A DNA stretch of 60,581 nt from Nocardia sp. BSTN01 (GTDB lineage: Bacteria; Actinomycetota; Actinomycetes; Mycobacteriales; Mycobacteriaceae). The notes under the pieces were generated by a model. The model was not told the origin of the DNA, made no database searches, and was given only the letters and a program-made list of their open reading frames with translations. Numbering within the stretch: the stretch's first letter is position 1; every line of letters begins with the position of its first letter. The stretch covers positions 1 through 60,581 of the forward strand of contig NZ_JADKYP010000046.1 of assembly GCF_015354405.1 (NCBI RefSeq), given 5' to 3'. Below, piece after piece: positions 1 to 60,581 of the stretch. The position numbers were made by a program, and so were the translations under genes.

Positions 1-1054
1 CGTTGACGTTCAGCTTCTCGTCCGGGATCTTCAGATCCTTCTGGAACTTCAGCGCGACCGAGGCGAAGGCCTCGTTGATCTCGAACAGATCGATGTCGTC
101 GACCGACAGACCGGCCTTGGCCAGCGCCTTGTGCGCCGCCGGGGTCGGGCCGGTGAGCATGATGGTGGCGTCGGCACCACTGGTGGCGGTGGCGACGATG
201 CGGGCGCGCGGGGTCAGACCCGAAGCGGCGCCGGCCTCCTCGGTGCCGACCAGCACCAGCGCGGCGCCGTCGACGATGCCCGAGCTGTTACCGCCGTGGT
301 GCACGTGGTCGATCTGCTCGATGTAGTGGAACTTCTGCAGCGCGACGGCGTCGAAGCCACCCATTTCGCCGATGCCCGCGAAGGACGGCTTGAGCTTGGC
401 CAGATCCTCGACGGTGGTGCCGGGACGCATGTGCTCGTCCTGGTCGAGGATGGTCAGGCCGTTCAGGTCCTTGACCGGGACCACGGACTTGGCGAAGTAG
501 CCGCCGGACCAGGCCGCCGCGGCGAGCTCCTGCGAGCGCACGGCGAACGTGTCGACATCCTCGCGGCTGAAGCCCTCGATGGTGGCGATCAGGTCGGCAC
601 CGATGCCCTGGGGCGCGATGTAGAGGTCGTAGCTGGTGGTCGGGTCGGCGAACAGCGCACCGCCGTCGGAGCCCATCGGAACGCGCGACATCGACTCGAC
701 ACCACCGGCGATGACCAGGTCTTCGAAGCCGGAGCGGACCTTCTGCGCGGCCATGTTCACGGCCTCGAGGCCGGAGGCGCAGAAGCGGTTGATCTGCACA
801 CCGCCGACCGTGTCGGGCAGGCCCGCGGTCAGCACGGTGGTACGGGCGATGTCGGCACCCTGGTCGCCGATCGGCGACACGACACCCAGGATGATGTCGG
901 AGATGCGATCCTCGTCGAGGTTCGGGAAGCGGTTGCGCAGCTCCTGGACCAGACCGGTCGTCAGATCGATCGGCTTGACCGAGTGCAGCGAGCCCTTCTT
1001 GTTGCGGCCGCGCGGGGTGCGGATGGCCTCGAAAATGTAGGCCTCTGTGGTCAT
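1..1054 (-). CDS. fadA: Acetyl-CoA acetyltransferase / thiolase FadA, 3' end cut off by the window edge
   Basis: Thiolase of fatty acid beta-oxidation: it cleaves 3-ketoacyl-CoA with CoA, or condenses two acetyl-CoA in reverse. The visible 351 codons match M. tuberculosis FadA (Rv0859) closely from memory, including the N-terminal EAIRTPRG stretch, the nucleophile Cys92 in [12 protein letters not shown], and the late INEAFAS motif. The second catalytic region (GGxxxxGHPxG) lies beyond base 1, so the gene is partial by position, not broken. The ATG at 1054 is preceded by a GGAAGG ribosome site. In mycobacteria fadB follows fadA, so fadB probably lies just outside the window. Cytoplasmic. Confidence 0.95.
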
Positions 1055-1221
1055 ATCGGAGTGTTTCCTTCCTTAAAGGTGCCGACCGGCCATCCGACCG
1101 ACCGTGTTCGATCCCGGCGAGCCCTCAGGCACACCACACCGGCGAACCGGGAGGTCACACACGGTTCCCTCCGGAAGTCCGCCGAGCGCATAACGCTGTA
1201 CAAACGCCGACACGCATCGAC

Positions 1222-1273
1222 CTACGAGGCTCCGGGGTGCCCGTATGCCTGGGCATACCATAGAACCTCGTAG
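1222..1273. promoter_or_regulatory. Nested inverted repeats in the fadA upstream region
   Basis: The 299 bp between fadA and dnaX contain a perfect 16-bp palindrome, GTATGCCTGGGCATAC (1243-1258). It sits almost concentrically inside an 8-bp inverted repeat, CTACGAGG (1222-1229) with CCTCGTAG (1266-1273). The position, about 190 bp upstream of the fadA start and about 80 bp downstream of dnaX, fits either an operator for a dimeric regulator of fadA or a structured 3' end of the dnaX transcript. The sequence alone does not decide between these. No other gene is visible in 1055-1353. Confidence 0.45.
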
Positions 1274-1353
1274 CACCGATGCTGACGACCACCCGTTCAT
1301 AGTACAGCGGGATGCGAACTCCGGTTAACTTAACGTATTCCGGCAGGTGACTG

Positions 1354-4300
1354 TCAACCACCCAGATGTGTGGCACCCAACTCAGTTCGCAGCAACTCCA
1401 AGGCCACCTCATCGGGGTCGCGGCGCTGTTCCGGCGGGACCGGTCGCGCCGATTCCGCGAGCATCTCCTGCTCTTCTTCCGGCGTCAACGCAGGTGGGAC
1501 ACCGTCGTAACCTACCGGCGAGTAGTCCGACGGCCCGGGGTCGTCCGGGAGGTCCGGCGCCTCGGGCGGCGGAATATCGTCGTCGGGCGCGGTTCGGTCG
1601 CCGGCGCCGGCGCCGCGCGGCGGGCGGAACTCCCGCCGCTGCGCCTGCCCCTGCCCGTCGCGACGATCGGCCGCCGCGCCCCGGGTATCGGTCTGACCGC
1701 CGCGGGTATCGCCCTCCGCCGACTGCGCCTGACTCTGGCTGGGCCGGACGAATCGCGGCGGTTGCGACTGGCCCGGACTGTCCCCGCGCCCGCCACGGCC
1801 TGCCGGTGGTTCGGCGCCACCTCGCGCAGGTCGCTCGGCTGCCGCGCCGCCGGCGCGCGCACCACCGGCCTCACCCGACCCGACTTCCCACCGGACGCCG
1901 TACTGCCGGCCGATCACCGCGTGCACCGCGGCCCGCACGGCGTCGATGTTCTGCGGAATGGACAACCGTTGCGCGAGCGGAGCATGCGGATGCGCGAACA
2001 CGATCGTGTCGCCCTCGACCCGGACGGCCCCCACCGCACCCGAGAGCAGCGCCGGCAGGGCGGCACTCGACTCCCGCGCCTTGGCTCGGATATCGGCCCA
2101 GGCGGCCTCGATCTCCCGCAGCACATCGCCACCGCCGGCCTCGGCGGGCGACGTCACCGGTTCCGCGGGCGCCTCATCTGCGGCGTGGCCCACCGAGTCC
2201 GGGCCCGACACATCCGGCGTTCCAGGGCCGGCGGCCGCAGCAGGTTCGGCGGTGGAAACTCGGGCTGCACCAGCACCAGCACCGTCGCCGGAAGCGGCGG
2301 CGGACTCGGACTCGGCGCCGTGGGAATCCGGACCCGCGCCGGCCTCCGGACCGTTCGAACCCTCGGCACTCGTCGGCCGTCCCGCAGGATCCGAGTCGCC
2401 GTCCGGCTCGAAGGACCCCGCGGTGTGCGCGGCCGGACCCGACGGACCTCCTGCTTCCGATTCGTCCACGACGGCGCCGGAAGCGGCGGCGTTGCGCCCC
2501 TCGTGACCGTGCTCGGCGCCCTCATCGGATCCGGGCGACCCCGGGCCGCCTCGGCGGGCAGTGGAGGCAGCACTGCCAGGTTGGTGATGTGGCACGTCGG
2601 ACGATTCCGGCCGGGCGCCGGAATCCGCGGCGGACGGCCGATCGACGGCCTCCGATTCGACTGCGGCGGCGCCCCGATCGGGAGCGGACTCCAGCGCTCC
2701 GTCATGACGCTCGGCATCGGCAACCGACTGCGCGCCGGAGGGTGATCCGGCATGCGGTTCGGATCCGGCGCCCCGACTCTCATTGTCGGCTGCGGGACCG
2801 GAAACGGTTGTCGCCGTGCCCTTTTCGTCCCCGGTCGACGCCGGGCGACCGGTTTCACGGTCGGCAGCGGCGGTCATTGTGGAGCCGGGCGCGGAGACCC
2901 GCTCACCGGGCGCCGGAACATCGGCGGTACCGGGCGCGGACCGATCATCCGAGGATGGGCCACCGGCCGAGGCCGCGGCGTGCGGATCGGCCGAAAGCCC
3001 TTGGGGCCGTTGCCCTTCCGATTCGTTCTGCGTCTGCGGCGTCGCCGGTGATTGCGGGCCGGTCGGCGACTGTGCCCGCTGCGCCGGATGCGGCGCGCTC
3101 TTCTTCTCCCGCATCGCGGCGAGCGCTTCCGCGCCACGGCGACGCGGCTCTCCGGACGATTGGGCCGCGCCACCGGCAGATTCCGGCGCCGGGGCGGCGG
3201 GCGCGGCGGAGGGCTGCGGCGCGGCGGCGGGCGCGGATGCCGGGACTCCACCCGACTCCATCCGTCGCTCCAGGCGTTCCAGCCGCTGCAACGCCGCCGA
3301 TTCGGCTTCCGAGACCGAGGGCAGCAGCATGCGGGCACACACCACCTCGAGCAGGAGGCGGGGTGCGGTCGCGCCGCGCATCTCGCCGAGACCCTCGTGC
3401 AGCAGCTCCGCGTAGCGGGCCAGGGTGGCCGGGCCGATGCGGTCGGCCTGGGCCGACATCCGGTCGATGACATCGCCGGGGCCGGTGACCAGGTTGCGTT
3501 CGGCGGCATCGGGAACCGCACGCAGCAGAATCAGATCGCGGATGCGCTCGAGCAGGTCGGTGGCGAAGCGGCGTGGATCGTGGCCGGCCTCCACCACTCG
3601 ATCGATGGTGGCGAACAGGGCCGCACCGTCGTCGGCGGCCAGCGCGTCGACGGCCTCGTCGATCAGCGCGATATCGGTGACGCCGAGCAGGGCCAGCGCC
3701 CGGGGATAGGTGACACCTTCGGGCCCGGCGCCGGCCAGCAGCTGATCGAGCACGCTGAGGCTGTCGCGCGGCGAACCACCGCCGGCCCGGATCACCAGCG
3801 GATAGACCGATTCCTCGACCTGCACCTGCTCCTGCTCGCAGATCTTGCCGAGCAGCCCGCGCATGGTGGCCGGTGGCAGCAGCCGGAACGGATAGTGATG
3901 GGTGCGCGAGCGAATGGTCGGCAGCACCTTGTCCGGCTCGGTGGTGGCGAAGATGAAGATCAGATGGGCCGGCGGCTCCTCGACGATCTTCAGCAGCGCG
4001 TTGAATCCGGCCGTGGTGACCATATGCGCCTCGTCCACGATGAAGACGCGGTACCGCGATTCCGCAGGTGCGTAGAACGCACGATCACGCAGCTCACGGG
4101 TATCGTCCACACCACCGTGGCTGGCGGCGTCGAGTTCGATGACGTCGAGATTGCCGGGCCCGCCCGGGGCCAGCGCGACACACGACGGGCACACTCCGCA
4201 CGGTCGCGAGGTCGGGCCCTCGACGCAGTTGAGCGAGCGCGCCAGAATGCGCGCCGAGGAGGTCTTGCCACAACCTCGCGGGCCGGAGAACAGGTAGGCA

Positions 4301-4407
4301 TGACTGATCCGCCCGGTGTCGAGCGCGGTACTCAGCGGATCGGTAACGTGCTCCTGCCCCACTACCTCGGCGAAGGTTGCCGGTCGATACTTCCGGTACA
4401 GAGCCAC
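1354..4407 (-). CDS. dnaX: DNA polymerase III gamma/tau subunit
   Basis: Clamp-loader ATPase of the replicative polymerase. From the GTG at 4407 the protein starts MALYRKYRP, the family's usual N-terminus; longer upstream readings add an unlikely 15 residues. AAA+ features are Walker A GPRGCGKTS (residues 42-50), a zinc module with Cys61/70/73/76, and DEAH at 125-128. About 1017 residues long, against 578 for M. tuberculosis DnaZX from memory. The extra length is a low-complexity Ala/Pro/Ser/Gly/Asp linker from about residue 390 to 700, followed by the tau-type C-terminal region and another Pro/Arg-rich tail. No obvious A-run slippery site for making gamma was seen. In mycobacteria the upstream neighbour is the Rv3722c aminotransferase, which here is about 53.7 kb away. 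Confidence 0.95.
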   Translation of the reverse strand: MALYRKYRPATFAEVVGQEHVTDPLSTALDTGRISHAYLFSGPRGCGKTSSARILARSLNCVEGPTSRPCGVCPSCVALAPGGPGNLDVIELDAASHGGVDDTRELRDRAFYAPAESRYRVFIVDEAHMVTTAGFNALLKIVEEPPAHLIFIFATTEPDKVLPTIRSRTHHYPFRLLPPATMRGLLGKICEQEQVQVEESVYPLVIRAGGGSPRDSLSVLDQLLAGAGPEGVTYPRALALLGVTDIALIDEAVDALAADDGAALFATIDRVVEAGHDPRRFATDLLERIRDLILLRAVPDAAERNLVTGPGDVIDRMSAQADRIGPATLARYAELLHEGLGEMRGATAPRLLLEVVCARMLLPSVSEAESAALQRLERLERRMESGGVPASAPAAAPQPSAAPAAPAPESAGGAAQSSGEPRRRGAEALAAMREKKSAPHPAQRAQSPTGPQSPATPQTQNESEGQRPQGLSADPHAAASAGGPSSDDRSAPGTADVPAPGERVSAPGSTMTAAADRETGRPASTGDEKGTATTVSGPAADNESRGAGSEPHAGSPSGAQSVADAERHDGALESAPDRGAAAVESEAVDRPSAADSGARPESSDVPHHQPGSAASTARRGGPGSPGSDEGAEHGHEGRNAAASGAVVDESEAGGPSGPAAHTAGSFEPDGDSDPAGRPTSAEGSNGPEAGAGPDSHGAESESAAASGDGAGAGAARVSTAEPAAAAGPGTPDVSGPDSVGHAADEAPAEPVTSPAEAGGGDVLREIEAAWADIRAKARESSAALPALLSGAVGAVRVEGDTIVFAHPHAPLAQRLSIPQNIDAVRAAVHAVIGRQYGVRWEVGSGEAGGARAGGAAAERPARGGAEPPAGRGGRGDSPGQSQPPRFVRPSQSQAQSAEGDTRGGQTDTRGAAADRRDGQGQAQRREFRPPRGAGAGDRTAPDDDIPPPEAPDLPDDPGPSDYSPVGYDGVPPALTPEEEQEMLAESARPVPPEQRRDPDEVALELLRTELGATHLGG

Positions 4408-4773
4408 GGCCCGAGGGTACCGGCGAACACCGACAGGAAACCATTCGCGCACCGGGTATCCACCCCGCCCGCCGAACCGATCACGGCCATGAATAAACTA
4501 TGATCTACATCACAAGCATTCTTTTCGTCCGATCTCGGCGCGGACAACCGACCTGGTCAACAATCGGTTTGCGCTCGGCAATCGGAAACAGCGTGAAATT
4601 AACAGCGATTTCGTCTGCGAGCCGCCGAGTGACGAAATCTTTTGGACACGCTCCCCGTTTGCGACCCAAATTATGGACGTAACGATTCCGTCACCCGATT
4701 AGCGCCCGGTCCACTCTGCTGACTAACGTTGGTTTCGGCAACTTCGGTAGCCAAACCTTCATCAGGTTGGTGT

Positions 4774-4802
4774 CCCCGGTCGGTCCCTCATCCCGACCGG
4801 GG
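4774..4802 (+). promoter_or_regulatory. Perfect 10-bp hairpin in the leader of the 4834 gene
   Basis: CCCCGGTCGG (4774-4783) and CCGACCGGGG (4793-4802) form a perfect stem with a 9-nt loop. The hairpin ends 32 bases before the ATG at 4834 and just ahead of a GGAGGT ribosome site (4817-4822). A 10-codon reading frame opens at 4824 in another frame and overlaps the real start. Together they could form an attenuator or a translational control element. The rest of 4408-4833 shows no gene; it must carry the divergent promoters of dnaX and this gene. Confidence 0.4.
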
Positions 4803-4833
4803 CACAACAATGTTTCGGAGGTAATGACGGGTT

Positions 4834-5676
4834 ATGACGACCGTGCCGTCGTGTGACGACATCGCCGCCGCCTGGCTCTCACACACCGATTTCGCCGGCG
4901 ATCGGGCCGCCACGGATCTGCTCCGCCGCGCCATCAGCCCCCGCGATTTCTCGCGCAACCGCGATTCGCTGCCGGTATCGGCCGCGGCCGATCCGGCCAC
5001 CGCCGGCGCCATTCTCGAATTGCTGGATCGGGGCCAGGTTCCGACGCTGTCGGCGATCGACACCCTGATCGCGCAGAATCGGATACGCGCCGAGGCAGCC
5101 CGCATCGAACGGCTGGGCCGGCGCGCACAGCGCAGTATCGACGAATTCGGCCGCACACTCGCCGAGCTGACAGAGGACTATCGAAACACCCACCAGATGG
5201 GACCCACCCGCCGCGATATTCTCACCGCCGCACCGATGGTGACCTTGATCCGCGAACGCGTCGGCGATATCGCCCCGAACGCGGTCAAACATCTGTGGCT
5301 CGTCGAACGGGCGCAGCGCGCGGGATGGATAGCCTTCGATGCCACACCGCGATCGCTGTGCGCGGCCCGGCGTTTCCACTCCGCGAAATACGGCAACCGC
5401 GTGTCGCTGCGCCCGGTCAACACCATCGGCACCCTCGTGGCCGCGTTCCTGGACACCTACCGCACCACGCACGGCCGCCCGCCGCGCTGGTCGATCCTCG
5501 CGCACGAGTTGCGCGACGACCGTGGCCGCCGCGTCTTCAACGACACCGCCGACGCTCGCGCCCAGCAGCAGTGGCTGGTCACCGCGCAATGGCTCGCGCT
5601 CGAGGACGATCTGCCGGTTCCCGGGGCCCGCGGTCGGCGCGCGCTGACCCGGCAGGCCCGCAAGCGCGGGAATTGA
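4834..5676 (+). CDS. Conserved-looking hypothetical protein, 280 aa
   Basis: Not recognised. A soluble, Arg/Ala-rich protein with no signal peptide or membrane segment. Residues about 85-125 form a basic helical stretch that could be a coiled coil. The C-terminal third (about residues 195-270) is also basic, and its helix spacing suggests a small nucleic-acid-binding fold, but no named motif was identified. Codon use and third-position GC match the host. The ATG at 4834 is favoured by the GGAGGT site 11 bases upstream. It stands alone, with the ammonium transporter starting about 90 bp downstream on the same strand, so co-transcription is possible. Confidence 0.75.
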   Translation: MTTVPSCDDIAAAWLSHTDFAGDRAATDLLRRAISPRDFSRNRDSLPVSAAADPATAGAILELLDRGQVPTLSAIDTLIAQNRIRAEAARIERLGRRAQRSIDEFGRTLAELTEDYRNTHQMGPTRRDILTAAPMVTLIRERVGDIAPNAVKHLWLVERAQRAGWIAFDATPRSLCAARRFHSAKYGNRVSLRPVNTIGTLVAAFLDTYRTTHGRPPRWSILAHELRDDRGRRVFNDTADARAQQQWLVTAQWLALEDDLPVPGARGRRALTRQARKRGN

Positions 5677-5769
5677 ATCCGAACGGAAGTACCAGACTCG
5701 CTCATCGGCGCGACACCGGAGGTTCGGTAGTTTCTTGCCACGCGAACGCGTGTGGAAAAGGAGTTGTCC

Positions 5770-7080
5770 GTGCCCCCGACCATCGACCCCGCCGCCACGG
5801 CGTGGCTGTTGACCAGCACCGCGCTGGTCCTGCTCATGACCCCCGGCCTGGCGATCTTCTACGGCGGCATGGTGCGCACGACCGGCGTGCTGAACATGCT
5901 GATGATGAGCTTCATCTCCATCCCGCTGGTGACGGTGGTGTGGCTGCTGTTCGGTTACACCCTGGCCTTCGGTGACGACGCCGGCGGCGGATTGATCGGC
6001 GGGCTGGAACATTTCGCGATGACCGGCATCACCCCGGGCACCGTGCGCAGCGGCGTTCCGGAACTGCTGTACGCGACCTTCGAATTGACCTTCGCGATCC
6101 TCACCGTCGCACTCGTCAGCGGCGCCATCGCCGATCGCGCCAAATTCTCCGCCTGGATGGTGTTCGTCCCGGTGTGGGCGCTGGTGGTGTTCGCTCCGAT
6201 CGCGCACTGGGTCTGGGGTCCGAACGGCTGGCTGGCCTCCTTCGGCGTACTCGATTTCGCGGGCGGCCTGGTGGTCGAAATCGCTTCCGGCGCTTCGGCT
6301 CTCGCTTTGGCCCTGGTCCTGGGACCGCGGATCGGATTCAAGGTGGACGCGATGCGCCCGCACAATCTGCCGTTCGTGCTGCTGGGCGCCGGACTGCTGT
6401 GGTTCGGCTGGTTCGGCTTCAACGCCGGATCCGCGTTCAAGGCCGACGGACTGGCCGCCGCGGTGTTCCTGAACACTCTGGTCGCGGGCTGTCTGGGCAT
6501 GCTCGGCTGGTTGATCGTGGAGCAGATCCGCGACGGACGCCCGACCACCTTCGGTGCGGCCTCCGGCGCGGTCGCCGGACTGGTCGCGATCACGCCCTCG
6601 TGCGGTTCGGTCAACGCGCTCGGCGCGGTGATCGTGGGCCTGGCGGCGGGCGTGGTGTGTTCGTTCGCCGTCGGCTGGAAATTCAAGGCGGGCTACGACG
6701 ATTCGCTCGATGTGGTCGGCGTGCACTTCACCGGCGGCGTGGTCGGCACTCTGCTGATCGGCCTGCTGGCGAACCGGGTGATGACCGGCGGAGCGCGCGG
6801 ATTGTTCTACGGCGGCGGACTCGCGCAGCTCGGCAAACAGGCGGTCGGCGTCGTGGTGGTCGCGGCGTGGGCGTTCGGCGTCTCCTATCTGATCGGCAAG
6901 GTGATCGATCGGGTGATGGGCTTCCGGGTCAGCAAGGAGGACGAGGTCGGCGGTATCGACTTCGCGCTGCACGCCGAGACCGCGTATGTCGAGGGTGTGC
7001 ACGGCCACGCACCGCGCGGCCTGTTCGGCCATCATCCGCACGGCGGCGGGGAGCGTCCCGCCGGTGACGGGGATCGCTGA
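5770..7080 (+). CDS. amt: Ammonium transporter of the Amt/MEP family
   Basis: Polytopic membrane protein (436 aa, about 11 hydrophobic helices) for ammonium uptake. The family signature LLMTPGLAIFYGGMVR is at residues 21-36, and WFGWFGFNAGS lies about 211-221. The GTG at 5770 has AAGGAG six bases upstream; a GTG at 5752 lacks a ribosome site. The first histidine of the conserved pore twin-His pair (H168 in E. coli AmtB) is replaced by Glu170 in FAGGLVVEIASG. The second is kept as His319 in VVGVHFTGG. M. tuberculosis Amt keeps the first His (from memory). The C-terminal tail is His/Gly-rich. No glnK follows, so PII control cannot be inferred from context. Confidence 0.95.
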   Translation: MPPTIDPAATAWLLTSTALVLLMTPGLAIFYGGMVRTTGVLNMLMMSFISIPLVTVVWLLFGYTLAFGDDAGGGLIGGLEHFAMTGITPGTVRSGVPELLYATFELTFAILTVALVSGAIADRAKFSAWMVFVPVWALVVFAPIAHWVWGPNGWLASFGVLDFAGGLVVEIASGASALALALVLGPRIGFKVDAMRPHNLPFVLLGAGLLWFGWFGFNAGSAFKADGLAAAVFLNTLVAGCLGMLGWLIVEQIRDGRPTTFGAASGAVAGLVAITPSCGSVNALGAVIVGLAAGVVCSFAVGWKFKAGYDDSLDVVGVHFTGGVVGTLLIGLLANRVMTGGARGLFYGGGLAQLGKQAVGVVVVAAWAFGVSYLIGKVIDRVMGFRVSKEDEVGGIDFALHAETAYVEGVHGHAPRGLFGHHPHGGGERPAGDGDR

Positions 7081-7112
7081 CGCCGATCCGCCCCTCCTCT
7101 TGCGCCGCGCTG

Positions 7113-7143
7113 GGGTAACGGCGTTACGCTAACACCGTTACCC
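7113..7143. promoter_or_regulatory. Candidate TetR operator upstream of the MMPL-tetR operon
   Basis: GGGTAACGG (7113-7121) and CCGTTACCC (7135-7143) form a perfect 9-bp inverted repeat 24 bp before the MMPL start. The 13-bp spacer carries further half-sites (GTTAC and TAAC). Palindromes like this, ahead of an exporter whose second gene is a TetR repressor, are typical autoregulatory operators. The link to this TetR is inferred. Confidence 0.6.
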
Positions 7144-7167
7144 ATACCGGCCGCCCGAGGAGCACTC

Positions 7168-9429
7168 ATGCTGACCCGAATCGCCCGGCTCGCCACCCGG
7201 TATCCGAAGCGGGTACTCCTCGCCGCCCTGGCCCTGGCACTGATCTGCGGCGGCTTCGGCGCGACGGTCACGGCCCATCTGCAAGCCGGCGGATTCACCT
7301 CGGACAAGGCCGAATCCACCCGCGCGGCACAACTGGTGGCCGATCAGTTCAATGGCGCCCAGCCCAATCTGGTGCTGCTCGTACACGCCGACGAGGGTGT
7401 GGAGTCGGCCGCGGCCCGTGCGGTCGGCGCCGATATCGCCGCCCGGCTCGGCAGTCGCTCCGATACCGTCGGCGTCCGGTCGTATTGGACCAGTCCACCG
7501 CAACTGGCCGCCGCCCTGCGCAGTACCGACGGCAAGAGCGCGTTGGTCATGGCCTACCTGACGGGCGGCGACGACAAGGCTCAGCGCACCGCCGGTGAGA
7601 TCGCGAGCACCCTGCCCGTCTCCACACCTGGTGTGACCGTGCGGGCGGGCGGAATCGCCGCCGTCTATCACGATGTCAACACCCAGGTCACCAAGGATCT
7701 GGCGATGGCCGAGGGCATCGCGGTCCCGCTCACGGCGATCGTGCTGATCCTGGTGTTCGGCAGCGTCATCGCGGCGTCGCTGCCGCTGGCGGTCGGAATC
7801 TTCGCGATTCTCTGCACGCTCGCGATCCTGCGCAGTTTCACCCTCTTCACCGATGTGTCGATCTACGCGTTGAATATGACCACCGCGCTGGGACTCGCGC
7901 TGGCGATCGACTACAGCCTGTTCATCGTCAGCCGATATCGCGAGGAATTGTCCGCCGGTTCCGGCCACGAGGCGGCGGCGGTGCGCGCGGTGCAGACCGC
8001 GGGGCGAACGGTGCTGTTCTCGGCGCTGACGGTCGCGCTGGCGCTGGCCGTGCTCAGCGTCTTCGACATGTACTTTCTGAAATCGTTCGCCTATGCCGGG
8101 GTCGCGGTGGTGGCGGCCGCGGCGATCGCCTCGATCGTGATCCTGCCCGCGGCGCTGGTGCTGCTCGGCGATCGGATCAATTCCTGGAATCTGCGGGTGG
8201 CGATCCGGAAACTGCTCGGGCGGCCCGAGCCCACCTCGCGACCGGAGCGGGAATCCGGCTGGTATCGCACGGTCACCTGGGTGATGCGGCGGGCGTTGCC
8301 CGTCTCCGTCGCGATCATCGCGGTACTGCTCGCGGTCGGCGCGCCGTTCCTCGGGGTGAAGTTCGGCTATCCCGACGACCGGGTGCTGCCCACCGGTTCG
8401 ACCAGCCGCGCGGTCGGCGACGAACTGCGAGCGGAGTTCCCCGCCGTGAATTCCGGCACGGGAACGACGATCGTGCTGCCGGGTGCGCCGAGCGAACCCC
8501 AGGCGATCAGCGGCTATGCCACGGCACTGTCGAAGGTCGAGGGCGTGAACGCGGTGCTGTCCAGCAGCGGTGTCTACGTGTCCGGCGCGCGGATGGGCGG
8601 CGCCGCGCCGGGTATGGCCAACGACTCGGGTCAATACCTCACCGTCACATCGGCATTCGATCCCTACTCGCCACAGGCCAAGGATCAGTTGCAGGCGTTG
8701 CGCGATGTGCCCGCGCCCGCACCGGCGCTGTTCGGCGGTGCGGCGGCGATGAACGTGGACTCGCTCAACGCACTGGGACAACGGTTGCCGCTGGCGATCG
8801 CGCTGATCGCACTCGCGACCTTCGTGGTCCTGTTCCTGTTCACCGGCAGCGTGGTGCTCCCGCTGAAAGCCGTGGTGATCAACTCGCTGTCGCTCACCGC
8901 GATGTTCGGGATGATGGTGTGGATCTTTCAGGAGGGACACTTCTCGGGGCTGCTCGGCTTCACGCCCACCGGCTTCCTGGTGCCGACCATGCCGATTCTG
9001 ATGTTCTGCTTGGCCTTCGGCATGTCGATGGACTACGAGGTGTTCCTGCTCTCCCGTATCCGCGAGGCCTGGCTGGCCTCCGACCGCACCGCCGCGGACA
9101 ACGACCGTTCGGTGGCCATCGGCGTCGCCCGGACCGGTCGCATCGTTACCGCGGCCGCGCTGTTGATGGCGATCGTGCTGGGCGCCATGATCACCGCGAA
9201 GGTGTCGTTCATGCAGATGTTCGGACTCGGCCTCACGATCACCGTGCTGGCCGACGCCACCGTCATCCGCATGCTGCTGGTTCCGGCCCTGATGCGCCTG
9301 ATGGGCCGCGGGAACTGGTGGGCCCCGGGGCCATTGGCGCGCTGGCACGAACGGTTCGGCCTCACCGAACACCCCACGCCCGCAGCGCCGCAACCGACGG
9401 CGGAACCGGCTCCGGCGGGGCGGCCGTGA
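7168..9429 (+). CDS. MMPL-family transporter
   Basis: RND-superfamily exporter of the MMPL class (753 aa). An N-terminal helix (about residues 15-35) is followed by an extracytoplasmic domain. Then come a five-helix block (about 185-335), a second loop domain and a second helix block (about 530-720). Charged GLALAIDYSLF (helix block 1) and CLAFGMSMDYEVF (block 2) are the conserved Asp-Tyr positions used for proton coupling in the family. The ATG is preceded by GAGGAG. The stop overlaps the GTG of the TetR gene (GTGA), so both are co-translated. The cargo is unknown: mycobacterial relatives export lipids, and others confer drug efflux. Confidence 0.92.
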   Translation: MLTRIARLATRYPKRVLLAALALALICGGFGATVTAHLQAGGFTSDKAESTRAAQLVADQFNGAQPNLVLLVHADEGVESAAARAVGADIAARLGSRSDTVGVRSYWTSPPQLAAALRSTDGKSALVMAYLTGGDDKAQRTAGEIASTLPVSTPGVTVRAGGIAAVYHDVNTQVTKDLAMAEGIAVPLTAIVLILVFGSVIAASLPLAVGIFAILCTLAILRSFTLFTDVSIYALNMTTALGLALAIDYSLFIVSRYREELSAGSGHEAAAVRAVQTAGRTVLFSALTVALALAVLSVFDMYFLKSFAYAGVAVVAAAAIASIVILPAALVLLGDRINSWNLRVAIRKLLGRPEPTSRPERESGWYRTVTWVMRRALPVSVAIIAVLLAVGAPFLGVKFGYPDDRVLPTGSTSRAVGDELRAEFPAVNSGTGTTIVLPGAPSEPQAISGYATALSKVEGVNAVLSSSGVYVSGARMGGAAPGMANDSGQYLTVTSAFDPYSPQAKDQLQALRDVPAPAPALFGGAAAMNVDSLNALGQRLPLAIALIALATFVVLFLFTGSVVLPLKAVVINSLSLTAMFGMMVWIFQEGHFSGLLGFTPTGFLVPTMPILMFCLAFGMSMDYEVFLLSRIREAWLASDRTAADNDRSVAIGVARTGRIVTAAALLMAIVLGAMITAKVSFMQMFGLGLTITVLADATVIRMLLVPALMRLMGRGNWWAPGPLARWHERFGLTEHPTPAAPQPTAEPAPAGRP

Positions 9430-10112
9430 CGCGTTCCAGCCGTCCCCGTTCGGCCCGCGGCTCCGGTACCGAGCTGCGCGCAGAGATCCTGGCCGCGACA
9501 CGAGAGTTGCTGGCGCGCACCGGTAATGCCGATTCGGTGTCGATTCGTGAGGTCGGCGGGCTGGTCGGCGTCACCGCACCGTCGATCTACCGCCACTTCG
9601 CCGACAAGGACGACCTCATCGACGCCGCGGTGGCGGAGGTGTTCGAAGATCTCGACGCCGCCATCGGCGCCGCGAGCGACCCCACCGTCTCGCCCATGTC
9701 CCGATTGCGTCAGCAGGGGCTGGCCTACGTGCGCTTCGCCCTACAGCACCCCGGTCAATACCGCGTCGCCACCGCCGCCTCGCCCGGCGAAGGCCCCTCG
9801 GCGGTGGATGTGGTGCTGGGCAGTGGTGCGTTCCAACGGTTTTCGCAGACCGTGCGGGAGGCGATGGACTCCGGCGTACTCGCACCCGGCGACCCGATGC
9901 CGCTGGTGCTCGAGCTCTGGGCCGCCGCGCACGGTATCGCGTCGCTGCTCATCGCCAAACCTCATCTGCCGTGGGGCGATGCCGAGGCCGTCGCCGACCG
10001 GGTCATGGCGGCGGCCTGCCTCGGACATGCGGTGCTGGAGGTCATCGGCGGGGAGACACCGAACCCCGACGAGGGTGCGCGCTGGTTGGCGCAGTTGCGC
10101 GAGGACCGGTAA
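9426..10112 (+). CDS. TetR/AcrR-family transcriptional regulator
   Basis: 228 aa. The N-terminal helix-turn-helix (about residues 17-63) ends in the classic VTAPSIYRHFADKDDL recognition segment. The C-terminal ligand-binding domain resembles the TetR_C_33/WHG type. The GTG start at 9426 overlaps the upstream MMPL stop by four bases, so it is the second gene of an exporter-repressor operon. It most likely represses that operon through the palindrome at 7113-7143 and releases it on binding the exporter's substrate. Confidence 0.9.
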   Translation: MTRSSRPRSARGSGTELRAEILAATRELLARTGNADSVSIREVGGLVGVTAPSIYRHFADKDDLIDAAVAEVFEDLDAAIGAASDPTVSPMSRLRQQGLAYVRFALQHPGQYRVATAASPGEGPSAVDVVLGSGAFQRFSQTVREAMDSGVLAPGDPMPLVLELWAAAHGIASLLIAKPHLPWGDAEAVADRVMAAACLGHAVLEVIGGETPNPDEGARWLAQLREDR

Positions 10113-10141
10113 CGCTCAGGCCGGGGAGATCACGGCGCCGA

Positions 10142-11380
10142 TCACGACACCGAATCCGACGGGGAGTTCCAGGTGTTGCACATCCAGGTCCGGTTGTTGT
10201 CCTCCCCCTGTGCGTACCACGCCCCGTAGTGCTGGTTGGCCCCGTGGTCGCGCACGTCGGAATGATCGTCCCCGCGTTGATAGTTGTCCTGTTTCACGTA
10301 GTAGGCCTGATCGTTGGAGACCGTGCCCGCCACCTCGGAGGAGCTGATGAACATGCCGCCGAAGCACTGGGCCTCCAACTCCAGCCGACGCGAAAGCTCC
10401 AGGCCCGCAGCAGAATTGGTACCGGCGTTGTAGCGGTCGCGGCTCATCTTGGACATGATGCCGGAGATGGCCTGTACATGGTGGCCGTATTCGTGCGCGA
10501 AGACCCCGAGGTAGACGTACCAGCGGTCGCCGTACACCTCGGTCTGAATGTGATCCAGCGGCATGTAGATCGTATTGTTGGCCGAGCAGTAGAACGCGGC
10601 GTAACTGCCGGAACTGCCACACGGTGACGCCGCGTTCGCGCCACTCGCCGGAACACTCACGGTGGGGCTGGAGAACGGGAGGTTCTGCGCCACGAGTACC
10701 GGCTGCCACATCCGGTCCAGACACGATTTCGCCGCCTGGAAGAAGGCTGTCGCCGACGCGACATCGGAACCCCATCGGGGGTAGCCGCAAGAGATGTTGA
10801 TCAGCCCGGAGTTGTGATCGTCGAAGATCGGATTGGCCGCCGTGGCCGCAACGGGCTGGGGGCCGGCCGGTTTCGTCGTCGGCACGACAGTCGTCGTGCG
10901 GTAGTAGGGCTTCGTCGTGGACGGATACGGCGTCGTCGTGGACCGCGCGGTCGTGGCGGTTTCGCTGGTGCTCGTGGCCCAGGTGGGCGGCGTATACGTG
11001 AAGCTCGGCGTCGATGTCGAATACGACGCCGACGAATTGTCGCGACCGCCCATGGTCGCGAACGCGACCAGCCCGCCGACCACCACGAAGACGAACAGCA
11101 CCGCGAGGACCGCCCCGACCGCACCGCCACCGGATCGCGGCGGCGGATAGGGACGGCCGTAATAGCCGGGCGGCGGCAACGGCGGTCCGCCGTAGGGCCC
11201 GACCGGATATGCCCCCGGCGGTGGTAGCGGCGCACCGTACGGTGGGCGCGGACCGGGTGGTGGATACCCCGGAGGCGGGCCGTATCCGGGTGGTGGCCCG
11301 TACCCGGGCGGCGGGCCGTAGGGCGGGCGACCGTGAGGCGGAACCCCGTGCGGCGGTGGATATCTCGGCGGTTGCGGCAT
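10142..11380 (-). CDS. Membrane-anchored neutral zinc metallopeptidase (YpfJ/zinc-protease family), copy 1
   Basis: 412 aa. A Pro/Tyr/Gly-rich cytoplasmic N-terminus (about 1-85) is followed by one membrane helix (about 90-113) and a Ser/Thr linker. The extracytoplasmic peptidase-like domain carries HEYGHH near residues 294-299, the HExxH zinc motif of the family, and the downstream ELEAQCFGG segment supplies a likely third ligand. It ends 29 bp from tetR, convergent with it. It starts 6 bp after the stop of its paralogue, so the two form an operon. The substrate is unknown. Confidence 0.88.
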   Translation of the reverse strand: MPQPPRYPPPHGVPPHGRPPYGPPPGYGPPPGYGPPPGYPPPGPRPPYGAPLPPPGAYPVGPYGGPPLPPPGYYGRPYPPPRSGGGAVGAVLAVLFVFVVVGGLVAFATMGGRDNSSASYSTSTPSFTYTPPTWATSTSETATTARSTTTPYPSTTKPYYRTTTVVPTTKPAGPQPVAATAANPIFDDHNSGLINISCGYPRWGSDVASATAFFQAAKSCLDRMWQPVLVAQNLPFSSPTVSVPASGANAASPCGSSGSYAAFYCSANNTIYMPLDHIQTEVYGDRWYVYLGVFAHEYGHHVQAISGIMSKMSRDRYNAGTNSAAGLELSRRLELEAQCFGGMFISSSEVAGTVSNDQAYYVKQDNYQRGDDHSDVRDHGANQHYGAWYAQGEDNNRTWMCNTWNSPSDSVS

Positions 11381-11386
11381 GGCGGT

Positions 11387-12613
11387 TCAGCTCACCTGTC
11401 CGGACGGCGCGATGAAGGTGTTGCAGGGCGCGGTCGCGTTCTTGTCGAATCCGGTACTCCACCAGTCGCCGGCGTGTTCGGCGGTGCCGTGGCTGCGCAT
11501 ATCGCCGGCGCTGTCACCTCGGCCGTAGGCGTCCTTGCGCGCGGATTGCGCCTGCACCGGCGTCAGCGATTTCCCCCCGGCCGAGGATGCGAAGTACATG
11601 CCGTCGAAACAGTTGGCCTGCAGTTCGATTCGTCGCGAGAGGTCGAGCCCCTCGTCGCTGTAGAGGCCGGTCTGGCGGCGCTGTTTGTTCGCGGCGCCGA
11701 GGATCCCGGACAGCGCCTGGATATGGTGACCGTATTCGTGGGCGAAGACCGAGAGGTAGATCTCCCAATGATCGTGGAACATGTCCGTCTGCAGCTGACT
11801 GATCGGCATGTAGATGGTCTGATCCGCACCGCAGTAGAAGGCCGCGAAATTGCTGCTGGATCCGCTGCACGGCGTGGTGATGCCCGACGTGGTCGCGGTG
11901 ACGACGAGTTTCGGTGGCGTGAACTTCAATTTCGCATTCTCCAGCACCGGTTTCCAGGCGTCGGCCAGACAGGCCGCGGCACTGTCGAAGAATGCGCGCG
12001 CGGCGTCGACCTGCGTGCTCCACGGGGTATACGGGCAGCGCGCCGGACTCAGCGGCGAACCCGGGTCGGCCAGTAGTGGATTGGCGCCGGTTTCGGCGAC
12101 GCCGGCGGAATCCTTTCCGGGCGGGGGGTTGTAGCTGTAGTTGCCGTGTTCCCCCGTATGGGAGGCGGCGTCGAATCCGGTCCGCACGGCGAAGCGGATG
12201 AGGCCCGAGGTGACGATCAGCAAGATCACGACGACGACCGCGCCGAATCCCCCGCCTCGCTTGCGCGGCGGAGCGGGGCGTGGGCCGGCCGGGCCGTACG
12301 GCCGCGGCGGCGGAATCGGTGGACGATGGCCGGGCGGCGCGACGGCCCGATAACCCTGTCCCGCAACGGATCCCGGGTTCCCGCCGTAACCGGCGGGCGT
12401 GGGGTATCCACGCGGCGGGGATCCGGCGGGCGCCGCGTACCCCGGAGGGGGCGGATAAGCGGGTGGAGGCGGATAACCGGGCGGTGCCGAGTGGCCGGGC
12501 GGGGGACCGTATCCCGGCGGTGGTCCCGGGCGCCGCGGGCCGCCCGGACCATAGGGTGGAACCGGCCGTCCGCCCGGCGGATTCGGGCCGTGCCCGTAGG
12601 GTGGTCGACTCAC
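11387..12613 (-). CDS. Membrane-anchored neutral zinc metallopeptidase, copy 2
   Basis: 408 aa paralogue of the next gene downstream, with the same plan: Pro/Gly/Tyr-rich N-terminus (about 1-115), one membrane helix, and an exported peptidase domain with HEYGHHIQALSG near residue 291. The helix-rich ELQANCFDGM stretch matches the paralogue's ELEAQCFGGM. The start is a GTG (12613) preceded by a GGGGGAG site. The two copies differ widely in the linker but share the catalytic block, so the duplication is not recent. It is divergent from the DUF2207 gene, with a 135-bp shared promoter region. Confidence 0.88.
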   Translation of the reverse strand: MSRPPYGHGPNPPGGRPVPPYGPGGPRRPGPPPGYGPPPGHSAPPGYPPPPAYPPPPGYAAPAGSPPRGYPTPAGYGGNPGSVAGQGYRAVAPPGHRPPIPPPRPYGPAGPRPAPPRKRGGGFGAVVVVILLIVTSGLIRFAVRTGFDAASHTGEHGNYSYNPPPGKDSAGVAETGANPLLADPGSPLSPARCPYTPWSTQVDAARAFFDSAAACLADAWKPVLENAKLKFTPPKLVVTATTSGITTPCSGSSSNFAAFYCGADQTIYMPISQLQTDMFHDHWEIYLSVFAHEYGHHIQALSGILGAANKQRRQTGLYSDEGLDLSRRIELQANCFDGMYFASSAGGKSLTPVQAQSARKDAYGRGDSAGDMRSHGTAEHAGDWWSTGFDKNATAPCNTFIAPSGQVS

Positions 12614-12748
12614 TCCCCCACTCCCCCTTGTCCGTTCCTCATCCAGCGACAGCCACCGCTCTCCGGCGACAGCCGCCGACGCAGAATAGCAAGCCGCCAG
12701 ATTCGCGACCCCTGCTCGCGCAGTGGCCCACCGCTAAGCTACTGCCCC

Positions 12749-14368
12749 ATGCTGATCTTTCGGGGGGGCGCATTCGGCGCTCTGTTGTTGACCGCGGTCG
12801 GGCTGTTCGCCGCAGCACCGGCCGCTCGGGCGCAGGAGCCCACGGGTGTGTCGATCATCGCGGATGTCAAACTCAGCGAGGGCGGTCTGCTCGAGGTGGC
12901 CGAAACCGTGAAAGTGCCGCCGGGTGGGCAGTTCCATATGGCGCTGCCGCTGCGAGTGGGACGCGACGACGGGAGCGAACGCCGCTTCGGCGTGACCGAC
13001 ATCTCCAGTACCGGACCGGGTTCGGCGAAGGTGGCGGGCGATGTGTTCAGCGTGGACGCGCCGCCGGGGGAATCGTCGTTCAAGTACACCGTGCACGGGA
13101 CGGTCGCCGATGCGCCGGGTACGCAGGTGTTCCACTGGACGGGGGTCCTCAACACCGATGTCGCCTCGTTCGACGGTTCGGTGATCAGCCCGAGTTATCA
13201 GATGGGAATCGCCGACTGCACGGTCGGCTCGGTGGGTAGTACCCGCAAATGCAACGACGCCCGCGTCGAGCCGGACGGCGTCCTCACCATGCACGAGGAG
13301 AACCTGCACAAAGGTGACATCCTCGATGTGACACTGCAGGTGCCGCCCGGCACGGTGAAGGCCAACGCCGATATTCGCGGCGGCCGGGGGTCGGGCGCCT
13401 TCGCCGTCACCGCCCCGGTGCTGATCGCCTTCGGTGTCCTGCTGGCGGCGCTGGCCGCCTTCGGCGCCTATCTGGCCCGGTCTCGCCGCCAGGACAGCGC
13501 AGCCCTGACCTCCACCGAGACCCTGGATCCGGTGCAGCGCAACGGAAACCACACCGAATTCGTCTCCCCGGACGGCATCCTGCCGGGTGAGGCGGGCCTG
13601 TTGCTCGACGGCTCCGCCGATGCCGCCGATATCGCCGCCACCGTGGTCGATCTGGCGGTGCGGCGCTACCTGTGGATCGCCGCGGTGAGCGATTCGGACT
13701 GGCGCATCACCCGGGTGAATCCCGCCGATGATCAACTGCGCAGCTACGAAAAGCACGTCTACACGACACTGCTGCCCGAGGGCGCCGACTCGGTGCTGCT
13801 GTCGGAACTGCGGGCGCCGGGACGCGTCGCCGCCGAGCCCGTCCGCTCGGCGCTGCGTCGCGATGCGGTCGAGCGCGGCACGTTGATCGATCACGACCGG
13901 CGCGGGCTCGCCTTCTGGATCGGCATCGCGCTGCTGGTGGCCGGGGTGGGAGCCACCGTCGGCCTCGCCATCGCCGGCGGGTACGCACTGGTCGGCGTGG
14001 CCATCGCGCTCGGCGGTGCGGCCGTCCTGCTGCTCGGCCGGTATCTGCCGGTGCGGACCGCCGCGGGCCGCGCACTCGCCGCCCAGGTGAAGGCGCTGCA
14101 GAACGGACTCGACGCCCAGCGGCCCGATCAGATCCCGCCGGCCGATCGCGAACTGCTGTTCTCGCGGGCGCTGCCGTTCACGATCATCGGTGGCCGGGCC
14201 GACAACTGGATCCGCACCTTCCGCGACGTGGATCCCGGGGCCGACCGTCAGGCCGGGCTCTACTGGTTCGGCGGCTTCGACCGCGACCGGAATCTGCACC
14301 GGTTCGCCGGGCATTTCCCGTATTTCATCACCGCGCTGGAGGGACTGTTCACGACGTCGGGTCACTGA
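12749..14368 (+). CDS. DUF2207-type predicted membrane protein
   Basis: 539 aa. A signal peptide (about 1-28, ending AAPAARAQ) is followed by an extracytoplasmic beta-rich domain (about 30-205). One membrane helix (about 213-235) leads to a cytoplasmic part, then a helical pair (about 385-430) and a tail with a WFGGFDRDRN segment. This arrangement is the DUF2207 (YciQ-like) family, of unknown function. The Met at 12749 starts a proper signal peptide; longer upstream readings do not. Divergent from the two metallopeptidases. Confidence 0.8.
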   Translation: MLIFRGGAFGALLLTAVGLFAAAPAARAQEPTGVSIIADVKLSEGGLLEVAETVKVPPGGQFHMALPLRVGRDDGSERRFGVTDISSTGPGSAKVAGDVFSVDAPPGESSFKYTVHGTVADAPGTQVFHWTGVLNTDVASFDGSVISPSYQMGIADCTVGSVGSTRKCNDARVEPDGVLTMHEENLHKGDILDVTLQVPPGTVKANADIRGGRGSGAFAVTAPVLIAFGVLLAALAAFGAYLARSRRQDSAALTSTETLDPVQRNGNHTEFVSPDGILPGEAGLLLDGSADAADIAATVVDLAVRRYLWIAAVSDSDWRITRVNPADDQLRSYEKHVYTTLLPEGADSVLLSELRAPGRVAAEPVRSALRRDAVERGTLIDHDRRGLAFWIGIALLVAGVGATVGLAIAGGYALVGVAIALGGAAVLLLGRYLPVRTAAGRALAAQVKALQNGLDAQRPDQIPPADRELLFSRALPFTIIGGRADNWIRTFRDVDPGADRQAGLYWFGGFDRDRNLHRFAGHFPYFITALEGLFTTSGH

Positions 14369-14690
14369 TCCGCCGGACGACCTCGTAGGCCGCCCGGGCG
14401 GTGGTGCGGCCTTCGGCCACGGCGGGCAGCAGCCCGACCAGACCCCACGACAGGAATGTGGTGTCGGGCTCCGCACTGCCCTGATCGGCCAGGATTCCGG
14501 CGATCATCCGCTGGGTACCGCGCACGACGACCATGGTGCTCTTCGGGTCCAGAAGCGCCCGCTAGACCTCGGGGTGTCCCTCGGCCAGTTCGATGACGGC
14601 TCGTATCGGGTCACCGGAGCGCCGGGCGAGCGCCGCACGCAGGAATTCGGTCCCGCTCACCACGAGCAGGTCGTCCTTGCCGCGGGCCAA
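14349..14690 (-). pseudogene. Remnant of a regulator-like gene (possibly the C-terminal domain of a TetR-type protein)
   Basis: Reading leftwards from about 14690, a coherent frame opens with RGKDDLLVVSGTEFLRAAL, which resembles the region just after a TetR helix-turn-helix. An in-frame TAG (revcomp near 14563) interrupts it after ELAEGHPEV, and it then runs to a stop at 14349. The DNA-binding N-terminus is missing. The last 20 bp overlap the end of the DUF2207 gene. The TetR assignment is weak; that the gene is truncated and interrupted is much firmer. Confidence 0.5.
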
Positions 14691-15035
14691 CTGCCGCTTC
14701 GACTACGGCGTGGCACAGTCGCTGGAGCTGCCGGATGCCGCGTTCGACGTGGTCACCTGCACGTTCGGTATGCACCACATTCCCGAGGCGGACCGTGGTC
14801 GCGCGCTGGCGGAGAGGTCGCGCGTACTACGGCCCGGAGGACGAGGGCTGCTCGCCGATATGGCGCCCGGGGCGTGCACGGACAGCTGACGAAGCGACTC
14901 AGCAGGCATATGGATCCCACCGAGATCGATATCAGACGGTATCGGAAAGCGCTGCGGGAGACGGGTTTTCAGGACCTCGAATATCGGACGATCAAGCCGT
15001 CAACTGGTGTGCTGACCGGCGTCAAGCCCAGCTGA
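14691..15035 (+). pseudogene. Remnant of a class I SAM-dependent methyltransferase, N-truncated and frameshifted
   Basis: From about 14698 the frame reads SLELPDAAFDVVTCTFGMHH and then RVLRPGG: motifs II-III of a UbiE-type methyltransferase. The SAM-binding GxGxG N-terminus is absent. The frame stops at 14889, but the expected C-terminus (LTKRLSRHMDPTEIDIRRY onward to 15035) continues in another frame. Removing one G from the GGGG run at 14869-14872 restores one open frame. The lost N-terminus abuts the lost N-terminus of the opposing remnant at about 14690. The one-base shift could be a sequencing error; the truncation cannot. Confidence 0.75.
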
Positions 15036-15042
15036 GCGACCT

Positions 15043-15071
15043 CGGTCGGGGTGGCCGTACCACCCCGACCG
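15043..15071. terminator. Bidirectional hairpin terminator
   Basis: CGGTCGGGGTGG (15043-15054) and CCACCCCGACCG (15060-15071) form a perfect 12-bp stem with a 5-nt loop. It lies between the convergent methyltransferase remnant and the ROK gene stop at 15083. There is no long T tract, as is common in high-GC actinobacteria. Confidence 0.65.
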
Positions 15072-15082
15072 TATGCGCCGGC

Positions 15083-16363
15083 TCAGCGCGAGCGCGTGGC
15101 CCGGCGCAGTGCCGACAGCGGATCGGCGTAGCAGACGCTGAGCGAGGTGACGGCCGCCGCATGCTCCTGGACCCGCCCGCCGAATCGGCTGATCCGCAGG
15201 TCGGCCGGGGCGAGAGTGGTGGCGCGACCGAAGGCCTGCACGACTCGTTCGAGTCCCGGCCGGTAACCGGTGAAGGCCTGTCCGCCCAGCACCACCCGAT
15301 CAGGGTTGAACATGTCGCGCACCAGAGCCGCGGTGTTGCCGAGGATCTCGGCCCGCTCGAACAGCATGTCGCGAGCCGGGGCGGAACCCTGTTCGGCGGC
15401 CTTGTACAGCTCGGCGATCACCGGCTTCCGCGGCGCCTCCCGCTTCGGCACGATGCCGGCGCGCACGGCGCGAGCCAGCACCGCCGCCTCACCGACCGTG
15501 GCCTCCAAGCAGCCGCGCCGGCCGCACGAGCAATCGATATCGGATCCGGTCGGCAGATGCGCGATCGAACCCGGGCCGTTCGCCGGGGTGTAGACGCGAT
15601 CGTGCAGCGTGACCGCGACACCGACCGTCTCCCGGCCGTAGATGTAGAGGCTGCTGCCGGGCCGGTCCTGGGCACCGGAACGATCCGGTGTACCGGTGGT
15701 GAGCAGCAGTTCGGCGGCAGCCATCGCCTCCACGTGGGCGGCGACCGAAACCGGCAGGTCCAGCACGGTGGCGAAGATCGGGCCGACCGGCGCCGACTGC
15801 CAATCCAGGCGGGGGTGATCCACGACGCCGGCGACAGGATCGACCCGTCCGGCCAGCGCCACACCGACCCACAACGGCCGGCGCCGCGGTAATCGGTCGA
15901 GGAAGGCCTTCGCGCTGCGGGCGATGATGGTGATGGCCGCCTCCTGCGCGGCCTGCGGGGTGGCGATCTCCAGCCCGCCCAGAATGCGGCCGGACAGGTC
16001 GGCGGCCACGATCCGGGTGAGATTCGCACCGATGTGGACGCCCAACGTGGCGAAGCGGTCCGTCTCGACCTCGAACGGTACGCGCGGACGCCCGACCGCA
16101 CCGGATGCGGTGAGATCAGCGCGTTCTCGCAACAGGCCGGACGAAAGTAGCGCCGACACTTGGCGGTTCACGGTGGCGATGCTCAAACCCGTTGTCTGAG
16201 CGGCATTGTCGCGGAAGATCGGCCCGCGGGTGGCGGCGCGCAGGACGGCGGCCGCCGGGTTGTCGGTGATCCGCAATTCCGGCGGAACCACCGGCCGCGG
16301 CGCACTGCGTACCGGCCGCGGACGAGAGGGGGAAGACTGTCGTTCGAGGGTGGGGCTCGTCAT
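15083..16363 (-). CDS. ROK-family transcriptional regulator
   Basis: 426 aa. A winged-helix DNA-binding region (about residues 35-100, with GLSIATVNRQVSALLSSGLL) is joined to a ROK sugar-kinase-like domain. The zinc signature CSCGRRGCLE is near residues 276-285. The ATP/sugar-side LGVHIGANLTRIVAADLSG motif is retained in altered form. ROK repressors usually respond to sugars or sugar phosphates. Its long upstream region carries a leader peptide ending in Cys-Cys, and the divergent neighbour is the GntR-ferredoxin-ABC operon, so a role in sulfur rather than sugar control is a possible inference. The ATG at 16363 is the natural start. Confidence 0.85.
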   Translation of the reverse strand: MTSPTLERQSSPSRPRPVRSAPRPVVPPELRITDNPAAAVLRAATRGPIFRDNAAQTTGLSIATVNRQVSALLSSGLLRERADLTASGAVGRPRVPFEVETDRFATLGVHIGANLTRIVAADLSGRILGGLEIATPQAAQEAAITIIARSAKAFLDRLPRRRPLWVGVALAGRVDPVAGVVDHPRLDWQSAPVGPIFATVLDLPVSVAAHVEAMAAAELLLTTGTPDRSGAQDRPGSSLYIYGRETVGVAVTLHDRVYTPANGPGSIAHLPTGSDIDCSCGRRGCLEATVGEAAVLARAVRAGIVPKREAPRKPVIAELYKAAEQGSAPARDMLFERAEILGNTAALVRDMFNPDRVVLGGQAFTGYRPGLERVVQAFGRATTLAPADLRISRFGGRVQEHAAAVTSLSVCYADPLSALRRATRSR

Positions 16364-16468
16364 GGGGCGAAGTCCTTGTCGAAAGTCTCGTGAAGAGACG
16401 GAACTACATCGGCAACAAGGCAGCGAGAAGGGCCCGAAAGGGTCGACAGACGGACGACTGGAGCGGTC

Positions 16469-16576
16469 TCAGCTGCGCGGCCGGGAACAACACAGTTCCC
16501 GCTGCCGCGGCAGCCGCACACCGAGCGCCACGGTCACGTAGGTGACCCGTGCGCGGTTCGAACGGCTGGTGGACAT
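16469..16576 (-). CDS. Candidate leaderless leader peptide with Cys-Cys (cysteine attenuator) upstream of the ROK gene
   Basis: A 35-codon frame from ATG at 16576 ends RQRELCCSRPRS, with adjacent TGT TGT codons eight codons before the stop. The ATG has no ribosome site but is preceded, at the spacing expected for a leaderless transcript, by TACCGT (16584-16589, minus strand), a TANNNT -10 hexamer. The Cys codons sit in the loop of a perfect hairpin (16482-16501). Known in mycobacteria: leaderless polycysteine short frames act as cysteine-responsive attenuators of downstream sulfur genes. Here the next gene is the ROK regulator, 105 bp downstream. Assignment is by pattern only. Confidence 0.5.
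   Translation of the reverse strand: MSTSRSNRARVTYVTVALGVRLPRQRELCCSRPRS
16482..16501 (-). promoter_or_regulatory. Hairpin enclosing the Cys-Cys codons of the leader
   Basis: CGGGAAC (16482-16488) and GTTCCCG (16495-16501) pair perfectly around a 6-nt loop that contains the leader's TGT TGT codons on the minus strand. A second perfect palindrome, GCTGCCGCGGCAGC, adjoins it at 16501-16514, and GTCTC/GAGAC (16385-16399) lies just ahead of the ROK start. Alternative pairing of this kind is what an attenuator needs. As double-stranded DNA the first repeat could instead be an operator. Confidence 0.4.
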
Positions 16577-16583
16577 GTGTAAA

Positions 16584-16589
16584 ACGGTA
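16584..16589 (-). promoter_or_regulatory. TANNNT -10 element for the leader transcript
   Basis: On the minus strand this reads TACCGT, with seven bases before the leader ATG. That is the usual actinobacterial -10 consensus and spacing for a transcript starting at the A of ATG. The remaining bases to the GntR gene (16590-16837) show no further gene; they must hold the promoter for the plus-strand operon. Confidence 0.4.
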
Positions 16590-16837
16590 ACATCCCGATT
16601 CCGCGCCGCGCCAGCGAATGGTCACGGCACATATTGCGCTCACACTGATTTGAATGCGGACCCGCATCGCCGCAGGTGGCGCATTACCTTCGATCACCCG
16701 AATTTCAGCAGGTCGGCCGCCCGCGCGGGCGGCGGATAACCGCACACCCGGCCGCCGCCGGCCGTGCGGGCGGCACCCCGGCCGCGACACCCCCGTTACG
16801 CTCGGAAACCGCAGGTCACAAGCGTTAGGAGGTGGAG

Positions 16838-17701
16838 ATGACGGCCGATCCGGTACCCCTGCGGCAGCAGCGCGGCTCCGCTGCCGACCACCCGGCCACC
16901 GGGGCGGAGACGACGGCGCCCGGCGCCGGCGCCCGCACCATTCGCAAGGCCGATCGGGCCCGCCAGGTGGCCGACGTCCTGCGCCAGCAGATCCACACCG
17001 GACAGTGCCCGGACCCGCTGCCCACCGAATCCGAACTCGCCGCGGAATTCGCGGTGTCCCGCAACGCGGTGCGCGAAGCACTGGCACTGCTGCGCGACGA
17101 GGGCCTCATCGGCCGCGTTCCCCGGGTGGGCACCTATGTGGCACAACGTAAATACGATCACGGCCTGGACAGCCTGCGCGGCCTGAAGGAAACACTGCGC
17201 GGCCACGGCGAGGTGCGCAACGAGGTGCGCGCGGCACTGCGCCTCACACCACCGCCCGCGGTCGCCAACCGGCTCGGTCTCGAACCGGGCGAATCCGCGG
17301 TCTACCTGGAGCGGCTGCGCTATCTGGGTGATCTCCCGCTCAGCCTGGACCACACCTATCTGGCCCCGGACATCGGCGAGCAGGTACTCGACTGCGATCT
17401 GCGATCCGAGGACATCTTCGGACTCATCGAACAGATCAGCGGCCAGTCGCTCGGGTCCGCCGACCTGGCGGTGGAGGCCATCACCGCCGATATCCACAGC
17501 GCCGCCACCCTGCAGGCCCCCGAGGGCAGTGCCCTGCTGTTACTGGAGCGACTGACCTATCTCGCCGACGGGCGGCCGGTGGACCTGGAGTACATACGCA
17601 TGCGTGGTGATCGGATCACCCTGCGCGACAGTCTGATTCGCACCACGGAAAGCAACGATTGGAGGCTGAGCCGCCATGGCGTCGGTCAATCAGCGGGCTG
17701 A
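16838..17701 (+). CDS. GntR/HutC-type transcriptional regulator with UTRA domain
   Basis: 287 aa from the ATG at 16838, which has AGGAGG five bases upstream. The winged helix-turn-helix is at about residues 42-104 (LPTESELAAEFAVSRNAVRE, then GLIGRVPRVGTYV), followed by a UTRA ligand-binding domain (about 120-265). UTRA regulators bind the operon's substrate or a derivative. It is the first gene of a plus-strand operon, and its 3' end overlaps the ferredoxin gene by 26 bp. It therefore probably controls the ferredoxin, ABC transporter and flavoprotein genes and itself. The inducer is unknown. Confidence 0.88.
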   Translation: MTADPVPLRQQRGSAADHPATGAETTAPGAGARTIRKADRARQVADVLRQQIHTGQCPDPLPTESELAAEFAVSRNAVREALALLRDEGLIGRVPRVGTYVAQRKYDHGLDSLRGLKETLRGHGEVRNEVRAALRLTPPPAVANRLGLEPGESAVYLERLRYLGDLPLSLDHTYLAPDIGEQVLDCDLRSEDIFGLIEQISGQSLGSADLAVEAITADIHSAATLQAPEGSALLLLERLTYLADGRPVDLEYIRMRGDRITLRDSLIRTTESNDWRLSRHGVGQSAG

Positions 17702-17903
17702 TGTCCCGGTAACCATCGACGAATCGCTGTGCATCGAAGGGTGCACGCTGTGTGTGGAGATCTGCCCGCTGGATTCGCTGGCGATCAATCCGGACAACGG
17801 CAAGGCGTTCATGCACGTCGACGAATGCTGGTACTGCGGTCCGTGCGCGGCACGCTGTCCCACCGGCGCCGTGACCGTGAACATGCCGTATCTGCTGCGC
17901 TGA
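17676..17903 (+). CDS. Two-cluster [4Fe-4S] ferredoxin, AprB-like
   Basis: 75 aa. Two cysteine sets can each bind a [4Fe-4S] cluster: Cys19/23/26/30 (first spacing x3-x2-x3, then Pro) and Cys51/54/57/61 (x2-x2-x3, then Pro). The second set reads DECWYCGPCAARCP, like the QCWECYSCVKICP segment of adenylylsulfate reductase subunit B (from memory). The protein lacks AprB's C-terminal arm and is half its length. A GGAGG site lies ten bases before the ATG. It probably carries electrons to or from the AprA-like flavoprotein encoded at the end of the operon. Confidence 0.85.
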   Translation: MASVNQRADVPVTIDESLCIEGCTLCVEICPLDSLAINPDNGKAFMHVDECWYCGPCAARCPTGAVTVNMPYLLR

Positions 17904-17958
17904 ATCGCGCAGCGGAATCTTACAGTGGCCGCCCTCGGCCCGATTTCGAGGAAATACC

Positions 17959-19386
17959 ATGAAGTACCGTCGTGCCCGCATACTGGCGGCCGCCGCCCTG
18001 ATCGCCACTCTGGCCGCCGGATGCTCGCTCGAGCAGACCGGATCCGGGGACACCGTCCGGGTGGTCGTCGGTTATCAGTCCAAGACGATCAATACCGTCA
18101 CCGCCGGAACTCTGTTGCGCGCCAAGGGTTTCCTGGAAAAGCGCCTGAACGACCTGACCGCGAAGGGCGGGCCGAAGTATCAGGTCGAATGGCAGGACTA
18201 CGACACCGGGGCGCCGATCACCGCCCAGATGGTCGCGGAGAAGATCGACATCGGCTCGATGGGTGATTATCCGTTGCTCATCAACGGTTCCCGGACCTCG
18301 GCCAATGAGCGTTCGGCCACCGAACTGGTCTCGATCACCGGTTACCAGCCGCGCGGATCGCTGAACATGGTTGTCACCGCGCCGAATTCGACGGCGACGA
18401 CGCTGTCGGATCTCGCCGGCAAGAAGGTGTCCGCGAGCGTCGGCTCCGCCGGTGACGGCACGCTGCGCCAGGCGCTGAGCCGCGCGAACATCGATCCGGC
18501 CCACGGGGTGGACGTGCTGAATCAGCAACCGCAGATCGGCGCGTCCGCACTGGAATCCGGTCAGGTGCAGGCACTTTCGCAATTCGTGGCATGGCCCGGC
18601 CTGCTCGTTTTCCAGGACAAGGCGAAGCTGCTCTACGATGGTGCCGAATTGAACGTGCCGACGTTCCACGGAGTGGTGGCACGTCGTGATTATTCGAAAT
18701 CCCATCCCGAGGTGCTCGATGCATTCCTGCAGGCGCAACTTGACGCCACCGATTTCCTGCACGCGAAACCGCTCGAAGCCGCGCAGCTGGTCGCTGACAA
18801 CTCCGGACTGCCGGCGGAGGTCGTCTACCTCTACAACGGACCCGGGGGAACCTCATTCGACACTCCCCTGAAGCCGCAGCTGGTCCAGGCATTCAAGGGT
18901 GACGTTCCGTATCTGAAGTCGATCGGTGATTTCGCCGATTTCGACATCGACAAGTTCGTCGACGATGCCCCGCTACGCAAGTCCTTCGCCGAGCGCGGCG
19001 CGAATTACGATGCGGCCGTGGCGAATTTCGCCAATCCGGCGCCGATCACCGGCACCGACCCGAGTACCGGCAAGCCGGTGTCCGATCCGGCCCTCACGGG
19101 CGAGATCTGGTTCGACGGCCAGTCCACCGCCCAGCCGGCGGGCAGCCCGACCGATCTGCTGCGTGCGGTGAAAGCCGCTCGGGCGCAAGTGAAGAAGATC
19201 CGAGCGGCGTACGTGCCGGATGCCGAACTCGGCACCCGCTGGTTCGCGGACAAGGCGCAGTGGGTGCGCGAGGGCGATACGTACCTGCCCTTCATCACCC
19301 CCAGTGCGGTGCAGCGGTATCAGGCCCGCCATCCCGGTGCGGTCGCGGTGAGTTACGACCAGGCCATCGGTGAGGTGCGGTCATGA
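17959..19386 (+). CDS. Substrate-binding lipoprotein of an ABC transporter (sulfonate/nitrate/taurine type)
   Basis: 475 aa. The lipoprotein signal has lipobox LAAGC (Cys22). The mature protein has the NMT1/SsuA-like fold, with DIGSMGDYPLLINGS and GDGTLRQALSRANID segments typical of sulfonate and nitrate binders. It is about 150 residues longer than usual SsuA/TauA proteins, mainly by a C-terminal extension (about residues 330-475), so its ligand may be atypical. GAGGAAA precedes the ATG. The stop overlaps the permease start by four bases. It delivers substrate at the outer face of the membrane. Confidence 0.85.
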   Translation: MKYRRARILAAAALIATLAAGCSLEQTGSGDTVRVVVGYQSKTINTVTAGTLLRAKGFLEKRLNDLTAKGGPKYQVEWQDYDTGAPITAQMVAEKIDIGSMGDYPLLINGSRTSANERSATELVSITGYQPRGSLNMVVTAPNSTATTLSDLAGKKVSASVGSAGDGTLRQALSRANIDPAHGVDVLNQQPQIGASALESGQVQALSQFVAWPGLLVFQDKAKLLYDGAELNVPTFHGVVARRDYSKSHPEVLDAFLQAQLDATDFLHAKPLEAAQLVADNSGLPAEVVYLYNGPGGTSFDTPLKPQLVQAFKGDVPYLKSIGDFADFDIDKFVDDAPLRKSFAERGANYDAAVANFANPAPITGTDPSTGKPVSDPALTGEIWFDGQSTAQPAGSPTDLLRAVKAARAQVKKIRAAYVPDAELGTRWFADKAQWVREGDTYLPFITPSAVQRYQARHPGAVAVSYDQAIGEVRS

Positions 19387-20261
19387 GCGCCACCACCCTG
19401 CCCGTCGACGCGCCGGTTCCGGCCACCACTGCTCCCGCCGCCGTCGCCGAGCGCGGCAGCGCCGCGGGCGTGCCGGCGACGCGGCTGTGGACGTCGCGGC
19501 TGGTGCGGGTGGCGTCGATCGTCGTCGCACTGGTCGCCTGGCAGTTGTTGACCGCCAACCACGTTCGGTTGTGGGTGCGTTTCGATACGCTGCCGACCGT
19601 CACCCAGATCGTGCACACCCTGCGGCTGCAGTTGCAGACCGACACCTATTGGCTGGACCTCGGGCAGTCGTTGATCCGCATTCTCAGCGGGTTCGGCCTG
19701 GCCGCGGTGATCGGCGTCGCGACCGGCGTGGCGCTCGGGCGTTCCCGCTGGTTCGCCGATATCTTCGGACCGCTGACCGAGCTGGCCCGGCCGATTCCGG
19801 CGATCGCGATCGTGCCGGTGGCGATTCTGCTGTTTCCCACCGACGAGGCCGGCATCGTCTTCATCACCTTCCTCGCCGCCTATTTCCCGATCATGGTGAG
19901 CACCCGGCACGCGGTGCGGGCGCTGCCGACCATCTGGGAGGAATCGGTGCGCACGCTGGGTGGCAGCCGCTGGGACGTCCTGGTGCGGGTGGTGTTGCCC
20001 GGTAGCCTGCCGGGCGTGTTCAGCGGCCTGTCGGTCGGGATCGGCGTGGCCTGGATCTGTGTGGTCTCGGCGGAGATGATCTCCGGGCGGCTCGGCGTCG
20101 GCTATCGCACCTGGCAGGCGTACACCATCGTCGACTATCCCGGCGTCTTCGTCGGCATCATCACCATCGGCGTGCTCGGCTTCGCCACCTCGGCGGCTAT
20201 CGAACTGTTGGGACGGCGCGCCACTCGCTGGCTGCCGCGGGCGCAGGAGGTTTCGAAATGA
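19383..20261 (+). CDS. ABC transporter permease (SsuC/TauC type)
   Basis: 292 aa with about six membrane helices after a 35-residue cytoplasmic N-terminus. The EAA-type coupling loop is visible in the EESVRTLGGSRWDVLVRVVL stretch that contacts the ATPase. Its start (ATGA) overlaps the binding-protein stop, and its own stop overlaps the ATPase start in the same way. The three components are therefore translationally coupled and must work as one importer. Confidence 0.9.
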   Translation: MSATTLPVDAPVPATTAPAAVAERGSAAGVPATRLWTSRLVRVASIVVALVAWQLLTANHVRLWVRFDTLPTVTQIVHTLRLQLQTDTYWLDLGQSLIRILSGFGLAAVIGVATGVALGRSRWFADIFGPLTELARPIPAIAIVPVAILLFPTDEAGIVFITFLAAYFPIMVSTRHAVRALPTIWEESVRTLGGSRWDVLVRVVLPGSLPGVFSGLSVGIGVAWICVVSAEMISGRLGVGYRTWQAYTIVDYPGVFVGIITIGVLGFATSAAIELLGRRATRWLPRAQEVSK

Positions 20262-21013
20262 CCGGCACCGCGATGAGCCTGGGGCTAGACAAGGTCGAAC
20301 TGCGCTACGGTGGCGCTCCCGTGCTGGACGAGCTGACACTCGATATCCGCGCGGGCGAGATCCTCGTGCTGACCGGGCCGTCGGGATGCGGGAAGTCCAC
20401 GGTGCTGCGCGCACTGGCCGGGCTGCTGCCGCCCCGCTCGGGGCGGGCACTCGCGGACGGTGACGAGATCACCGGCCCCTCGCGCGATCGGGCGATGGTG
20501 TTCCAGGACAACGCGCTGTTGCCTTGGCGCACAGTACGTTCCAACATCGACCTGGCGTTGAAGTTGCGCGGCGTGCCGCGGACCGGTCGCGCGGCACAGG
20601 CCGAGCGCTGGATCGAGGAGGTCGGACTCACCGGCTTCGGCGACTACCTGCCCAAGAGTCTGTCGGGCGGTATGCGCCAGCGCGTCCAACTCGCCCGCGG
20701 TCTGGCGGGCGCACCGCGGGCGGTGCTGATGGACGAACCGTTCGGCGCCCTGGACACGCCGACGCGGATCACCATGCAGCGCTTGCTGATCCAGACCTGG
20801 CAGACACATCCGACCACGGTCGTGTTCGTCACCCACGATGTGGACGAGGCATTGACCCTCGGCGACCGCGTCGCGGTCCTCGGCGGTACCGACCGGGCGT
20901 TGCGATCGCTGCTGACGGTGCCGAATCCGCGCGCCAAGGACGTCGACCGCAGTGCCGAGCGCACCGAAATCCTTGCCGCCCTCGATCATTCGTCCCAGCC
21001 AACCGCCGCCTGA
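20258..21013 (+). CDS. ABC transporter ATP-binding protein (SsuB/TauB type)
   Basis: 251 aa. Walker A GPSGCGKST, Q-loop VFQDNALLPW, signature LSGGMRQRVQLARGL, Walker B VLMDEPFGALD and the switch His in FVTHDVDEAL are all intact, so the protein should be active. It is the last part of the transporter, coupled to the permease by a four-base overlap. 115 bp separate it from the flavoprotein gene, so transcription probably continues into that gene. Confidence 0.92.
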   Translation: MTGTAMSLGLDKVELRYGGAPVLDELTLDIRAGEILVLTGPSGCGKSTVLRALAGLLPPRSGRALADGDEITGPSRDRAMVFQDNALLPWRTVRSNIDLALKLRGVPRTGRAAQAERWIEEVGLTGFGDYLPKSLSGGMRQRVQLARGLAGAPRAVLMDEPFGALDTPTRITMQRLLIQTWQTHPTTVVFVTHDVDEALTLGDRVAVLGGTDRALRSLLTVPNPRAKDVDRSAERTEILAALDHSSQPTAA

Positions 21014-21128
21014 GCCCATCGTTCGAACGAGGCACCCCCTCGGCGACCCGGCTGCGGCAGCGCCGTTCCGGTCGCCCGGCACCGGCGTGCGTTGCCGCCC
21101 CGACTATTCACCTCTGTGGAGTGTGCTG

Positions 21129-23831
21129 ATGAAGATTCCCGAGCTGTCCGAAACCGTGCGGCTGGACTGCGATGTGCTGGTGATCGGCGGCGGAACCGCC
21201 GGCACCATGGCCGCGCTCACCGCCGCGGAGAACGGCGCGAACGTTCTGCTGCTGGAGAAGGCGCACGTGCGTCACTCCGGTGCGCTGGCCATGGGCATGG
21301 ACGGCGTGAACAACGCCGTCATCCCGGGTAAGGCGGAGCCGGAGGACTACGTCGCCGAGATCACCCGCGCGAACGACGGAATCGTCAACCAGCGCACGGT
21401 GTATCAGACCGCGACCCGCGGTTTCGCCATGGTGCAGCGGCTCGAACGCTACGGCGTGAAATTCGAGAAGGACGCCTACGGCGAGTACGCGGTGCGCCGC
21501 GTGCACCGCTCGGGCTCCTATGTGCTGCCGATGCCGGAGGGCAAGGACGTCAAGAAGGCGCTCTATCGCGTTCTGCGGCAACGCAAGATGCGGGAACGGA
21601 TCCGGATCGAGAACCGTCTCATGCCGGTACGGGTCCTCACCGACAACGGACGCGCGGTCGGCGCGGCCGCGCTGAACACCCGGACCGGGGAGTTCGTGGC
21701 GGTCGGCGCGAAGGCGGTGATCCTGGCGACCGGCCCGTGCGGGCGACTGGGTCTGCCGGCGTCGGGATATCTCTACGGCACGTACGAGAATCCGACCAAT
21801 GCCGGCGACGGGTACGCGATGGCGTATCACGCCGGCGCGGAATTGTCCGGCATCGAATGCTTCCAGATCAATCCGCTGATCAAGGACTACAACGGACCGG
21901 CCTGCGCTTATGTCGCGAACCCGTTCGGCGGATATCAGGTGAACGCCGCCGGTGAGCGCTTCGTCGACTCGGACTACTGGTCCGGGCAGATGATGGCCGA
22001 GGTGAAGCGGGAGATCGAGTCCGCGCGGGGGCCCATCTATCTGAAGGTCTCGCATCTGCCCGAGGAGACACTCGACGCGCTCGAGGGCATCCTGCACACC
22101 ACCGAGCGGCCGACCCGGGGCACCTTCCACGCCAACCGCGGCCACGACTACCGCACGCACGACATCGAGATGCATATCTCCGAAATCGGTTTGTGCAGTG
22201 GGCATTCCGCGTCCGGCGTCTGGGTGGACGAACATGCGCGCACCACGGTGCCGGGACTGTACGCGGCAGGCGATCTGGCGTGCGTACCGCACAACTACAT
22301 GATCGGGGCGTTCGTCTACGGGGATCTGGCGGGCGAGCACGCGTCGTCGACACTCACGGAAGTCGCTGCGCCCCAATCACTTCCCGCCGATCAGCTGTCC
22401 GCGGCACACGAACTGATCTACCGTCCGCTGCGCCATCCCGACGGCCCGCCGCAGCAGCAGGTCGAATACAAGTTGCGTCGCTTCGTCAACGACTACGTGG
22501 CGCCGCCGAAGACGCAGACCAAACTGTCGCTGGCGGTGGAGACCTTCGAGCGGATGCGGCAGGAGATCGCCCAGATGGGCGCGGACACCCCGCACCAACT
22601 CATGCGCTGCGCCGAGGTCGACTTCATCCGCGACTGCGCCGAGATGGCGGCGCGCTCCTCACTCACCCGCACCGAATCGCGCTGGGGTCTGTACCACGAC
22701 CGCGCCGACCTGCCCGAACGCAACGACGAGGACTGGCGCTACCACCTGAACCTGCGCAAGGGCGCCGACGGCGAGATGGAATTCCTGAAGCGCCCGGTCG
22801 CGCCGTATTTCGTCCCGGTGCCGGAATGGGAGGACCTCCCGCGCGCCGACCTCGAGCCGGTCGCTGTGGCGCAGCCGGAACTGATCGCCGGCCCGCCCCG
22901 GACGGCAGGCGCGGCCACCGGCGCCGCGCCCCGGCCGGGCATCACGATCCCCGCTGCCGCGGACGACTCCGCCGCACCCCGGATCGCGATTCTGCTCAGC
23001 CTGGACGGCCCGACGGTTGCCGAACTCCGGGACTACCTCGATGACACCGACCCGCGGGTGCGAGCCACGGCCCTGTCGGTATTGACCGAGGGCACTCCGG
23101 ACGGATTCGCCGATGCCCTGATCGCCGCACTCGGAGACGATGACGCCGCGGTGCGCGCGGCCGCCGTCTCCGGCCTGCGTGAGCTGATCGAAATCCTGCC
23201 GCCCGCAGAGCAATTGACCGCACACGCGGATTCGCCCGATCCGTTCGTGCGAGCCGCCGTAGTGGATCTGCTGCGCGCACAGCGCCGCGGCTCGGCCGAC
23301 CTGTTCGGCAAGGCGGTGGTGGACAGCGACCACCGCGTGCGCATCGAAGGGGTGCGCGCGCTGGTCTCGCTCGACGACTGGCCGGCACTCACCGCCGCGG
23401 CATTCGACGAGAACCGGGAGGTGCGGGTGGCTGTTGCTCGCGGCCTGGCCGAGGTCGGCGCCGGCGGAGCCGACACCGTCCGCGCCCTGGTCGGCGACCG
23501 TGATCCGCTCGTCCGCGCGGCGGCTCTGGCGGCGCTGGCCCGACTCGGCGATTCCTCCGACGCGACGATTCTGGCTGCAGCGCTGAAGGATTCGGCCTGG
23601 CAGGTCCGCGAGGGCGGCGCCCGCGGCTGGGCGGGCCTGGGCCCCGAATCCGCGGCCGCCGCCCTGGAACCGGCCCTGACCGACCCCCACCCGGACGTCC
23701 GCAAAGCCTCCGTCCTGACGCTGTCCCACTGGCCCGACCATGCGGCCGTCCGAGCCGCCCTCCAAGTGGTACTCGCCGACACCGACGCCGACGTCCGCGC
23801 CTACGCCCGCCGCACGCTCGAGGCCGCCTGA
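21129..23831 (+). CDS. AprA-like FAD flavoprotein with a C-terminal HEAT-repeat domain
   Basis: 900 aa. Residues about 10-560 form a fumarate reductase/APS reductase A-type flavoprotein: FAD-binding VLVIGGGTAGTMAAL (16-30), and TTVPGLYAAGD followed by VPHNYMIGAFVYGD (His388), which parallels the PHKxSSGSFAEG stretch of AprA rather than FrdA or SdhA motifs (from memory). A Pro/Ala linker (about 585-612) leads to six or more HEAT-like repeats (about 612-900; LGDDDAAVRAAAVSGLREL is typical). Together with the ferredoxin it makes an AprAB-like pair. Its substrate is unknown, but the operon's sulfonate-type importer points to a sulfur compound. A GGAG site precedes the ATG. Confidence 0.82.
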   Translation: MKIPELSETVRLDCDVLVIGGGTAGTMAALTAAENGANVLLLEKAHVRHSGALAMGMDGVNNAVIPGKAEPEDYVAEITRANDGIVNQRTVYQTATRGFAMVQRLERYGVKFEKDAYGEYAVRRVHRSGSYVLPMPEGKDVKKALYRVLRQRKMRERIRIENRLMPVRVLTDNGRAVGAAALNTRTGEFVAVGAKAVILATGPCGRLGLPASGYLYGTYENPTNAGDGYAMAYHAGAELSGIECFQINPLIKDYNGPACAYVANPFGGYQVNAAGERFVDSDYWSGQMMAEVKREIESARGPIYLKVSHLPEETLDALEGILHTTERPTRGTFHANRGHDYRTHDIEMHISEIGLCSGHSASGVWVDEHARTTVPGLYAAGDLACVPHNYMIGAFVYGDLAGEHASSTLTEVAAPQSLPADQLSAAHELIYRPLRHPDGPPQQQVEYKLRRFVNDYVAPPKTQTKLSLAVETFERMRQEIAQMGADTPHQLMRCAEVDFIRDCAEMAARSSLTRTESRWGLYHDRADLPERNDEDWRYHLNLRKGADGEMEFLKRPVAPYFVPVPEWEDLPRADLEPVAVAQPELIAGPPRTAGAATGAAPRPGITIPAAADDSAAPRIAILLSLDGPTVAELRDYLDDTDPRVRATALSVLTEGTPDGFADALIAALGDDDAAVRAAAVSGLRELIEILPPAEQLTAHADSPDPFVRAAVVDLLRAQRRGSADLFGKAVVDSDHRVRIEGVRALVSLDDWPALTAAAFDENREVRVAVARGLAEVGAGGADTVRALVGDRDPLVRAAALAALARLGDSSDATILAAALKDSAWQVREGGARGWAGLGPESAAAALEPALTDPHPDVRKASVLTLSHWPDHAAVRAALQVVLADTDADVRAYARRTLEAA

Positions 23832-23917
23832 GCGAGTACGGGGCCGCCTTCATCACCTCCTCGGGAATCGGGTCTACGCTCGGCGCAATTGTCGGTCGAA
23901 TCAGCAAAGGAACACTG

Positions 23918-25132
23918 ATGACCCGGATCGCGAGGAATCTTCGGCGCGTCGCCGCAACGTTGGTCGCGACCTCGGTCGGGGTCGGTGCGGCGTCGACGGC
24001 GAGCGCGGCGCCGCTGCCGACTTTCCCGATCGGCGCACCCGAATACACCGTGGATGTGAATACTCCGGCCGCCGCGCCCGGCTACATCTACTACAGCAAC
24101 GGTGTCAGTGCGGCGGCGCTGGTGCCCGGGGCGGGTAAGGCGTTATCGGCAGTTCCGGCGACCGCGCCCGCGAATATCGTCGTGGACAAGGCCGGACACG
24201 AGGTCTGGCGCTACACCCCGCCCGCCGGGCAGGACGTCTCCAATTTCCGCACCCAGACGTATCAGGGCAAGCGGGTGCTGACCTGGTGGCAGGGCGGAAC
24301 CGTCGGCGGGCACGGTTCGGGCGCCGACTACATCGCCGACGAACACGGCAACGTCATCGAAACCCTCGACGCCGGAGGCGTTCCCAGCGACGTCCACGAA
24401 TTCCGCCTGACACCCGACGGCCGAGCGTTGATCACGTCGTATCAGGAGGTGGACGCCGATCTGTCCACGATCGGCGGACCGAAGAACGGCACGATGTACG
24501 ACACCGTCGCCACGGTGGTCGACGTGGCGACCAAGCGAGTCTTGTTGCGCTGGAGTGCGGCCGAGCACGTCCCGCTCACCGACACCACCACCCCCGGCAA
24601 ACTTCCCGGCAGCGACACCTACGACCCGTACCACATGAATTCGATCGCGCTGGACCCCGACGGCAACCTGGTGATCTCGATGCGCGACACCTCCACCGTC
24701 TACGACGTGGACATCCACACCGGTGCGATCAACTGGCAACTCGGCGGATTGCATTCGACCTTCGACCTCGGCCCCGGCGTCGCATTCGCCTTCCAGCACG
24801 ATGCGGAATTCGCCGACCCCAGCACCCTGCGCCTGTTCAACAACAACTCCAGCGGCTTCCAAACGCTGGGTGTCTCGAGCGTGCAGTGGATCCACCTGGA
24901 CCTCGACAACCACCGAGCCACGTTGGTACGCAACCAGACCCACCCCGACGGCCTGACCGCCTTCGCCATGGGCGACGCCCAGCCGCTACCCAACGGGAAC
25001 ACCCTGGTGGGCTGGGGTATGGCACCGCACATCTCGGAATTCGGCCCGACCGGCGACATGGTCTACGACGCCCTGTTGCCCCTGGGCACCTATCGCGCCT
25101 TCCCGGCAGATTGGGCACCGACTCCGAAGTGA
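23918..25132 (+). CDS. Exported arylsulfotransferase-like protein
   Basis: 404 aa with a Sec signal peptide (about 1-32, cleavage after ASTASA). The mature protein has the beta-propeller pattern of the Arylsulfotransferase (ASST) families: HMNSIALDPDGNLVISMRDTS-type blades and QHDAEFADPSTLRLFNNN. Several conserved His and Asn residues are present, but the catalytic His of characterised ASST was not located with confidence. The product could therefore be a binding or structural propeller. AAAGGA lies ahead of the ATG. It follows the AprA-like gene after 86 bp and may share its sulfur theme, though this is only context. Confidence 0.75.
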   Translation: MTRIARNLRRVAATLVATSVGVGAASTASAAPLPTFPIGAPEYTVDVNTPAAAPGYIYYSNGVSAAALVPGAGKALSAVPATAPANIVVDKAGHEVWRYTPPAGQDVSNFRTQTYQGKRVLTWWQGGTVGGHGSGADYIADEHGNVIETLDAGGVPSDVHEFRLTPDGRALITSYQEVDADLSTIGGPKNGTMYDTVATVVDVATKRVLLRWSAAEHVPLTDTTTPGKLPGSDTYDPYHMNSIALDPDGNLVISMRDTSTVYDVDIHTGAINWQLGGLHSTFDLGPGVAFAFQHDAEFADPSTLRLFNNNSSGFQTLGVSSVQWIHLDLDNHRATLVRNQTHPDGLTAFAMGDAQPLPNGNTLVGWGMAPHISEFGPTGDMVYDALLPLGTYRAFPADWAPTPK

Positions 25133-25170
25133 GGGTTGGCACGACCCGGCGCGTCACGTCCGGAAAATTT

Positions 25171-25491
25171 TCAAGCACTGGCCAGTTTCTCGTTGACCCA
25201 TTTGTTGACACTGATCCCGCGCTCGGTGGCCTCGATGGTCAGTCGCCGGTGCATATCCGCGGATGTGCGGACCAGGAACTGGCCACTGTACGTGCGATCG
25301 GCCAACGGCACCGGCACCGGCTCGCCGTTGGCCTCCAGGTCTGCTACCGCGAATTCCACCAGGTCGGCGATGCCCCGCAGTGCGTCGAGCGGATCGCCAT
25401 CCAAATGTGACAGGGATGGGAATTCGAGGCAGGTACCGGCCCATTCACCGTCCTCAGGCGACCACATCACGCGATACGAGTAGTGGTTCAC
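25171..25491 (-). CDS. hicB: HicB-family antitoxin
   Basis: 106 aa from the GTG at 25491 (AAGGAGG upstream). The N-terminal degenerate RNase-H-like HicB domain has YSYRVMWSPEDGEWAGTCLE; a ribbon-helix-helix-like C-terminus (FLVRTSADMHRRLTIEAT, then SVNKWVNEKL) binds DNA. Its start overlaps the stop of the upstream HicA remnant (GTGA), the usual coupled order. Because that toxin frame is interrupted twice, this antitoxin now appears orphaned. It could still repress its own promoter or counter a HicA elsewhere. Confidence 0.85.
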   Translation of the reverse strand: MNHYSYRVMWSPEDGEWAGTCLEFPSLSHLDGDPLDALRGIADLVEFAVADLEANGEPVPVPLADRTYSGQFLVRTSADMHRRLTIEATERGISVNKWVNEKLASA

Positions 25492-25622
25492 AACGCCTCC
25501 TTCTTCGCGATCGCGGTCAGCACCTGCCTGACCTGGTACGGCTAGGCCTTCGCGCCACCAGCCTAAATATGGACGCGAGGGTCCCTCTGCACCAGCTTGT
25601 CGATCTTCTCCTCGGCCGTCAT
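25488..25622 (-). pseudogene. hicA: HicA-type toxin remnant with two in-frame stops
   Basis: In frame with the natural overlap to hicB, the minus strand reads QRDPRVHI, TAG (25563-25565), AGGAKA, TAG (25542-25544), then PYQVRQVLTAIAKKEAL and a stop at 25488. Actinobacterial HicA-like toxins end in the pattern DPRVNIQ...AKAYQVRQVL.AI.K (from memory), so the C-terminal half is recognisable. The N-terminal half is not recognisable. Two nonsense codons in 135 bp mean no functional toxin is made. Confidence 0.7.
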
Positions 25623-25716
25623 GCTGCGGACGATCTCGCATATGAGATCACTCCGGTAGGTCGCTTCGCGGTACTGCACGCTCGGCCGAGCCGGCAACTC
25701 GCTCGGAGGCGGACCG

Positions 25717-25758
25717 AAAGCGGCCCCCGCACCCTCGTTCGGGTGTGGGGGCCGCTTT
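25717..25758. terminator. Strong hairpin terminator
   Basis: AAAGCGGCCCCCGCACCC (25717-25734) and GGGTGTGGGGGCCGCTTT (25741-25758) pair over 18 bp with one G-U and a 6-nt loop. It sits just past the stop of the small secreted-protein gene (25772, minus strand). Confidence 0.75.
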
Positions 25759-25771
25759 TCGCGGTGGCGAC

Positions 25772-26005
25772 TCAGCCGTTGGTGCCCGGCGCGGTGGTCG
25801 TGGTGCCGCCCGACTGGGCGCTACCGGAGGCCAGCGCCTGTAGTAGCGACGGCAGCAGAGCCGCGCTACCCGTACCGGTCGACGGATCGGTAGGCGTCGT
25901 GTCGTCGATGGCGACCGCGGGAGCGGCAGCCTCGGCGGCGCCCACACCGACACCGATCACCGCGGCAGCGGCGAACGCAGAGAAGGCAAATCGGATGATG
26001 CTCAC
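25772..26005 (-). CDS. Small secreted protein, 77 aa
   Basis: GTG start with a GAGGGG site. The signal peptide (about 1-27, ending GAAEAA) is followed by a short Thr/Pro/Ser/Gly-rich mature part with no cysteines. Function unknown. Its own strong terminator (25717-25758) supports expression as a single gene. The host-like base composition and clean signal sequence are the main evidence that it is real. Confidence 0.65.
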   Translation of the reverse strand: MSIIRFAFSAFAAAAVIGVGVGAAEAAAPAVAIDDTTPTDPSTGTGSAALLPSLLQALASGSAQSGGTTTTAPGTNG

Positions 26006-26300
26006 AAGAATTACCCCTCGCTCGTTGTTGTGATTGCAGTAACTAGTCGTTCGCTGTGCGCGATGCGTTACAGCCGATTTTCAGAACCACTTGCGCAAAG
26101 GGATGTCAGAGATCGAAGACGGTGTCGAGCGGGCAATGTTCCGGCATCGAGCGCCTCCTGATCTCGGATCGAAAATGGCGGTCCCCGTTCGTTATATTCG
26201 CTGTGCGCCCCTGCTCGACAGGGTTGCGCGGTTCGGACGAAGGGGGCGGGGGCGACGTGAACGCATCCGGTAGCTACCACACACCGGGCGGGTCAGGCCG
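26006..26300. other. Intergenic region before the type VII effector operon
   Basis: About 295 bp with no convincing gene. It must contain divergent promoters. A 15-codon frame starting at a GTG (26257) after a purine-rich GGGGGCGGGGG stretch overlaps the ATG of the next gene by four bases (ATGA). It could be a small coupled leader or simply chance. Confidence 0.4.
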
Positions 26301-26627
26301 ATGAGTAGCAAACAGGTCCAGGTCGATCCGGACAAGATCCGCACACACGCGAAAAATATTCAGGGCGTGAGTGATTCACTGAGCGTGGCGTTGCAGGCGG
26401 GGCAGGCCGTCTCGGTGCCGACGGATGCGTTCGGGAAGTTGTGCTCCTTCCTGCCGCCGCTGTTCATCGACACGGTCGAAGACGACGGGCTCGAGGCGAT
26501 CAAAACCGCCGCCGATGCGCTGAACGCGGATGCGGGCACACTCGAACAGGTCGCGACCTCGCTGCAGAACACCGATTCGGCGAACGCGAGTGATCTGGGT
26601 TCGGTGCGGCCCGAGGCCACCTGGTGA
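26301..26627 (+). CDS. EspC-like type VII secretion partner
   Basis: 108 aa, helical hairpin protein of the WXG100/EspC type (ESX-associated excreted protein family), starting VQVDPDKIRTHAKNIQGVSD. No WXG is present in the turn; EspC-like proteins often lack it. Its GTGA overlap with the next gene couples it to the RHS toxin, a usual arrangement for a small partner that is co-secreted with, or chaperones, a large effector. Expected to act at the ESX secretion pore, whose machine genes are not in the window. Confidence 0.75.
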   Translation: MSSKQVQVDPDKIRTHAKNIQGVSDSLSVALQAGQAVSVPTDAFGKLCSFLPPLFIDTVEDDGLEAIKTAADALNADAGTLEQVATSLQNTDSANASDLGSVRPEATW

Positions 26628-29600
26628 CGACCGAGGCCGACAACCCGCTCATCGCGCAGCGGGAGGATTCCACCAAGTGGTACACGGGTATCGGGGTCGC
26701 GGAATCGGTTGCCGACATCCACGACGCGATCTCCTCCGGCTCCTGGGTCGACGGCGGTCTCGCGGTGCTCGGCGCCGGTATGGAGGCGGTGTCGCTGGCG
26801 GTCGACCCGCTCGGCACGCTCGCCTCCTACGGCGTCGGATTCCTGATGGAGCACGTCAAACCGTTGCAGGAAGCGCTGGATTGGGTGGCCGGCGATCCGG
26901 ATACGGTGCAGGCCTACGCCAAGACATGGGAGAACGTCTCCACTCACATCAAACAGGTCGCCGACGATCACAAGAAGTCCGTCGATCAGGACGTGGCCGA
27001 CTGGACCGGCAGCGCCGGGGATGCGTACCGAACCCACGCGGCCGAGACGAACGCACTGCTGACCGCGGCATCGAACGCGGCGTCGGCGGCCTCGTCGGCG
27101 ATCGAGATGGCCGGGGGCGTGGTGGCATTCGTGCGCCAGACCGTGCGCGACCTCATCGCTCAGGCCGTGGGCCGGCTGGCCGCGTGGGCGGCCGAAGAGG
27201 TGTGCACGCTGGGCGTTGCGACTCCGTTGGTAGCCGCGCAGGCGACCACGTTCGTGGCGAAGGTGCTGACCACGATCGCCAAACTGTTCCGCAAACTCGC
27301 CTCGACCTTCAAGAAGCTCACGCCCCTGCTGCACAAGCTGAAGGGCGCGTGGGAAGACATCATGAAGGCGCTGAAGCGCGGACGTGGCGGCACGCATGTC
27401 GACGGCGCGAAACCGCATACGAAAACCCCTCCCGCCGAGACACATCCGAGTTCGCACAATCCGGATTCACCGAACGGCAAACCACACGACGACGGCGCCG
27501 ATACCCACAGCACCTCACACGACGACTCCGGCCATCCGGACGACGGCTCGACCGGTAAACCCAAGAACGATCCGCACCAGCAAGCCGACAAGGATCAGGG
27601 CAGCGGCACACATGCCGCGGAATCCGGACCGGAGAATTCCCGCACCGAGAAGCAGGTCACCGGTTGTGGTGACCCGGTCGACGGCGCGACGGGTGAATTC
27701 CTGCTGCCGGAAACGGATCTCGAACTTCCGGGTGTGCTGCCGCTGGTGCTCGGACGCAGGCATCGCTCCGACTACCGATTCGGCCGCTGGTTCGGCCCGT
27801 CGTGGTCGGCGACACTGGATATCCGGATCGTGGTCGAGTCGGCGACCGTCACCTTCATCGGTGACGACGGGATCATGCTCGCCTATCCGCACACCGAACC
27901 CGATACTCCGGTCCTGCCGCTGAACGGTGAATTGCGCTGGCCGCTGGTGCGGACCGAAACCGGCGGCTATCGCGTCACCGATCCGGACCGCGAGCTGAGC
28001 TGGTGTTTCGAGCCCGAGACCGCACTCGACGGTCTCGATGTGCGGTTGGGCAACTACGCGATCAGCGCGATCGTCGACCGCCACCACAATCTGATCCGAT
28101 TCCACTACGACAGCGACGGGTCACCGGTCGAGATCTCACATTCGGGTGGGTACCGGGTGCGGGTGGAAACCGAGGCGGGGCGGGTCACCGGACTGGCGGT
28201 GGTCGGCCGCCGCGGTGAATCCGCGTCCGGCGGAACCGGCGCGGATCGCAGTGCGGGGGTGCCGGGCGAATCGGAGCAGGGTGAACGCGAAATCGCCACT
28301 GCCGTCCGGACTTTCATTTACGAAGCCGGCGCCCTGGTCGGTGTCACGAACGGGGTCGGCGCGACCACCACCTACACCTACGACGCCGAGCAGCGGATGA
28401 CGGCGTGGACCGATTCCAACGGCAACTCGCTCACCAACACCTACGACCCGGCCGGTCGCGTCGTCCGCCAACGCGGCACCAACGGCATCCTCGACGCCGA
28501 TTTCGACTACTTCACCTACCCGGACGGCAGCGGAAGCCGCACCACCGTCACCGATTCCACCGGTGCGGCCACGATCTACGACTTCGACCCGGACCACAAG
28601 CTGCGCGATGTGATCGACCCGCTCGGCGGACGGCTCCACACCGACTACACACCCGACCGGAAGCCGCTGCGCGTCATCGCTCCCAACGGCGGGATCACGT
28701 ACTACACCTACACGCCCGACGGTGATCTATCGAAAGTCGTTCGGCCCGACCAGAAGTCGATCAGAATCGACTACGCGGCGCGCAACCGGCCCACCGTGGT
28801 CACCGATGCCGACGGCTCGACCCGCCGACAGGAATGGGACGCGCACGGCAATGTGGCCGCCACCGTAGACGAAGCCGGACGCCGCACCACCTTCGACCAC
28901 TCACCCAGCGGTGCCGTCACTTCGGTCACGGAATCAACTGGGGCGACCACGACTTTCGATGTCGACGCTGCCGGACTTCCGGTTGCCGTCACCGATCCGT
29001 ACGGCGCGGTCACCCATATCGAACGCGACCATTTCGGGCGGCCCGTCGCCGTCACCGATGCACTCGGCGGTATCACTCGCCACGAATGGTCGCCCGACGG
29101 AAAACCGCTGCGCCGCACCGACCCCGACGGATACTCCGAATCGTGGACGTGGGACGGCGAAGGCAACCTCCTCACTCACACCGACCGCGCCGGCAACCTC
29201 ACCTTCCACAGATACGGCGCCTTCGACCTGCTCACCTATCGCACGGACCCCGACGGCACCAGCACTGTCTACAACTGGGACACCGAACGCCGGCTCACCA
29301 CCGTCACCAACCCCCTCGGCGACTCGTGGAGCTACAGCTACGACCGCGCCGGACGACTCGCCGCGGAAACCGACTACAACGGCGCCACCACCGCGTACGA
29401 ACACAACCCGGACGGCACCCTGGCCGTCGTCACCACCCCCACCGGCGTCCGCCGCCATCACACCCACGACATCCTCGGCCGTCTCACCCAAATCCGCTGT
29501 GACACCGGCGAATACCAGCTCTACACCCACGACGAGGTAGGCCGTCTCCGCACGGCGATCTCCGGCGTCGGCCACGACCGCACCCACACCGTCGAATTCG

Positions 29601-31546
29601 CCTACGACCCCGCGGGCAACCTCGTCTCCCAACGCGTCGACGACCGCCCACCGATGCTGTTCGAACACGACGAGCACGGTCGCCGCACCTCCCGCCGCAC
29701 CCCCACCGGAGCGGTGACAGGCTGGGGATACGACCCCGCCGGCCGCGTCACCTCGATGACCATCGACGGGCATCGTGCGACCTTCGCGCACGACGCGCTG
29801 GGTCGCCCGACCGGATGGACCCTGGGAAATCTGGTGGTGGAGCAAGCGCTCTCACCGGTGGGCCAGGTGTTGAGCCGCCAGGTTTCGGCGCGGGCACCGC
29901 ATGTCCCGGGGTCGGCGGGACCTCTGACTTCGGACCCGACCGGTGGGCAGCAACCCGGAGCAATCCCCGGCCAACGCCCCAGTGGTGCGCCGATGCCGGG
30001 GCAACACGGCAGTGGTGCGCCGATGCCCGGTCAACATTCCGGTGGCGTGCCGATGCCCGGTCAACACGCCAGTGGTATGCCGATGCCCGGCCGACAGCCC
30101 AGTGGTGGACCGATGCCTGGTCACGGCCCGGGTGACGCATCCGTCCGCAACCACACGGGCACACCCGGCTCGGGGACTCCTCCCGTTCCCAATTCAGGTC
30201 GCCTGATCCGCCGCGACGACTACACCTGGCGCCCCGACGGCTACCTCACCACCCAAACCACCCACCGCGCGGGCACCACCCCGCAACACCGCACCTACAC
30301 CCTCGACCCCGCCGGCCGAATCACCACCATCACCGACAACGGCCGACCCACCGAGCGTTACAGCTACGACGCCCTCTCCAACATCACCAGCACGCTGCCA
30401 CCCCCGACCACCCCGTCACCCCTCCCCACCACCCACGCCCCCGACGCATCGACCCCGCTACCCGGCCAAACCCCGAACGGCCGCCGCGAATACCGCAACA
30501 ACCTCCTGATCCGCAACGGACGAACCCGCTACTTCTACGACGCGGCTGGGCGTTTGATCCGGAAGGAGGTCACGCGGCTTTCGCGCAAGCCGGACATCTG
30601 GCACTTCCGATACAACGGGTTCGATCAGCTGACGGATGTTTATACGCCGGGGAAGGAGTGGTGGAGATACACGTATGACGCGCTCGGCCATCGCACGTCG
30701 AAACAGCACTTTACGGCCGATGGCAGTGCTCTCCTCGAGCACATCGGATATACGTGGGATGCTAACGATCTCTTTGAGGCTGTTATGTTTCATCAACGGT
30801 CTGGAAGTCCTACGCGTCATCATTGGGCCCATCATCCGGGTACTCATATCCCCATTTCCGAGATAAGAGACACGCTCGACGGTGACCGCCAGTTCTGGGG
30901 AGTGCTTACTGATCTCTCCGGCTGCCCGAGCGCCCTTCACGACGTTGCGTCCGGCCGGGTGGGTGGTACGAGTCAGATCTACCTCTGGGGTCAGGCCATT
31001 TGGCAAGGGCAAACACAATCGCTGATCCGATTCCAGGGACAGAGCTTGGACATCGAATCCGGATTGCACTACAACTACCATCGATTTTATGACCCGGAGA
31101 CAGGACGATACCTTACCCCCGACCCGCTGGGCCTCGCACCGAATCCGAACCCGAATACCTATCCGTCGAACCCGGTTACATGGGCCGATCCCCTGGGCTT
31201 GCAATGCAAGAATTCCCAGAACTCGCCCAACACGCCCGCGACTGTCAGTCAACATGAGCACATCGACCCGAAGCCGGTCAAACCCGAAAATGTACTCGAT
31301 CGCTGGCGCCAATTCTTAGGGCAAGGCCCCTACACGAATCTGCACCCCCGAACGGGCCTGCCCGATCCCGATCGGATCGTATCGGCAGACGGTCGGCGCA
31401 GTATACGATTCGGGGGGCACGAAATGGGAAGCAAGCCAACGAAGTTCCATTATCACGAAGAGACCTGGAACTACGACCCGGCGAAGAACCACTGGCACAT
31501 CGATAACCGCGTGGTCCGCGTACCCTTCCCGAAAGGATCTTGGTAA
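26624..31546 (+). CDS. Polymorphic RHS-repeat toxin with type VII N-terminal domain
   Basis: 1640 aa. The N-terminal helical secretion domain (about 1-250) has a WTG turn (127-129). A hydrophilic His/Asp/Pro linker (about 255-345) and DUF6531-type GDPVDGATGEFLLPETDLEL lead to YD/RHS repeats to about residue 1500, which form the toxin-housing shell. The RHS core ends at GRYLTPDPLGL and WADPLGL. The last 115 residues (about 1526-1640) are an unrecognised toxin tip with conserved-looking RSIRFGGHE and HYHEETW motifs. Base composition falls from about 30540 to the end, the mark of an exchanged 3' cassette. The stop overlaps the next start (TAATG). Confidence 0.9.
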   Translation: MTTEADNPLIAQREDSTKWYTGIGVAESVADIHDAISSGSWVDGGLAVLGAGMEAVSLAVDPLGTLASYGVGFLMEHVKPLQEALDWVAGDPDTVQAYAKTWENVSTHIKQVADDHKKSVDQDVADWTGSAGDAYRTHAAETNALLTAASNAASAASSAIEMAGGVVAFVRQTVRDLIAQAVGRLAAWAAEEVCTLGVATPLVAAQATTFVAKVLTTIAKLFRKLASTFKKLTPLLHKLKGAWEDIMKALKRGRGGTHVDGAKPHTKTPPAETHPSSHNPDSPNGKPHDDGADTHSTSHDDSGHPDDGSTGKPKNDPHQQADKDQGSGTHAAESGPENSRTEKQVTGCGDPVDGATGEFLLPETDLELPGVLPLVLGRRHRSDYRFGRWFGPSWSATLDIRIVVESATVTFIGDDGIMLAYPHTEPDTPVLPLNGELRWPLVRTETGGYRVTDPDRELSWCFEPETALDGLDVRLGNYAISAIVDRHHNLIRFHYDSDGSPVEISHSGGYRVRVETEAGRVTGLAVVGRRGESASGGTGADRSAGVPGESEQGEREIATAVRTFIYEAGALVGVTNGVGATTTYTYDAEQRMTAWTDSNGNSLTNTYDPAGRVVRQRGTNGILDADFDYFTYPDGSGSRTTVTDSTGAATIYDFDPDHKLRDVIDPLGGRLHTDYTPDRKPLRVIAPNGGITYYTYTPDGDLSKVVRPDQKSIRIDYAARNRPTVVTDADGSTRRQEWDAHGNVAATVDEAGRRTTFDHSPSGAVTSVTESTGATTTFDVDAAGLPVAVTDPYGAVTHIERDHFGRPVAVTDALGGITRHEWSPDGKPLRRTDPDGYSESWTWDGEGNLLTHTDRAGNLTFHRYGAFDLLTYRTDPDGTSTVYNWDTERRLTTVTNPLGDSWSYSYDRAGRLAAETDYNGATTAYEHNPDGTLAVVTTPTGVRRHHTHDILGRLTQIRCDTGEYQLYTHDEVGRLRTAISGVGHDRTHTVEFAYDPAGNLVSQRVDDRPPMLFEHDEHGRRTSRRTPTGAVTGWGYDPAGRVTSMTIDGHRATFAHDALGRPTGWTLGNLVVEQALSPVGQVLSRQVSARAPHVPGSAGPLTSDPTGGQQPGAIPGQRPSGAPMPGQHGSGAPMPGQHSGGVPMPGQHASGMPMPGRQPSGGPMPGHGPGDASVRNHTGTPGSGTPPVPNSGRLIRRDDYTWRPDGYLTTQTTHRAGTTPQHRTYTLDPAGRITTITDNGRPTERYSYDALSNITSTLPPPTTPSPLPTTHAPDASTPLPGQTPNGRREYRNNLLIRNGRTRYFYDAAGRLIRKEVTRLSRKPDIWHFRYNGFDQLTDVYTPGKEWWRYTYDALGHRTSKQHFTADGSALLEHIGYTWDANDLFEAVMFHQRSGSPTRHHWAHHPGTHIPISEIRDTLDGDRQFWGVLTDLSGCPSALHDVASGRVGGTSQIYLWGQAIWQGQTQSLIRFQGQSLDIESGLHYNYHRFYDPETGRYLTPDPLGLAPNPNPNTYPSNPVTWADPLGLQCKNSQNSPNTPATVSQHEHIDPKPVKPENVLDRWRQFLGQGPYTNLHPRTGLPDPDRIVSADGRRSIRFGGHEMGSKPTKFHYHEETWNYDPAKNHWHIDNRVVRVPFPKGSW
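29981..30130 (+). repeat. Five in-frame 30-bp repeats within the RHS gene
   Basis: Five consecutive 30-bp units (29981, 30011, 30041, 30071, 30101) encode ten-residue repeats of the form SGxPMPGQHx: SGAPMPGQHG, SGAPMPGQHS, GGVPMPGQHA, SGMPMPGRQP, SGGPMPGHGP. They interrupt the YD-repeat pattern at about residues 1120-1169. A partial unit (PGAIPGQRP) precedes them. Confidence 0.9.
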
Positions 31547-31932
31547 TGATAGTAGAAATGTGCGAAAAGGCCAGCCCCGGATCCAACCTTTTAGTCAAAT
31601 CAGCGGGCCACCTTTGGCATGGGACATGGCGCGGAAACCAACCCTCTTCCCCCGGCTCGTTATGCGATATAGAAGTATCGATAGATGACATTCATGGGTG
31701 GCAGGTCGCGATCAGCGGCGATGACAAACCGTTAGGCATCTATGAAGATCAAGACGGACTGCAGATTACGGGCCGAGTTACCGTAGCTTATGAAGATGGC
31801 CTAATCGCTCTCGACATCGGAAGCGGCGGCAACGTGCTGATAGATCCTGACGATCACGCTACGGAAGTCAAAATAGGAGAAATTGTCACTTTCAAGCCGG
31901 GAAGAGTCGACATCTTCCCGACAAATATATAA
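31546..31932 (+). CDS. Probable cognate immunity protein of the RHS toxin
   Basis: 128 aa, soluble, acidic, beta-strand-rich, with no signal peptide. Not recognised by family. It is assigned by position: the TAATG junction couples it directly to the toxin stop, and immunity genes usually sit there. The DNA is clearly AT-richer than the host average, like the toxin tip, suggesting both arrived together. Expected to bind and block the 115-residue C-terminal toxin domain in the cytoplasm. Confidence 0.6.
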   Translation: MIVEMCEKASPGSNLLVKSAGHLWHGTWRGNQPSSPGSLCDIEVSIDDIHGWQVAISGDDKPLGIYEDQDGLQITGRVTVAYEDGLIALDIGSGGNVLIDPDDHATEVKIGEIVTFKPGRVDIFPTNI

Positions 31933-32039
31933 TTGCGAGTTTCGCAGCCTTCTCCAGTCCATTAGCACCTTACTTGCTGGACACGGCTTCCTAGGGAGAC
32001 GCCGGTTTCGAAGAGTCCGAGCACCCATGGATCGAGCCA

Positions 32040-32261
32040 ATGCGTAGGCCTACGAATAGCTTCTTGTTCTGGTGGTCAGCCAACCAAGAAAGCGTGAAGC
32101 GACCGGGAAGCAGACGTCGAGGTCGGGCAAGATCCTTTCGAGCGCAGGTACAGAACTTCGAGAGCGAAGAAATGTCGTGCCAGCACCTTCGCTCGAAAGA
32201 GGACTGGCAAGCATCGATAGCAACCGTAGTCAACTGGCTCAACGGCGTAGAGGCTGAATGA
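32040..32261 (+). CDS. Short unknown ORF in the immunity array (possible fragment)
   Basis: 73 aa, basic N-terminal half, ending EDWQASIATVVNWLNGVEAE. The same frame extends upstream to an in-frame stop with coding-like sequence (GFEESEHPWIEP), so this may be the tail of a decayed gene rather than a complete one. Its stop overlaps the next start (ATGA), implying it was once translated together with the next gene. Confidence 0.35.
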   Translation: MRRPTNSFLFWWSANQESVKRPGSRRRGRARSFRAQVQNFESEEMSCQHLRSKEDWQASIATVVNWLNGVEAE

Positions 32262-32752
32262 AAATCGTCATATTTGCATCCCATCAGCCCGAACTCGTGG
32301 AGACCGAGGAATCGTTGGGACATCTGAAACACGTCGAGATTCGCATCGGTATCATGCCCGAGCTGACGCGAGATTGCGACGCCCTGATATTGCCGGGGGT
32401 CTTTGCACACGACCGCTACGGCTTCCGTGCAATTCCGAAGCAGGCCCAGGTGCTGGTGAACAACCTCGGCGATACTGCCCCACGTCTCGTCGTAGCAACG
32501 CCGAGCTATGCTCCGCACTTCAGGGGCAGCCACCCCGAACCTGGCAAGTCGGCAATTAGCGAGATGCTTTCCAAGCGTTTTGTCGCGATCAAGCGGTCGC
32601 GCGAACATGCGATTGACACGGTAGCCATCCCGCTAGACTCGATGAGCTTCGAAGGGATAGACAAGAAGGTCGTCGCATCGTCATTCTGCCACGCTCTTTC
32701 TTACAGTCGACTGACCGATTTGATGGACTGTAACGATGACCATGTCGCCTGA
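32258..32752 (+). CDS. Unknown protein, candidate orphan immunity protein
   Basis: 164 aa, soluble. The alternating hydrophobic N-terminus (MKIVIFASHQPEL; DALILPGVFAHDRYGF) suggests an alpha/beta nucleotide- or macro-domain-like fold, but no family is recognised. It lies in the run of small same-strand genes after the RHS toxin and has atypical, AT-richer codon use. Coupled to the upstream fragment by ATGA and overlapping the next gene by 17 bp. Function in immunity is inferred only from position. Confidence 0.55.
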   Translation: MKIVIFASHQPELVETEESLGHLKHVEIRIGIMPELTRDCDALILPGVFAHDRYGFRAIPKQAQVLVNNLGDTAPRLVVATPSYAPHFRGSHPEPGKSAISEMLSKRFVAIKRSREHAIDTVAIPLDSMSFEGIDKKVVASSFCHALSYSRLTDLMDCNDDHVA

Positions 32753-32948
32753 CGCGTGCCGAGTTTGCGGGCTCGTGCAGGGTGAACCCCCGTGGGGGCC
32801 CGATGGGAAGGCGGCGACGTTCGAGATCTGCGATCGCTGCGGTGTCGAATTCGGATACGAGGACGCTACTCCCGCAGCGGTCTTGCGCTATCGCAGCCGG
32901 TGGGCTGGGGCGACAAAACCAACGCCGAGCGCTGGCGGACCGAGTTGA
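32736..32948 (+). CDS. Small zinc-ribbon protein, possibly 3'-damaged
   Basis: 70 aa with two Cys pairs, CRVCGL and CDRCGVEFGYED, in the layout of small zinc-ribbon proteins that often sit in toxin-immunity arrays (CPxCG..PPWG..G....ICPxCGVEFGYED, from memory). After RYRSRW the expected tail may continue in another frame (ERWRTELMRRQ), so a frameshift near 32905 is possible. It overlaps the end of the preceding gene. Confidence 0.5.
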   Translation: MTMSPDACRVCGLVQGEPPWGPDGKAATFEICDRCGVEFGYEDATPAAVLRYRSRWAGATKPTPSAGGPS

Positions 32949-32995
32949 TGCGTCGCCAAACTTCACTGATACGTCCACTAAAGGACTATAGCCAT

Positions 32996-33481
32996 ATGGC
33001 AAAAACCGAGATCACCGACTTCGTAGCCGGCGCAATTCAGACAAGGTCGATCTTCGGATTGACTCTCGGGTCGCCCTCAACTGCATTCGATAAAGTATTT
33101 GACGGCGATTCGTGCGTGGAAGAAGTGGACAAACATAAAAGAACGATGCGCAGAGACTACGGCCTTTTCGAGACCGGGTTCACTAGGCATGTCGAGGGAG
33201 AGTGGCGCTGCTTCAGTCTGATAGTTTCTGTACATCGATTACGCTGGGAGAAAGCCTTGCCGCGGATCATCGACTACGGAAATGACGATATCCCGAGCAC
33301 CGTTCGCTTCAGTGACCTCACCCGCTCTCTCGCCGTCCGGGGCGAAGAACTCGCTCCGAGCGGCCCACAATTTCATGACTTTCGAAGTTTCACAGCCGGC
33401 TCCGGTGCTCGGGTAACCGTGATCGCGGAAGATTTCGACGATCTCTTGCGCGAAGGCTGCGTTTGGAACGTTCAGCTGTAA
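32996..33481 (+). CDS. Unknown protein, candidate orphan immunity protein
   Basis: 161 aa from the ATG at 32996; longer readings run through the zinc-ribbon frame. Soluble, mixed alpha/beta, starting MAKTEITDFVAGAIQTRSI, with no recognised motif. The base composition is below the host average. Its TAATG stop-start junction with the following reading frame mirrors the toxin-immunity junction at 31544 and suggests a past toxin tip plus immunity or tandem immunity pair. Function not established. Confidence 0.5.
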   Translation: MAKTEITDFVAGAIQTRSIFGLTLGSPSTAFDKVFDGDSCVEEVDKHKRTMRRDYGLFETGFTRHVEGEWRCFSLIVSVHRLRWEKALPRIIDYGNDDIPSTVRFSDLTRSLAVRGEELAPSGPQFHDFRSFTAGSGARVTVIAEDFDDLLREGCVWNVQL

Positions 33482-33862
33482 TGCACGATTCGAAACAGAT
33501 ACCATTTGACCGGCATTCCGTCGATTACTATTTCCGATGGAGCTCGAAGTCGGGGTTGAATCCACCGCGCAACGGTGGCGTGTCGACCTCGCAGACTATC
33601 TCAGTCGATCCGAGTCGGTTCGCCGTATCGATGTTCACTTCCCTGGGGAGCAACGCTGCCGTTGTTTTTGCACTGGAGTGATGGAACGGACTTCGAGCGT
33701 TTGGACCTCGATATCTGCGAAGATGCGCCGTACTACTCCGATTTCGATGGCGCCGTGATGGCTACCGATACGCCGGTCGCGTGCCCGAATTGCCTATGGA
33801 GATATTTGACTCTGACCATCGAGACCTCGGTCAGCCCCGTGCTTGACATGATCGAACGGTAA
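33481..33862 (+). pseudogene. Decayed small gene, frameshifted
   Basis: No single frame covers this stretch. One frame gives MELEVGVESTAQRWRVDLAD from 33537; the continuation FLHWSDGTDFERLDLDI, with a CPNC pair and a stop at 33862, lies in a different frame. The switch falls near 33650. The joined product would be a small acidic protein with a zinc-binding pair, plausible as an old immunity gene. Decay is the simplest reading; a sequencing error cannot be excluded. Confidence 0.4.
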
Positions 33863-33927
33863 CGCACACACAAGTACATCGAGAGCTGTCCGAATTGCAG
33901 CAGCCCGTGGTGAAAGGACATCGTTTC

Positions 33928-33933
33928 TATAAT
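33928..33933 (+). promoter_or_regulatory. TATAAT-like -10 element
   Basis: A perfect TATAAT about 85 bp before the 34019 gene, unusual in this GC-rich DNA. No good -35 is seen. It could drive the distal immunity genes independently of the toxin. Confidence 0.3.
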
Positions 33934-34018
33934 CGCCGAATGTTTGTGAAGGCCAGCGCTTCTGGTGTCGGAGCGGATCAAGGTGTGCTGAGGATTCAGC
34001 TTTCAGGGAGATTCCACT

Positions 34019-34534
34019 ATGAGGAAAGAAGATCAGGAACTCATTCTACAAATGGTTAGCGCGCCCGGATCACCGGCCACCGCCACACCGGACGAGATAC
34101 TCGTACACTTTGGCGAGACCGACGGAATCAAGCTCGGCAGTAGATTGCTGAACATGGCTGTCGAGCACAATGACGCCGACGAGCTGGAATTGTCGCTCAT
34201 CGTTTGCAGCGTGTTCGGATTCGACGATCGATCATTGCCAATTTTATGCGAACTGGAATCCGAGGCCTGGCATCACAGTCACGAGGACATCGTGCAAGTT
34301 ATCAGCGCCGGCAAGGATCCTCGGTTCACAGAGACTTTGTATCACGCAACGCAGTGGGTACCCGACTACCTTGCATTCGACGAGCACAGAGCACTAGCAG
34401 TGAAAGCGATATGGGGGCTCGGACCAACCCCGGGCCGGGCAGCTCAGAAGGCGATTGACAGATTGTCACTGTCGGACGAAGAAGTAATTCGTGAAGCTGC
34501 TACCCAACAGCTTGACCGAAGGCGTTCCAGCTGA
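34019..34534 (+). CDS. HEAT-like helical protein, candidate orphan immunity protein
   Basis: 171 aa, all-helical, with repeat-like spacing (DELELSLIVCSVFGFDDRSL, then EEVIREAATQQLDRR) resembling HEAT/adaptin-type immunity proteins. A GGGAG site precedes the ATG at 34019. It lies in the AT-richer stretch after the RHS toxin, on the same strand. No membrane or export signal. The immunity role is inferred from fold type and position. Confidence 0.55.
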   Translation: MRKEDQELILQMVSAPGSPATATPDEILVHFGETDGIKLGSRLLNMAVEHNDADELELSLIVCSVFGFDDRSLPILCELESEAWHHSHEDIVQVISAGKDPRFTETLYHATQWVPDYLAFDEHRALAVKAIWGLGPTPGRAAQKAIDRLSLSDEEVIREAATQQLDRRRSS

Positions 34535-34537
34535 ATG

Positions 34538-34815
34538 ATCGACTTATCTCAGAATCGGGTCGGAAAATATGCATCGGAGAGCTTCATGTTGACTTCAAGA
34601 GTGTTCGACGGACGCAGGATATCCGTTAGTCGATTGCTAACGTCAGCGACGAGTGCGATGAGTTGGAATTCCGAAAAGAGGGTACGACCAGTCCCATTGT
34701 GATTGTCGGCGGACAGGATGAATCGCGAGGAGATTTATATGTGAGCATTCACGGGCGAGCTGATGTAGCCTTCGTTCGCTTTGCGATTGCTGTTGCAGAA
34801 GAGTACTTTTTCTGA
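34538..34815 (+). pseudogene. Immunity-like gene interrupted by a TAG codon
   Basis: One frame reads RKICIGELHVDFKSVRRTQD, then TAG (34627-34629), and continues coherently as SIANVSDECDELEFRKEG, IVIVGGQDESRGDLYVSIHG to a stop at 34813-34815. Both halves look coding, in the same frame, and similar in style to small immunity proteins with a VGG..ESxGDLxVSIHG core. A single nonsense mutation would explain this. No good start codon is seen. Confidence 0.5.
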
Positions 34816-34928
34816 AAAGGTATGTTCCGCACGTGTCGGCTGCCGGTTCAAAGCGCCACGGGCCGAGTTTTCAAAACGGCGTGCGTCGACGGTGGTCGTG
34901 TGGATGACGATGACGAAGAGGATGGCCG

Positions 34929-35372
34929 ATGAGTGAAGACCTCGCGAAGAAGCTGGCCCGCCATCGTGAGGAGAAGAGTCTGGATGCATTCGCCCATCGA
35001 CTAAAGGGTATTCGTGTTGAGCAGTTTCTGACGCACGAAGAAGTGCCCCGAGAGGCTCTGAGCCAGCTGGATACATTCAGCAAGTTGTCCACGCGGCCGA
35101 ACACGACTATCGCCAGCTCCGCCAGCCCAGAGATTATCGAAAGGTGGTACTCCGAGTTGCTGCATGATGCTCAGTTAGAATCGCGATTCTACTGCAGTAC
35201 AGGATTCGAATATTTCGCCTGGATGCAATGTGACGTCAGCGGAGCCCAAAGTATTTCGTCGTTACGAGGTTCCATCGGAAACAACCTCGACTTCATCGCA
35301 CACAGAGGGCGATCGGTCGCTTCGGTCCTCGAAGACGAGTATGACTATTTGGGCTTCTTCTCTGACTACTGA
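34929..35372 (+). CDS. Unknown protein, candidate orphan immunity protein
   Basis: 147 aa, soluble, basic helical N-terminus (SEDLAKKLARHREEKSLDAF) and aromatic-rich second half (FYCSTGFEYFAWMQCD, ending YDYLGFFSDY). No family recognised. AGAGGATGG precedes the ATG. It lies 14 bp before the next small gene on the same strand, in the AT-richer array, so it was probably transcribed with it. Function inferred from position only. Confidence 0.5.
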   Translation: MSEDLAKKLARHREEKSLDAFAHRLKGIRVEQFLTHEEVPREALSQLDTFSKLSTRPNTTIASSASPEIIERWYSELLHDAQLESRFYCSTGFEYFAWMQCDVSGAQSISSLRGSIGNNLDFIAHRGRSVASVLEDEYDYLGFFSDY

Positions 35373-35386
35373 AAGGGCGTGGTCGG

Positions 35387-35707
35387 GTGCACAGGATCGA
35401 GACCTGGGCACGGCCATCGGAGGTGGCGTCCGGCAGTGGGGTCGTGGAACAACTGAGTTCGATGGAGTTGTTCGTTGCGGGCGCGATTTCCGGGGGTGAT
35501 TTTGCTCGGGCGTGGTTGAGAGCGCGGCGGACTTCGCTACGGTCAGGGGAACGGGTGCGAGAGTCGTTCGGACGGCTGCTGGACTGCGTGTTCTATGCCC
35601 TCGAGGAGTACGCCATTGATCCTGCTCAGCGCGAGGATGGGGATCTCACGGACGCTGCGCTGTGCGGGATTGTGCAGGATGCGCTGCACGGGCTGCGGGC
35701 ACTCTGA
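35387..35707 (+). CDS. Colicin-immunity-domain-like protein
   Basis: 106 aa, all-helical. The pattern ELFVAGAISGGDFARAWLRA, then LLDCVFYALEEYAIDP and DLTDAALCGIVQDAL, matches actinobacterial colicin-D-immunity-like proteins from memory (helix, ERxREPF-type loop, FYALEDY helix). It closes the immunity array with a GTG start at 35387. In 35755-35869 a further coding-like stretch (DDEIIPPATTLDHIEQWLDE) without a start may be the tail of one more decayed member. Confidence 0.6.
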   Translation: MHRIETWARPSEVASGSGVVEQLSSMELFVAGAISGGDFARAWLRARRTSLRSGERVRESFGRLLDCVFYALEEYAIDPAQREDGDLTDAALCGIVQDALHGLRAL

Positions 35708-35869
35708 ACTGCGCTCAGGGTCGCCACCAGCGAGCGAATCCTTCTACGCCAGGGGAGAACGGTGCCCGGCGCGTGGACGGCTGCTGGACGCGGAAGACGA
35801 CGAAATAATCCCTCCCGCAACGACTCTCGATCACATCGAGCAGTGGCTCGACGAAGGAGAATTCGCCGA

Positions 35870-36643
35870 TCAGGGGCGCGAATGCACGCCCTCGCGTACC
35901 TCCGCGGTGGTGCGGGTGATCATGTCCCGCACCTGTGCGGTCATTCGCCTGGAATCGGTCGGTTTGATGCGCAGGATGCGGTCGCCGAAGATCGCGTACC
36001 GGCCGTCGTCGACGAAATCGGTGATCTGGAAGTCCTTGCGGCCCTGAGTATGCCGATTGTCGGGGCTGCCCCATGGGTAGGCGGCGATGTGGAAGGTCGC
36101 GGTGGTGGGGCGTTTCAGGAAGCGGGACAGCTGTTCCTTCGGGCCGACGAGCCAGGGATCGCGGACGTGGGCTGCGGGGGCTTCCAGATCTTCGACCGGG
36201 ATGTTCAGCGGTTTGCCTTGTCCCTCAGCACATTCGGGAAGCTGCGCAATCACCGCGGCGGCGACGCGATCGGATTCGACAATGGAGAGGTGTACCGCGC
36301 CGCCGACCGTATCCTCCGGTCCCGGCTCCTGCACCGCGATCACGCCGTGGCGATCCCGCACGGCGGCGTGGACGCGGATCCGGTGTTCGCGGCCGCGCCC
36401 GCGGAACCCCGCGATCTCGATGCGGACCTCGGGATCGAACAGCACCTGGATGGCACGGTCGAGATCCTCGTCCCATTGCGGCAGCAGGACCTGCGCGATG
36501 CGCTGTCGCGTGCGGTTCACATCCTCCAGCGTCGGTTCGGCGGTGAACCGGTGTGCCAGCGGATACGGCAGCACATCGCGTCCCGTCGCATCCCACAGCA
36601 CACGGAACTCGGCCGCATCGAACCGCCATCTTCTATCACTCAT
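35870..36643 (-). CDS. EspG-family type VII secretion chaperone
   Basis: 257 aa with the EspG (ESX secretion-associated) family layout: N-terminal RWRFDAAEFRVLWDATGRDVLPYP, a central beta-rich core and a C-terminal helical segment. EspG proteins bind PE/PPE-type pairs in the cytoplasm, keep them soluble and hand them to the ESX ATPase. The PPE-like gene directly upstream in the same direction is the obvious client. No eccC or other apparatus gene is present, so the partner machine lies elsewhere. Confidence 0.85.
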   Translation of the reverse strand: MSDRRWRFDAAEFRVLWDATGRDVLPYPLAHRFTAEPTLEDVNRTRQRIAQVLLPQWDEDLDRAIQVLFDPEVRIEIAGFRGRGREHRIRVHAAVRDRHGVIAVQEPGPEDTVGGAVHLSIVESDRVAAAVIAQLPECAEGQGKPLNIPVEDLEAPAAHVRDPWLVGPKEQLSRFLKRPTTATFHIAAYPWGSPDNRHTQGRKDFQITDFVDDGRYAIFGDRILRIKPTDSRRMTAQVRDMITRTTAEVREGVHSRP

Positions 36644-36671
36644 CGCACCGAACTCCTGCCCACGACCGCCA

Positions 36672-37970
36672 CTACTCGCCGATGACCGGAGGAACGGTCT
36701 TCGGAAGTTGCGGGATACCGGTCAACTCGTCACCGTTCTCCTGGTTGATCAGGTAGTCGGCGACGCTCTTGGTGCGTTCTTCTTCCTTGTCGCCCTTGCC
36801 GCGCCCGGCGCCACCCATGCCGGGCATACCGCTGGCGCCTGCCCGAGCCGCCGAGGCCGCGGCGCGTCCGCCTGCTCCGGCCAGCGCACCGGGCTGGACT
36901 CCGCCGGGCACACTGCTGCCGTGTCCGTTGGGGCCGTTGGCCCCGCCGAGGCCACCCCCGAGACCGCTGCCGCCCGACAGGGACGAACCGGAGGAGCCGA
37001 GCGAGCTCGGGGCGAGACCGGAAGGAGTCGTCGCCGACGAGGGATCGGTGCGGGCCTGATCGCCGGCATTCTGCGAGCCGTCCGATTGGCCGTTCCCGGA
37101 CGGATTCGTCTGCGACGTCTGCGAATTCGAACCCTGGCCGTTCTGGTTCTGATCACCCGGTTTGGGCTGGTTCGTGTCGTGCGTACCGCCGGGGCCGGAC
37201 GGTCCGGGACCGTTGCCGCCCGGGCGCCACGAGGTCGGCGGCGGCTGGTCGCCCGGTCCGGCCGGATCCTGCGTGTTCGGTTTCGGAATGACCGGGACGC
37301 CGGTATCGCTTTCGTGGACGACCGGGGCGTAGACGGTGGTCAACACACGCTTGGCCTCGGTATACGCGTTGTTGTAGGCCGTGACATCGTCTCGCCAGCC
37401 CTTGCCCACAACGAGATTCACCGCGTTGCTGACTCCGGACCGGTGGCCCGGCACATGCGGCACCAGCGATTTCGTCGGCGCCAGGCCCGTCGCCAGCTCC
37501 GCCAGCTTGTTACTGGTCAGCGCGGCGGCTTTGGCAACCTTGGACGCCTGCGAGGTGTAGTCCGTCACTGCCTTCGCCGCGGCATTGCGGGACTGGCCGC
37601 GCCAGATGCCGTCGTTGGTGGCCTTGCTCATTGCCTGCTGGAACGTCGTCAACGAGGCGGTTTCCTGGGTGCCGATCTTGTTCCAGGCATCCTTGAGGTT
37701 GTTGACCGCCTCCAGGTCGATCTTGTCGACCTTCTCGCGCAGGGTAGCGAGGTCGTGCCGTTCGAAGTTGTCGGTGGTCTGCACCGACGGCGTGCGGAAA
37801 TCGCCCTCGAAACCGATTGCGCGGGCGTCGTTCCGGACGCCGTCGCGCGTGGTGTTGAACTTGCCCTGCAATTCGTACGGATTCTGGATATGCGAGGGAT
37901 CGCGCCCCTGCGTCCAGTTCGTAAGAACCTCGCCGACGAACGCGCCGAACCCCTCCGGCAAATAACTCAT
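36672..37970 (-). CDS. PPE-like/EspB-like type VII secretion substrate
   Basis: 432 aa. The N-terminal helical domain (about 1-215) carries a WRG turn in ATNDGIWRGQSRNAAAKAV, the WxG position of PPE/EspB-type proteins. A long Gly/Ser/Pro/Asn/Gln-rich low-complexity region (about 230-385) leads to a short conserved-looking tail (EEERTKSVADYLINQENGDE). The ATG at 37970 sits five bases from the upstream gene's stop. It is probably exported with the small ESX protein encoded just upstream, aided by EspG. Role after export unknown. Confidence 0.75.
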   Translation of the reverse strand: MSYLPEGFGAFVGEVLTNWTQGRDPSHIQNPYELQGKFNTTRDGVRNDARAIGFEGDFRTPSVQTTDNFERHDLATLREKVDKIDLEAVNNLKDAWNKIGTQETASLTTFQQAMSKATNDGIWRGQSRNAAAKAVTDYTSQASKVAKAAALTSNKLAELATGLAPTKSLVPHVPGHRSGVSNAVNLVVGKGWRDDVTAYNNAYTEAKRVLTTVYAPVVHESDTGVPVIPKPNTQDPAGPGDQPPPTSWRPGGNGPGPSGPGGTHDTNQPKPGDQNQNGQGSNSQTSQTNPSGNGQSDGSQNAGDQARTDPSSATTPSGLAPSSLGSSGSSLSGGSGLGGGLGGANGPNGHGSSVPGGVQPGALAGAGGRAAASAARAGASGMPGMGGAGRGKGDKEEERTKSVADYLINQENGDELTGIPQLPKTVPPVIGE

Positions 37971-37975
37971 GACGA

Positions 37976-38356
37976 CTACCTGCCCGCCGGGTCGGTGGCT
38001 GCTATCTGCGCGGCGTTGCCGACGTCCTGGCCGGTGAGGTGTTTGATGGACTGCGCCATCACCTCGCGCATGTTCTTGACGGTTTCGATGTGGTCCTTGA
38101 TGACCTGGTCGACCGAATTCGGTTCGCCGGTGGCCTGTTTCAGGTAGCCGCCTTCGAGGGCGTGGCCCATGTCGAAGTCGCCGAAGCCGGAGACGCGCTG
38201 AGTCAGTTGCGCAACGTTGAACAGCCCTTGCAGCTCTGTCAGTCGTGTGTCGCAGGCCGCGAGGCACTCACGAGCAACGGCTTCGTTGTCCAGATACAGT
38301 TCGCCGCCGCGCGCTTGCTCGGCGAACGTCTTCCACGTCTCTACTTCACCGGCCAT
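37976..38356 (-). CDS. Small ESX/WXG100-like protein
   Basis: 126 aa from the ATG at 38356, which has GGAGGAAC ahead of it. Two long helices (WKTFAEQARGGELYLDNEA and DTRLTELQGLFNVAQLTQRV) give the four-helix-bundle partner expected for the PPE-like protein. The turn lacks a strict WXG. It lies between the lipoprotein and the PPE-like gene with gaps of 27 and 5 bp, so the set is one operon. The likely role is co-secreted partner. Confidence 0.65.
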   Translation of the reverse strand: MAGEVETWKTFAEQARGGELYLDNEAVARECLAACDTRLTELQGLFNVAQLTQRVSGFGDFDMGHALEGGYLKQATGEPNSVDQVIKDHIETVKNMREVMAQSIKHLTGQDVGNAAQIAATDPAGR

Positions 38357-38383
38357 GTCTGTTCCTCCCCTTCTGGTCGACAA

Positions 38384-38935
38384 TCACGCCGGCAGCAGCG
38401 GGACAAGCAGTTCGCCGACGTTGTGCAGTGTGGCGCACGGATCACCGGGATTGTCCACGATGAGGCTGTTGGTGATCACTATTTCGACGATGCCCTGCTG
38501 AGCAGCGAAAACGGCGTCGCACGTGTCGTTTTTGGATGCACCCTCGACCCGATATTGCTGTCCCTTGCGACCGGCAAGTACTACGTCCTGAAAGTCGACG
38601 TTGCCCTCTTTGTTCTGGATCTCCTGCACAGAGCGCTTACCCGACAGCACGTTGACGGTGTACTGCTTCCCCTTCCAGTTGCAGATCTCCCATCCGCTCT
38701 GATGCACCCCCGCGATCCCGCTTTCCTTCGTCGCGGGATCCACCCCCGTCTTCTGCAACACATCATCCGGGATCTGCGTACAAGGATCCCACAACTTCAC
38801 CGCCGCAGCGCTGGTCGTGGACCCGCTCCCCCCGTCGTCTCCGCTGTTGCATGCGGCGAGCACCGGCACGACCGCCGCCAGCAGAACTATCGCGAGTCGG
38901 CGAGCAGCCACCGTCCGCCCCCTTCGGTTGATCAT
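38384..38935 (-). CDS. DUF3558-type lipoprotein
   Basis: 183 aa. The lipoprotein signal has lipobox LAAC (VVPVLAACNSG). The mature domain matches DUF3558: WDPCTQIPDDVLQKTGVDP, WEICNWKGKQY, then CDAVF and PCATL with four paired cysteines likely forming disulfides. The family is common in Nocardia and mycobacteria, of unknown function, and often encoded beside ESX substrates. It leads the operon of ESX-related genes on this strand. Anchored at the outer face of the cytoplasmic membrane. Confidence 0.85.
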   Translation of the reverse strand: MINRRGRTVAARRLAIVLLAAVVPVLAACNSGDDGGSGSTTSAAAVKLWDPCTQIPDDVLQKTGVDPATKESGIAGVHQSGWEICNWKGKQYTVNVLSGKRSVQEIQNKEGNVDFQDVVLAGRKGQQYRVEGASKNDTCDAVFAAQQGIVEIVITNSLIVDNPGDPCATLHNVGELLVPLLPA

Positions 38936-39037
38936 GCTTGCACCTGGTCAGGCGACTTTATCAAATCGGTTCAACCGGACGGGGTGGTCGAGACGCCCCC
39001 TAGGGTGCCTGGCGCCGCGCGGAAAAACCTCTATTGT

Positions 39038-39051
39038 GAACATCAGTGTTC
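39038..39051. promoter_or_regulatory. Inverted repeat upstream of the SDR gene
   Basis: GAACA (39038-39042) and TGTTC (39047-39051) flank a 4-nt spacer, 20 bp before the SDR start. The shape suits a TetR-type dimer site overlapping the promoter. No cognate regulator is adjacent. Confidence 0.4.
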
Positions 39052-39071
39052 GTAAAAAAGGGGAGACGACG

Positions 39072-39929
39072 ATGAAAGATCTGACCGGCCGGAAGTGCCT
39101 GATCACCGGCGCTGCCAGCGGGATCGGCCGGGCGACCGCGATGGCTGCCGCGGCAGCGGGGATGCGGCTGGTGCTGACCGATATCGACGCCGACGGGCTG
39201 GCCGAGACGGCCGCCGGTATCCGTGCCGGCGGGGGTGAGGTGCTCGAGGAGCAGGTGCTCGACGTCTCCGACTACGAGGCGGTGACCACGTGGGCGAAGC
39301 GCGTGCAAGACGAGTACGGGAGCCTCGACGTGGTCATGAATATCGCCGGCATCGCCACCTGGGGCACGGTCGAGAACCTCGAACACCGGCATTGGAAGTC
39401 GATGGTCGATGTGAATCTGATGGGCCCGATCCACATCATCGAGAACTTCGTGCCGCCGATGGTGGCCGCGGGACGCGGCGGTCATCTGGTCAATGTCTCC
39501 TCGGCCGCGGGACTGCTCGCGCTGCCGTGGCATGCCGCTTACAGCGCCGCGAAATTCGGGCTGCGCGGAGTGTCGGAGGTGCTGCGATTCGACTTGGAGC
39601 GCCACGACATCGGCGTGAGCCTGGTGGTGCCGGGGGCGGTGCGCACGCCGCTGGTGGGCACCGTGCAGATCGTCGGTGTGGATCGCGACGATCCGCGGGT
39701 GCGGCGGATGGTGAAGCTGTTCGAGGGGCATGCGGTCACGCCGGAAAAAGTCGCCGACCGGATCATCGCCGGTGTCCGGCACAATCGCTTCCTGGTGCAC
39801 ACCTCGCCCGATATCCGCATCGGGTACTGGTTCGCCCGCAAGTTCGCGTGGCCGTACGAGGTGGTGGCGCGAATCGCCAACCGCGAGTTCGCGAAACTGC
39901 TGCCTGCGCCGGCGCGCGGCACTCAGTAG
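39072..39929 (+). CDS. Short-chain dehydrogenase/reductase
   Basis: 285 aa. The Rossmann signature TGAASGIGRA, the NIAG motif (MNIAGIATWG) and the catalytic Ser-Tyr-Lys set (VSSAAGL then YSAAKFG) are intact, so it is an active NAD(P)-dependent oxidoreductase by pattern. An Asp after strand 2 (LVLTDIDADG) favours NAD(H). The extended C-terminus (FARKFAWPYEVVARIANREF) is like mycobacterial SDRs acting on lipid or steroid-like substrates; the substrate is unknown. The 3' end overlaps the convergent LppU-like gene by seven bases. Confidence 0.9.
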   Translation: MKDLTGRKCLITGAASGIGRATAMAAAAAGMRLVLTDIDADGLAETAAGIRAGGGEVLEEQVLDVSDYEAVTTWAKRVQDEYGSLDVVMNIAGIATWGTVENLEHRHWKSMVDVNLMGPIHIIENFVPPMVAAGRGGHLVNVSSAAGLLALPWHAAYSAAKFGLRGVSEVLRFDLERHDIGVSLVVPGAVRTPLVGTVQIVGVDRDDPRVRRMVKLFEGHAVTPEKVADRIIAGVRHNRFLVHTSPDIRIGYWFARKFAWPYEVVARIANREFAKLLPAPARGTQ

Positions 39930-40603
39930 TGCGTCACGCAGACCACGAAACGCCTTTCGTTGTAGACGAATCCGCGATCACCGTCGGAGCAGCTGTTGAC
40001 GTCGGTGGTGCCGTTCTTGATCTCCACCACCCGCACCCGGCCGGGGGCGGCGGTGGCACAGTCGACGGGAGTGGGGCTGCCGTCGGCGATATTCATACAA
40101 CTGCCGGTGACCCAGTTGAAGTCGAGGCAGAGCGTGTCGGTGGCGCCGCCGGGCAGCGTCTCGGCCACCGCGCGATCCGCGTCTGCCGGGCAGTGCGCGC
40201 CCGCGACGGCCTTGGCGGTGATCTTGTAACGCGAATCGGTACTCGCACAGGCGGTTTTCTGAACGGGAGCACCGGCGTCGGTCGCGGCGACGACCGCCGC
40301 CACACAATCGCCGACGGCCACCGTCTCACCCTCATGCTTCTGATCGGCGCCTTTGTTCAGCACCAGCGGCTCGTCCGAGGTCGAGGCGGTGACGCTGGTG
40401 CCGGGCGGCTGGGCCGGCGCCTCGGCGGCAACGGGAGCGACGGTGGTGGTCGGTGATACCGCTGCCGCGGCATGGGTTTCGTCCGAATGATGACGCCCGG
40501 CGGTGAACGACAGCGCGGCGGCGATCAGACATGCCGCCGACAGCGCAGCGGCAATCACGAAACCCGTCAGGGTGACACCGGCTTGAACACGTCGGCGCGA
40601 CAC
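39923..40603 (-). CDS. Membrane-anchored LppU/SCO3897-like protein
   Basis: 226 aa from the GTG at 40603, which has TGGAGGA upstream; a GTG 36 bases earlier lacks a site. One N-terminal membrane helix (about 10-35), a Thr/Ala/Pro linker, then a small cysteine-rich extracytoplasmic domain with six Cys (GDCV, TACAS, AHCP, LCLDFNWVTGSCM, DCATA) plus a late VNSCSDGD and FVVCVTHY. The GDCV...C...C pattern resembles LppU-type domains. Function unknown. Confidence 0.65.
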   Translation of the reverse strand: MSRRRVQAGVTLTGFVIAAALSAACLIAAALSFTAGRHHSDETHAAAAVSPTTTVAPVAAEAPAQPPGTSVTASTSDEPLVLNKGADQKHEGETVAVGDCVAAVVAATDAGAPVQKTACASTDSRYKITAKAVAGAHCPADADRAVAETLPGGATDTLCLDFNWVTGSCMNIADGSPTPVDCATAAPGRVRVVEIKNGTTDVNSCSDGDRGFVYNERRFVVCVTHY

Positions 40604-40904
40604 GTACTCGTCCTCCAGAGCGGTAACACTTCGAACCACCCCGAACGATGATCGAAGAACACTTGCGGATTTGCAGACCTCGCAAATGCTTACACGATCC
40701 GGCCGTTCGCGTCGAGGCCACCGCGGGACCCAGGGTCGGAAAATAGAAATCTTTCTTTTTCACTAATTCCCGACGATCACAATCGTGCAACATTGCCGCC
40801 GTAGAGGTTTCGCAATTCCCGAGTCTGGCAAAAAGCGCTCGACGCGTTATTGTCAGCTTCCGTCCGGGCCGTTCGGCCGGAAGTCTCGTGAGAAGGAATC
40901 CTGA
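40604..40904. other. Divergent intergenic region with an AT-rich patch
   Basis: About 300 bp with no gene. The middle (about 40738-40770) is strikingly AT-rich (GAAATCTTTC palindrome within an A/T run), which marks a likely promoter area for the divergent LppU-like and glycine-zipper genes. No RNA gene seen. Confidence 0.4.
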
Positions 40905-41525
40905 ATGAAGTTCGGCACGTTCGCCGCAACCTCGATCCTGGCGGTGGCCACGGTCGGGATCACCGCGGGAACCGTGAACGCCAGTCCCCCGGCCGCACCA
41001 CCGGCCGCCGCCAAGGAGATCACCACCTCCGGAACCGACCGCGGAGTCACCTACCACGCTGTGCTCAGCGACTTTTCGCGAGTCCTGACCACTGTCGTCG
41101 AGCACGGGCGATTCGAGGTGAACAAGGATGCGACCGCTGTCGCCCTCAAGTCCGACAACGGCACCGACCTCGTCACGGTGCCGCTGACGTACCGGATGGC
41201 CGGCAGCACGGTTCACGTCGCGCAACACATCAGCGACGACGGGCACAAGGTCGTGCTCGAGCCCAAGGCCACCGCCACCGAGATCGGCGAGATGCAGCCG
41301 ATCAATTCGATGGCGCGGCTCACCAACGAAATCAATCAGAACGTCGTCGGCCTGGTGGCCGGTGGCGTGCTCGGCGGCCTGATCGGCGCCGTACTCGGGA
41401 TGGGCTTCTTCAGCATCATCACCGGGCCGATCGGCATGGTGGTCGGCGCCATCGCGGGTGGATACGCGATGGGCGGCCAGCCGTTCCTGGACGCCGTCAA
41501 CGCGGTCGTCAGCGGGCAGCCCTGA
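40905..41525 (+). CDS. Secreted glycine-zipper protein, member 1 of a three-gene family
   Basis: 206 aa. A signal peptide (about 1-27, TAGTVNAS) is followed by a beta-rich domain (about 45-130; VVLEPKATATEIGEM) and a C-terminal hydrophobic block (about 145-206) of GxxxG-like helices (GLVAGGVLGGLIGAVLG, then GPIGMVVGAIAGGYAMGG). Same plan as the paired genes at 52575 and 53526 but diverged. It resembles the Nocardia DUF8020-type secreted proteins, from memory. The glycine zippers suggest membrane insertion or oligomer formation at the envelope. AAGGA precedes the ATG, and a terminator follows. Confidence 0.75.
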   Translation: MKFGTFAATSILAVATVGITAGTVNASPPAAPPAAAKEITTSGTDRGVTYHAVLSDFSRVLTTVVEHGRFEVNKDATAVALKSDNGTDLVTVPLTYRMAGSTVHVAQHISDDGHKVVLEPKATATEIGEMQPINSMARLTNEINQNVVGLVAGGVLGGLIGAVLGMGFFSIITGPIGMVVGAIAGGYAMGGQPFLDAVNAVVSGQP

Positions 41526-41530
41526 TCCGG

Positions 41531-41572
41531 ACCGGTGTCGCGGAGCGGACCGCGCCGCGCCGCGACACCGGT
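41531..41572 (+). terminator. Hairpin terminator after the glycine-zipper gene
   Basis: ACCGGTGTCGCGG (41531-41543) and CCGCGACACCGGT (41560-41572) form a perfect 13-bp stem followed by TT, 6 bp beyond the stop of the preceding gene. Confidence 0.7.
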
Positions 41573-41634
41573 TTCGGCGAATTCTCAGGCGTTTTCGCTT
41601 GCACCCCCGGCGAATTCGTGGCTCAATCCGAAGG

Positions 41635-42306
41635 ATGGCCGGGGAACCGTATAGATGGGTCGCCACAGGCGAGACCGATATGGTCGAACTGCGCGATCCG
41701 GTGTCCGGGCGCGCGGTCGAGATCGTGCGGCCCTCGGACGACGACCTGCCCGCTCCGCTACTGCGCGAGGTCGAGACCTTGGTATTCGACTGGGCCAATC
41801 TGCTCACCCAGTACGAGGCGTGGTCGGATCTGCACACGCTGTACCGCAGCGAGCCGGATACCGTTCTCTGGGCCCTGAGCTGGCTGCTGGCGCTCTGGGC
41901 GGTCGTCGGTGAGACGCGGACCGGCAAACCGGCCGACGCGATCATCCGCGACCTGGACTACCGCGGGGGCTGGCGGGATCTGCGCAACGCGGAGGACGAG
42001 CGGATCTGGACCGGATTGACGCAACGCGTACGACTGGGCGGCATCGCCGCACTCACGGAGGATCCGCGTGCGGTGCGGGCCTATCACGACGCGTGCGTCG
42101 AACCGGCCGATATCGGCCCGATTCTGCTACGGCACACGCTGATTCACCTGGACGCGCTGAGTCAGGACATGGACCGCGCGGGGATGCGAGCGCGCGGGCT
42201 CGCCTCCACGGTGCTCGATCACACCGCTCCCGATCCCGGACCGCGGCGGCGGCTCTGTTTCCGGCCCTCGCGGCCCGGATCGGACGGGTTACGCGACCTC
42301 GGCTGA
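41635..42306 (+). CDS. Hypothetical protein, 223 aa
   Basis: Not recognised. Soluble, Trp-rich helical protein (VFDWANLLTQYEAWSDLHTL; TVLWALSWLLALWAVVGE) with no signal peptide; one hydrophobic helix near residues 83-97 could be buried. The ATG at 41635 is chosen because upstream sequence in frame is Arg-rich and lacks coding character. The 3' end overlaps the convergent flavin reductase gene by 18 bp. Confidence 0.65.
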   Translation: MAGEPYRWVATGETDMVELRDPVSGRAVEIVRPSDDDLPAPLLREVETLVFDWANLLTQYEAWSDLHTLYRSEPDTVLWALSWLLALWAVVGETRTGKPADAIIRDLDYRGGWRDLRNAEDERIWTGLTQRVRLGGIAALTEDPRAVRAYHDACVEPADIGPILLRHTLIHLDALSQDMDRAGMRARGLASTVLDHTAPDPGPRRRLCFRPSRPGSDGLRDLG

Positions 42307-42813
42307 GGCCGGATCGGCGCCGGGATGCAGGCGGCGGAACCGGCTGCCGTGGAAGACCAGCGGTTCGTGCTGGGAGCGCGTCGCCAGGCGAGTGATCTGC
42401 ACCAGGACGACCTGATGGTCGCCGGCCGACACCTGGGTGTGCACGGTGCCCTCCAACCAGGCCGCCGCGCCGCCGACGAAGATGGACCCGCCCTCTCCCC
42501 GATGCAGGTCGACATCGCCGAAGCGGTCACCGTGGCGGCTACTCATCCGCTGCGCCGCCTCGTCCTGGTGGGCACTGAGCAGGCTCAGGCCCAAGCGCTG
42601 GGCGCCGACCAGCTTGGGCCAGGTGGTCGAGCTGTTCTGCACGCAGAACGACACCAGCGGCGGATCCAGGGATACGGGCACGAAGGTGCTCACCACCAAT
42701 CCGGCGGGCACGTCGTCGAATTCCGCGCAGACCGCGACCACCCCGCTCGGGAAATGCGCGAAAGCGCGACGCAAACCCGTACTGTCGGCGGGTATTTCGA
42801 TCAGATCAGACAT
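42289..42813 (-). CDS. Flavin reductase (NADH:FMN oxidoreductase, HpaC/RutF-like)
   Basis: 174 aa of the flavin reductase-like domain family: N-terminal FAHFPSGVVAVCAE, the VSTFVPVSLDPPLVSFCVQN flavin-binding stretch and the VLVQITRLATRSQHEPLVFH tail. Such proteins supply reduced FMN or FAD to two-component monooxygenases. It is the last gene of the minus-strand organosulfur cluster, 37 bp after the SfnB-like gene, and at least SfnG, the NtaA/DszA-type and the DszC-type enzymes here would need reduced flavin from it. Cytoplasmic. Confidence 0.88.
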   Translation of the reverse strand: MSDLIEIPADSTGLRRAFAHFPSGVVAVCAEFDDVPAGLVVSTFVPVSLDPPLVSFCVQNSSTTWPKLVGAQRLGLSLLSAHQDEAAQRMSSRHGDRFGDVDLHRGEGGSIFVGGAAAWLEGTVHTQVSAGDHQVVLVQITRLATRSQHEPLVFHGSRFRRLHPGADPASAEVA

Positions 42814-42850
42814 GGTTACCCACTTCTCGGCTTACTTCGCGGTCGCCGTA

Positions 42851-44107
42851 TCAGACGACGCCGTGCAACGGGGGTGGGGTGCCGTTGAGCACCGCGCGCC
42901 CGATGTGCTGGTACTTCCACCGCACCGGATCGTGCAGCGTATGTGTGCGGGCATTGCGCCAGAACCGGTCCAGATCGAGATTCGCCGCGGCACTGCGGGT
43001 CCCGCTCACCTCGAACAGGGCGGCGGATACCTCGTTCGCGGCCCGGTCCGAGGTGATCTTCGCGGTCGCGACCGCGATCGATGCCTCCGCCGCGAGCGCG
43101 GCCGCCGTCTCGGTGTCGAGGTCACCGACGTTCGTCTGCGCGACAACGCGATCCACCGTCCGGCCCGCCACCTCGAAGGTCGCCTCGGCGGCGGCCACGG
43201 TGACTGCCAGCTCGCCGATGCGCTGGATCACCAGTGGATCCTCACTCGCCCGATCGACCCCCGCCTCGAACCACGGGCGGCTCTTGGTGCGCACGAAGTC
43301 CGTGGCCGCGTCCAGCGCACCGCGGGCGATGCCCACATCGATCGCGACGTGCAGCAATTGCGCGAAGGCGCCGTAACCGGTGGGGGCGCGCACCGCCGCC
43401 GCCCGCGGAATCAGCTGGTCGGCGGTCACTCGCACCGCATCGAGTGTCACCGTCCCGCTGCCCGTCGTGCGCTGGCCGATGCCGTTCCAGTCGTCGACGA
43501 TCGTCACGCCGGCGGTATCGGCGGGCAGGAAGGCGATGTACTCGCCGGGATCGAGACCGCTACGCCCGTCGGGATCGTCCAGACGGGTCAGCACGGCCAG
43601 CAGATCCGCGAAAAGTGAACCCGTACAATAGAATTTGGTTCCGTCGATCCGGAATTCGCCGTCAACGAATTCGCCATCAACGGGACGCACGGTGGTGCCG
43701 ATTTCGGCGATGGTCGCGCTGCTGCGCTCCGACTGCGCGTTCGCGATCCGCGCACCGGCCAGCACTCGTCCGAAATAGCGTTCCCGCTGGGCACGAGTTC
43801 CCGCCAGCCGCAGCAGATTCAGATAGACGAAATGGCTGTGCGGAATCTGCGCGATATTCGGATCCGCCGCCGCCAGCAGCCGGAACACCTCCGCCACCTG
43901 TGCGGGCGCCAGATCCGCGCCACCGAATTCGGCCGGCACGGTGACGGCCAGCAGCCCACTGGCCGACAGCTGATCCAGTTCCCGGTGCGGCAACTCGCGG
44001 TCGCGGTCGCGCCGGGCCGCATCGACCGCGAACTGCGCGGCCAGGCGTGCCGCCGTCTCGTGAGCCTGGGCGGCGGAGGTGATCCGCGCGGCGGCGACGG
44101 CAGTCAT
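42851..44107 (-). CDS. SfnB/DszC-type flavin-dependent oxygenase of sulfur acquisition
   Basis: 418 aa of the acyl-CoA-dehydrogenase fold, closest in pattern to SfnB-family sulfur acquisition oxidoreductases: LSASGLLAVTVPAEFGGADL, IAQIPHSHFVYLN, and the C-terminal RFWRNARTHTLHDPVRWKYQ that replaces the acyl-CoA catalytic region and is shared with DszC. The ATG at 44107 overlaps the sfnG stop by four bases. The family acts on sulfides or sulfones with reduced flavin; the exact substrate is open. Confidence 0.88.
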   Translation of the reverse strand: MTAVAAARITSAAQAHETAARLAAQFAVDAARRDRDRELPHRELDQLSASGLLAVTVPAEFGGADLAPAQVAEVFRLLAAADPNIAQIPHSHFVYLNLLRLAGTRAQRERYFGRVLAGARIANAQSERSSATIAEIGTTVRPVDGEFVDGEFRIDGTKFYCTGSLFADLLAVLTRLDDPDGRSGLDPGEYIAFLPADTAGVTIVDDWNGIGQRTTGSGTVTLDAVRVTADQLIPRAAAVRAPTGYGAFAQLLHVAIDVGIARGALDAATDFVRTKSRPWFEAGVDRASEDPLVIQRIGELAVTVAAAEATFEVAGRTVDRVVAQTNVGDLDTETAAALAAEASIAVATAKITSDRAANEVSAALFEVSGTRSAAANLDLDRFWRNARTHTLHDPVRWKYQHIGRAVLNGTPPPLHGVV

Positions 44108-45222
44108 CGACTCGCCGCCAATTCGGGTTCCCGCTGGGCCTCCAACTCCCGGACCAGCGGCAGCACCTTGGCGCCGAAGTATTCGATCTCCTCCTGGAAG
44201 TGCAGGAAGCCGCCGAGGATGAGGTCGACGCCGAGATCGCGGTAGGCGACGATCCGCTCGGCGATCTGCTCCGGAGTGCCGATCAGCTGCGTGCGGAAGC
44301 CGTCGTTGTACTGCACGAGATCCTCGTAGGTGGAATCGGCCCACATGCCCTTACCGTCCCGCGTGGAGGCGCCCGCCTGCTGCACCGCGTCGCGGAAACC
44401 CTCCACGGCGGGCCGGTTGGCCTTCTCGATGATCTCGCGCAGGGTGTCGCGGGCCTCGGCCTCGGTGTCGCGGGCGATGATGAATCCGTTCAGGCCGAAC
44501 TTGACCTCACGGTTGTGCTCGCGCGCGACCGCGCGCACGTCCTCGATCTGTTCGGTGACGCCGTCGAAATCCTTGCCGTTGGAGAAGTACCAGTCGGCGT
44601 GGCGGCCACCGTTGCGCCGCGCCGCCGTCGAGTTCCCGCCCTGGAACAGTTCGGGATTCGGCCGCTCCGGAGTGTTGAGCGGCTTGGGCTTCAGCGTCAG
44701 GTCGCGAATCCGGTAGAAGTCCCCGGCGTAGTTCACCTCGTCCTCGGTCCACAACTTGCGGACGACCTCGAGGAATTCGGCGCTGCGCCGGTACCGCTCA
44801 TCGTGCTCGAGCCACGGCTCCCCGAGCGCGGTGAACTCCCCGCCGAACCAACCGGATACGACATTGATCGCGAAGCGCCCGCCGGACAGATGGTCGGCGG
44901 TGACTCCGAATTTCGCCAGCACCGCCGGATGCCACAGCCCCGGATGCACGGCCGCGATCACCTTCAGCCGCTCGGTGGCGCCCAGGAGGGCGAGGCTGAA
45001 CGACGTCGACTCGTGCTGATATTCCGCGCCGTAGGAGGCGGTGTAGCGCACCTGGGAGAGGGCGTAGTCGAAGCCGTTGTTCTCGGCCGTGCGCGCCAGC
45101 TTCTTGTTGTATTCGAAATCCCAGCTGGTGCGCTGATCGATCGTGCTGGTCACCAGCCCGCCACTGACGTTGGGCACCCAGTAGGCGAACTGAGTCTGCG
45201 CGGCGATCTTCTCGGTGGTCAT
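44104..45222 (-). CDS. sfnG: Dimethylsulfone monooxygenase SfnG
   Basis: 372 aa, bacterial luciferase-like (LLM) fold. It matches SfnG nearly end to end from memory: FAYWVPNVSGGLV start, ALSQVRYTASYGAEYQHES, NVVSGWFGGEFTALGEPW, DLVQYNDGFRTQLIGTP and FLHFQEEIEYFG. SfnG oxidises dimethylsulfone to methanesulfinate with FMNH2 and O2, freeing sulfur for assimilation. The ATG at 45222 has CAGGAG upstream. It is coupled to the SfnB-like gene downstream; the flavin reductase completes the set. The 197 bp upstream (45223-45419) hold no gene and may carry a promoter. Confidence 0.93.
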   Translation of the reverse strand: MTTEKIAAQTQFAYWVPNVSGGLVTSTIDQRTSWDFEYNKKLARTAENNGFDYALSQVRYTASYGAEYQHESTSFSLALLGATERLKVIAAVHPGLWHPAVLAKFGVTADHLSGGRFAINVVSGWFGGEFTALGEPWLEHDERYRRSAEFLEVVRKLWTEDEVNYAGDFYRIRDLTLKPKPLNTPERPNPELFQGGNSTAARRNGGRHADWYFSNGKDFDGVTEQIEDVRAVAREHNREVKFGLNGFIIARDTEAEARDTLREIIEKANRPAVEGFRDAVQQAGASTRDGKGMWADSTYEDLVQYNDGFRTQLIGTPEQIAERIVAYRDLGVDLILGGFLHFQEEIEYFGAKVLPLVRELEAQREPELAASR

Positions 45223-45419
45223 CGACACTCCTGTGATTGGGACATCCTTACCCGGTCGCGCCGACGGCCGGGCTGTTCGGTACGCACTCCGTGGTCGGTG
45301 CGCCGAGTGCGGCAACCGTGCACCCGGCGCACCTCCACTTCAACACCGCTGACCGGCGGGGACGAGGGTTTGAATCCTCAGGATCGGATCAGCGCGCCCG
45401 TCCGAGCCGGCAGTCGGCG

Positions 45420-46799
45420 TTATGCCGACGCGACCGCCGAGCCGTACCCCGAGCGCTCGAATCGGCCCGCGGGCTGGAAGCGGGCCACCAACTCGTCGGC
45501 GCCCTCACCCGTGATCTGCTCGAGCAGCGCGTCGGCGTCGGCGAGGGAGTTGATCTGCAGCAGCGGCTGCGGCTTGTGCAGCGTGCTCACCAGCACCGAG
45601 GCGACGCGCGGGTCGACGGCCGCGGCGGCGAAGAACCGGTTGCCGATCTCGGCCAGTTCCGGATCGCCGAGGAACAGGCGCGTCACCTTGGCGGCGGCAT
45701 CGGAGCGGGCCAGCAGGAAGGCGTTGTACTGCTCCTCGATCCACTCGGCGTCGAAGGGCCCCTCGTGCGCGGAGGCGGCCGCGACGAGCCGCTGCGCCTG
45801 GATGAGTCCGCTCTGCGCGCCCTGTCCGGCGATCGGGTCGTAGGCGACCGCGGTGTCCCCGAGCGCCGCCACCACATGCCCGCCCGCCGTGCGGCCGACG
45901 CCGTGCCGGACCACCGGCCGGACCGCGCCCTTCAGCCAGGAGTGGGGGTCCTCGGCAATCACCTTGGTGGCCAGCACTTCCGGCAGATCCCAGTCGATGT
46001 AGTCGCGATACAGCTCGGTGACGATGCGGTGCGCCGACTCGGCGGAATCGGCGGCGGCGAACCGGTTCTCCCATTCGCTGCCCGGCCGCGCCCAGCCGAG
46101 GAAGGCCCAGCTCGGCCCGGCGTCCTTGTGCAGATACGGACCCCACCACGCCTCACCCTGTTCGGCGAAGATGGAGAATCCGCTGTGCTGCCCGCCGGAG
46201 GTGCTGCGGTGCGCGAAAACCTCGGGTTCGTAACCCAATCCGGTCACCGTGACGGTGAGCAGGCTGCGCTGCGGCGCGTCGTAGACGGTGCGCTCGGTGT
46301 CGATCGGGAACAGCTCCGCCAAACCGGCCTTACCGGTCGCGACCAGCACCAGATCGTGCGTTGCGGCGATGCCGTCCAGGCTCTCCGGGGTCACCTTCTC
46401 GACCACGAAGCGCCCACCGGCCTCGACGAATGCGGTCAGCCGCTCGTCGACCTTGAGCCGGGTGTCGACCGCGATGCCGACGAAGCCGTCGAAATCGCCG
46501 TCGAATCCGATCAATTCGGGCCGTTCCGGCCCCGGGCCCGCGATCCGCACACTGAGTCCGGTGTGCTGCGGGGCCCGATTCACGTAGGTGTCGAGTCCGA
46601 GGGCGGTTTCGGCGGCCTGGGCCTCACCGAAGATGAGCGCGGTTCCGGTGGCGGGGATGTCGTCACGCAGACCGCGTTGATCGCGATCGCTGTAGACCGT
46701 GACATCGAACCCGGCCTGCTGCAGTCCGAGAGCGGCGGTGACGCCGGCGATGCCGGCGCCGACGATGGCGGCGGTGCGTTTCGAATTCTGGTTCGTCAT
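45420..46799 (-). CDS. StyA-like FAD-dependent monooxygenase
   Basis: 459 aa. N-terminal FAD motif AAIVGAGIAGVTAALGLQQAG, the VLVATGKAGLAELFP middle motif and the AALGDTAVAYDPIAGQGAQSG late FAD-ribityl motif follow the styrene monooxygenase StyA/PHBH-like order. StyA-type enzymes use reduced FAD from a separate reductase to epoxidise alkenes and can also oxidise sulfides. Its place inside an organosulfur cluster suggests a sulfoxidation role, inferred only. The start is unsure: ATG at 46799 gives the normal N-terminus, a GTG at 46847 adds 16 residues, and neither has a clear ribosome site. Confidence 0.8.
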   Translation of the reverse strand: MTNQNSKRTAAIVGAGIAGVTAALGLQQAGFDVTVYSDRDQRGLRDDIPATGTALIFGEAQAAETALGLDTYVNRAPQHTGLSVRIAGPGPERPELIGFDGDFDGFVGIAVDTRLKVDERLTAFVEAGGRFVVEKVTPESLDGIAATHDLVLVATGKAGLAELFPIDTERTVYDAPQRSLLTVTVTGLGYEPEVFAHRSTSGGQHSGFSIFAEQGEAWWGPYLHKDAGPSWAFLGWARPGSEWENRFAAADSAESAHRIVTELYRDYIDWDLPEVLATKVIAEDPHSWLKGAVRPVVRHGVGRTAGGHVVAALGDTAVAYDPIAGQGAQSGLIQAQRLVAAASAHEGPFDAEWIEEQYNAFLLARSDAAAKVTRLFLGDPELAEIGNRFFAAAAVDPRVASVLVSTLHKPQPLLQINSLADADALLEQITGEGADELVARFQPAGRFERSGYGSAVASA

Positions 46800-46877
46800 A
46801 ACGAAATAGTGCGCTTGCCAGCGGCTTTCGTTGACAGTTGCGATCACCGGGAATCGATGTCGCGCACCGCCGATCGG

Positions 46878-48308
46878 TCAGGTCGCGGTGACGCCCGCCT
46901 GCGGACGCACCTGTTCGTCCGGCAGCGCCGTCGAACCCGGTCCGCCGAGCCGGTAGCGCGCGCCGCGATGGTCGTCCGGCAGCCGGTCGCCCGCGCCGAA
47001 CAGCGCGTTGCGCAGGGTGCCCGGGACGTACTCATTCGGATAGGCGCCGCGCTCGGTCAGCACCGGAATCACATGCCGCACAACATCTTCGAACGTTCCC
47101 GGCGTGATGGCGTAGGCCAGGTTGTAGCCGTCGATATCGGTCTCGTCGACCCATTCCTGCAGCCGATCCGCCACCGACGTCCCCGATCCGACGAATACGG
47201 GTCCCATCCCGCCGATGCCGGCCCATGCCGCGATATCCCGCACGGTCCATTCCCGGCCGTCGTCGTCGAATTCCTGGAACGCGGCGACGGCGGACAGGAT
47301 CGCATTGCTGTTCACCTCACCGATCGGGTCGTCGAGGTCGTAGCGCGACAGGTCGATACCCATCCAGCCGGACATGAACACCAGACCGCCCTCGACGCTG
47401 GCGTACGAGCGGTATTCGTCGTACTTGCGTTGTGCCGCTTCGTCGGTGGCGTCGGTGATGATGGTGGCGAGCGCGTAGATCCGGGCCGCGTAGCGGTCGC
47501 GGCCGGCCGCCTCCAGTGCGTCGCGGATGCGGGTCACCGTCTGTCCCAGAACCCGTTTCGACGGTGCGGCGACGAAGATGGCCTCCGCGTTCTCGGCGGC
47601 GAAGGCCACGCCGCGCGGTGAGGCGCCGGCCTGGTAGATCACCGGGGTGCGCTGCGGCGAGGGCTCCGAGAGGTGAATGCCCGGCACCGTGAAGTGCTTT
47701 CCGGCGTGGCCGATGTGATGCACCTTCGCCGGATCGACGTAGATGCCCTGCGCCCGGTCGCGCACGACCGCGTCGTCCTCCCAGGAACCTTCCCAGAGCT
47801 TGTACAGCACCTCGAGATATTCGTCGGCGTGGTTGTAGCGCTCGTCGTGGTCGAGATGTTCGGACTCACCCATATTGGCGGCCGCCGAGGGCAGATATCC
47901 GGTCACCACATTCCAGCCCAAGCGGCCGTTGGTCAGATGGTCCAGCGTCGAGAGCCGCCGGGCGAACGGGAAGGGATGCTCGAACCCGGTGCCGGTGGTG
48001 ATGCCGAAGCCCAGATGGTCGGTCACCGCCGCCATCGCCGAGACCAGCAGCAGCGGATCGGCGACCGGCACCTGCGCGCCCTGACGCAGCGCGGCGATGT
48101 CGTTGCCGCCGTAGACGTCGTAGATGCCCAGCACGTCGGCGATGAAGATCCCGTCGAAACGACCGCGTTCCAGCAGCTTCGCCAATTCGGTCCAGTAGCT
48201 CAGCTCCTTGTAGCGATGCGACTGATCCTCGGGGTGGCGCCACAGTCCCGGGGACTGGTGCGCCACACAGTTCATATCGAAGGCGTTGAAATGGATCCGC
48301 CGGGTCAT
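46878..48308 (-). CDS. NtaA/SnaA/DszA-type FMN-dependent monooxygenase
   Basis: 476 aa, LLM class. IHFNAFDMNCVAHQSPGLW start, DGIFIADVLGIYDVYGG, GWNVVTGYLPSAAANMG and PVIYQAGASPRGVAFAAENA are the NtaA/DszA subfamily marks. DszA oxidises dibenzothiophene sulfone and NtaA oxidises nitrilotriacetate, so sequence alone does not fix the substrate. The flanking DszC- and SfnB-type enzymes favour a sulfone or similar sulfur compound. The ATG at 48308 overlaps the upstream stop by four bases (ATGA). Confidence 0.88.
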   Translation of the reverse strand: MTRRIHFNAFDMNCVAHQSPGLWRHPEDQSHRYKELSYWTELAKLLERGRFDGIFIADVLGIYDVYGGNDIAALRQGAQVPVADPLLLVSAMAAVTDHLGFGITTGTGFEHPFPFARRLSTLDHLTNGRLGWNVVTGYLPSAAANMGESEHLDHDERYNHADEYLEVLYKLWEGSWEDDAVVRDRAQGIYVDPAKVHHIGHAGKHFTVPGIHLSEPSPQRTPVIYQAGASPRGVAFAAENAEAIFVAAPSKRVLGQTVTRIRDALEAAGRDRYAARIYALATIITDATDEAAQRKYDEYRSYASVEGGLVFMSGWMGIDLSRYDLDDPIGEVNSNAILSAVAAFQEFDDDGREWTVRDIAAWAGIGGMGPVFVGSGTSVADRLQEWVDETDIDGYNLAYAITPGTFEDVVRHVIPVLTERGAYPNEYVPGTLRNALFGAGDRLPDDHRGARYRLGGPGSTALPDEQVRPQAGVTAT

Positions 48309-49525
48309 GACCGCACCTGGCTCTCGCGGCTGCCCGCGCTCCACGCATACGGCAGTTCGGTTCCGTTGAGCAGGTGATCGCCGATCGCCCGCGCCTTCTG
48401 CACGGCGGGATTGTGCACCGAGATGGTGCGCGCATTGCGCCAATGCCGGTCCAGTCGCAGATCTTCGGAGGTGATCGAGGCGCCGCCGACCTCGAACAGC
48501 TGGGTGGTGGCGGTCAGCACGGTGTCGATCACACCGAGTTGTGCCTGGGCCGAGGCCAATTCGACCGCGTCCAGCGCCGCGTCGTCCTGGGCGCCGGCGG
48601 CCAGCACGTCGTCCAGCAGGTCGGCCACGGCCAGCACACTGGCTCGCGCGGAGAACGCCGCGGCCGACAGCTTCCCGATCACCTGCTGGACCAGCGGATC
48701 GTGGCGCGGCAGATCGGCCGCCGAATGGGTGTAGCTGCGGGTGCGGTCGGCGACCCACGCCCGCACGTCGGATTCGGCCCGCTGGGCGATGCCGGCCAGC
48801 ACCGCCAACTGCACCAGCTGCAGGTACGAGGTGGCGTAGGTGCGGCCGGGCGCGCCGTAACCCGGGCCGAGCACCCGGTCTCCGGAGATCCGCACATCGC
48901 TGAATTCCGTTGTGCCACTGGCGGTCAGCCGCTGCCCGAAACCGTCCCAGTCGTCGCTCTGCCGCACCCCGTCGGCGTTCGCGTCGACCAGCACCGATAC
49001 CCGCTCCCCGTCACGATCGGCCGCGGCGAGGATGTAGTCCGCGTACAGCGAACCGGTGCTGTAGTACTTGGTGCCGTTGAGCAGCCAGTCGTCGCCGGAG
49101 CCGCGGGTCAGCCGGGTGCGGTAGCGGTCGACCGCGCCGATGCCCGGTTCGGTGATGGCGTTGCCCACCAGGGCACCGGATCCGGCCGCGCGCAGCCAGT
49201 GCTCACGCGCGGGACCGGGCTCGGCCAGCAGCTGATCCTCGACGAAGGAGAAGTGCACCCGAAGTGCCTGCGGCAGATTGGATTCCGCGGCCGCGAGGTC
49301 GATCAGCAGCCGGAACAGCTGGCGCACGCTGACGCCGAAACCGCCGTATTCGGCCGGCACCCGCAGCGCCCCGAATCCGGCCTGGCGCAGCCAGTCGACC
49401 TCCTCGTAGGCCAGGCGACGATCGATTTCACGCGCCACCGCCCCGGCGGCTATGCGGTCGAAAACGGGGCCGAAGATGTCGTCGAGGTCGCGATCGGAGA
49501 TCTGCTGCGGTGCTGTGGAGGCCAT
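48305..49525 (-). CDS. DszC-like flavin-dependent oxygenase
   Basis: 406 aa, acyl-CoA-dehydrogenase fold. LRQAGFGALRVPAEYGGFG, GNAITEPGIGAVDRYRT, LNGTKYYSTGSLYADYI and the C-terminal DRHWRNARTISVHNPAVQKA mark the DszC/SfnB oxygenase branch, in which flavin hydroperoxide oxidises the sulfur atom. It is paired with the DszA-type gene by ATGA overlap, like a DszC-DszA sequential sulfoxidation pair. It starts 30 bp after the BlaB-like gene on the same strand; whether it has its own promoter is unclear. Confidence 0.86.
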   Translation of the reverse strand: MASTAPQQISDRDLDDIFGPVFDRIAAGAVAREIDRRLAYEEVDWLRQAGFGALRVPAEYGGFGVSVRQLFRLLIDLAAAESNLPQALRVHFSFVEDQLLAEPGPAREHWLRAAGSGALVGNAITEPGIGAVDRYRTRLTRGSGDDWLLNGTKYYSTGSLYADYILAAADRDGERVSVLVDANADGVRQSDDWDGFGQRLTASGTTEFSDVRISGDRVLGPGYGAPGRTYATSYLQLVQLAVLAGIAQRAESDVRAWVADRTRSYTHSAADLPRHDPLVQQVIGKLSAAAFSARASVLAVADLLDDVLAAGAQDDAALDAVELASAQAQLGVIDTVLTATTQLFEVGGASITSEDLRLDRHWRNARTISVHNPAVQKARAIGDHLLNGTELPYAWSAGSRESQVRS

Positions 49526-49555
49526 ACCCGACGATGACCCGGCGGCGCGATTAGC

Positions 49556-50506
49556 TCACCCGTTACACGCAGCGGGAACATAACTATCCGTCACACGCTG
49601 AGGAGGCCGCATCCGCAGTTCGTCGTGCAGGATCCGCGCCGCCGTCGCCATCGCGGCCTCCGCGCCGGGTTGCACCACGGCGGGCACCCGCGATCGGGTC
49701 AGCACGGCCACGGCCAATGTCTGCCCGTCGGCGTGTTCGGCTACGCCCGCCTCGTGGCGCAGATTCAGCAGCGTGCCCGTCTTCGACGACCACCGGGTGG
49801 CGTCGGAGCTGAAATCGGGGGCGAGTCGTTGACGTAAAAGGTTGCCCGACAGGAACTCTCGCACTCTCGCGGCGGCGTCGGGGTGGGCCCGCACCGGCCG
49901 CCACAATTCGGCGAGCAGGTCGACGAACGCCCGCGCGGTGCCGGTGTTGGCATGGCTGATGTCGAGTTGCGTGACCGGATGTCCGCGTCCGGCCGTCGCG
50001 GCCTCGATCGCCAGGGCGTGGGCGAGGTGACCGTCCGCGGGGGCGAACTGCTCGGCCGGGGTCCGCACCAGATCGTCGGCCAGATGCCGGACCGCGATGC
50101 CCTCGTGGCCCAGGCGGCGCAATTCGGCGGTCACCGCGTCGGGCGGAGTCAGCTCGAACAGGGCGTCGGTGGCGCCGCCGTCGCTGATCGCGATGCTCAG
50201 ATACATCAGATCCTCGACCGCGACCGTGGCGGGATGTCGAAATCTGCTCAACCCGGTCGGACCCGCCACCGTACTGCGACCGGGCAGTACCCGGATCGGG
50301 GTCGCCGGGTCGATCTCGCCGCGCATCACCCGTTCCATCGTCGCCAGCACGAGCGGCACCTTCACCAGCGAGGCGATCGGCAATTCGAGTTCGGCGTCGA
50401 GGCCCAGCTCGTCACCGGTGTCGAGATCGCGCACCAGGATGGAGCCGTCGAGTCCGGCGTCGCGCAGTTCCGTGCGCGCGCGTCGCAGTGCGGTCGAGAC
50501 GCCCAT
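49556..50506 (-). CDS. BlaB-like class A beta-lactamase homologue, cytoplasmic, probable regulator
   Basis: 316 aa with class A serine beta-lactamase motifs SLVK (46-49), SDG (108-110, Gly for the usual Asn) and KTG (242-244), but no signal peptide. In Streptomyces cacaoi the inducible beta-lactamase BlaL needs BlaA (LysR type) and BlaB, an internal protein related to serine beta-lactamases, encoded together and divergent from blaL. This gene follows the LysR gene by one base and matches that layout, so a regulatory role is more likely than antibiotic hydrolysis. Confidence 0.75.
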   Translation of the reverse strand: MGVSTALRRARTELRDAGLDGSILVRDLDTGDELGLDAELELPIASLVKVPLVLATMERVMRGEIDPATPIRVLPGRSTVAGPTGLSRFRHPATVAVEDLMYLSIAISDGGATDALFELTPPDAVTAELRRLGHEGIAVRHLADDLVRTPAEQFAPADGHLAHALAIEAATAGRGHPVTQLDISHANTGTARAFVDLLAELWRPVRAHPDAAARVREFLSGNLLRQRLAPDFSSDATRWSSKTGTLLNLRHEAGVAEHADGQTLAVAVLTRSRVPAVVQPGAEAAMATAARILHDELRMRPPQRVTDSYVPAACNG

Positions 50507-50507
50507 G

Positions 50508-51410
50508 TCAGCTCCCCTCGTTGCGTGCGTCGACGGTGTCCGGCACACCGAGACAGCGGCCGATCGGTTCTGCGCCCACTGCGCGAACCCGGTCCGCGTC
50601 CTCGCGTGATCCCGCCGCGATGTCGTAGCCCCTGGCAAGTTCCAACTCCCCGATCGGCCGCCAATGCAGGCCGAGTTCGGCGGCCTGGGCGGGCGAGCAC
50701 AACAGCAGATCGGTGCCGTCGAGCACCTCGGCGACCGCGGTGACCAGCGACCGCGCGACCACCACCTGGGCGGGGCGCAAGCCCAGCGAATCGCGCAGCC
50801 GGATGATCCGGTCGCGGATATGCGGCACATCGTCCTCGGGCTGTATCCACACGCTGCGCCGGCGTTGCTGTTCCGAAAGCCGCAGTACTCGAAGGGTTTC
50901 CAGATAGATCGGCGAGCTGTGCGTGCCGGTGGCGTCGGCCAGGCCCAATGGCACGCGCCAGATGCCGCGATCGGCGGGGACGGCCAGAATCGCGGCACGC
51001 ACCTCGTGCGTGCGGGTGAGTTCCGCGCGCCGGCCGGGCTCGGCGGGCTCCGGTTCCAGCCGCAGCCGCGCACGGCGGCATTCGGCGACCAGCCCGGCCA
51101 GCGGCACCGGCCCGCAGATGGCGGGCAGCGCCAATCGGAACGGGCGCTGCCGGGCCCGCTCGGCATGTTCCTCCAGGGCCTCGGCCGCCTCGACCAGCCG
51201 TCGCGCCGACGGCAACATATCGCGGCCGAACGAGGTCAATGTGGCGGTGCGCGAGGTCCGTTCGAGCAATCGCGCGCCGAAGTGCCGTTCCAGCGCCGCG
51301 ATCCGGCGACTGGCCACCGACTGCGGGATCTGCGCGGCGGCGGCTCCCGCCGTGAAACTCCCGAGACCGCTCACCGCGACGAAGGCCTTACAGGCGGCGA
51401 CCATATCCAC
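50508..51410 (-). CDS. LysR-family regulator, BlaA-like
   Basis: 300 aa. The winged helix-turn-helix (about 10-65; [20 protein letters not shown]) is followed by a periplasmic-binding-protein-like effector domain. A GTG at 51410 is preferred over the ATG at 51404: it gives the usual LysR N-terminal length, and a TAGACT -10 element (51419-51424, minus strand) lies eight bases before it, consistent with a leaderless message. It is divergent from the class A beta-lactamase and upstream of the BlaB-like gene, the order of the S. cacaoi blaA-blaB/blaL unit. The 15-bp palindrome at 51424-51438 is its likely binding site. Confidence 0.8.
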
Positions 51411-51423
51411 GATCGCGCAGTCT

Positions 51424-51438
51424 ATGCCGAATCGGCAT
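51424..51438. promoter_or_regulatory. LysR box (perfect 15-bp palindrome) between blaA-like and bla
   Basis: ATGCCGA A TCGGCAT is a perfect dyad containing the T-N11-A pattern of LysR regulators. It overlaps the -10 element of the LysR gene and lies about 90 bp upstream of the beta-lactamase start, the usual place for autorepression and divergent activation. Confidence 0.75.
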
Positions 51439-51528
51439 GGATACCGCCACAGGTGTCTTGGACAGCATGTGCGCGGGCTGCCACTCTTGCTGCGAGCGCT
51501 CACCGCCCTCGATCCACAAGGAACGCCT

Positions 51529-52476
51529 ATGATGCCCCCACGCTTCACCCGCTCGGCCGTGCTGGTCGCGGCCGCTGCCACCCTCGTACCGCTGAGCGCC
51601 TGCGGTGCCGATCGAAGTGCCGCGCCCGTCACGCCCGCATCGACCCCCGCGCCCACCTCGACGGTTCCGCTCGCCGCCGAGTCACTGGCCGAATTCCGCG
51701 ATCTGGAGGCTCGCCTGCACGGCCGGCTGGGCGTCTACGCGCTCGACACCGGAACCGGGCGAGCCGTCGAATACCGCCCGGACGAGCGGTTTCCGTATTG
51801 TTCGACGTTCAAGGCGCTGGCCGCGGGCGCGCTGCTGAGTACCCTCCCGACCGCCGAACTCGACCGCCGCGTCACCTACACCCGCGCCGATCTGGTGCCG
51901 AACTCGCCGGTCACCGAACAGCATGTCGATCAGGGCATGACGTTGCGGGAGATCATGGACGCCGCGGTGCGGTTCAGCGACAACACCGCCGGCAATCTGA
52001 TGTTCGCCGAACTCGGCGGTCCGCAGGGGTTGCAGCAGCGGCTGCGCGCCGTCGGCGATACGACCACGCGGATGGACCGCACCGAGACCACGCTGAACGA
52101 GGCCCTGCCCGGCGACGAGCGCGACACCAGTACGCCGCGCGCGCTGGCCGCCGATCTACGGCACTACGTGCTCGACCCGTCGGTCGCCGCCGACGATCGC
52201 GAGGTGCTCACCGGTCTGCTGCGTGCCAACACCACCGGTGGTGCGCTGATCCGGGCCGGGGTGCCGGCGGGCTGGCAGGTCGGCGACAAGACCGGCGCCG
52301 GCGACTACGGAACGCGCAACGATATCGCCGTGGCGTGGCCGCCGGGACGGGCGCCGATCGTGCTGACGATCCTGTCCACCCGCGATCGGCCGGACGCCGA
52401 ATACGACAACGCGGCGATCGCTCGTGCCGCCACGATCGCGATCGCCACCCTGGACGGCACTGCGATTCCGCGCTGA
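51529..52476 (+). CDS. bla: Class A beta-lactamase (lipoprotein)
   Basis: 315 aa. Lipoprotein signal with lipobox LSAC (Cys25). All class A elements are intact: STFK (92-95), SDN (150-152), the omega-loop Glu in ETTLN (186-190) and KTG (254-256). It should hydrolyse penicillins and probably some cephalosporins; Nocardia enzymes such as AST-1 and FAR-1 are of this class. Cys91 precedes the active serine, as in some carbapenemases, but no partner Cys is seen after KTG. AAGGAA precedes the start. Regulated, by inference, by the divergent LysR and the BlaB-like protein. Confidence 0.93.
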
Positions 52477-52516
52477 GCGTGCCGAATCACTGTGCGCTAC
52501 CGGGTTTTCCACAGAG

Positions 52517-52558
52517 CCGCGCACCTCGGGTCGGTGCCGATCGACCCGAGGTGCGCGG
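52517..52558. terminator. Perfect 17-bp bidirectional terminator hairpin
   Basis: CCGCGCACCTCGGGTCG (52517-52533) and CGACCCGAGGTGCGCGG (52542-52558) pair without mismatch around an 8-nt loop, between the convergent beta-lactamase and glycine-zipper genes. Confidence 0.8.
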
Positions 52559-52574
52559 CGGGATCCGCTCTCCC

Positions 52575-53291
52575 CTACTTGGCCGGAGCCGGAGGGTTGA
52601 ACGGCGCATTGATGGTGGTGAAGTACTGGGCGACGGCCAGAATCGCCACCGGTGCGGTGACGAGCAACTGGCCCGCCAGCGTGCCGAGCGCGCCGATCGC
52701 GACGATGCCGCCTACGCAACCGACCACGGCGGCCGGGACGAAGGCGCCGAACAGTCCGACGATCGCCGCCGAGGCCACGGTCGCGCCGGCGATGCCGCCG
52801 AGCAAGCAGCCTACCGCTCCGCCGGTGAGACCACCGACCAGCGTGCCGATCGTGGCGCCCGCGGTGATGGTGCTGGTCAGGCGGGTCCAGGCCGCGACTT
52901 CCCGGTCATAGGGTGTCTTCCACGGCGCCTGGTCTTCGAACGGGAGCGCGACCGGCTTGTAGACCGCGTGCTGCAGATCGAACTGCGGGGTCAGGGTGGC
53001 GGTGCGCCCGGCGATATCGGCGGCGATCGGGAATTCGAAATCGTCGACCCGGAACTTCAATTCGGTTCCGGCCAGGGTCGTCCCATTGGCGGCCTTGATC
53101 TTGAAAACACCATTTTCCGCGTCCAGCGAACCGGCGTCGGTGGATATGATCGTCGACTTCTCGTTCGTCGATGCCTGGTAGTTGACGGCACCCTCGTCGG
53201 GTGCGGCGGGCGCGGCGTTCACGGTGCCGGCGGTCACGCCGACGGCGGCGGCCACCGTGGCCGCGACCACGGCAAAGTTCCTCATCTTCAC
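52575..53291 (-). CDS. Secreted glycine-zipper protein, member 2
   Basis: 238 aa from the GTG at 53291 (GAGGA upstream; the ATG two codons later is also possible). Signal peptide (about 1-27), beta-rich domain with FRVDDFEFPIAADIAGRTAT and DLQHAVYKPVALPFEDQAPW, then a hydrophobic C-terminal region of several GxxxG helices (GTLVGGLTGGAVGCLLGG) ending QYFTTINAPFNPP. Very similar to the next gene upstream, so a tandem duplication. Resembles Nocardia DUF8020-type proteins, from memory; function unknown. Probably envelope-associated. Confidence 0.78.
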   Translation of the reverse strand: MKMRNFAVVAATVAAAVGVTAGTVNAAPAAPDEGAVNYQASTNEKSTIISTDAGSLDAENGVFKIKAANGTTLAGTELKFRVDDFEFPIAADIAGRTATLTPQFDLQHAVYKPVALPFEDQAPWKTPYDREVAAWTRLTSTITAGATIGTLVGGLTGGAVGCLLGGIAGATVASAAIVGLFGAFVPAAVVGCVGGIVAIGALGTLAGQLLVTAPVAILAVAQYFTTINAPFNPPAPAK

Positions 53292-53436
53292 TGCTTTTTC
53301 CTCATCACTCATTGCATTGCATTCCGCCGGAGCGGCCTTATCCAGTTTGTGATGAATGCCAATAAGCGACGAGGTTAATAACCAGGTCGATTCGAATTCC
53401 CCGAAGCCGGAAAATAAATCGAATCTCACAAATTAA

Positions 53437-53474
53437 AAAAGGACCTTCGCACTCGAAAGTGCGAAGGTCCTTTT
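53437..53474. terminator. Intrinsic terminator with A/T tracts
   Basis: AAAAGGACCTTCGCACT (53437-53453) and AGTGCGAAGGTCCTTTT (53458-53474) form a perfect 17-bp stem with a CGAA tetraloop, flanked by A and T runs so it works in both directions. It separates the two tandem glycine-zipper genes, so each is probably its own transcript. One of the clearest terminators in the window. Confidence 0.92.
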
Positions 53475-53525
53475 AATTCGACCGCTGAAATAATTACCGG
53501 CTCAGGGGTGTGGCCGGTAACCGCT

Positions 53526-54221
53526 TCATTTGGCCGGGGCCTTGAAGGGCTCGTTGATGGTGGAGAAGTACTGGATCACGGCGCCGATCGCGACCGGAGC
53601 GGTCACGAAGATCTGACCGGCCAGCACACCCAGGAAGCCGACAGCGGCGGCACCGGCGACACAGCCACCCAGCGGGCCGGCGCCGAACAGGGTCAGCAGC
53701 GCACCGGTCGCGACGGCACCCAGGGCAGCGCCGGCGATGCAGCCGATGACCGCGCCACCGATACCGCCGGCCGCGGTGCCGATGGCAGCGCCGGTGGCGA
53801 TGGTGTCCTTGAGGCGAGTGAAGGCGGCGACCTCACGCTCGTAGGGGGTCTTCCACGGGGCGCTGTCCTCGAACGGGAGCGCGACCGGCTTGTAGACCGC
53901 ATGCTGCAGATCGAACTGCGGGGTCAGCGTCGCCGTGCGGCCGGAGATGTCGGCCGCGATCGGGAACTCGAAATCGTCGACCCGGAACGTCAATGGGGTT
54001 CCGGCCACGGTGGTTCCATTGGCGGCCTTGATCTTGAAGACGCCGTCCTCGACATCCAGCGACCCGGCGTCGGTCGAAACGATCGCCGCGTTCTCGGTGG
54101 TCCTCGCCTGATAGTTCACCACGCCGTCGTCGGCGGCCGGAGCGGCCTGAACCGTCCCCGCCAGCGCACCCAACGTCGTCGCGACCAGCGCCGTGAGCAC
54201 GGCGAATTTCCTCATCTTCAC
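53526..54221 (-). CDS. Secreted glycine-zipper protein, member 3
   Basis: 231 aa, tandem paralogue of the 52575 gene. The GTG at 54221 and a GAGGAA site repeat that gene's start context exactly. Signal peptide (about 1-27), the same DDFEFPIAADISGRTATLTP and HAVYKPVALPFEDSAPWKTP domain, then a Gly/Ala-rich hydrophobic C-terminus (GAAIGTAAGGIGGAVIGCIA) with two Cys in the zipper region. The N-terminal domain is more conserved between copies than the helical tail. Function unknown. Confidence 0.78.
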   Translation of the reverse strand: MKMRKFAVLTALVATTLGALAGTVQAAPAADDGVVNYQARTTENAAIVSTDAGSLDVEDGVFKIKAANGTTVAGTPLTFRVDDFEFPIAADISGRTATLTPQFDLQHAVYKPVALPFEDSAPWKTPYEREVAAFTRLKDTIATGAAIGTAAGGIGGAVIGCIAGAALGAVATGALLTLFGAGPLGGCVAGAAAVGFLGVLAGQIFVTAPVAIGAVIQYFSTINEPFKAPAK

Positions 54222-54386
54222 TGCTTGATTCCTCGACTTTCCGACTGCCGGCACGCGGCAGCACAGGTTGCCGTGTCCGGCACAGACACACGGCATCGGT
54301 GGAGTTTGCGGGCGTTCGATGCGGATGGGCCAGATTAAGAACCAGCCCGATTACAACCGGTGACACACTTCCGGCCGTCGGCCATC

Positions 54387-55547
54387 ATGTCCGAAATGAG
54401 CCTTTCGTTCCACTGGTTTCTTCCCACCTATGGCGATTCCCGCAATCTGGTCGCGGGTGGTCACGGCACCTCGATGTCGGGCGACCGTCCGGCCTCGCTG
54501 CGCTATCTGAACCAGATCGCGGGTGCGGCGGAGGAGAACGGCTTCGAGGCGGTGCTGACACCGACGGGCGCATGGTGTGAGGACGCCTGGCTGACGACGG
54601 CCATGCTGGTGGAGACCACCGAAACCCTGAAATTCCTGGTCGCCTTCCGGCCCGGCGTGGTCAGTCCCACCCTCGCCGCGCAGATGGCGGGAACCTTCCA
54701 GCGGCATTCACGCGGACGGCTGCTGCTGAATGTGGTGACCGGCGGCGAACCGCACGAACAGCAGGCCTACGGCGACTTCCTGGACAAGGAACAGCGCTAC
54801 GAGCGCACCGGTGAATTCCTGCACATCGTGCGCGAACTGTGGGAGTCCGACGCTCCGGTGACGTTCGAAGGCAAACACCTTCGGGTGCGCAACGCGCAAT
54901 TGAACAACCGGCCGGATCCGATTCCGCCGGTGTTCTTCGGTGGTTCGTCGGCCGCCGCCGGACCGGTGGCCGCCCGCTACACCGATACCTACCTCACCTG
55001 GGGTGAGCCGCTGTTCGCGGTGAGCAAGAAGCTGGAGTGGATCCGCCGGCTCGCGGTGGACGAGGGCCGCATTCTCGATTACGGCCTGCGCATCCACGTC
55101 ATCTCGCGCGACACGTCGGAGCAGGCATGGGCCGAGGCCGATCGTCTGCTGGAAGCGGTGAACCCCGCGGATATCGAACGGGTGCAGGCGAATCTGGCCC
55201 AGAGTGAATCCGAGGGCCAGCGGCGGATGCTGGAACTGCACGGTGGCAACACCGATCGGCTCGAGATCGCGCCCAACCTGTGGGCCGGTGTCGGACTGGT
55301 GCGCGGCGGTGCGGGAACGGCGCTGGTCGGCTCGCACGAAGAGGTGGCCGAGCGGCTGATCGAATACTCCCGCCTCGGCATCACGCAGTTCATCCTCTCC
55401 GGTTACCCGCATGTGGAGGAGGCGTACTGGTTCGGCGAAGGTGTCCTGCCGATCCTGCAGCGCCGTGGACTGTGGCAGCCGCCCGCCCACCGCGAAAACC
55501 GCGTCACCACAACGCCGTTCGCCACCGCCGCCGCGAGCAGCAGCTAG
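54387..55547 (+). CDS. ssuD: Alkanesulfonate monooxygenase SsuD
   Basis: 386 aa, LLM class. Very close to E. coli SsuD in pattern: FHWFLPTYGDSRNL, LTPTGAWCEDAWLTTAMLV, FGGSSAAAGPVAARYTDTYL, SEGQRRMLELHGGNTDRLEI and APNLWAGVGLVRGGAGTALV. It uses FMNH2 and O2 to split alkanesulfonates to an aldehyde and sulfite. It is a single plus-strand gene, apart from both the importer (17959-21013) and the flavin reductase (42289), so it depends on distant partners. The start is ATG 54387 or 54396; no ribosome site is clear. Confidence 0.93.
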   Translation: MSEMSLSFHWFLPTYGDSRNLVAGGHGTSMSGDRPASLRYLNQIAGAAEENGFEAVLTPTGAWCEDAWLTTAMLVETTETLKFLVAFRPGVVSPTLAAQMAGTFQRHSRGRLLLNVVTGGEPHEQQAYGDFLDKEQRYERTGEFLHIVRELWESDAPVTFEGKHLRVRNAQLNNRPDPIPPVFFGGSSAAAGPVAARYTDTYLTWGEPLFAVSKKLEWIRRLAVDEGRILDYGLRIHVISRDTSEQAWAEADRLLEAVNPADIERVQANLAQSESEGQRRMLELHGGNTDRLEIAPNLWAGVGLVRGGAGTALVGSHEEVAERLIEYSRLGITQFILSGYPHVEEAYWFGEGVLPILQRRGLWQPPAHRENRVTTTPFATAAASSS

Positions 55548-55558
55548 TCACCCGTACG

Positions 55559-55593
55559 TCCGGGGTCCGCATCGGCGCGGTGCGGGCCCCGGA
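55559..55593 (+). terminator. Hairpin terminator after ssuD
   Basis: TCCGGGGTCCGCA (55559-55571) pairs with TGCGGGCCCCGGA (55581-55593) with one G-U pair, 11 bp past the ssuD stop. Confidence 0.65.
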
Positions 55594-55766
55594 TCCCTAC
55601 TGTCATTACCGCGTGTCGGCAATCGGACCGCCACGCACTCGGCCGGCACCCTCTTCGCATGCTCACCCGGGTGATTTATACAGTCGCTAACTCATAGCTA
55701 CACTCGTTGACGAGCGATCAGAACCCCGTACATGAGCTAACCGATGTCTCGGAGAGGGTGTCGATC

Positions 55767-56522
55767 ATGGCCGTATACGACGTAAGCAACCGTGCGGCAA
55801 TAGTCAGCGGCGGCGGTTCCGGGATCGGACGTGCGGTCGCGCACGAACTCGCGCGCAGCGGCGCCGCCGTCCTGGTGTTCGATCTCGACGAGGACAACGC
55901 GAACACCGTGGTCGAGGAGATTCGCGGTGCGGGCGGGCAGGCGGCCGGTTTCGCCGGCGATGCCTCCGATCCGGAGACCGTCCGGCGCAGCGTCGCGGCG
56001 GCCGGCGAACTGGGTCCGCTGCGGATCGCGGTCAACAACGCCGGCATCAGCGGGGACAGCGCGTTGATCGGTGATTATTCGCTGGACGGCTGGCGCAAGG
56101 TCCTGTCGGTGAACCTCGACGGTGTGTTCTACGCACTGCGCGAACAACTTCCGGCCGTCGCGGCCGCCGGCGGTGGCGCCATCGTGAATATGGCGTCGAT
56201 TCTCGGCAGCGTCGGATTCGCGAATTCGTCGGCGTACGTCACGGCCAAACACGGCCTGCTCGGCCTGACCCAGAACGCGGCCCTCGAATACGCGGCCCAG
56301 GGGGTGCGGGTCACCGCGGTCGGCCCCGGATTCATCCACACGCCGCTGCTCGGCGCGAACCTCGACGACGAAACCCAGGCATTCCTCGCTCAGAAACACG
56401 CCCTGGGCAGACTGGGCACCCCCGAGGAGGTCTCGGGGCTGGTCGCATTCCTGGCCAGCGATGCGGCCACGTTCATCACCGGCAGTTATCACCTGGTCGA
56501 CGGCGGATACACCGCGCAGTAG
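55767..56522 (+). CDS. Short-chain dehydrogenase/reductase (FabG-like)
   Basis: 251 aa. Classical SDR: GGGSGIGRA cofactor motif, NNAG (VNNAGISGD), catalytic Ser-Tyr-Lys (MASILGS then YVTAKHG), and the PGFIHTPLL and ITGSYHLVDGGYT ends. An Asp after strand 2 (VFDLDEDN) favours NAD(H). The ATG at 55767 is chosen over an earlier one because the Rossmann strand follows at the usual distance and a GGAGAGGG site lies upstream. Substrate unknown. Convergent with the HhH-GPD gene, 15 bp apart. Confidence 0.9.
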   Translation: MAVYDVSNRAAIVSGGGSGIGRAVAHELARSGAAVLVFDLDEDNANTVVEEIRGAGGQAAGFAGDASDPETVRRSVAAAGELGPLRIAVNNAGISGDSALIGDYSLDGWRKVLSVNLDGVFYALREQLPAVAAAGGGAIVNMASILGSVGFANSSAYVTAKHGLLGLTQNAALEYAAQGVRVTAVGPGFIHTPLLGANLDDETQAFLAQKHALGRLGTPEEVSGLVAFLASDAATFITGSYHLVDGGYTAQ

Positions 56523-56537
56523 CCGGATCGGCGGAAC

Positions 56538-57125
56538 CTATTTCGCCTTGGCTTCCTTCGCGGCGGCCTTCATCTGCTTCTTGAAGGCCCGCACCTCGAG
56601 CAGGGACTCGTTGTCGACGATATCGGCGGCCGAGCGGCGCGAATTGGGCTCCGAGTAGGCGCCGGCGGCCTTCTCCCACCCCGCCGGGCGCACGCCGAGT
56701 TGTTTGCCCAGCAGCGCCAGGAAGATGCGCGCCTTCTGGTCGCCGTAGCCGGGCAGTTCCTTCAGCCGGCGCAGCACCTCCTTGCCGTCGGGATCGTCGC
56801 GAGTCCAGATCTCGGAGGTGGTGCCGTCGTAGTGTTCGACGACGTACCGGGCCAGTTCCTGGGTCCGCCGGGCCATCGACCGGCCGTAGCGATGAATAGC
56901 GGGCGGGGTCGCGCCCAATTCCTCGAATTCCTCCGGATCGGCCTCCGCGATCCGGTGGATGTCGAAACCGTTCATGCGGTCGGCGATCTTCTTCGGACCA
57001 CGGAAAGCATGTTCGAGGGGGAACTGCTGATCCAGCAGCATCCCGGTCAAGAGGGCGAAGTCGTCCTCCGACAACAGCTTGTCCGACTCCGGTTCCTGCG
57101 CGAGGCACACTTTGCGGCTCACCAT
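56538..57125 (-). CDS. HhH-GPD-type DNA glycosylase-like protein
   Basis: 195 aa. The helix-hairpin-helix and Gly-Pro-like region is LKELPGYGDQKARIFLALLG; the N-terminal LLTGMLLDQQFPLEHAFRGP fits the HhH-GPD superfamily of base-excision repair glycosylases. It matches the actinobacterial HhH-GPD-type base-excision repair family in length and motifs. No FeS cluster cysteines are present. The catalytic Asp of classical members was not placed with confidence, so it may act on a narrow lesion set. The C-terminus is Lys-rich. Confidence 0.8.
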   Translation of the reverse strand: MVSRKVCLAQEPESDKLLSEDDFALLTGMLLDQQFPLEHAFRGPKKIADRMNGFDIHRIAEADPEEFEELGATPPAIHRYGRSMARRTQELARYVVEHYDGTTSEIWTRDDPDGKEVLRRLKELPGYGDQKARIFLALLGKQLGVRPAGWEKAAGAYSEPNSRRSAADIVDNESLLEVRAFKKQMKAAAKEAKAK

Positions 57126-57229
57126 GTATCGATCATGGCAGACGAGCGAATATCCGCCTACCGACCGGCGTGACCGGACTCACATGTCTACCCACCCGTA
57201 GATTTTCTGCGCGCGTAGGGTGAATCTTC

Positions 57230-58105
57230 ATGCCCGACACTTTGGCAACACCCACGGTGGAAGATATGGCGCCCACACACAGCTCCTCGGCAGACAATTC
57301 CTCACCCTCGGGACTGAGGCCGGACCGCTTCGACCGCGCGGGCCGCGACCAACTCATCGATGTGCACGATCTGCAGGCCGCACTTCCCGGAATTCGCGGA
57401 CTACGCCGCTGGGCGCACGACGCCCTGGCCGTCGCTCCGGGCGAAAGCGCGGTCGACATCGGCTCCGGCACCGGCTCGGAGGTGCTGGTCTTCGCCGACG
57501 CCGTCGGGCCGACCGGTGACGCGGTCGGCGTCGAACCCGATCCGAATCTGCTGGCCGGGGCGGAACACCGTGCGGCCCAGCATGATTCGCCGGCCCGGTT
57601 CGTCCCCGGCGATGCCTACGGGCTGCCCTTCGGCGGTGACACCTTCGACGTCGCCCTGTGTGAGCGGGTCTTCCAGCATCTGACCGCCCCGGAGCGCGCC
57701 GCACGGGAGATCGCCCGGGTGCTGAAACCGGGCGGACGCGTCGTCGTGATGGACAGCGACTGGGGTACCGCCATCGTGCATCCCGGCGACCGGCGGGTCG
57801 TGCACGAGGTGATCGAAACCCTGATCACCAACACCACCAACCCGTTCTCGGGACGCCGGCTGCCCGGCCTGCTCACCCGAGCCGGACTGGTCGTCGACGA
57901 TATCGGCTCGCACGCGCTGGTACAGGACGCGAGCGCCGGCGCCGGTGCGCTGGTGGCCCGCATCGCCGGGATGGCGGAGGCACGCAGGGCGATCACCGAG
58001 GCGCAGCGGCGGGAATTGCTGGCGGAACTGGAAGCCGGTGCGCGCACCGGTGACATTCACCTCTCGGTGACGATGTTCGCGGTGCTGGCGCACAAACCGC
58101 GGTAG
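57230..58105 (+). CDS. Class I SAM-dependent methyltransferase
   Basis: 291 aa. Motif I VDIGSGTGSEVLVFADAVG, motif II GDTFDVALCERVFQHL and motif III RVLKPGGRVVVMDSDW are intact, placing it in the UbiE/COQ5-like small-molecule methyltransferases. A longer Ser-rich N-terminus (about 1-35) precedes the fold. The substrate is unknown. A terminator hairpin separates it from the convergent aminotransferase gene. Confidence 0.88.
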   Translation: MPDTLATPTVEDMAPTHSSSADNSSPSGLRPDRFDRAGRDQLIDVHDLQAALPGIRGLRRWAHDALAVAPGESAVDIGSGTGSEVLVFADAVGPTGDAVGVEPDPNLLAGAEHRAAQHDSPARFVPGDAYGLPFGGDTFDVALCERVFQHLTAPERAAREIARVLKPGGRVVVMDSDWGTAIVHPGDRRVVHEVIETLITNTTNPFSGRRLPGLLTRAGLVVDDIGSHALVQDASAGAGALVARIAGMAEARRAITEAQRRELLAELEAGARTGDIHLSVTMFAVLAHKPR

Positions 58106-58116
58106 CCGATTCCGAA

Positions 58117-58143
58117 CGGACAGCCGCACATCACGGCTGTCCG
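58117..58143. terminator. Bidirectional hairpin between the methyltransferase and aspC
   Basis: CGGACAGCCG (58117-58126) and CGGCTGTCCG (58134-58143) form a perfect 10-bp stem with a 7-nt loop, between convergent genes. Confidence 0.7.
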
Positions 58144-58156
58144 GTCCGGGCCACCG

Positions 58157-59518
<1,362 letters not shown>

Positions 59519-59556
59519 TTACCCGCCTGATGCGCCCCGTGGCAGTGAAGAAGATT

Positions 59557-59577
59557 TCCCCCGAGAAAGTAAGGGGA
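59557..59577 (-). terminator. Probable terminator of the SRP RNA
   Basis: Minus strand TCCCC, 11-nt loop, GGGGA followed by AAATCTTCTTC. It starts within the last bases of the SRP RNA helix. Weak but well placed. Confidence 0.45.
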
Positions 59578-59660
59578 CCCCGCGCACCCGGCAGAGCCCG
59601 TTGACCCTTGCTGCCTTCCGGCCCTGGGGGAGTTCACAGGATGCGCGCCGCGCGGGATCC
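59575..59660 (-). ncRNA. ffs: Signal recognition particle RNA (4.5S type)
   Basis: The minus strand carries the universal SRP domain IV core GCCGGAAGGCAGCAAGGG (GGAA-type tetraloop and the asymmetric Ffh-binding loop). The outer ends GGATCCCGCGC and GCGCGGGGTCC pair fully, with one G-U, giving a closed hairpin of about 86 nt. This is the small bacterial form without an Alu domain. It binds Ffh to target membrane proteins. The true ends may extend a few bases. It lies 131 bp upstream of the aminotransferase on the same strand. Confidence 0.95.
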
Positions 59661-59770
59661 GTCGGCCAGTGTAGTCACAACTGTCCTCTCGAGTGGAATC
59701 CGGCCGGAGTCGATACGATCACCTGCGACATTTTTCGAGGGGGCTTCCGCGCCAGGACCGGAGGAAAGAC

Positions 59771-60581
59771 GTGACAGGCAGTAATCCACCGCACGGTGGG
59801 CCGGAGTATCAGGGACAGGGTCATCCGCCCAACGAAACCGTGCACTGGTGGTCGACGCCGGCGGCTCCGGAGCAGCCGCTCACCGGTACCGATCCGACCG
59901 TGATGGGCGGGCGGCCCGGACCCGTGACCGGTACCGATCCGACGGTTCTGGGGGCGGGTTTCGACGCCTATCACGGTGGCGCACCGCAGCAGCCCTATGG
60001 GCAGCAGCCGCCGTCCGTGCCGAATTATCCACAGCAGCAGTTCCCACCGCCCTATGCGCAACAGCCGGCCTATCCACAGCCGCCCAAGAAGAACAACAAC
60101 ACGCCGTGGATCGTCGGCGGTGTGGTCGGCCTGGTCGTGGTGATCGGCATCGTGATCGGCGTGATCGCGCTCACCGGCGGTAGCGGGAGCGGGGGCAAGG
60201 GACCGCTCGGCGACAAGAAGGGGGTCGACGGCAACTATTCGATGGCCAATGTCACCGACGCCTGCTCGCTGATCGATCCCACGGTGCTGCGCAAGTGGGC
60301 ACCGACGCCCAAGGACGCTCCCGAGCACACCGAACGCGCGCCGGACTCCAGCTTCGGTGGCGGCAACCTGACCTGCCGCGCCCGGTACGACGGCGCCGGC
60401 AAGTACGGCTCCAACGGCTCCGATATCGACCTCGAGGCCGACTTCCAGAGCAAATACAGCGACCCGCAGTTCAACAGCTGGAAGAACTACGACACCAAGA
60501 CCACCGGCAGCGGCCGCACCTCCGGCGATATCGCGGGTATCGGCAGCCAGGCCTACTACGCCGCCTACCAGCAGAACTACT
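59771..60581 (+). CDS. Pro/Gln-rich membrane-anchored protein, 3' end outside the window
   Basis: GTG start at 59771 with GGAGGAAA upstream; the frame stays open to the last base (270 codons). The N-terminal cytoplasmic region (about 1-108) is rich in Pro, Gln, Tyr and Gly and holds two TGTDPTV repeats. One membrane helix (about 113-136, WIVGGVVGLVVVIGIVIGVI) leads to an extracytoplasmic domain with a CSLIDPTVLRKWAPTP segment, the pattern of DUF3558-like or lipoprotein-type sensor domains. Function unknown. Transcribed divergently from ffs. Confidence 0.8.
   Translation, partial: MTGSNPPHGGPEYQGQGHPPNETVHWWSTPAAPEQPLTGTDPTVMGGRPGPVTGTDPTVLGAGFDAYHGGAPQQPYGQQPPSVPNYPQQQFPPPYAQQPAYPQPPKKNNNTPWIVGGVVGLVVVIGIVIGVIALTGGSGSGGKGPLGDKKGVDGNYSMANVTDACSLIDPTVLRKWAPTPKDAPEHTERAPDSSFGGGNLTCRARYDGAGKYGSNGSDIDLEADFQSKYSDPQFNSWKNYDTKTTGSGRTSGDIAGIGSQAYYAAYQQNY

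Follow-up and report, generated by a model that had tools for sequence, protein, structure and literature searches.

What is the function of a six-gene operon in Nocardia sp. BSTN01 that joins a flavoprotein and ferredoxin resembling those of adenylyl-sulfate (APS) reductase to a sulfonate-type importer? The operon lies in a 60,581-nucleotide stretch of DNA, referred to here as the window, and had been predicted from the sequence as a set of overlapping or tightly spaced genes on one strand. This layout was confirmed, with genes for a GntR regulator, a dicluster ferredoxin, a binding protein, a permease, an ATPase and a 900-aa flavoprotein together occupying positions 16832-23831 (Table 1). 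Consecutive genes are spaced by -26, +55, -4, -4, and +115 bp, and the flavoprotein gene follows the ferredoxin gene at a distance of 3.2 kb. A longer flavoprotein frame opening with GTG at 20952 runs into the ATPase gene and was set aside in favor of the ATG start. No sat, qmo or dsr family, reported absent previously, was found among the window proteins scanned, a subset of the window's open reading frames.

Table 1. Features of the operon and its flanks in the window.
Feature	Position	Strand	Details
Putative regulatory element of three blocks, preceding the operon	16675..16738	+	GGTGGCGCATT (16675-16685), GCAGGTC (16708-16714), CGGCGGATA (16730-16738)
GntR/UTRA (HutC-type) transcriptional regulator	16832..17701	+	GTG start; ATG alternative at 16838; Pfam UTRA 108 bits, GntR 64.3 bits
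2[4Fe-4S] ferredoxin, beta-subunit-like flavoprotein partner	17676..17903	+	75 aa; Pfam Fer4_7 and others
Lipoprotein-type ABC substrate-binding protein	17959..19386	+	475 aa; Pfam NMT1
ABC permease (SsuC/TauC/NtrB type)	19383..20261	+	Pfam BPD_transp_1 82.9 bits
ABC ATPase (TauB/SsuB type)	20258..21013	+	Pfam ABC_tran; NCBIfam taurine ATPase 214.6 bits, cut-off 357
APS-reductase-like FAD flavoprotein (residues 1-570) with HEAT repeats (~616-899)	21129..23831	+	900 aa; ATG start
Secreted arylsulfotransferase-like (ASST) protein	23918..25132	+	86 bp downstream; Pfam Arylsulfotran_2 174.9 bits

The genome-neighborhood survey called for in the original prediction found the full set in the same order at 75 of the 80 best related actinobacterial loci, with larger spacing at L018, L064, and L065; an arrangement retained to this extent is not attributable to chance. 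The set is incomplete at five loci: L057, L084, and L086 end at a contig edge, L062 lies on a 4.3-kb contig with the ferredoxin gene directly before the flavoprotein gene, and L075, on a long contig, holds regulator, ferredoxin, and flavoprotein with no adjoining transporter genes matched. Twelve of 14 further actinobacterial loci carry all six genes in order, L124 is reordered, and L125 is a remnant. Four gene clusters were present in more than 32 of the 80 loci, all of them module genes and none an oxygenase, in a survey that was read by eye, missed many ATPases, and dropped the ferredoxin through its 80-aa floor. The downstream ASST gene was discarded as a module partner, being matched at just four of the 80 loci (L009, L010, L012, and L015).

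Seventeen plasmid neighborhoods, chosen from 54 records, were also compared. Ferredoxin and HEAT proteins accompany the flavoprotein in all 17, and 14 have the three transporter genes. Most proteobacterial copies place the flavoprotein before the ferredoxin, and HEAT repeats form a separate protein in proteobacterial and cyanobacterial copies; the actinobacterial copies seen, other than G183, have them fused to the flavoprotein. TauE/SafE sulfite exporters adjoin three copies (L094, L108, and L110), YeiH/sulfate-exporter-type genes neighbor two, and FdxA with a ferredoxin-NADP reductase neighbors one (L095). Mrp or DUF971 genes, linked to Fe-S carriers, occur near 12 of the 17, and monooxygenase-type genes near four (L090, L109, L116, and L114, the last a Rieske protein). 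A search of viral contigs found no relatives.

The window flavoprotein is a full-length member of NCBIfam NF010374 (PRK13800; 1694.1 bits over residues 1-899, cut-off 1196) and exceeds the cut-off of NF006131 (PRK08275; 874 bits, cut-off 587), both named fumarate reductase/succinate dehydrogenase (SDH) flavoprotein subunit. NCBIfam supplies this name, and no defined reaction, named earlier as a possible counter-finding, was found for the family. Its Pfam domains are FAD_binding_2, Succ_DH_flav_C, and HEAT repeats, the last having been overlooked previously and forming helices at residues 616-899 of an AF2 model. In the PDB, the three best matches by sequence are the PAPS/APS reductases 8a8o (188 bits), 1jnr, and 2fja, and the protein scores under the NCBIfam cut-offs for aprA (133.5 vs 641.75) and adenylyl-sulfate reductase (271.8 vs 557). 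The structure prediction recommended earlier for the flavoprotein-ferredoxin pair gave a poor catalytic domain (mean pLDDT 63.3; input of 52 of 81 flavoproteins, 74-87 percent identical to the window protein), and the active-site statements below therefore rest on alignment.

Alignment of 17 module flavoproteins (four actinobacterial and 13 others) gave a divided answer to the proposed comparison with AprA. N61 and H359, equivalent to Asn74 and His398 of APS reductase, are invariant in all 17, whereas the APS-binding residues Arg265, Trp234, and Arg317 are replaced throughout by Leu250, Tyr219, and Glu291; the letters at these three positions were checked on the 1jnr sequence. Eighteen columns, including N61 (Af Asn74), H359 (His398), K252-D253, Y283, and E352, are invariant across the 17 proteins and three APS/PAPS reductases and differ in the rows used for comparison, two from Asf and one from SDH. 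Fumarate-reductase active-site residues, named earlier as a possible counter-finding, were not seen. In SDH the catalytic arginines lie in the motifs PRD and NRLG. The single SDH row is a protein of the same genome that was identified by eye as SdhA; its PRD falls opposite the SDYWSG stretch of the flavoprotein, with Ser281 at the place of the Arg, and the Arg of its NRLG falls opposite a gap ahead of NYMIG. The dicarboxylate chemistry implied by the family name is not supported by the aligned residues.

The ferredoxin carries the motifs CIEGCTLCVEICP and CWYCGPC, by which it would bind two [4Fe-4S] clusters and supply an electron-transfer Trp. This Trp (ECW[YF]C) corresponds in the alignment to W42 in the beta subunit of Ilyobacter APS reductase and is absent from both AsfB-type ferredoxins compared. 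Trp42 of the Methanothermococcus PAPS reductase (MtPAPSR) has been proposed to act in electron transfer, as described in part of PMC10322725. The PDB matches and the beta-subunit Trp bear out the view of an AprAB-like pair, the module sharing with MtPAPSR (8a8o) and AprAB (1jnr, 2fja), its best matches among solved proteins, an FAD flavoprotein with a dicluster ferredoxin, the flavin-side Asn and His, and the Trp. AprAB chemistry on APS itself is not supported, given the three replaced residues. The module differs further in having about six extra flavoprotein residues around YVLPMPEG, a short ferredoxin whose first-cluster loop is CX3C or CX5C and which has no C-terminal tail, a HEAT partner, and its own ABC importer.

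The binding protein consists of an SsuA/TauA-like domain (residues ~31-341) and a putative NosL-like C-terminal domain (~350-475). SsuA/TauA ranked top in both fold listings, and most of the positions at which SsuA contacts the sulfonate are kept, although the Ser141 position is Ala in 81 of 89; 44 of the binding proteins entered the structure alignment. The predicted sulfonate-type importer is thus upheld by fold and by most contacts, with the binding protein under the NCBIfam SsuA cut-off (120.8 vs 163.5) and the permease under those for ntrB, SaoP, TauC, and SsuC. An extra C-terminus of 150 residues had been read as a sign of an atypical ligand. The extension is real, at about 130 residues past the SsuA fold (~342-475), but the inference was not borne out, since the extension appears to be a separate NosL-like domain found across the aligned family members and the SsuA contacts are largely kept. 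Pfam NosL was detected at E 0.01 or better in 11 of 15 family members, the window member not among these, and the family profile of the domain matches NosL 7og7 at 1.9e-5. The copper-binding Cys-Gly-Met motif of NosL aligns with Thr-Gly-Lys in the family profile. Compared with SsuABC and TauABC, the module has the same binding-protein fold, most sulfonate contacts, and the same permease and ATPase types, but it adds the NosL-like domain and couples a flavoprotein-ferredoxin pair in place of SsuD or TauD.

The favored reading, tentative as it is, takes the operon for an inducible module of sulfur scavenging that imports a sulfo-compound and uses an APS-reductase-like complex to release sulfite reductively. 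The importer would bring into the cytoplasm a small sulfo-bearing organic compound, a sulfonate or possibly a sulfate ester. There, electrons would reach FAD by way of the two [4Fe-4S] clusters and the conserved Trp, and N5 of the reduced flavin would take up the sulfo group, as in APS/PAPS reductase, before sulfite is freed for the cell's sulfite reductase. The HEAT repeats may scaffold the complex or aid its maturation. This reading is preferred because of the kinship with PAPS/APS reductases in the PDB, the 18 common columns, the Trp aligned with Ilyobacter W42, the constant company of ferredoxin and HEAT and frequent company of the transporter, the neighboring sulfite/sulfate exporters, FdxA, and Mrp/DUF971, and the conserved set free of oxygenases. 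It also accommodates the four of 22 module genomes without an SsuD-like match at E 1e-90, genomes being counted by a flavoprotein score over the cut-off rather than by all six genes, with G070 (fragments, in-frame TGA) left out. Counting against it are the Ser141 change, the monooxygenase-type genes near some plasmid copies, the lack of a matched transporter at L075, and the poor leaving group at an unactivated C-S bond, by reason of which a sulfate ester or activated sulfonate would be the easier substrate. It is rather doubtful that the module represents a new oxygen-independent reductive desulfonase or sulfatase, an APS-reductase-derived complex working through an N5-sulfite adduct without ATP activation or an oxygenase. 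No characterization of the module was found among the matches listed from the open-licence PMC literature, and the available portion of a Rhodococcus sulfur-limitation proteome (PMC8557817) does not mention it.

Aromatic desulfonation in Pseudomonas putida S-313 requires asfA, according to passages of PMC4267179, and AsfAB combines the same types of parts for sulfur supply, namely a flavoprotein-ferredoxin pair and a sulfonate-type binding protein. The module pair might accordingly just feed electrons to an FMN-dependent, arylsulfonate-cleaving oxygenase encoded elsewhere, an idea that the monooxygenase-type neighbors in four of 17 plasmid neighborhoods and the SsuD-like match in 18 of 22 module genomes would suit. 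Against this, tblastn of the window flavoprotein on the C. metallidurans megaplasmid record gave no match at E 1e-30, and the flavoprotein at L098, from position and adjacency on this unannotated record likely AsfA of the AsfA/AsfB pair Rmet_4334/5, is a distant paralog (51 bits to NF006131). That comparison covered L097, L098, and L099, all stronger than seven further matches on the record. The window genome holds a second, AsfA-like/AsfB-like pair (L122) adjoining an NtaA/DmoA-type monooxygenase, and on these grounds identity of the module with AsfAB was rejected. In the tree the Asf rows form their own group (100/100) apart from the module (61/87), with the likely C. metallidurans AsfA as comparator in place of any deposited AsfA label. 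Asf-type proteins occur in just seven of the 22 module genomes and in six genomes without the module, the Trp is missing from both AsfB-type ferredoxins, and the asfA-then-asfB adjacency is not seen in the window. Regulation differs as well, being of LysR type for AsfAB (passages of PMC4267179) and GntR type here. The available parts of PMC9694294, PMC3506598, PMC4070957, and PMC10914941 yielded no asfA primer or protein sequences. An electron-supplying role of this kind is considered unlikely.

Also improbable is a system unrelated to sulfur, in which the importer would serve another anion or a heterocycle and the flavoprotein would reduce a double bond. The superfamily includes fumarate reductase and other dehydrogenases, and proteins that bind nitrate, bicarbonate, HMP, and PQQ share the fold of the binding protein, one of them tying with TauA; however, the SDH arginine motifs have no counterpart in the alignment, the sulfonate-contact columns are largely conserved, SsuA/TauA are the top fold matches, and several copies have sulfur genes nearby. 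An oxidizing direction, in which the pair would oxidize sulfo/sulfite or organosulfur species and reduce ferredoxin for detoxification, appears quite unlikely. One copy lies on a plasmid of A. caldus, a sulfur oxidizer, and sulfite exporters adjoin three copies, but the conserved transporter is an importer and the APS-site arginines are lost. Reversibility of dissimilatory APS reductases is noted in part of PMC10322725. Least credible is a true APS or PAPS reductase for sulfate assimilation, as in Methanothermococcus, which would match the best PDB hit and the H126-R127-S128 that HMMER, but not MAFFT (shifted by one), aligns with the PAPS-specific Lys-Arg-Ser of MtPAPSR (passages of PMC10322725; position 127 is R or H family-wide), yet would leave the dedicated sulfonate-type importer unexplained. 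The Leu, Tyr, and Glu replacements and a cluster without the cysC/cysD of Ilyobacter also speak against it, and PF01507 (CysH/CysD family) proteins are present in all of the 23 genomes checked, of which 22 carry the module and one a remnant. Replacement of canonical sulfate reduction by the module was dropped on the same count.

Soil sulfur is mostly organic, with sulfonates and sulfate esters as major forms, and its release from sulfonates is described as monooxygenase-based (PMC4267179). If correct, reductive scavenging by the module would add a second route to sulfur in organic molecules, with an APS-reductase-like core and an oxygenase-free conserved set. A reductive desulfonase/sulfatase class would then span Actinobacteria, Cyanobacteria, and several proteobacterial classes, and the fumarate reductase/succinate dehydrogenase annotation would be corrected for relatives in several phyla. 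The aligned residues and operon components offer concrete targets for a direct test.

The GntR regulator probably turns the operon on from the upstream element. The half-site GGCGCAWT occurs upstream of GntR at 63 of 75 loci, compared with 0.04 occurrences per 340 bp across those loci, and pairs of half-sites spaced 53 or 54 nt were found in 31 cases. In the window the second copy, CGGCGGATA, is degenerate and the strict three-block pattern is not matched. An RNA leader was set aside: Rfam gave nothing worth keeping near the window element (best two E 2.2 and 2.8; window only), and RNAalifold over 25 rows gave a single 4-bp helix, whose -3.8 kcal/mol was lower than the value of each of 100 column shuffles, for which reason the element is treated as a putative DNA site. 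The strict pattern occurs once each in 12 of 38 genomes, in 11 of them on the contig that carries the module.

The predicted proteins of the operon were compared with Pfam and NCBIfam. The six genes lie where the original prediction had placed them. They encode a GntR-UTRA regulator, a dicluster ferredoxin, the three parts of an importer (NMT1/SsuA-like binding protein, BPD permease and ABC ATPase) and a flavoprotein of 900 aa. The flavoprotein contains FAD_binding_2 and Succ_DH_flav_C domains and a HEAT-repeat tail, the last absent from the earlier description. The nearest relatives of the 7.79 Mb window genome in the scan were Nocardia; over the flavoprotein domain, N. aobensis is 99 percent identical. 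Among the 80 best loci of that scan, which were then searched with the window proteins (Nocardia, Aldersonia, Antrihabitans, Rhodococcus and Mycobacterium-group genomes), 75 contained the complete six-gene set in conserved order, with wider gaps in three. The arrangement was repeated in 12 of 14 additional loci, ten from a single genus (f16/g54; 7-11 Mb genomes); L125 was a remnant only, and L124, from genome G183 of the window's genus, had the order GntR, flavoprotein, HEAT, ferredoxin, binding protein, permease, ATPase. In G183 the flavoprotein and HEAT repeats gave separate matches that overlap and fall in different open frames, which, together with separate HEAT genes elsewhere, fits a flavoprotein-HEAT fusion in the remaining actinobacterial copies.

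Features in the window and in comparison loci, with coordinates
Feature	Location	Strand	Remarks
Upstream element GGCGCAAT	window 16675-16738, 5' of GntR		candidate GntR site
Six-gene operon	window 16832-23831	+	
Secreted arylsulfotransferase-like protein	window 23918-25132	+	just 3' of operon; 4 of 80 related loci have a match
EspC-like type VII secretion protein, 1640-aa protein, then EspG-like protein	window 26301-31546 and 35870-36643		1640-aa protein of RHS-repeat type (read by eye)
Low-GC stretch	window 30-36 kb		GC 0.56-0.59; amid EspC-like/EspG-like genes
Oxygenase-type sulfur-acquisition cluster	window 42289-49525	-	
Flavin reductase, StyA-like flavoprotein, luciferase-like monooxygenase	within 42289-49525	-	
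SfnG dimethylsulfone monooxygenase	within 42289-49525	-	630 bits, cut-off 383
SfnB-like acyl-CoA dehydrogenase	within 42289-49525	-	262 bits, under cut-off 431
SsuD-like alkanesulfonate monooxygenase	window 54360-55547	+	446 bits, under cut-off 518
AsfA-like flavoprotein, then AsfB-like ferredoxin	L122 (window genome, other contig) 8389-10367		flavoprotein 57 percent identical to that of L098
Second Asf-like flavoprotein	L123 (window genome) 7317-8936		42 percent identity to the Cupriavidus protein
cysC, APS-reductase-like alpha and ferredoxin, cysD	L130 (Ilyobacter plasmid) 2303-5782		
TSUP-family (TauE-related) transporter	L092 1579-2370		~7 kb upstream of Acinetobacter copy; outside sulfite-exporter count
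Two HAD hydrolases, methyltransferase, GNAT, VOC protein	L089 (Nostoc plasmid) 10701-15144		between flavoprotein and ferredoxin

The best solved relative of the flavoprotein by sequence was the alpha subunit of Methanothermococcus PAPS reductase (MtPAPSR; 188 bits, 2e-54), followed by A. fulgidus APS reductase (AfAPSR). Seventeen module proteins (the window's, three further actinobacterial and 13 proteobacterial or cyanobacterial) were aligned with MtPAPSR, AfAPSR, an Ilyobacter enzyme, three Asf-like proteins and a protein of the window genome read by eye as SdhA. The AfAPSR active-site positions N74, Y95, E141, W234, R265, L278, R317 and H398 all carried the expected letters on the PDB sequence, supporting the alignment register. 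N74 and H398 were retained as N61 and H359 in all 17 module flavoproteins; W234, R265 and R317 were replaced by Tyr, Leu and Glu, again in all 17. Eighteen columns were common to all 17 module rows and the three APS/PAPS reductase rows and were shared neither by the SDH row nor by the two Asf rows compared. The arginine motifs of SDH, PRD and NRLG, had no counterpart in the module alignment against this one SDH row, PRD standing opposite SDYWSG and the NRLG arginine opposite a gap. Tree support was 100/100 for the Asf group, 100/100 for the APSR group and 61/87 for the module group; several branches are long, which leaves deep placement in the tree uncertain. The Ilyobacter gene differs in context, adjoining cysC and cysD; its cluster is probably an assimilatory system resembling that of Methanothermococcus.

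All 12 aligned module ferredoxins contain ECW[YF]C, with the Trp in the column of W42 of the Ilyobacter beta subunit, whereas two AsfB-type ferredoxins have CQTC there. In the module ferredoxins the tail of the APS-reductase beta subunit is missing and the first-cluster loop, CX3C or CX5C, is longer. For MtPAPSR, PMC10322725 proposes Trp42 for electron transfer and an N5-sulfur intermediate.

Matches to NF010374 were present in 23 of 199 genomes of the order, 22 over the cut-off and one (G070) as fragments only; in a sample of the phylum, 21 of 396 matched NF006131 at E 1e-150. A tblastn search of plasmids (E 1e-30) yielded 54 records, with matches of ~55-84 percent identity in Actinobacteria, Cyanobacteria, alpha-, beta- and gammaproteobacteria and Acidithiobacillus; the Ilyobacter plasmid gave a single APS-reductase-type match (23.5 percent). 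Each of 17 plasmid neighbourhoods taken from these 54 records contained a ferredoxin gene and a HEAT protein, the latter encoded separately in 16 and, judging from flavoprotein length, fused in Tsukamurella. The binding protein/permease/ATPase triple lay within the stretch in 14, the exceptions being L089, L091 and L093. Regulators were GntR-type in seven and Crp/Fnr in eight. DUF971 (nine) and Mrp/NBP35 (three) neighbours suggest help from Fe-S carriers, and one copy (L095) carried FdxA and a ferredoxin-NADP reductase. TauE/SafE sulfite exporters adjoin three copies (L094, L108, L110), and YeiH/sulfate-exporter-type proteins two. Four copies lay near monooxygenase-type genes (L090, L109, L116 and, with a Rieske protein, L114); oxygenases are thus close by in some copies and outside the module core. 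Like the Nostoc copy (L089), the Methylocystis copy (L113) has GNAT and amidase genes.

The aromatic-sulfonate system AsfAB also pairs a flavoprotein with a ferredoxin. According to PMC4267179, asfRABC is an electron-transfer tool-kit that supplements ssu for aromatic sulfonates; PMC2864759 names Rmet_4334/5 AsfA/AsfB. Of three loci inspected on the C. metallidurans megaplasmid, L098, likely the C. metallidurans AsfA/AsfB, encodes a flavoprotein (51 bits against NF006131) followed by an overlapping ferredoxin. The window genome carries its own Asf-like pair, which is followed by an NtaA/DmoA-type FMN monooxygenase and preceded by a luciferase-like frame (weak SsuD-profile match); no ferredoxin was noticed among the listed frames neighbouring its second Asf-like flavoprotein. 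Asf-type proteins (E 1e-100) occurred in 13 of 199 genomes, seven of them within the 22 module genomes. SsuD-like matches (E 1e-90) occurred in 89 of 199, only one over the SsuD cut-off, and were missing from four of the 22. The module is thus a system distinct from AsfAB; the two may work in partly similar ways.

Our preferred reading, put at slightly under even odds, is that a sulfo-compound would be imported into the cell and that the flavoprotein-ferredoxin complex would release sulfite from it reductively. The evidence is moderate for a sulfo-ligand and likewise moderate for APS-reductase-like flavin chemistry. The case for direct C-S or O-S cleavage is only circumstantial: no oxygenase is conserved, sulfite exporters adjoin some copies, and flavin-side residues are retained where substrate residues have changed.

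Of 75 loci, 63 had GGCGCAWT half-sites upstream of GntR, against a background of 0.04 per 340 bp; 31 times these formed pairs 53 or 54 nt apart with GC[AT]GGTC in between. No fitting Rfam family was found at the window element, whose second copy is degenerate. A strict three-block pattern, sought in 38 genomes, was absent from four genomes of the window's genus, G160, G108, all ten f16 genomes and six genomes without the module; the reversed control pattern had zero matches in the 38. The strict pattern gave 12 matches in 12 genomes, all within genus g2 (12 of its 16 module genomes; not G084, G107, G148 or G168). Eleven share a contig with the flavoprotein, 4.0-4.2 kb upstream of it, and the twelfth, in G152, is on a different contig, close to its end.
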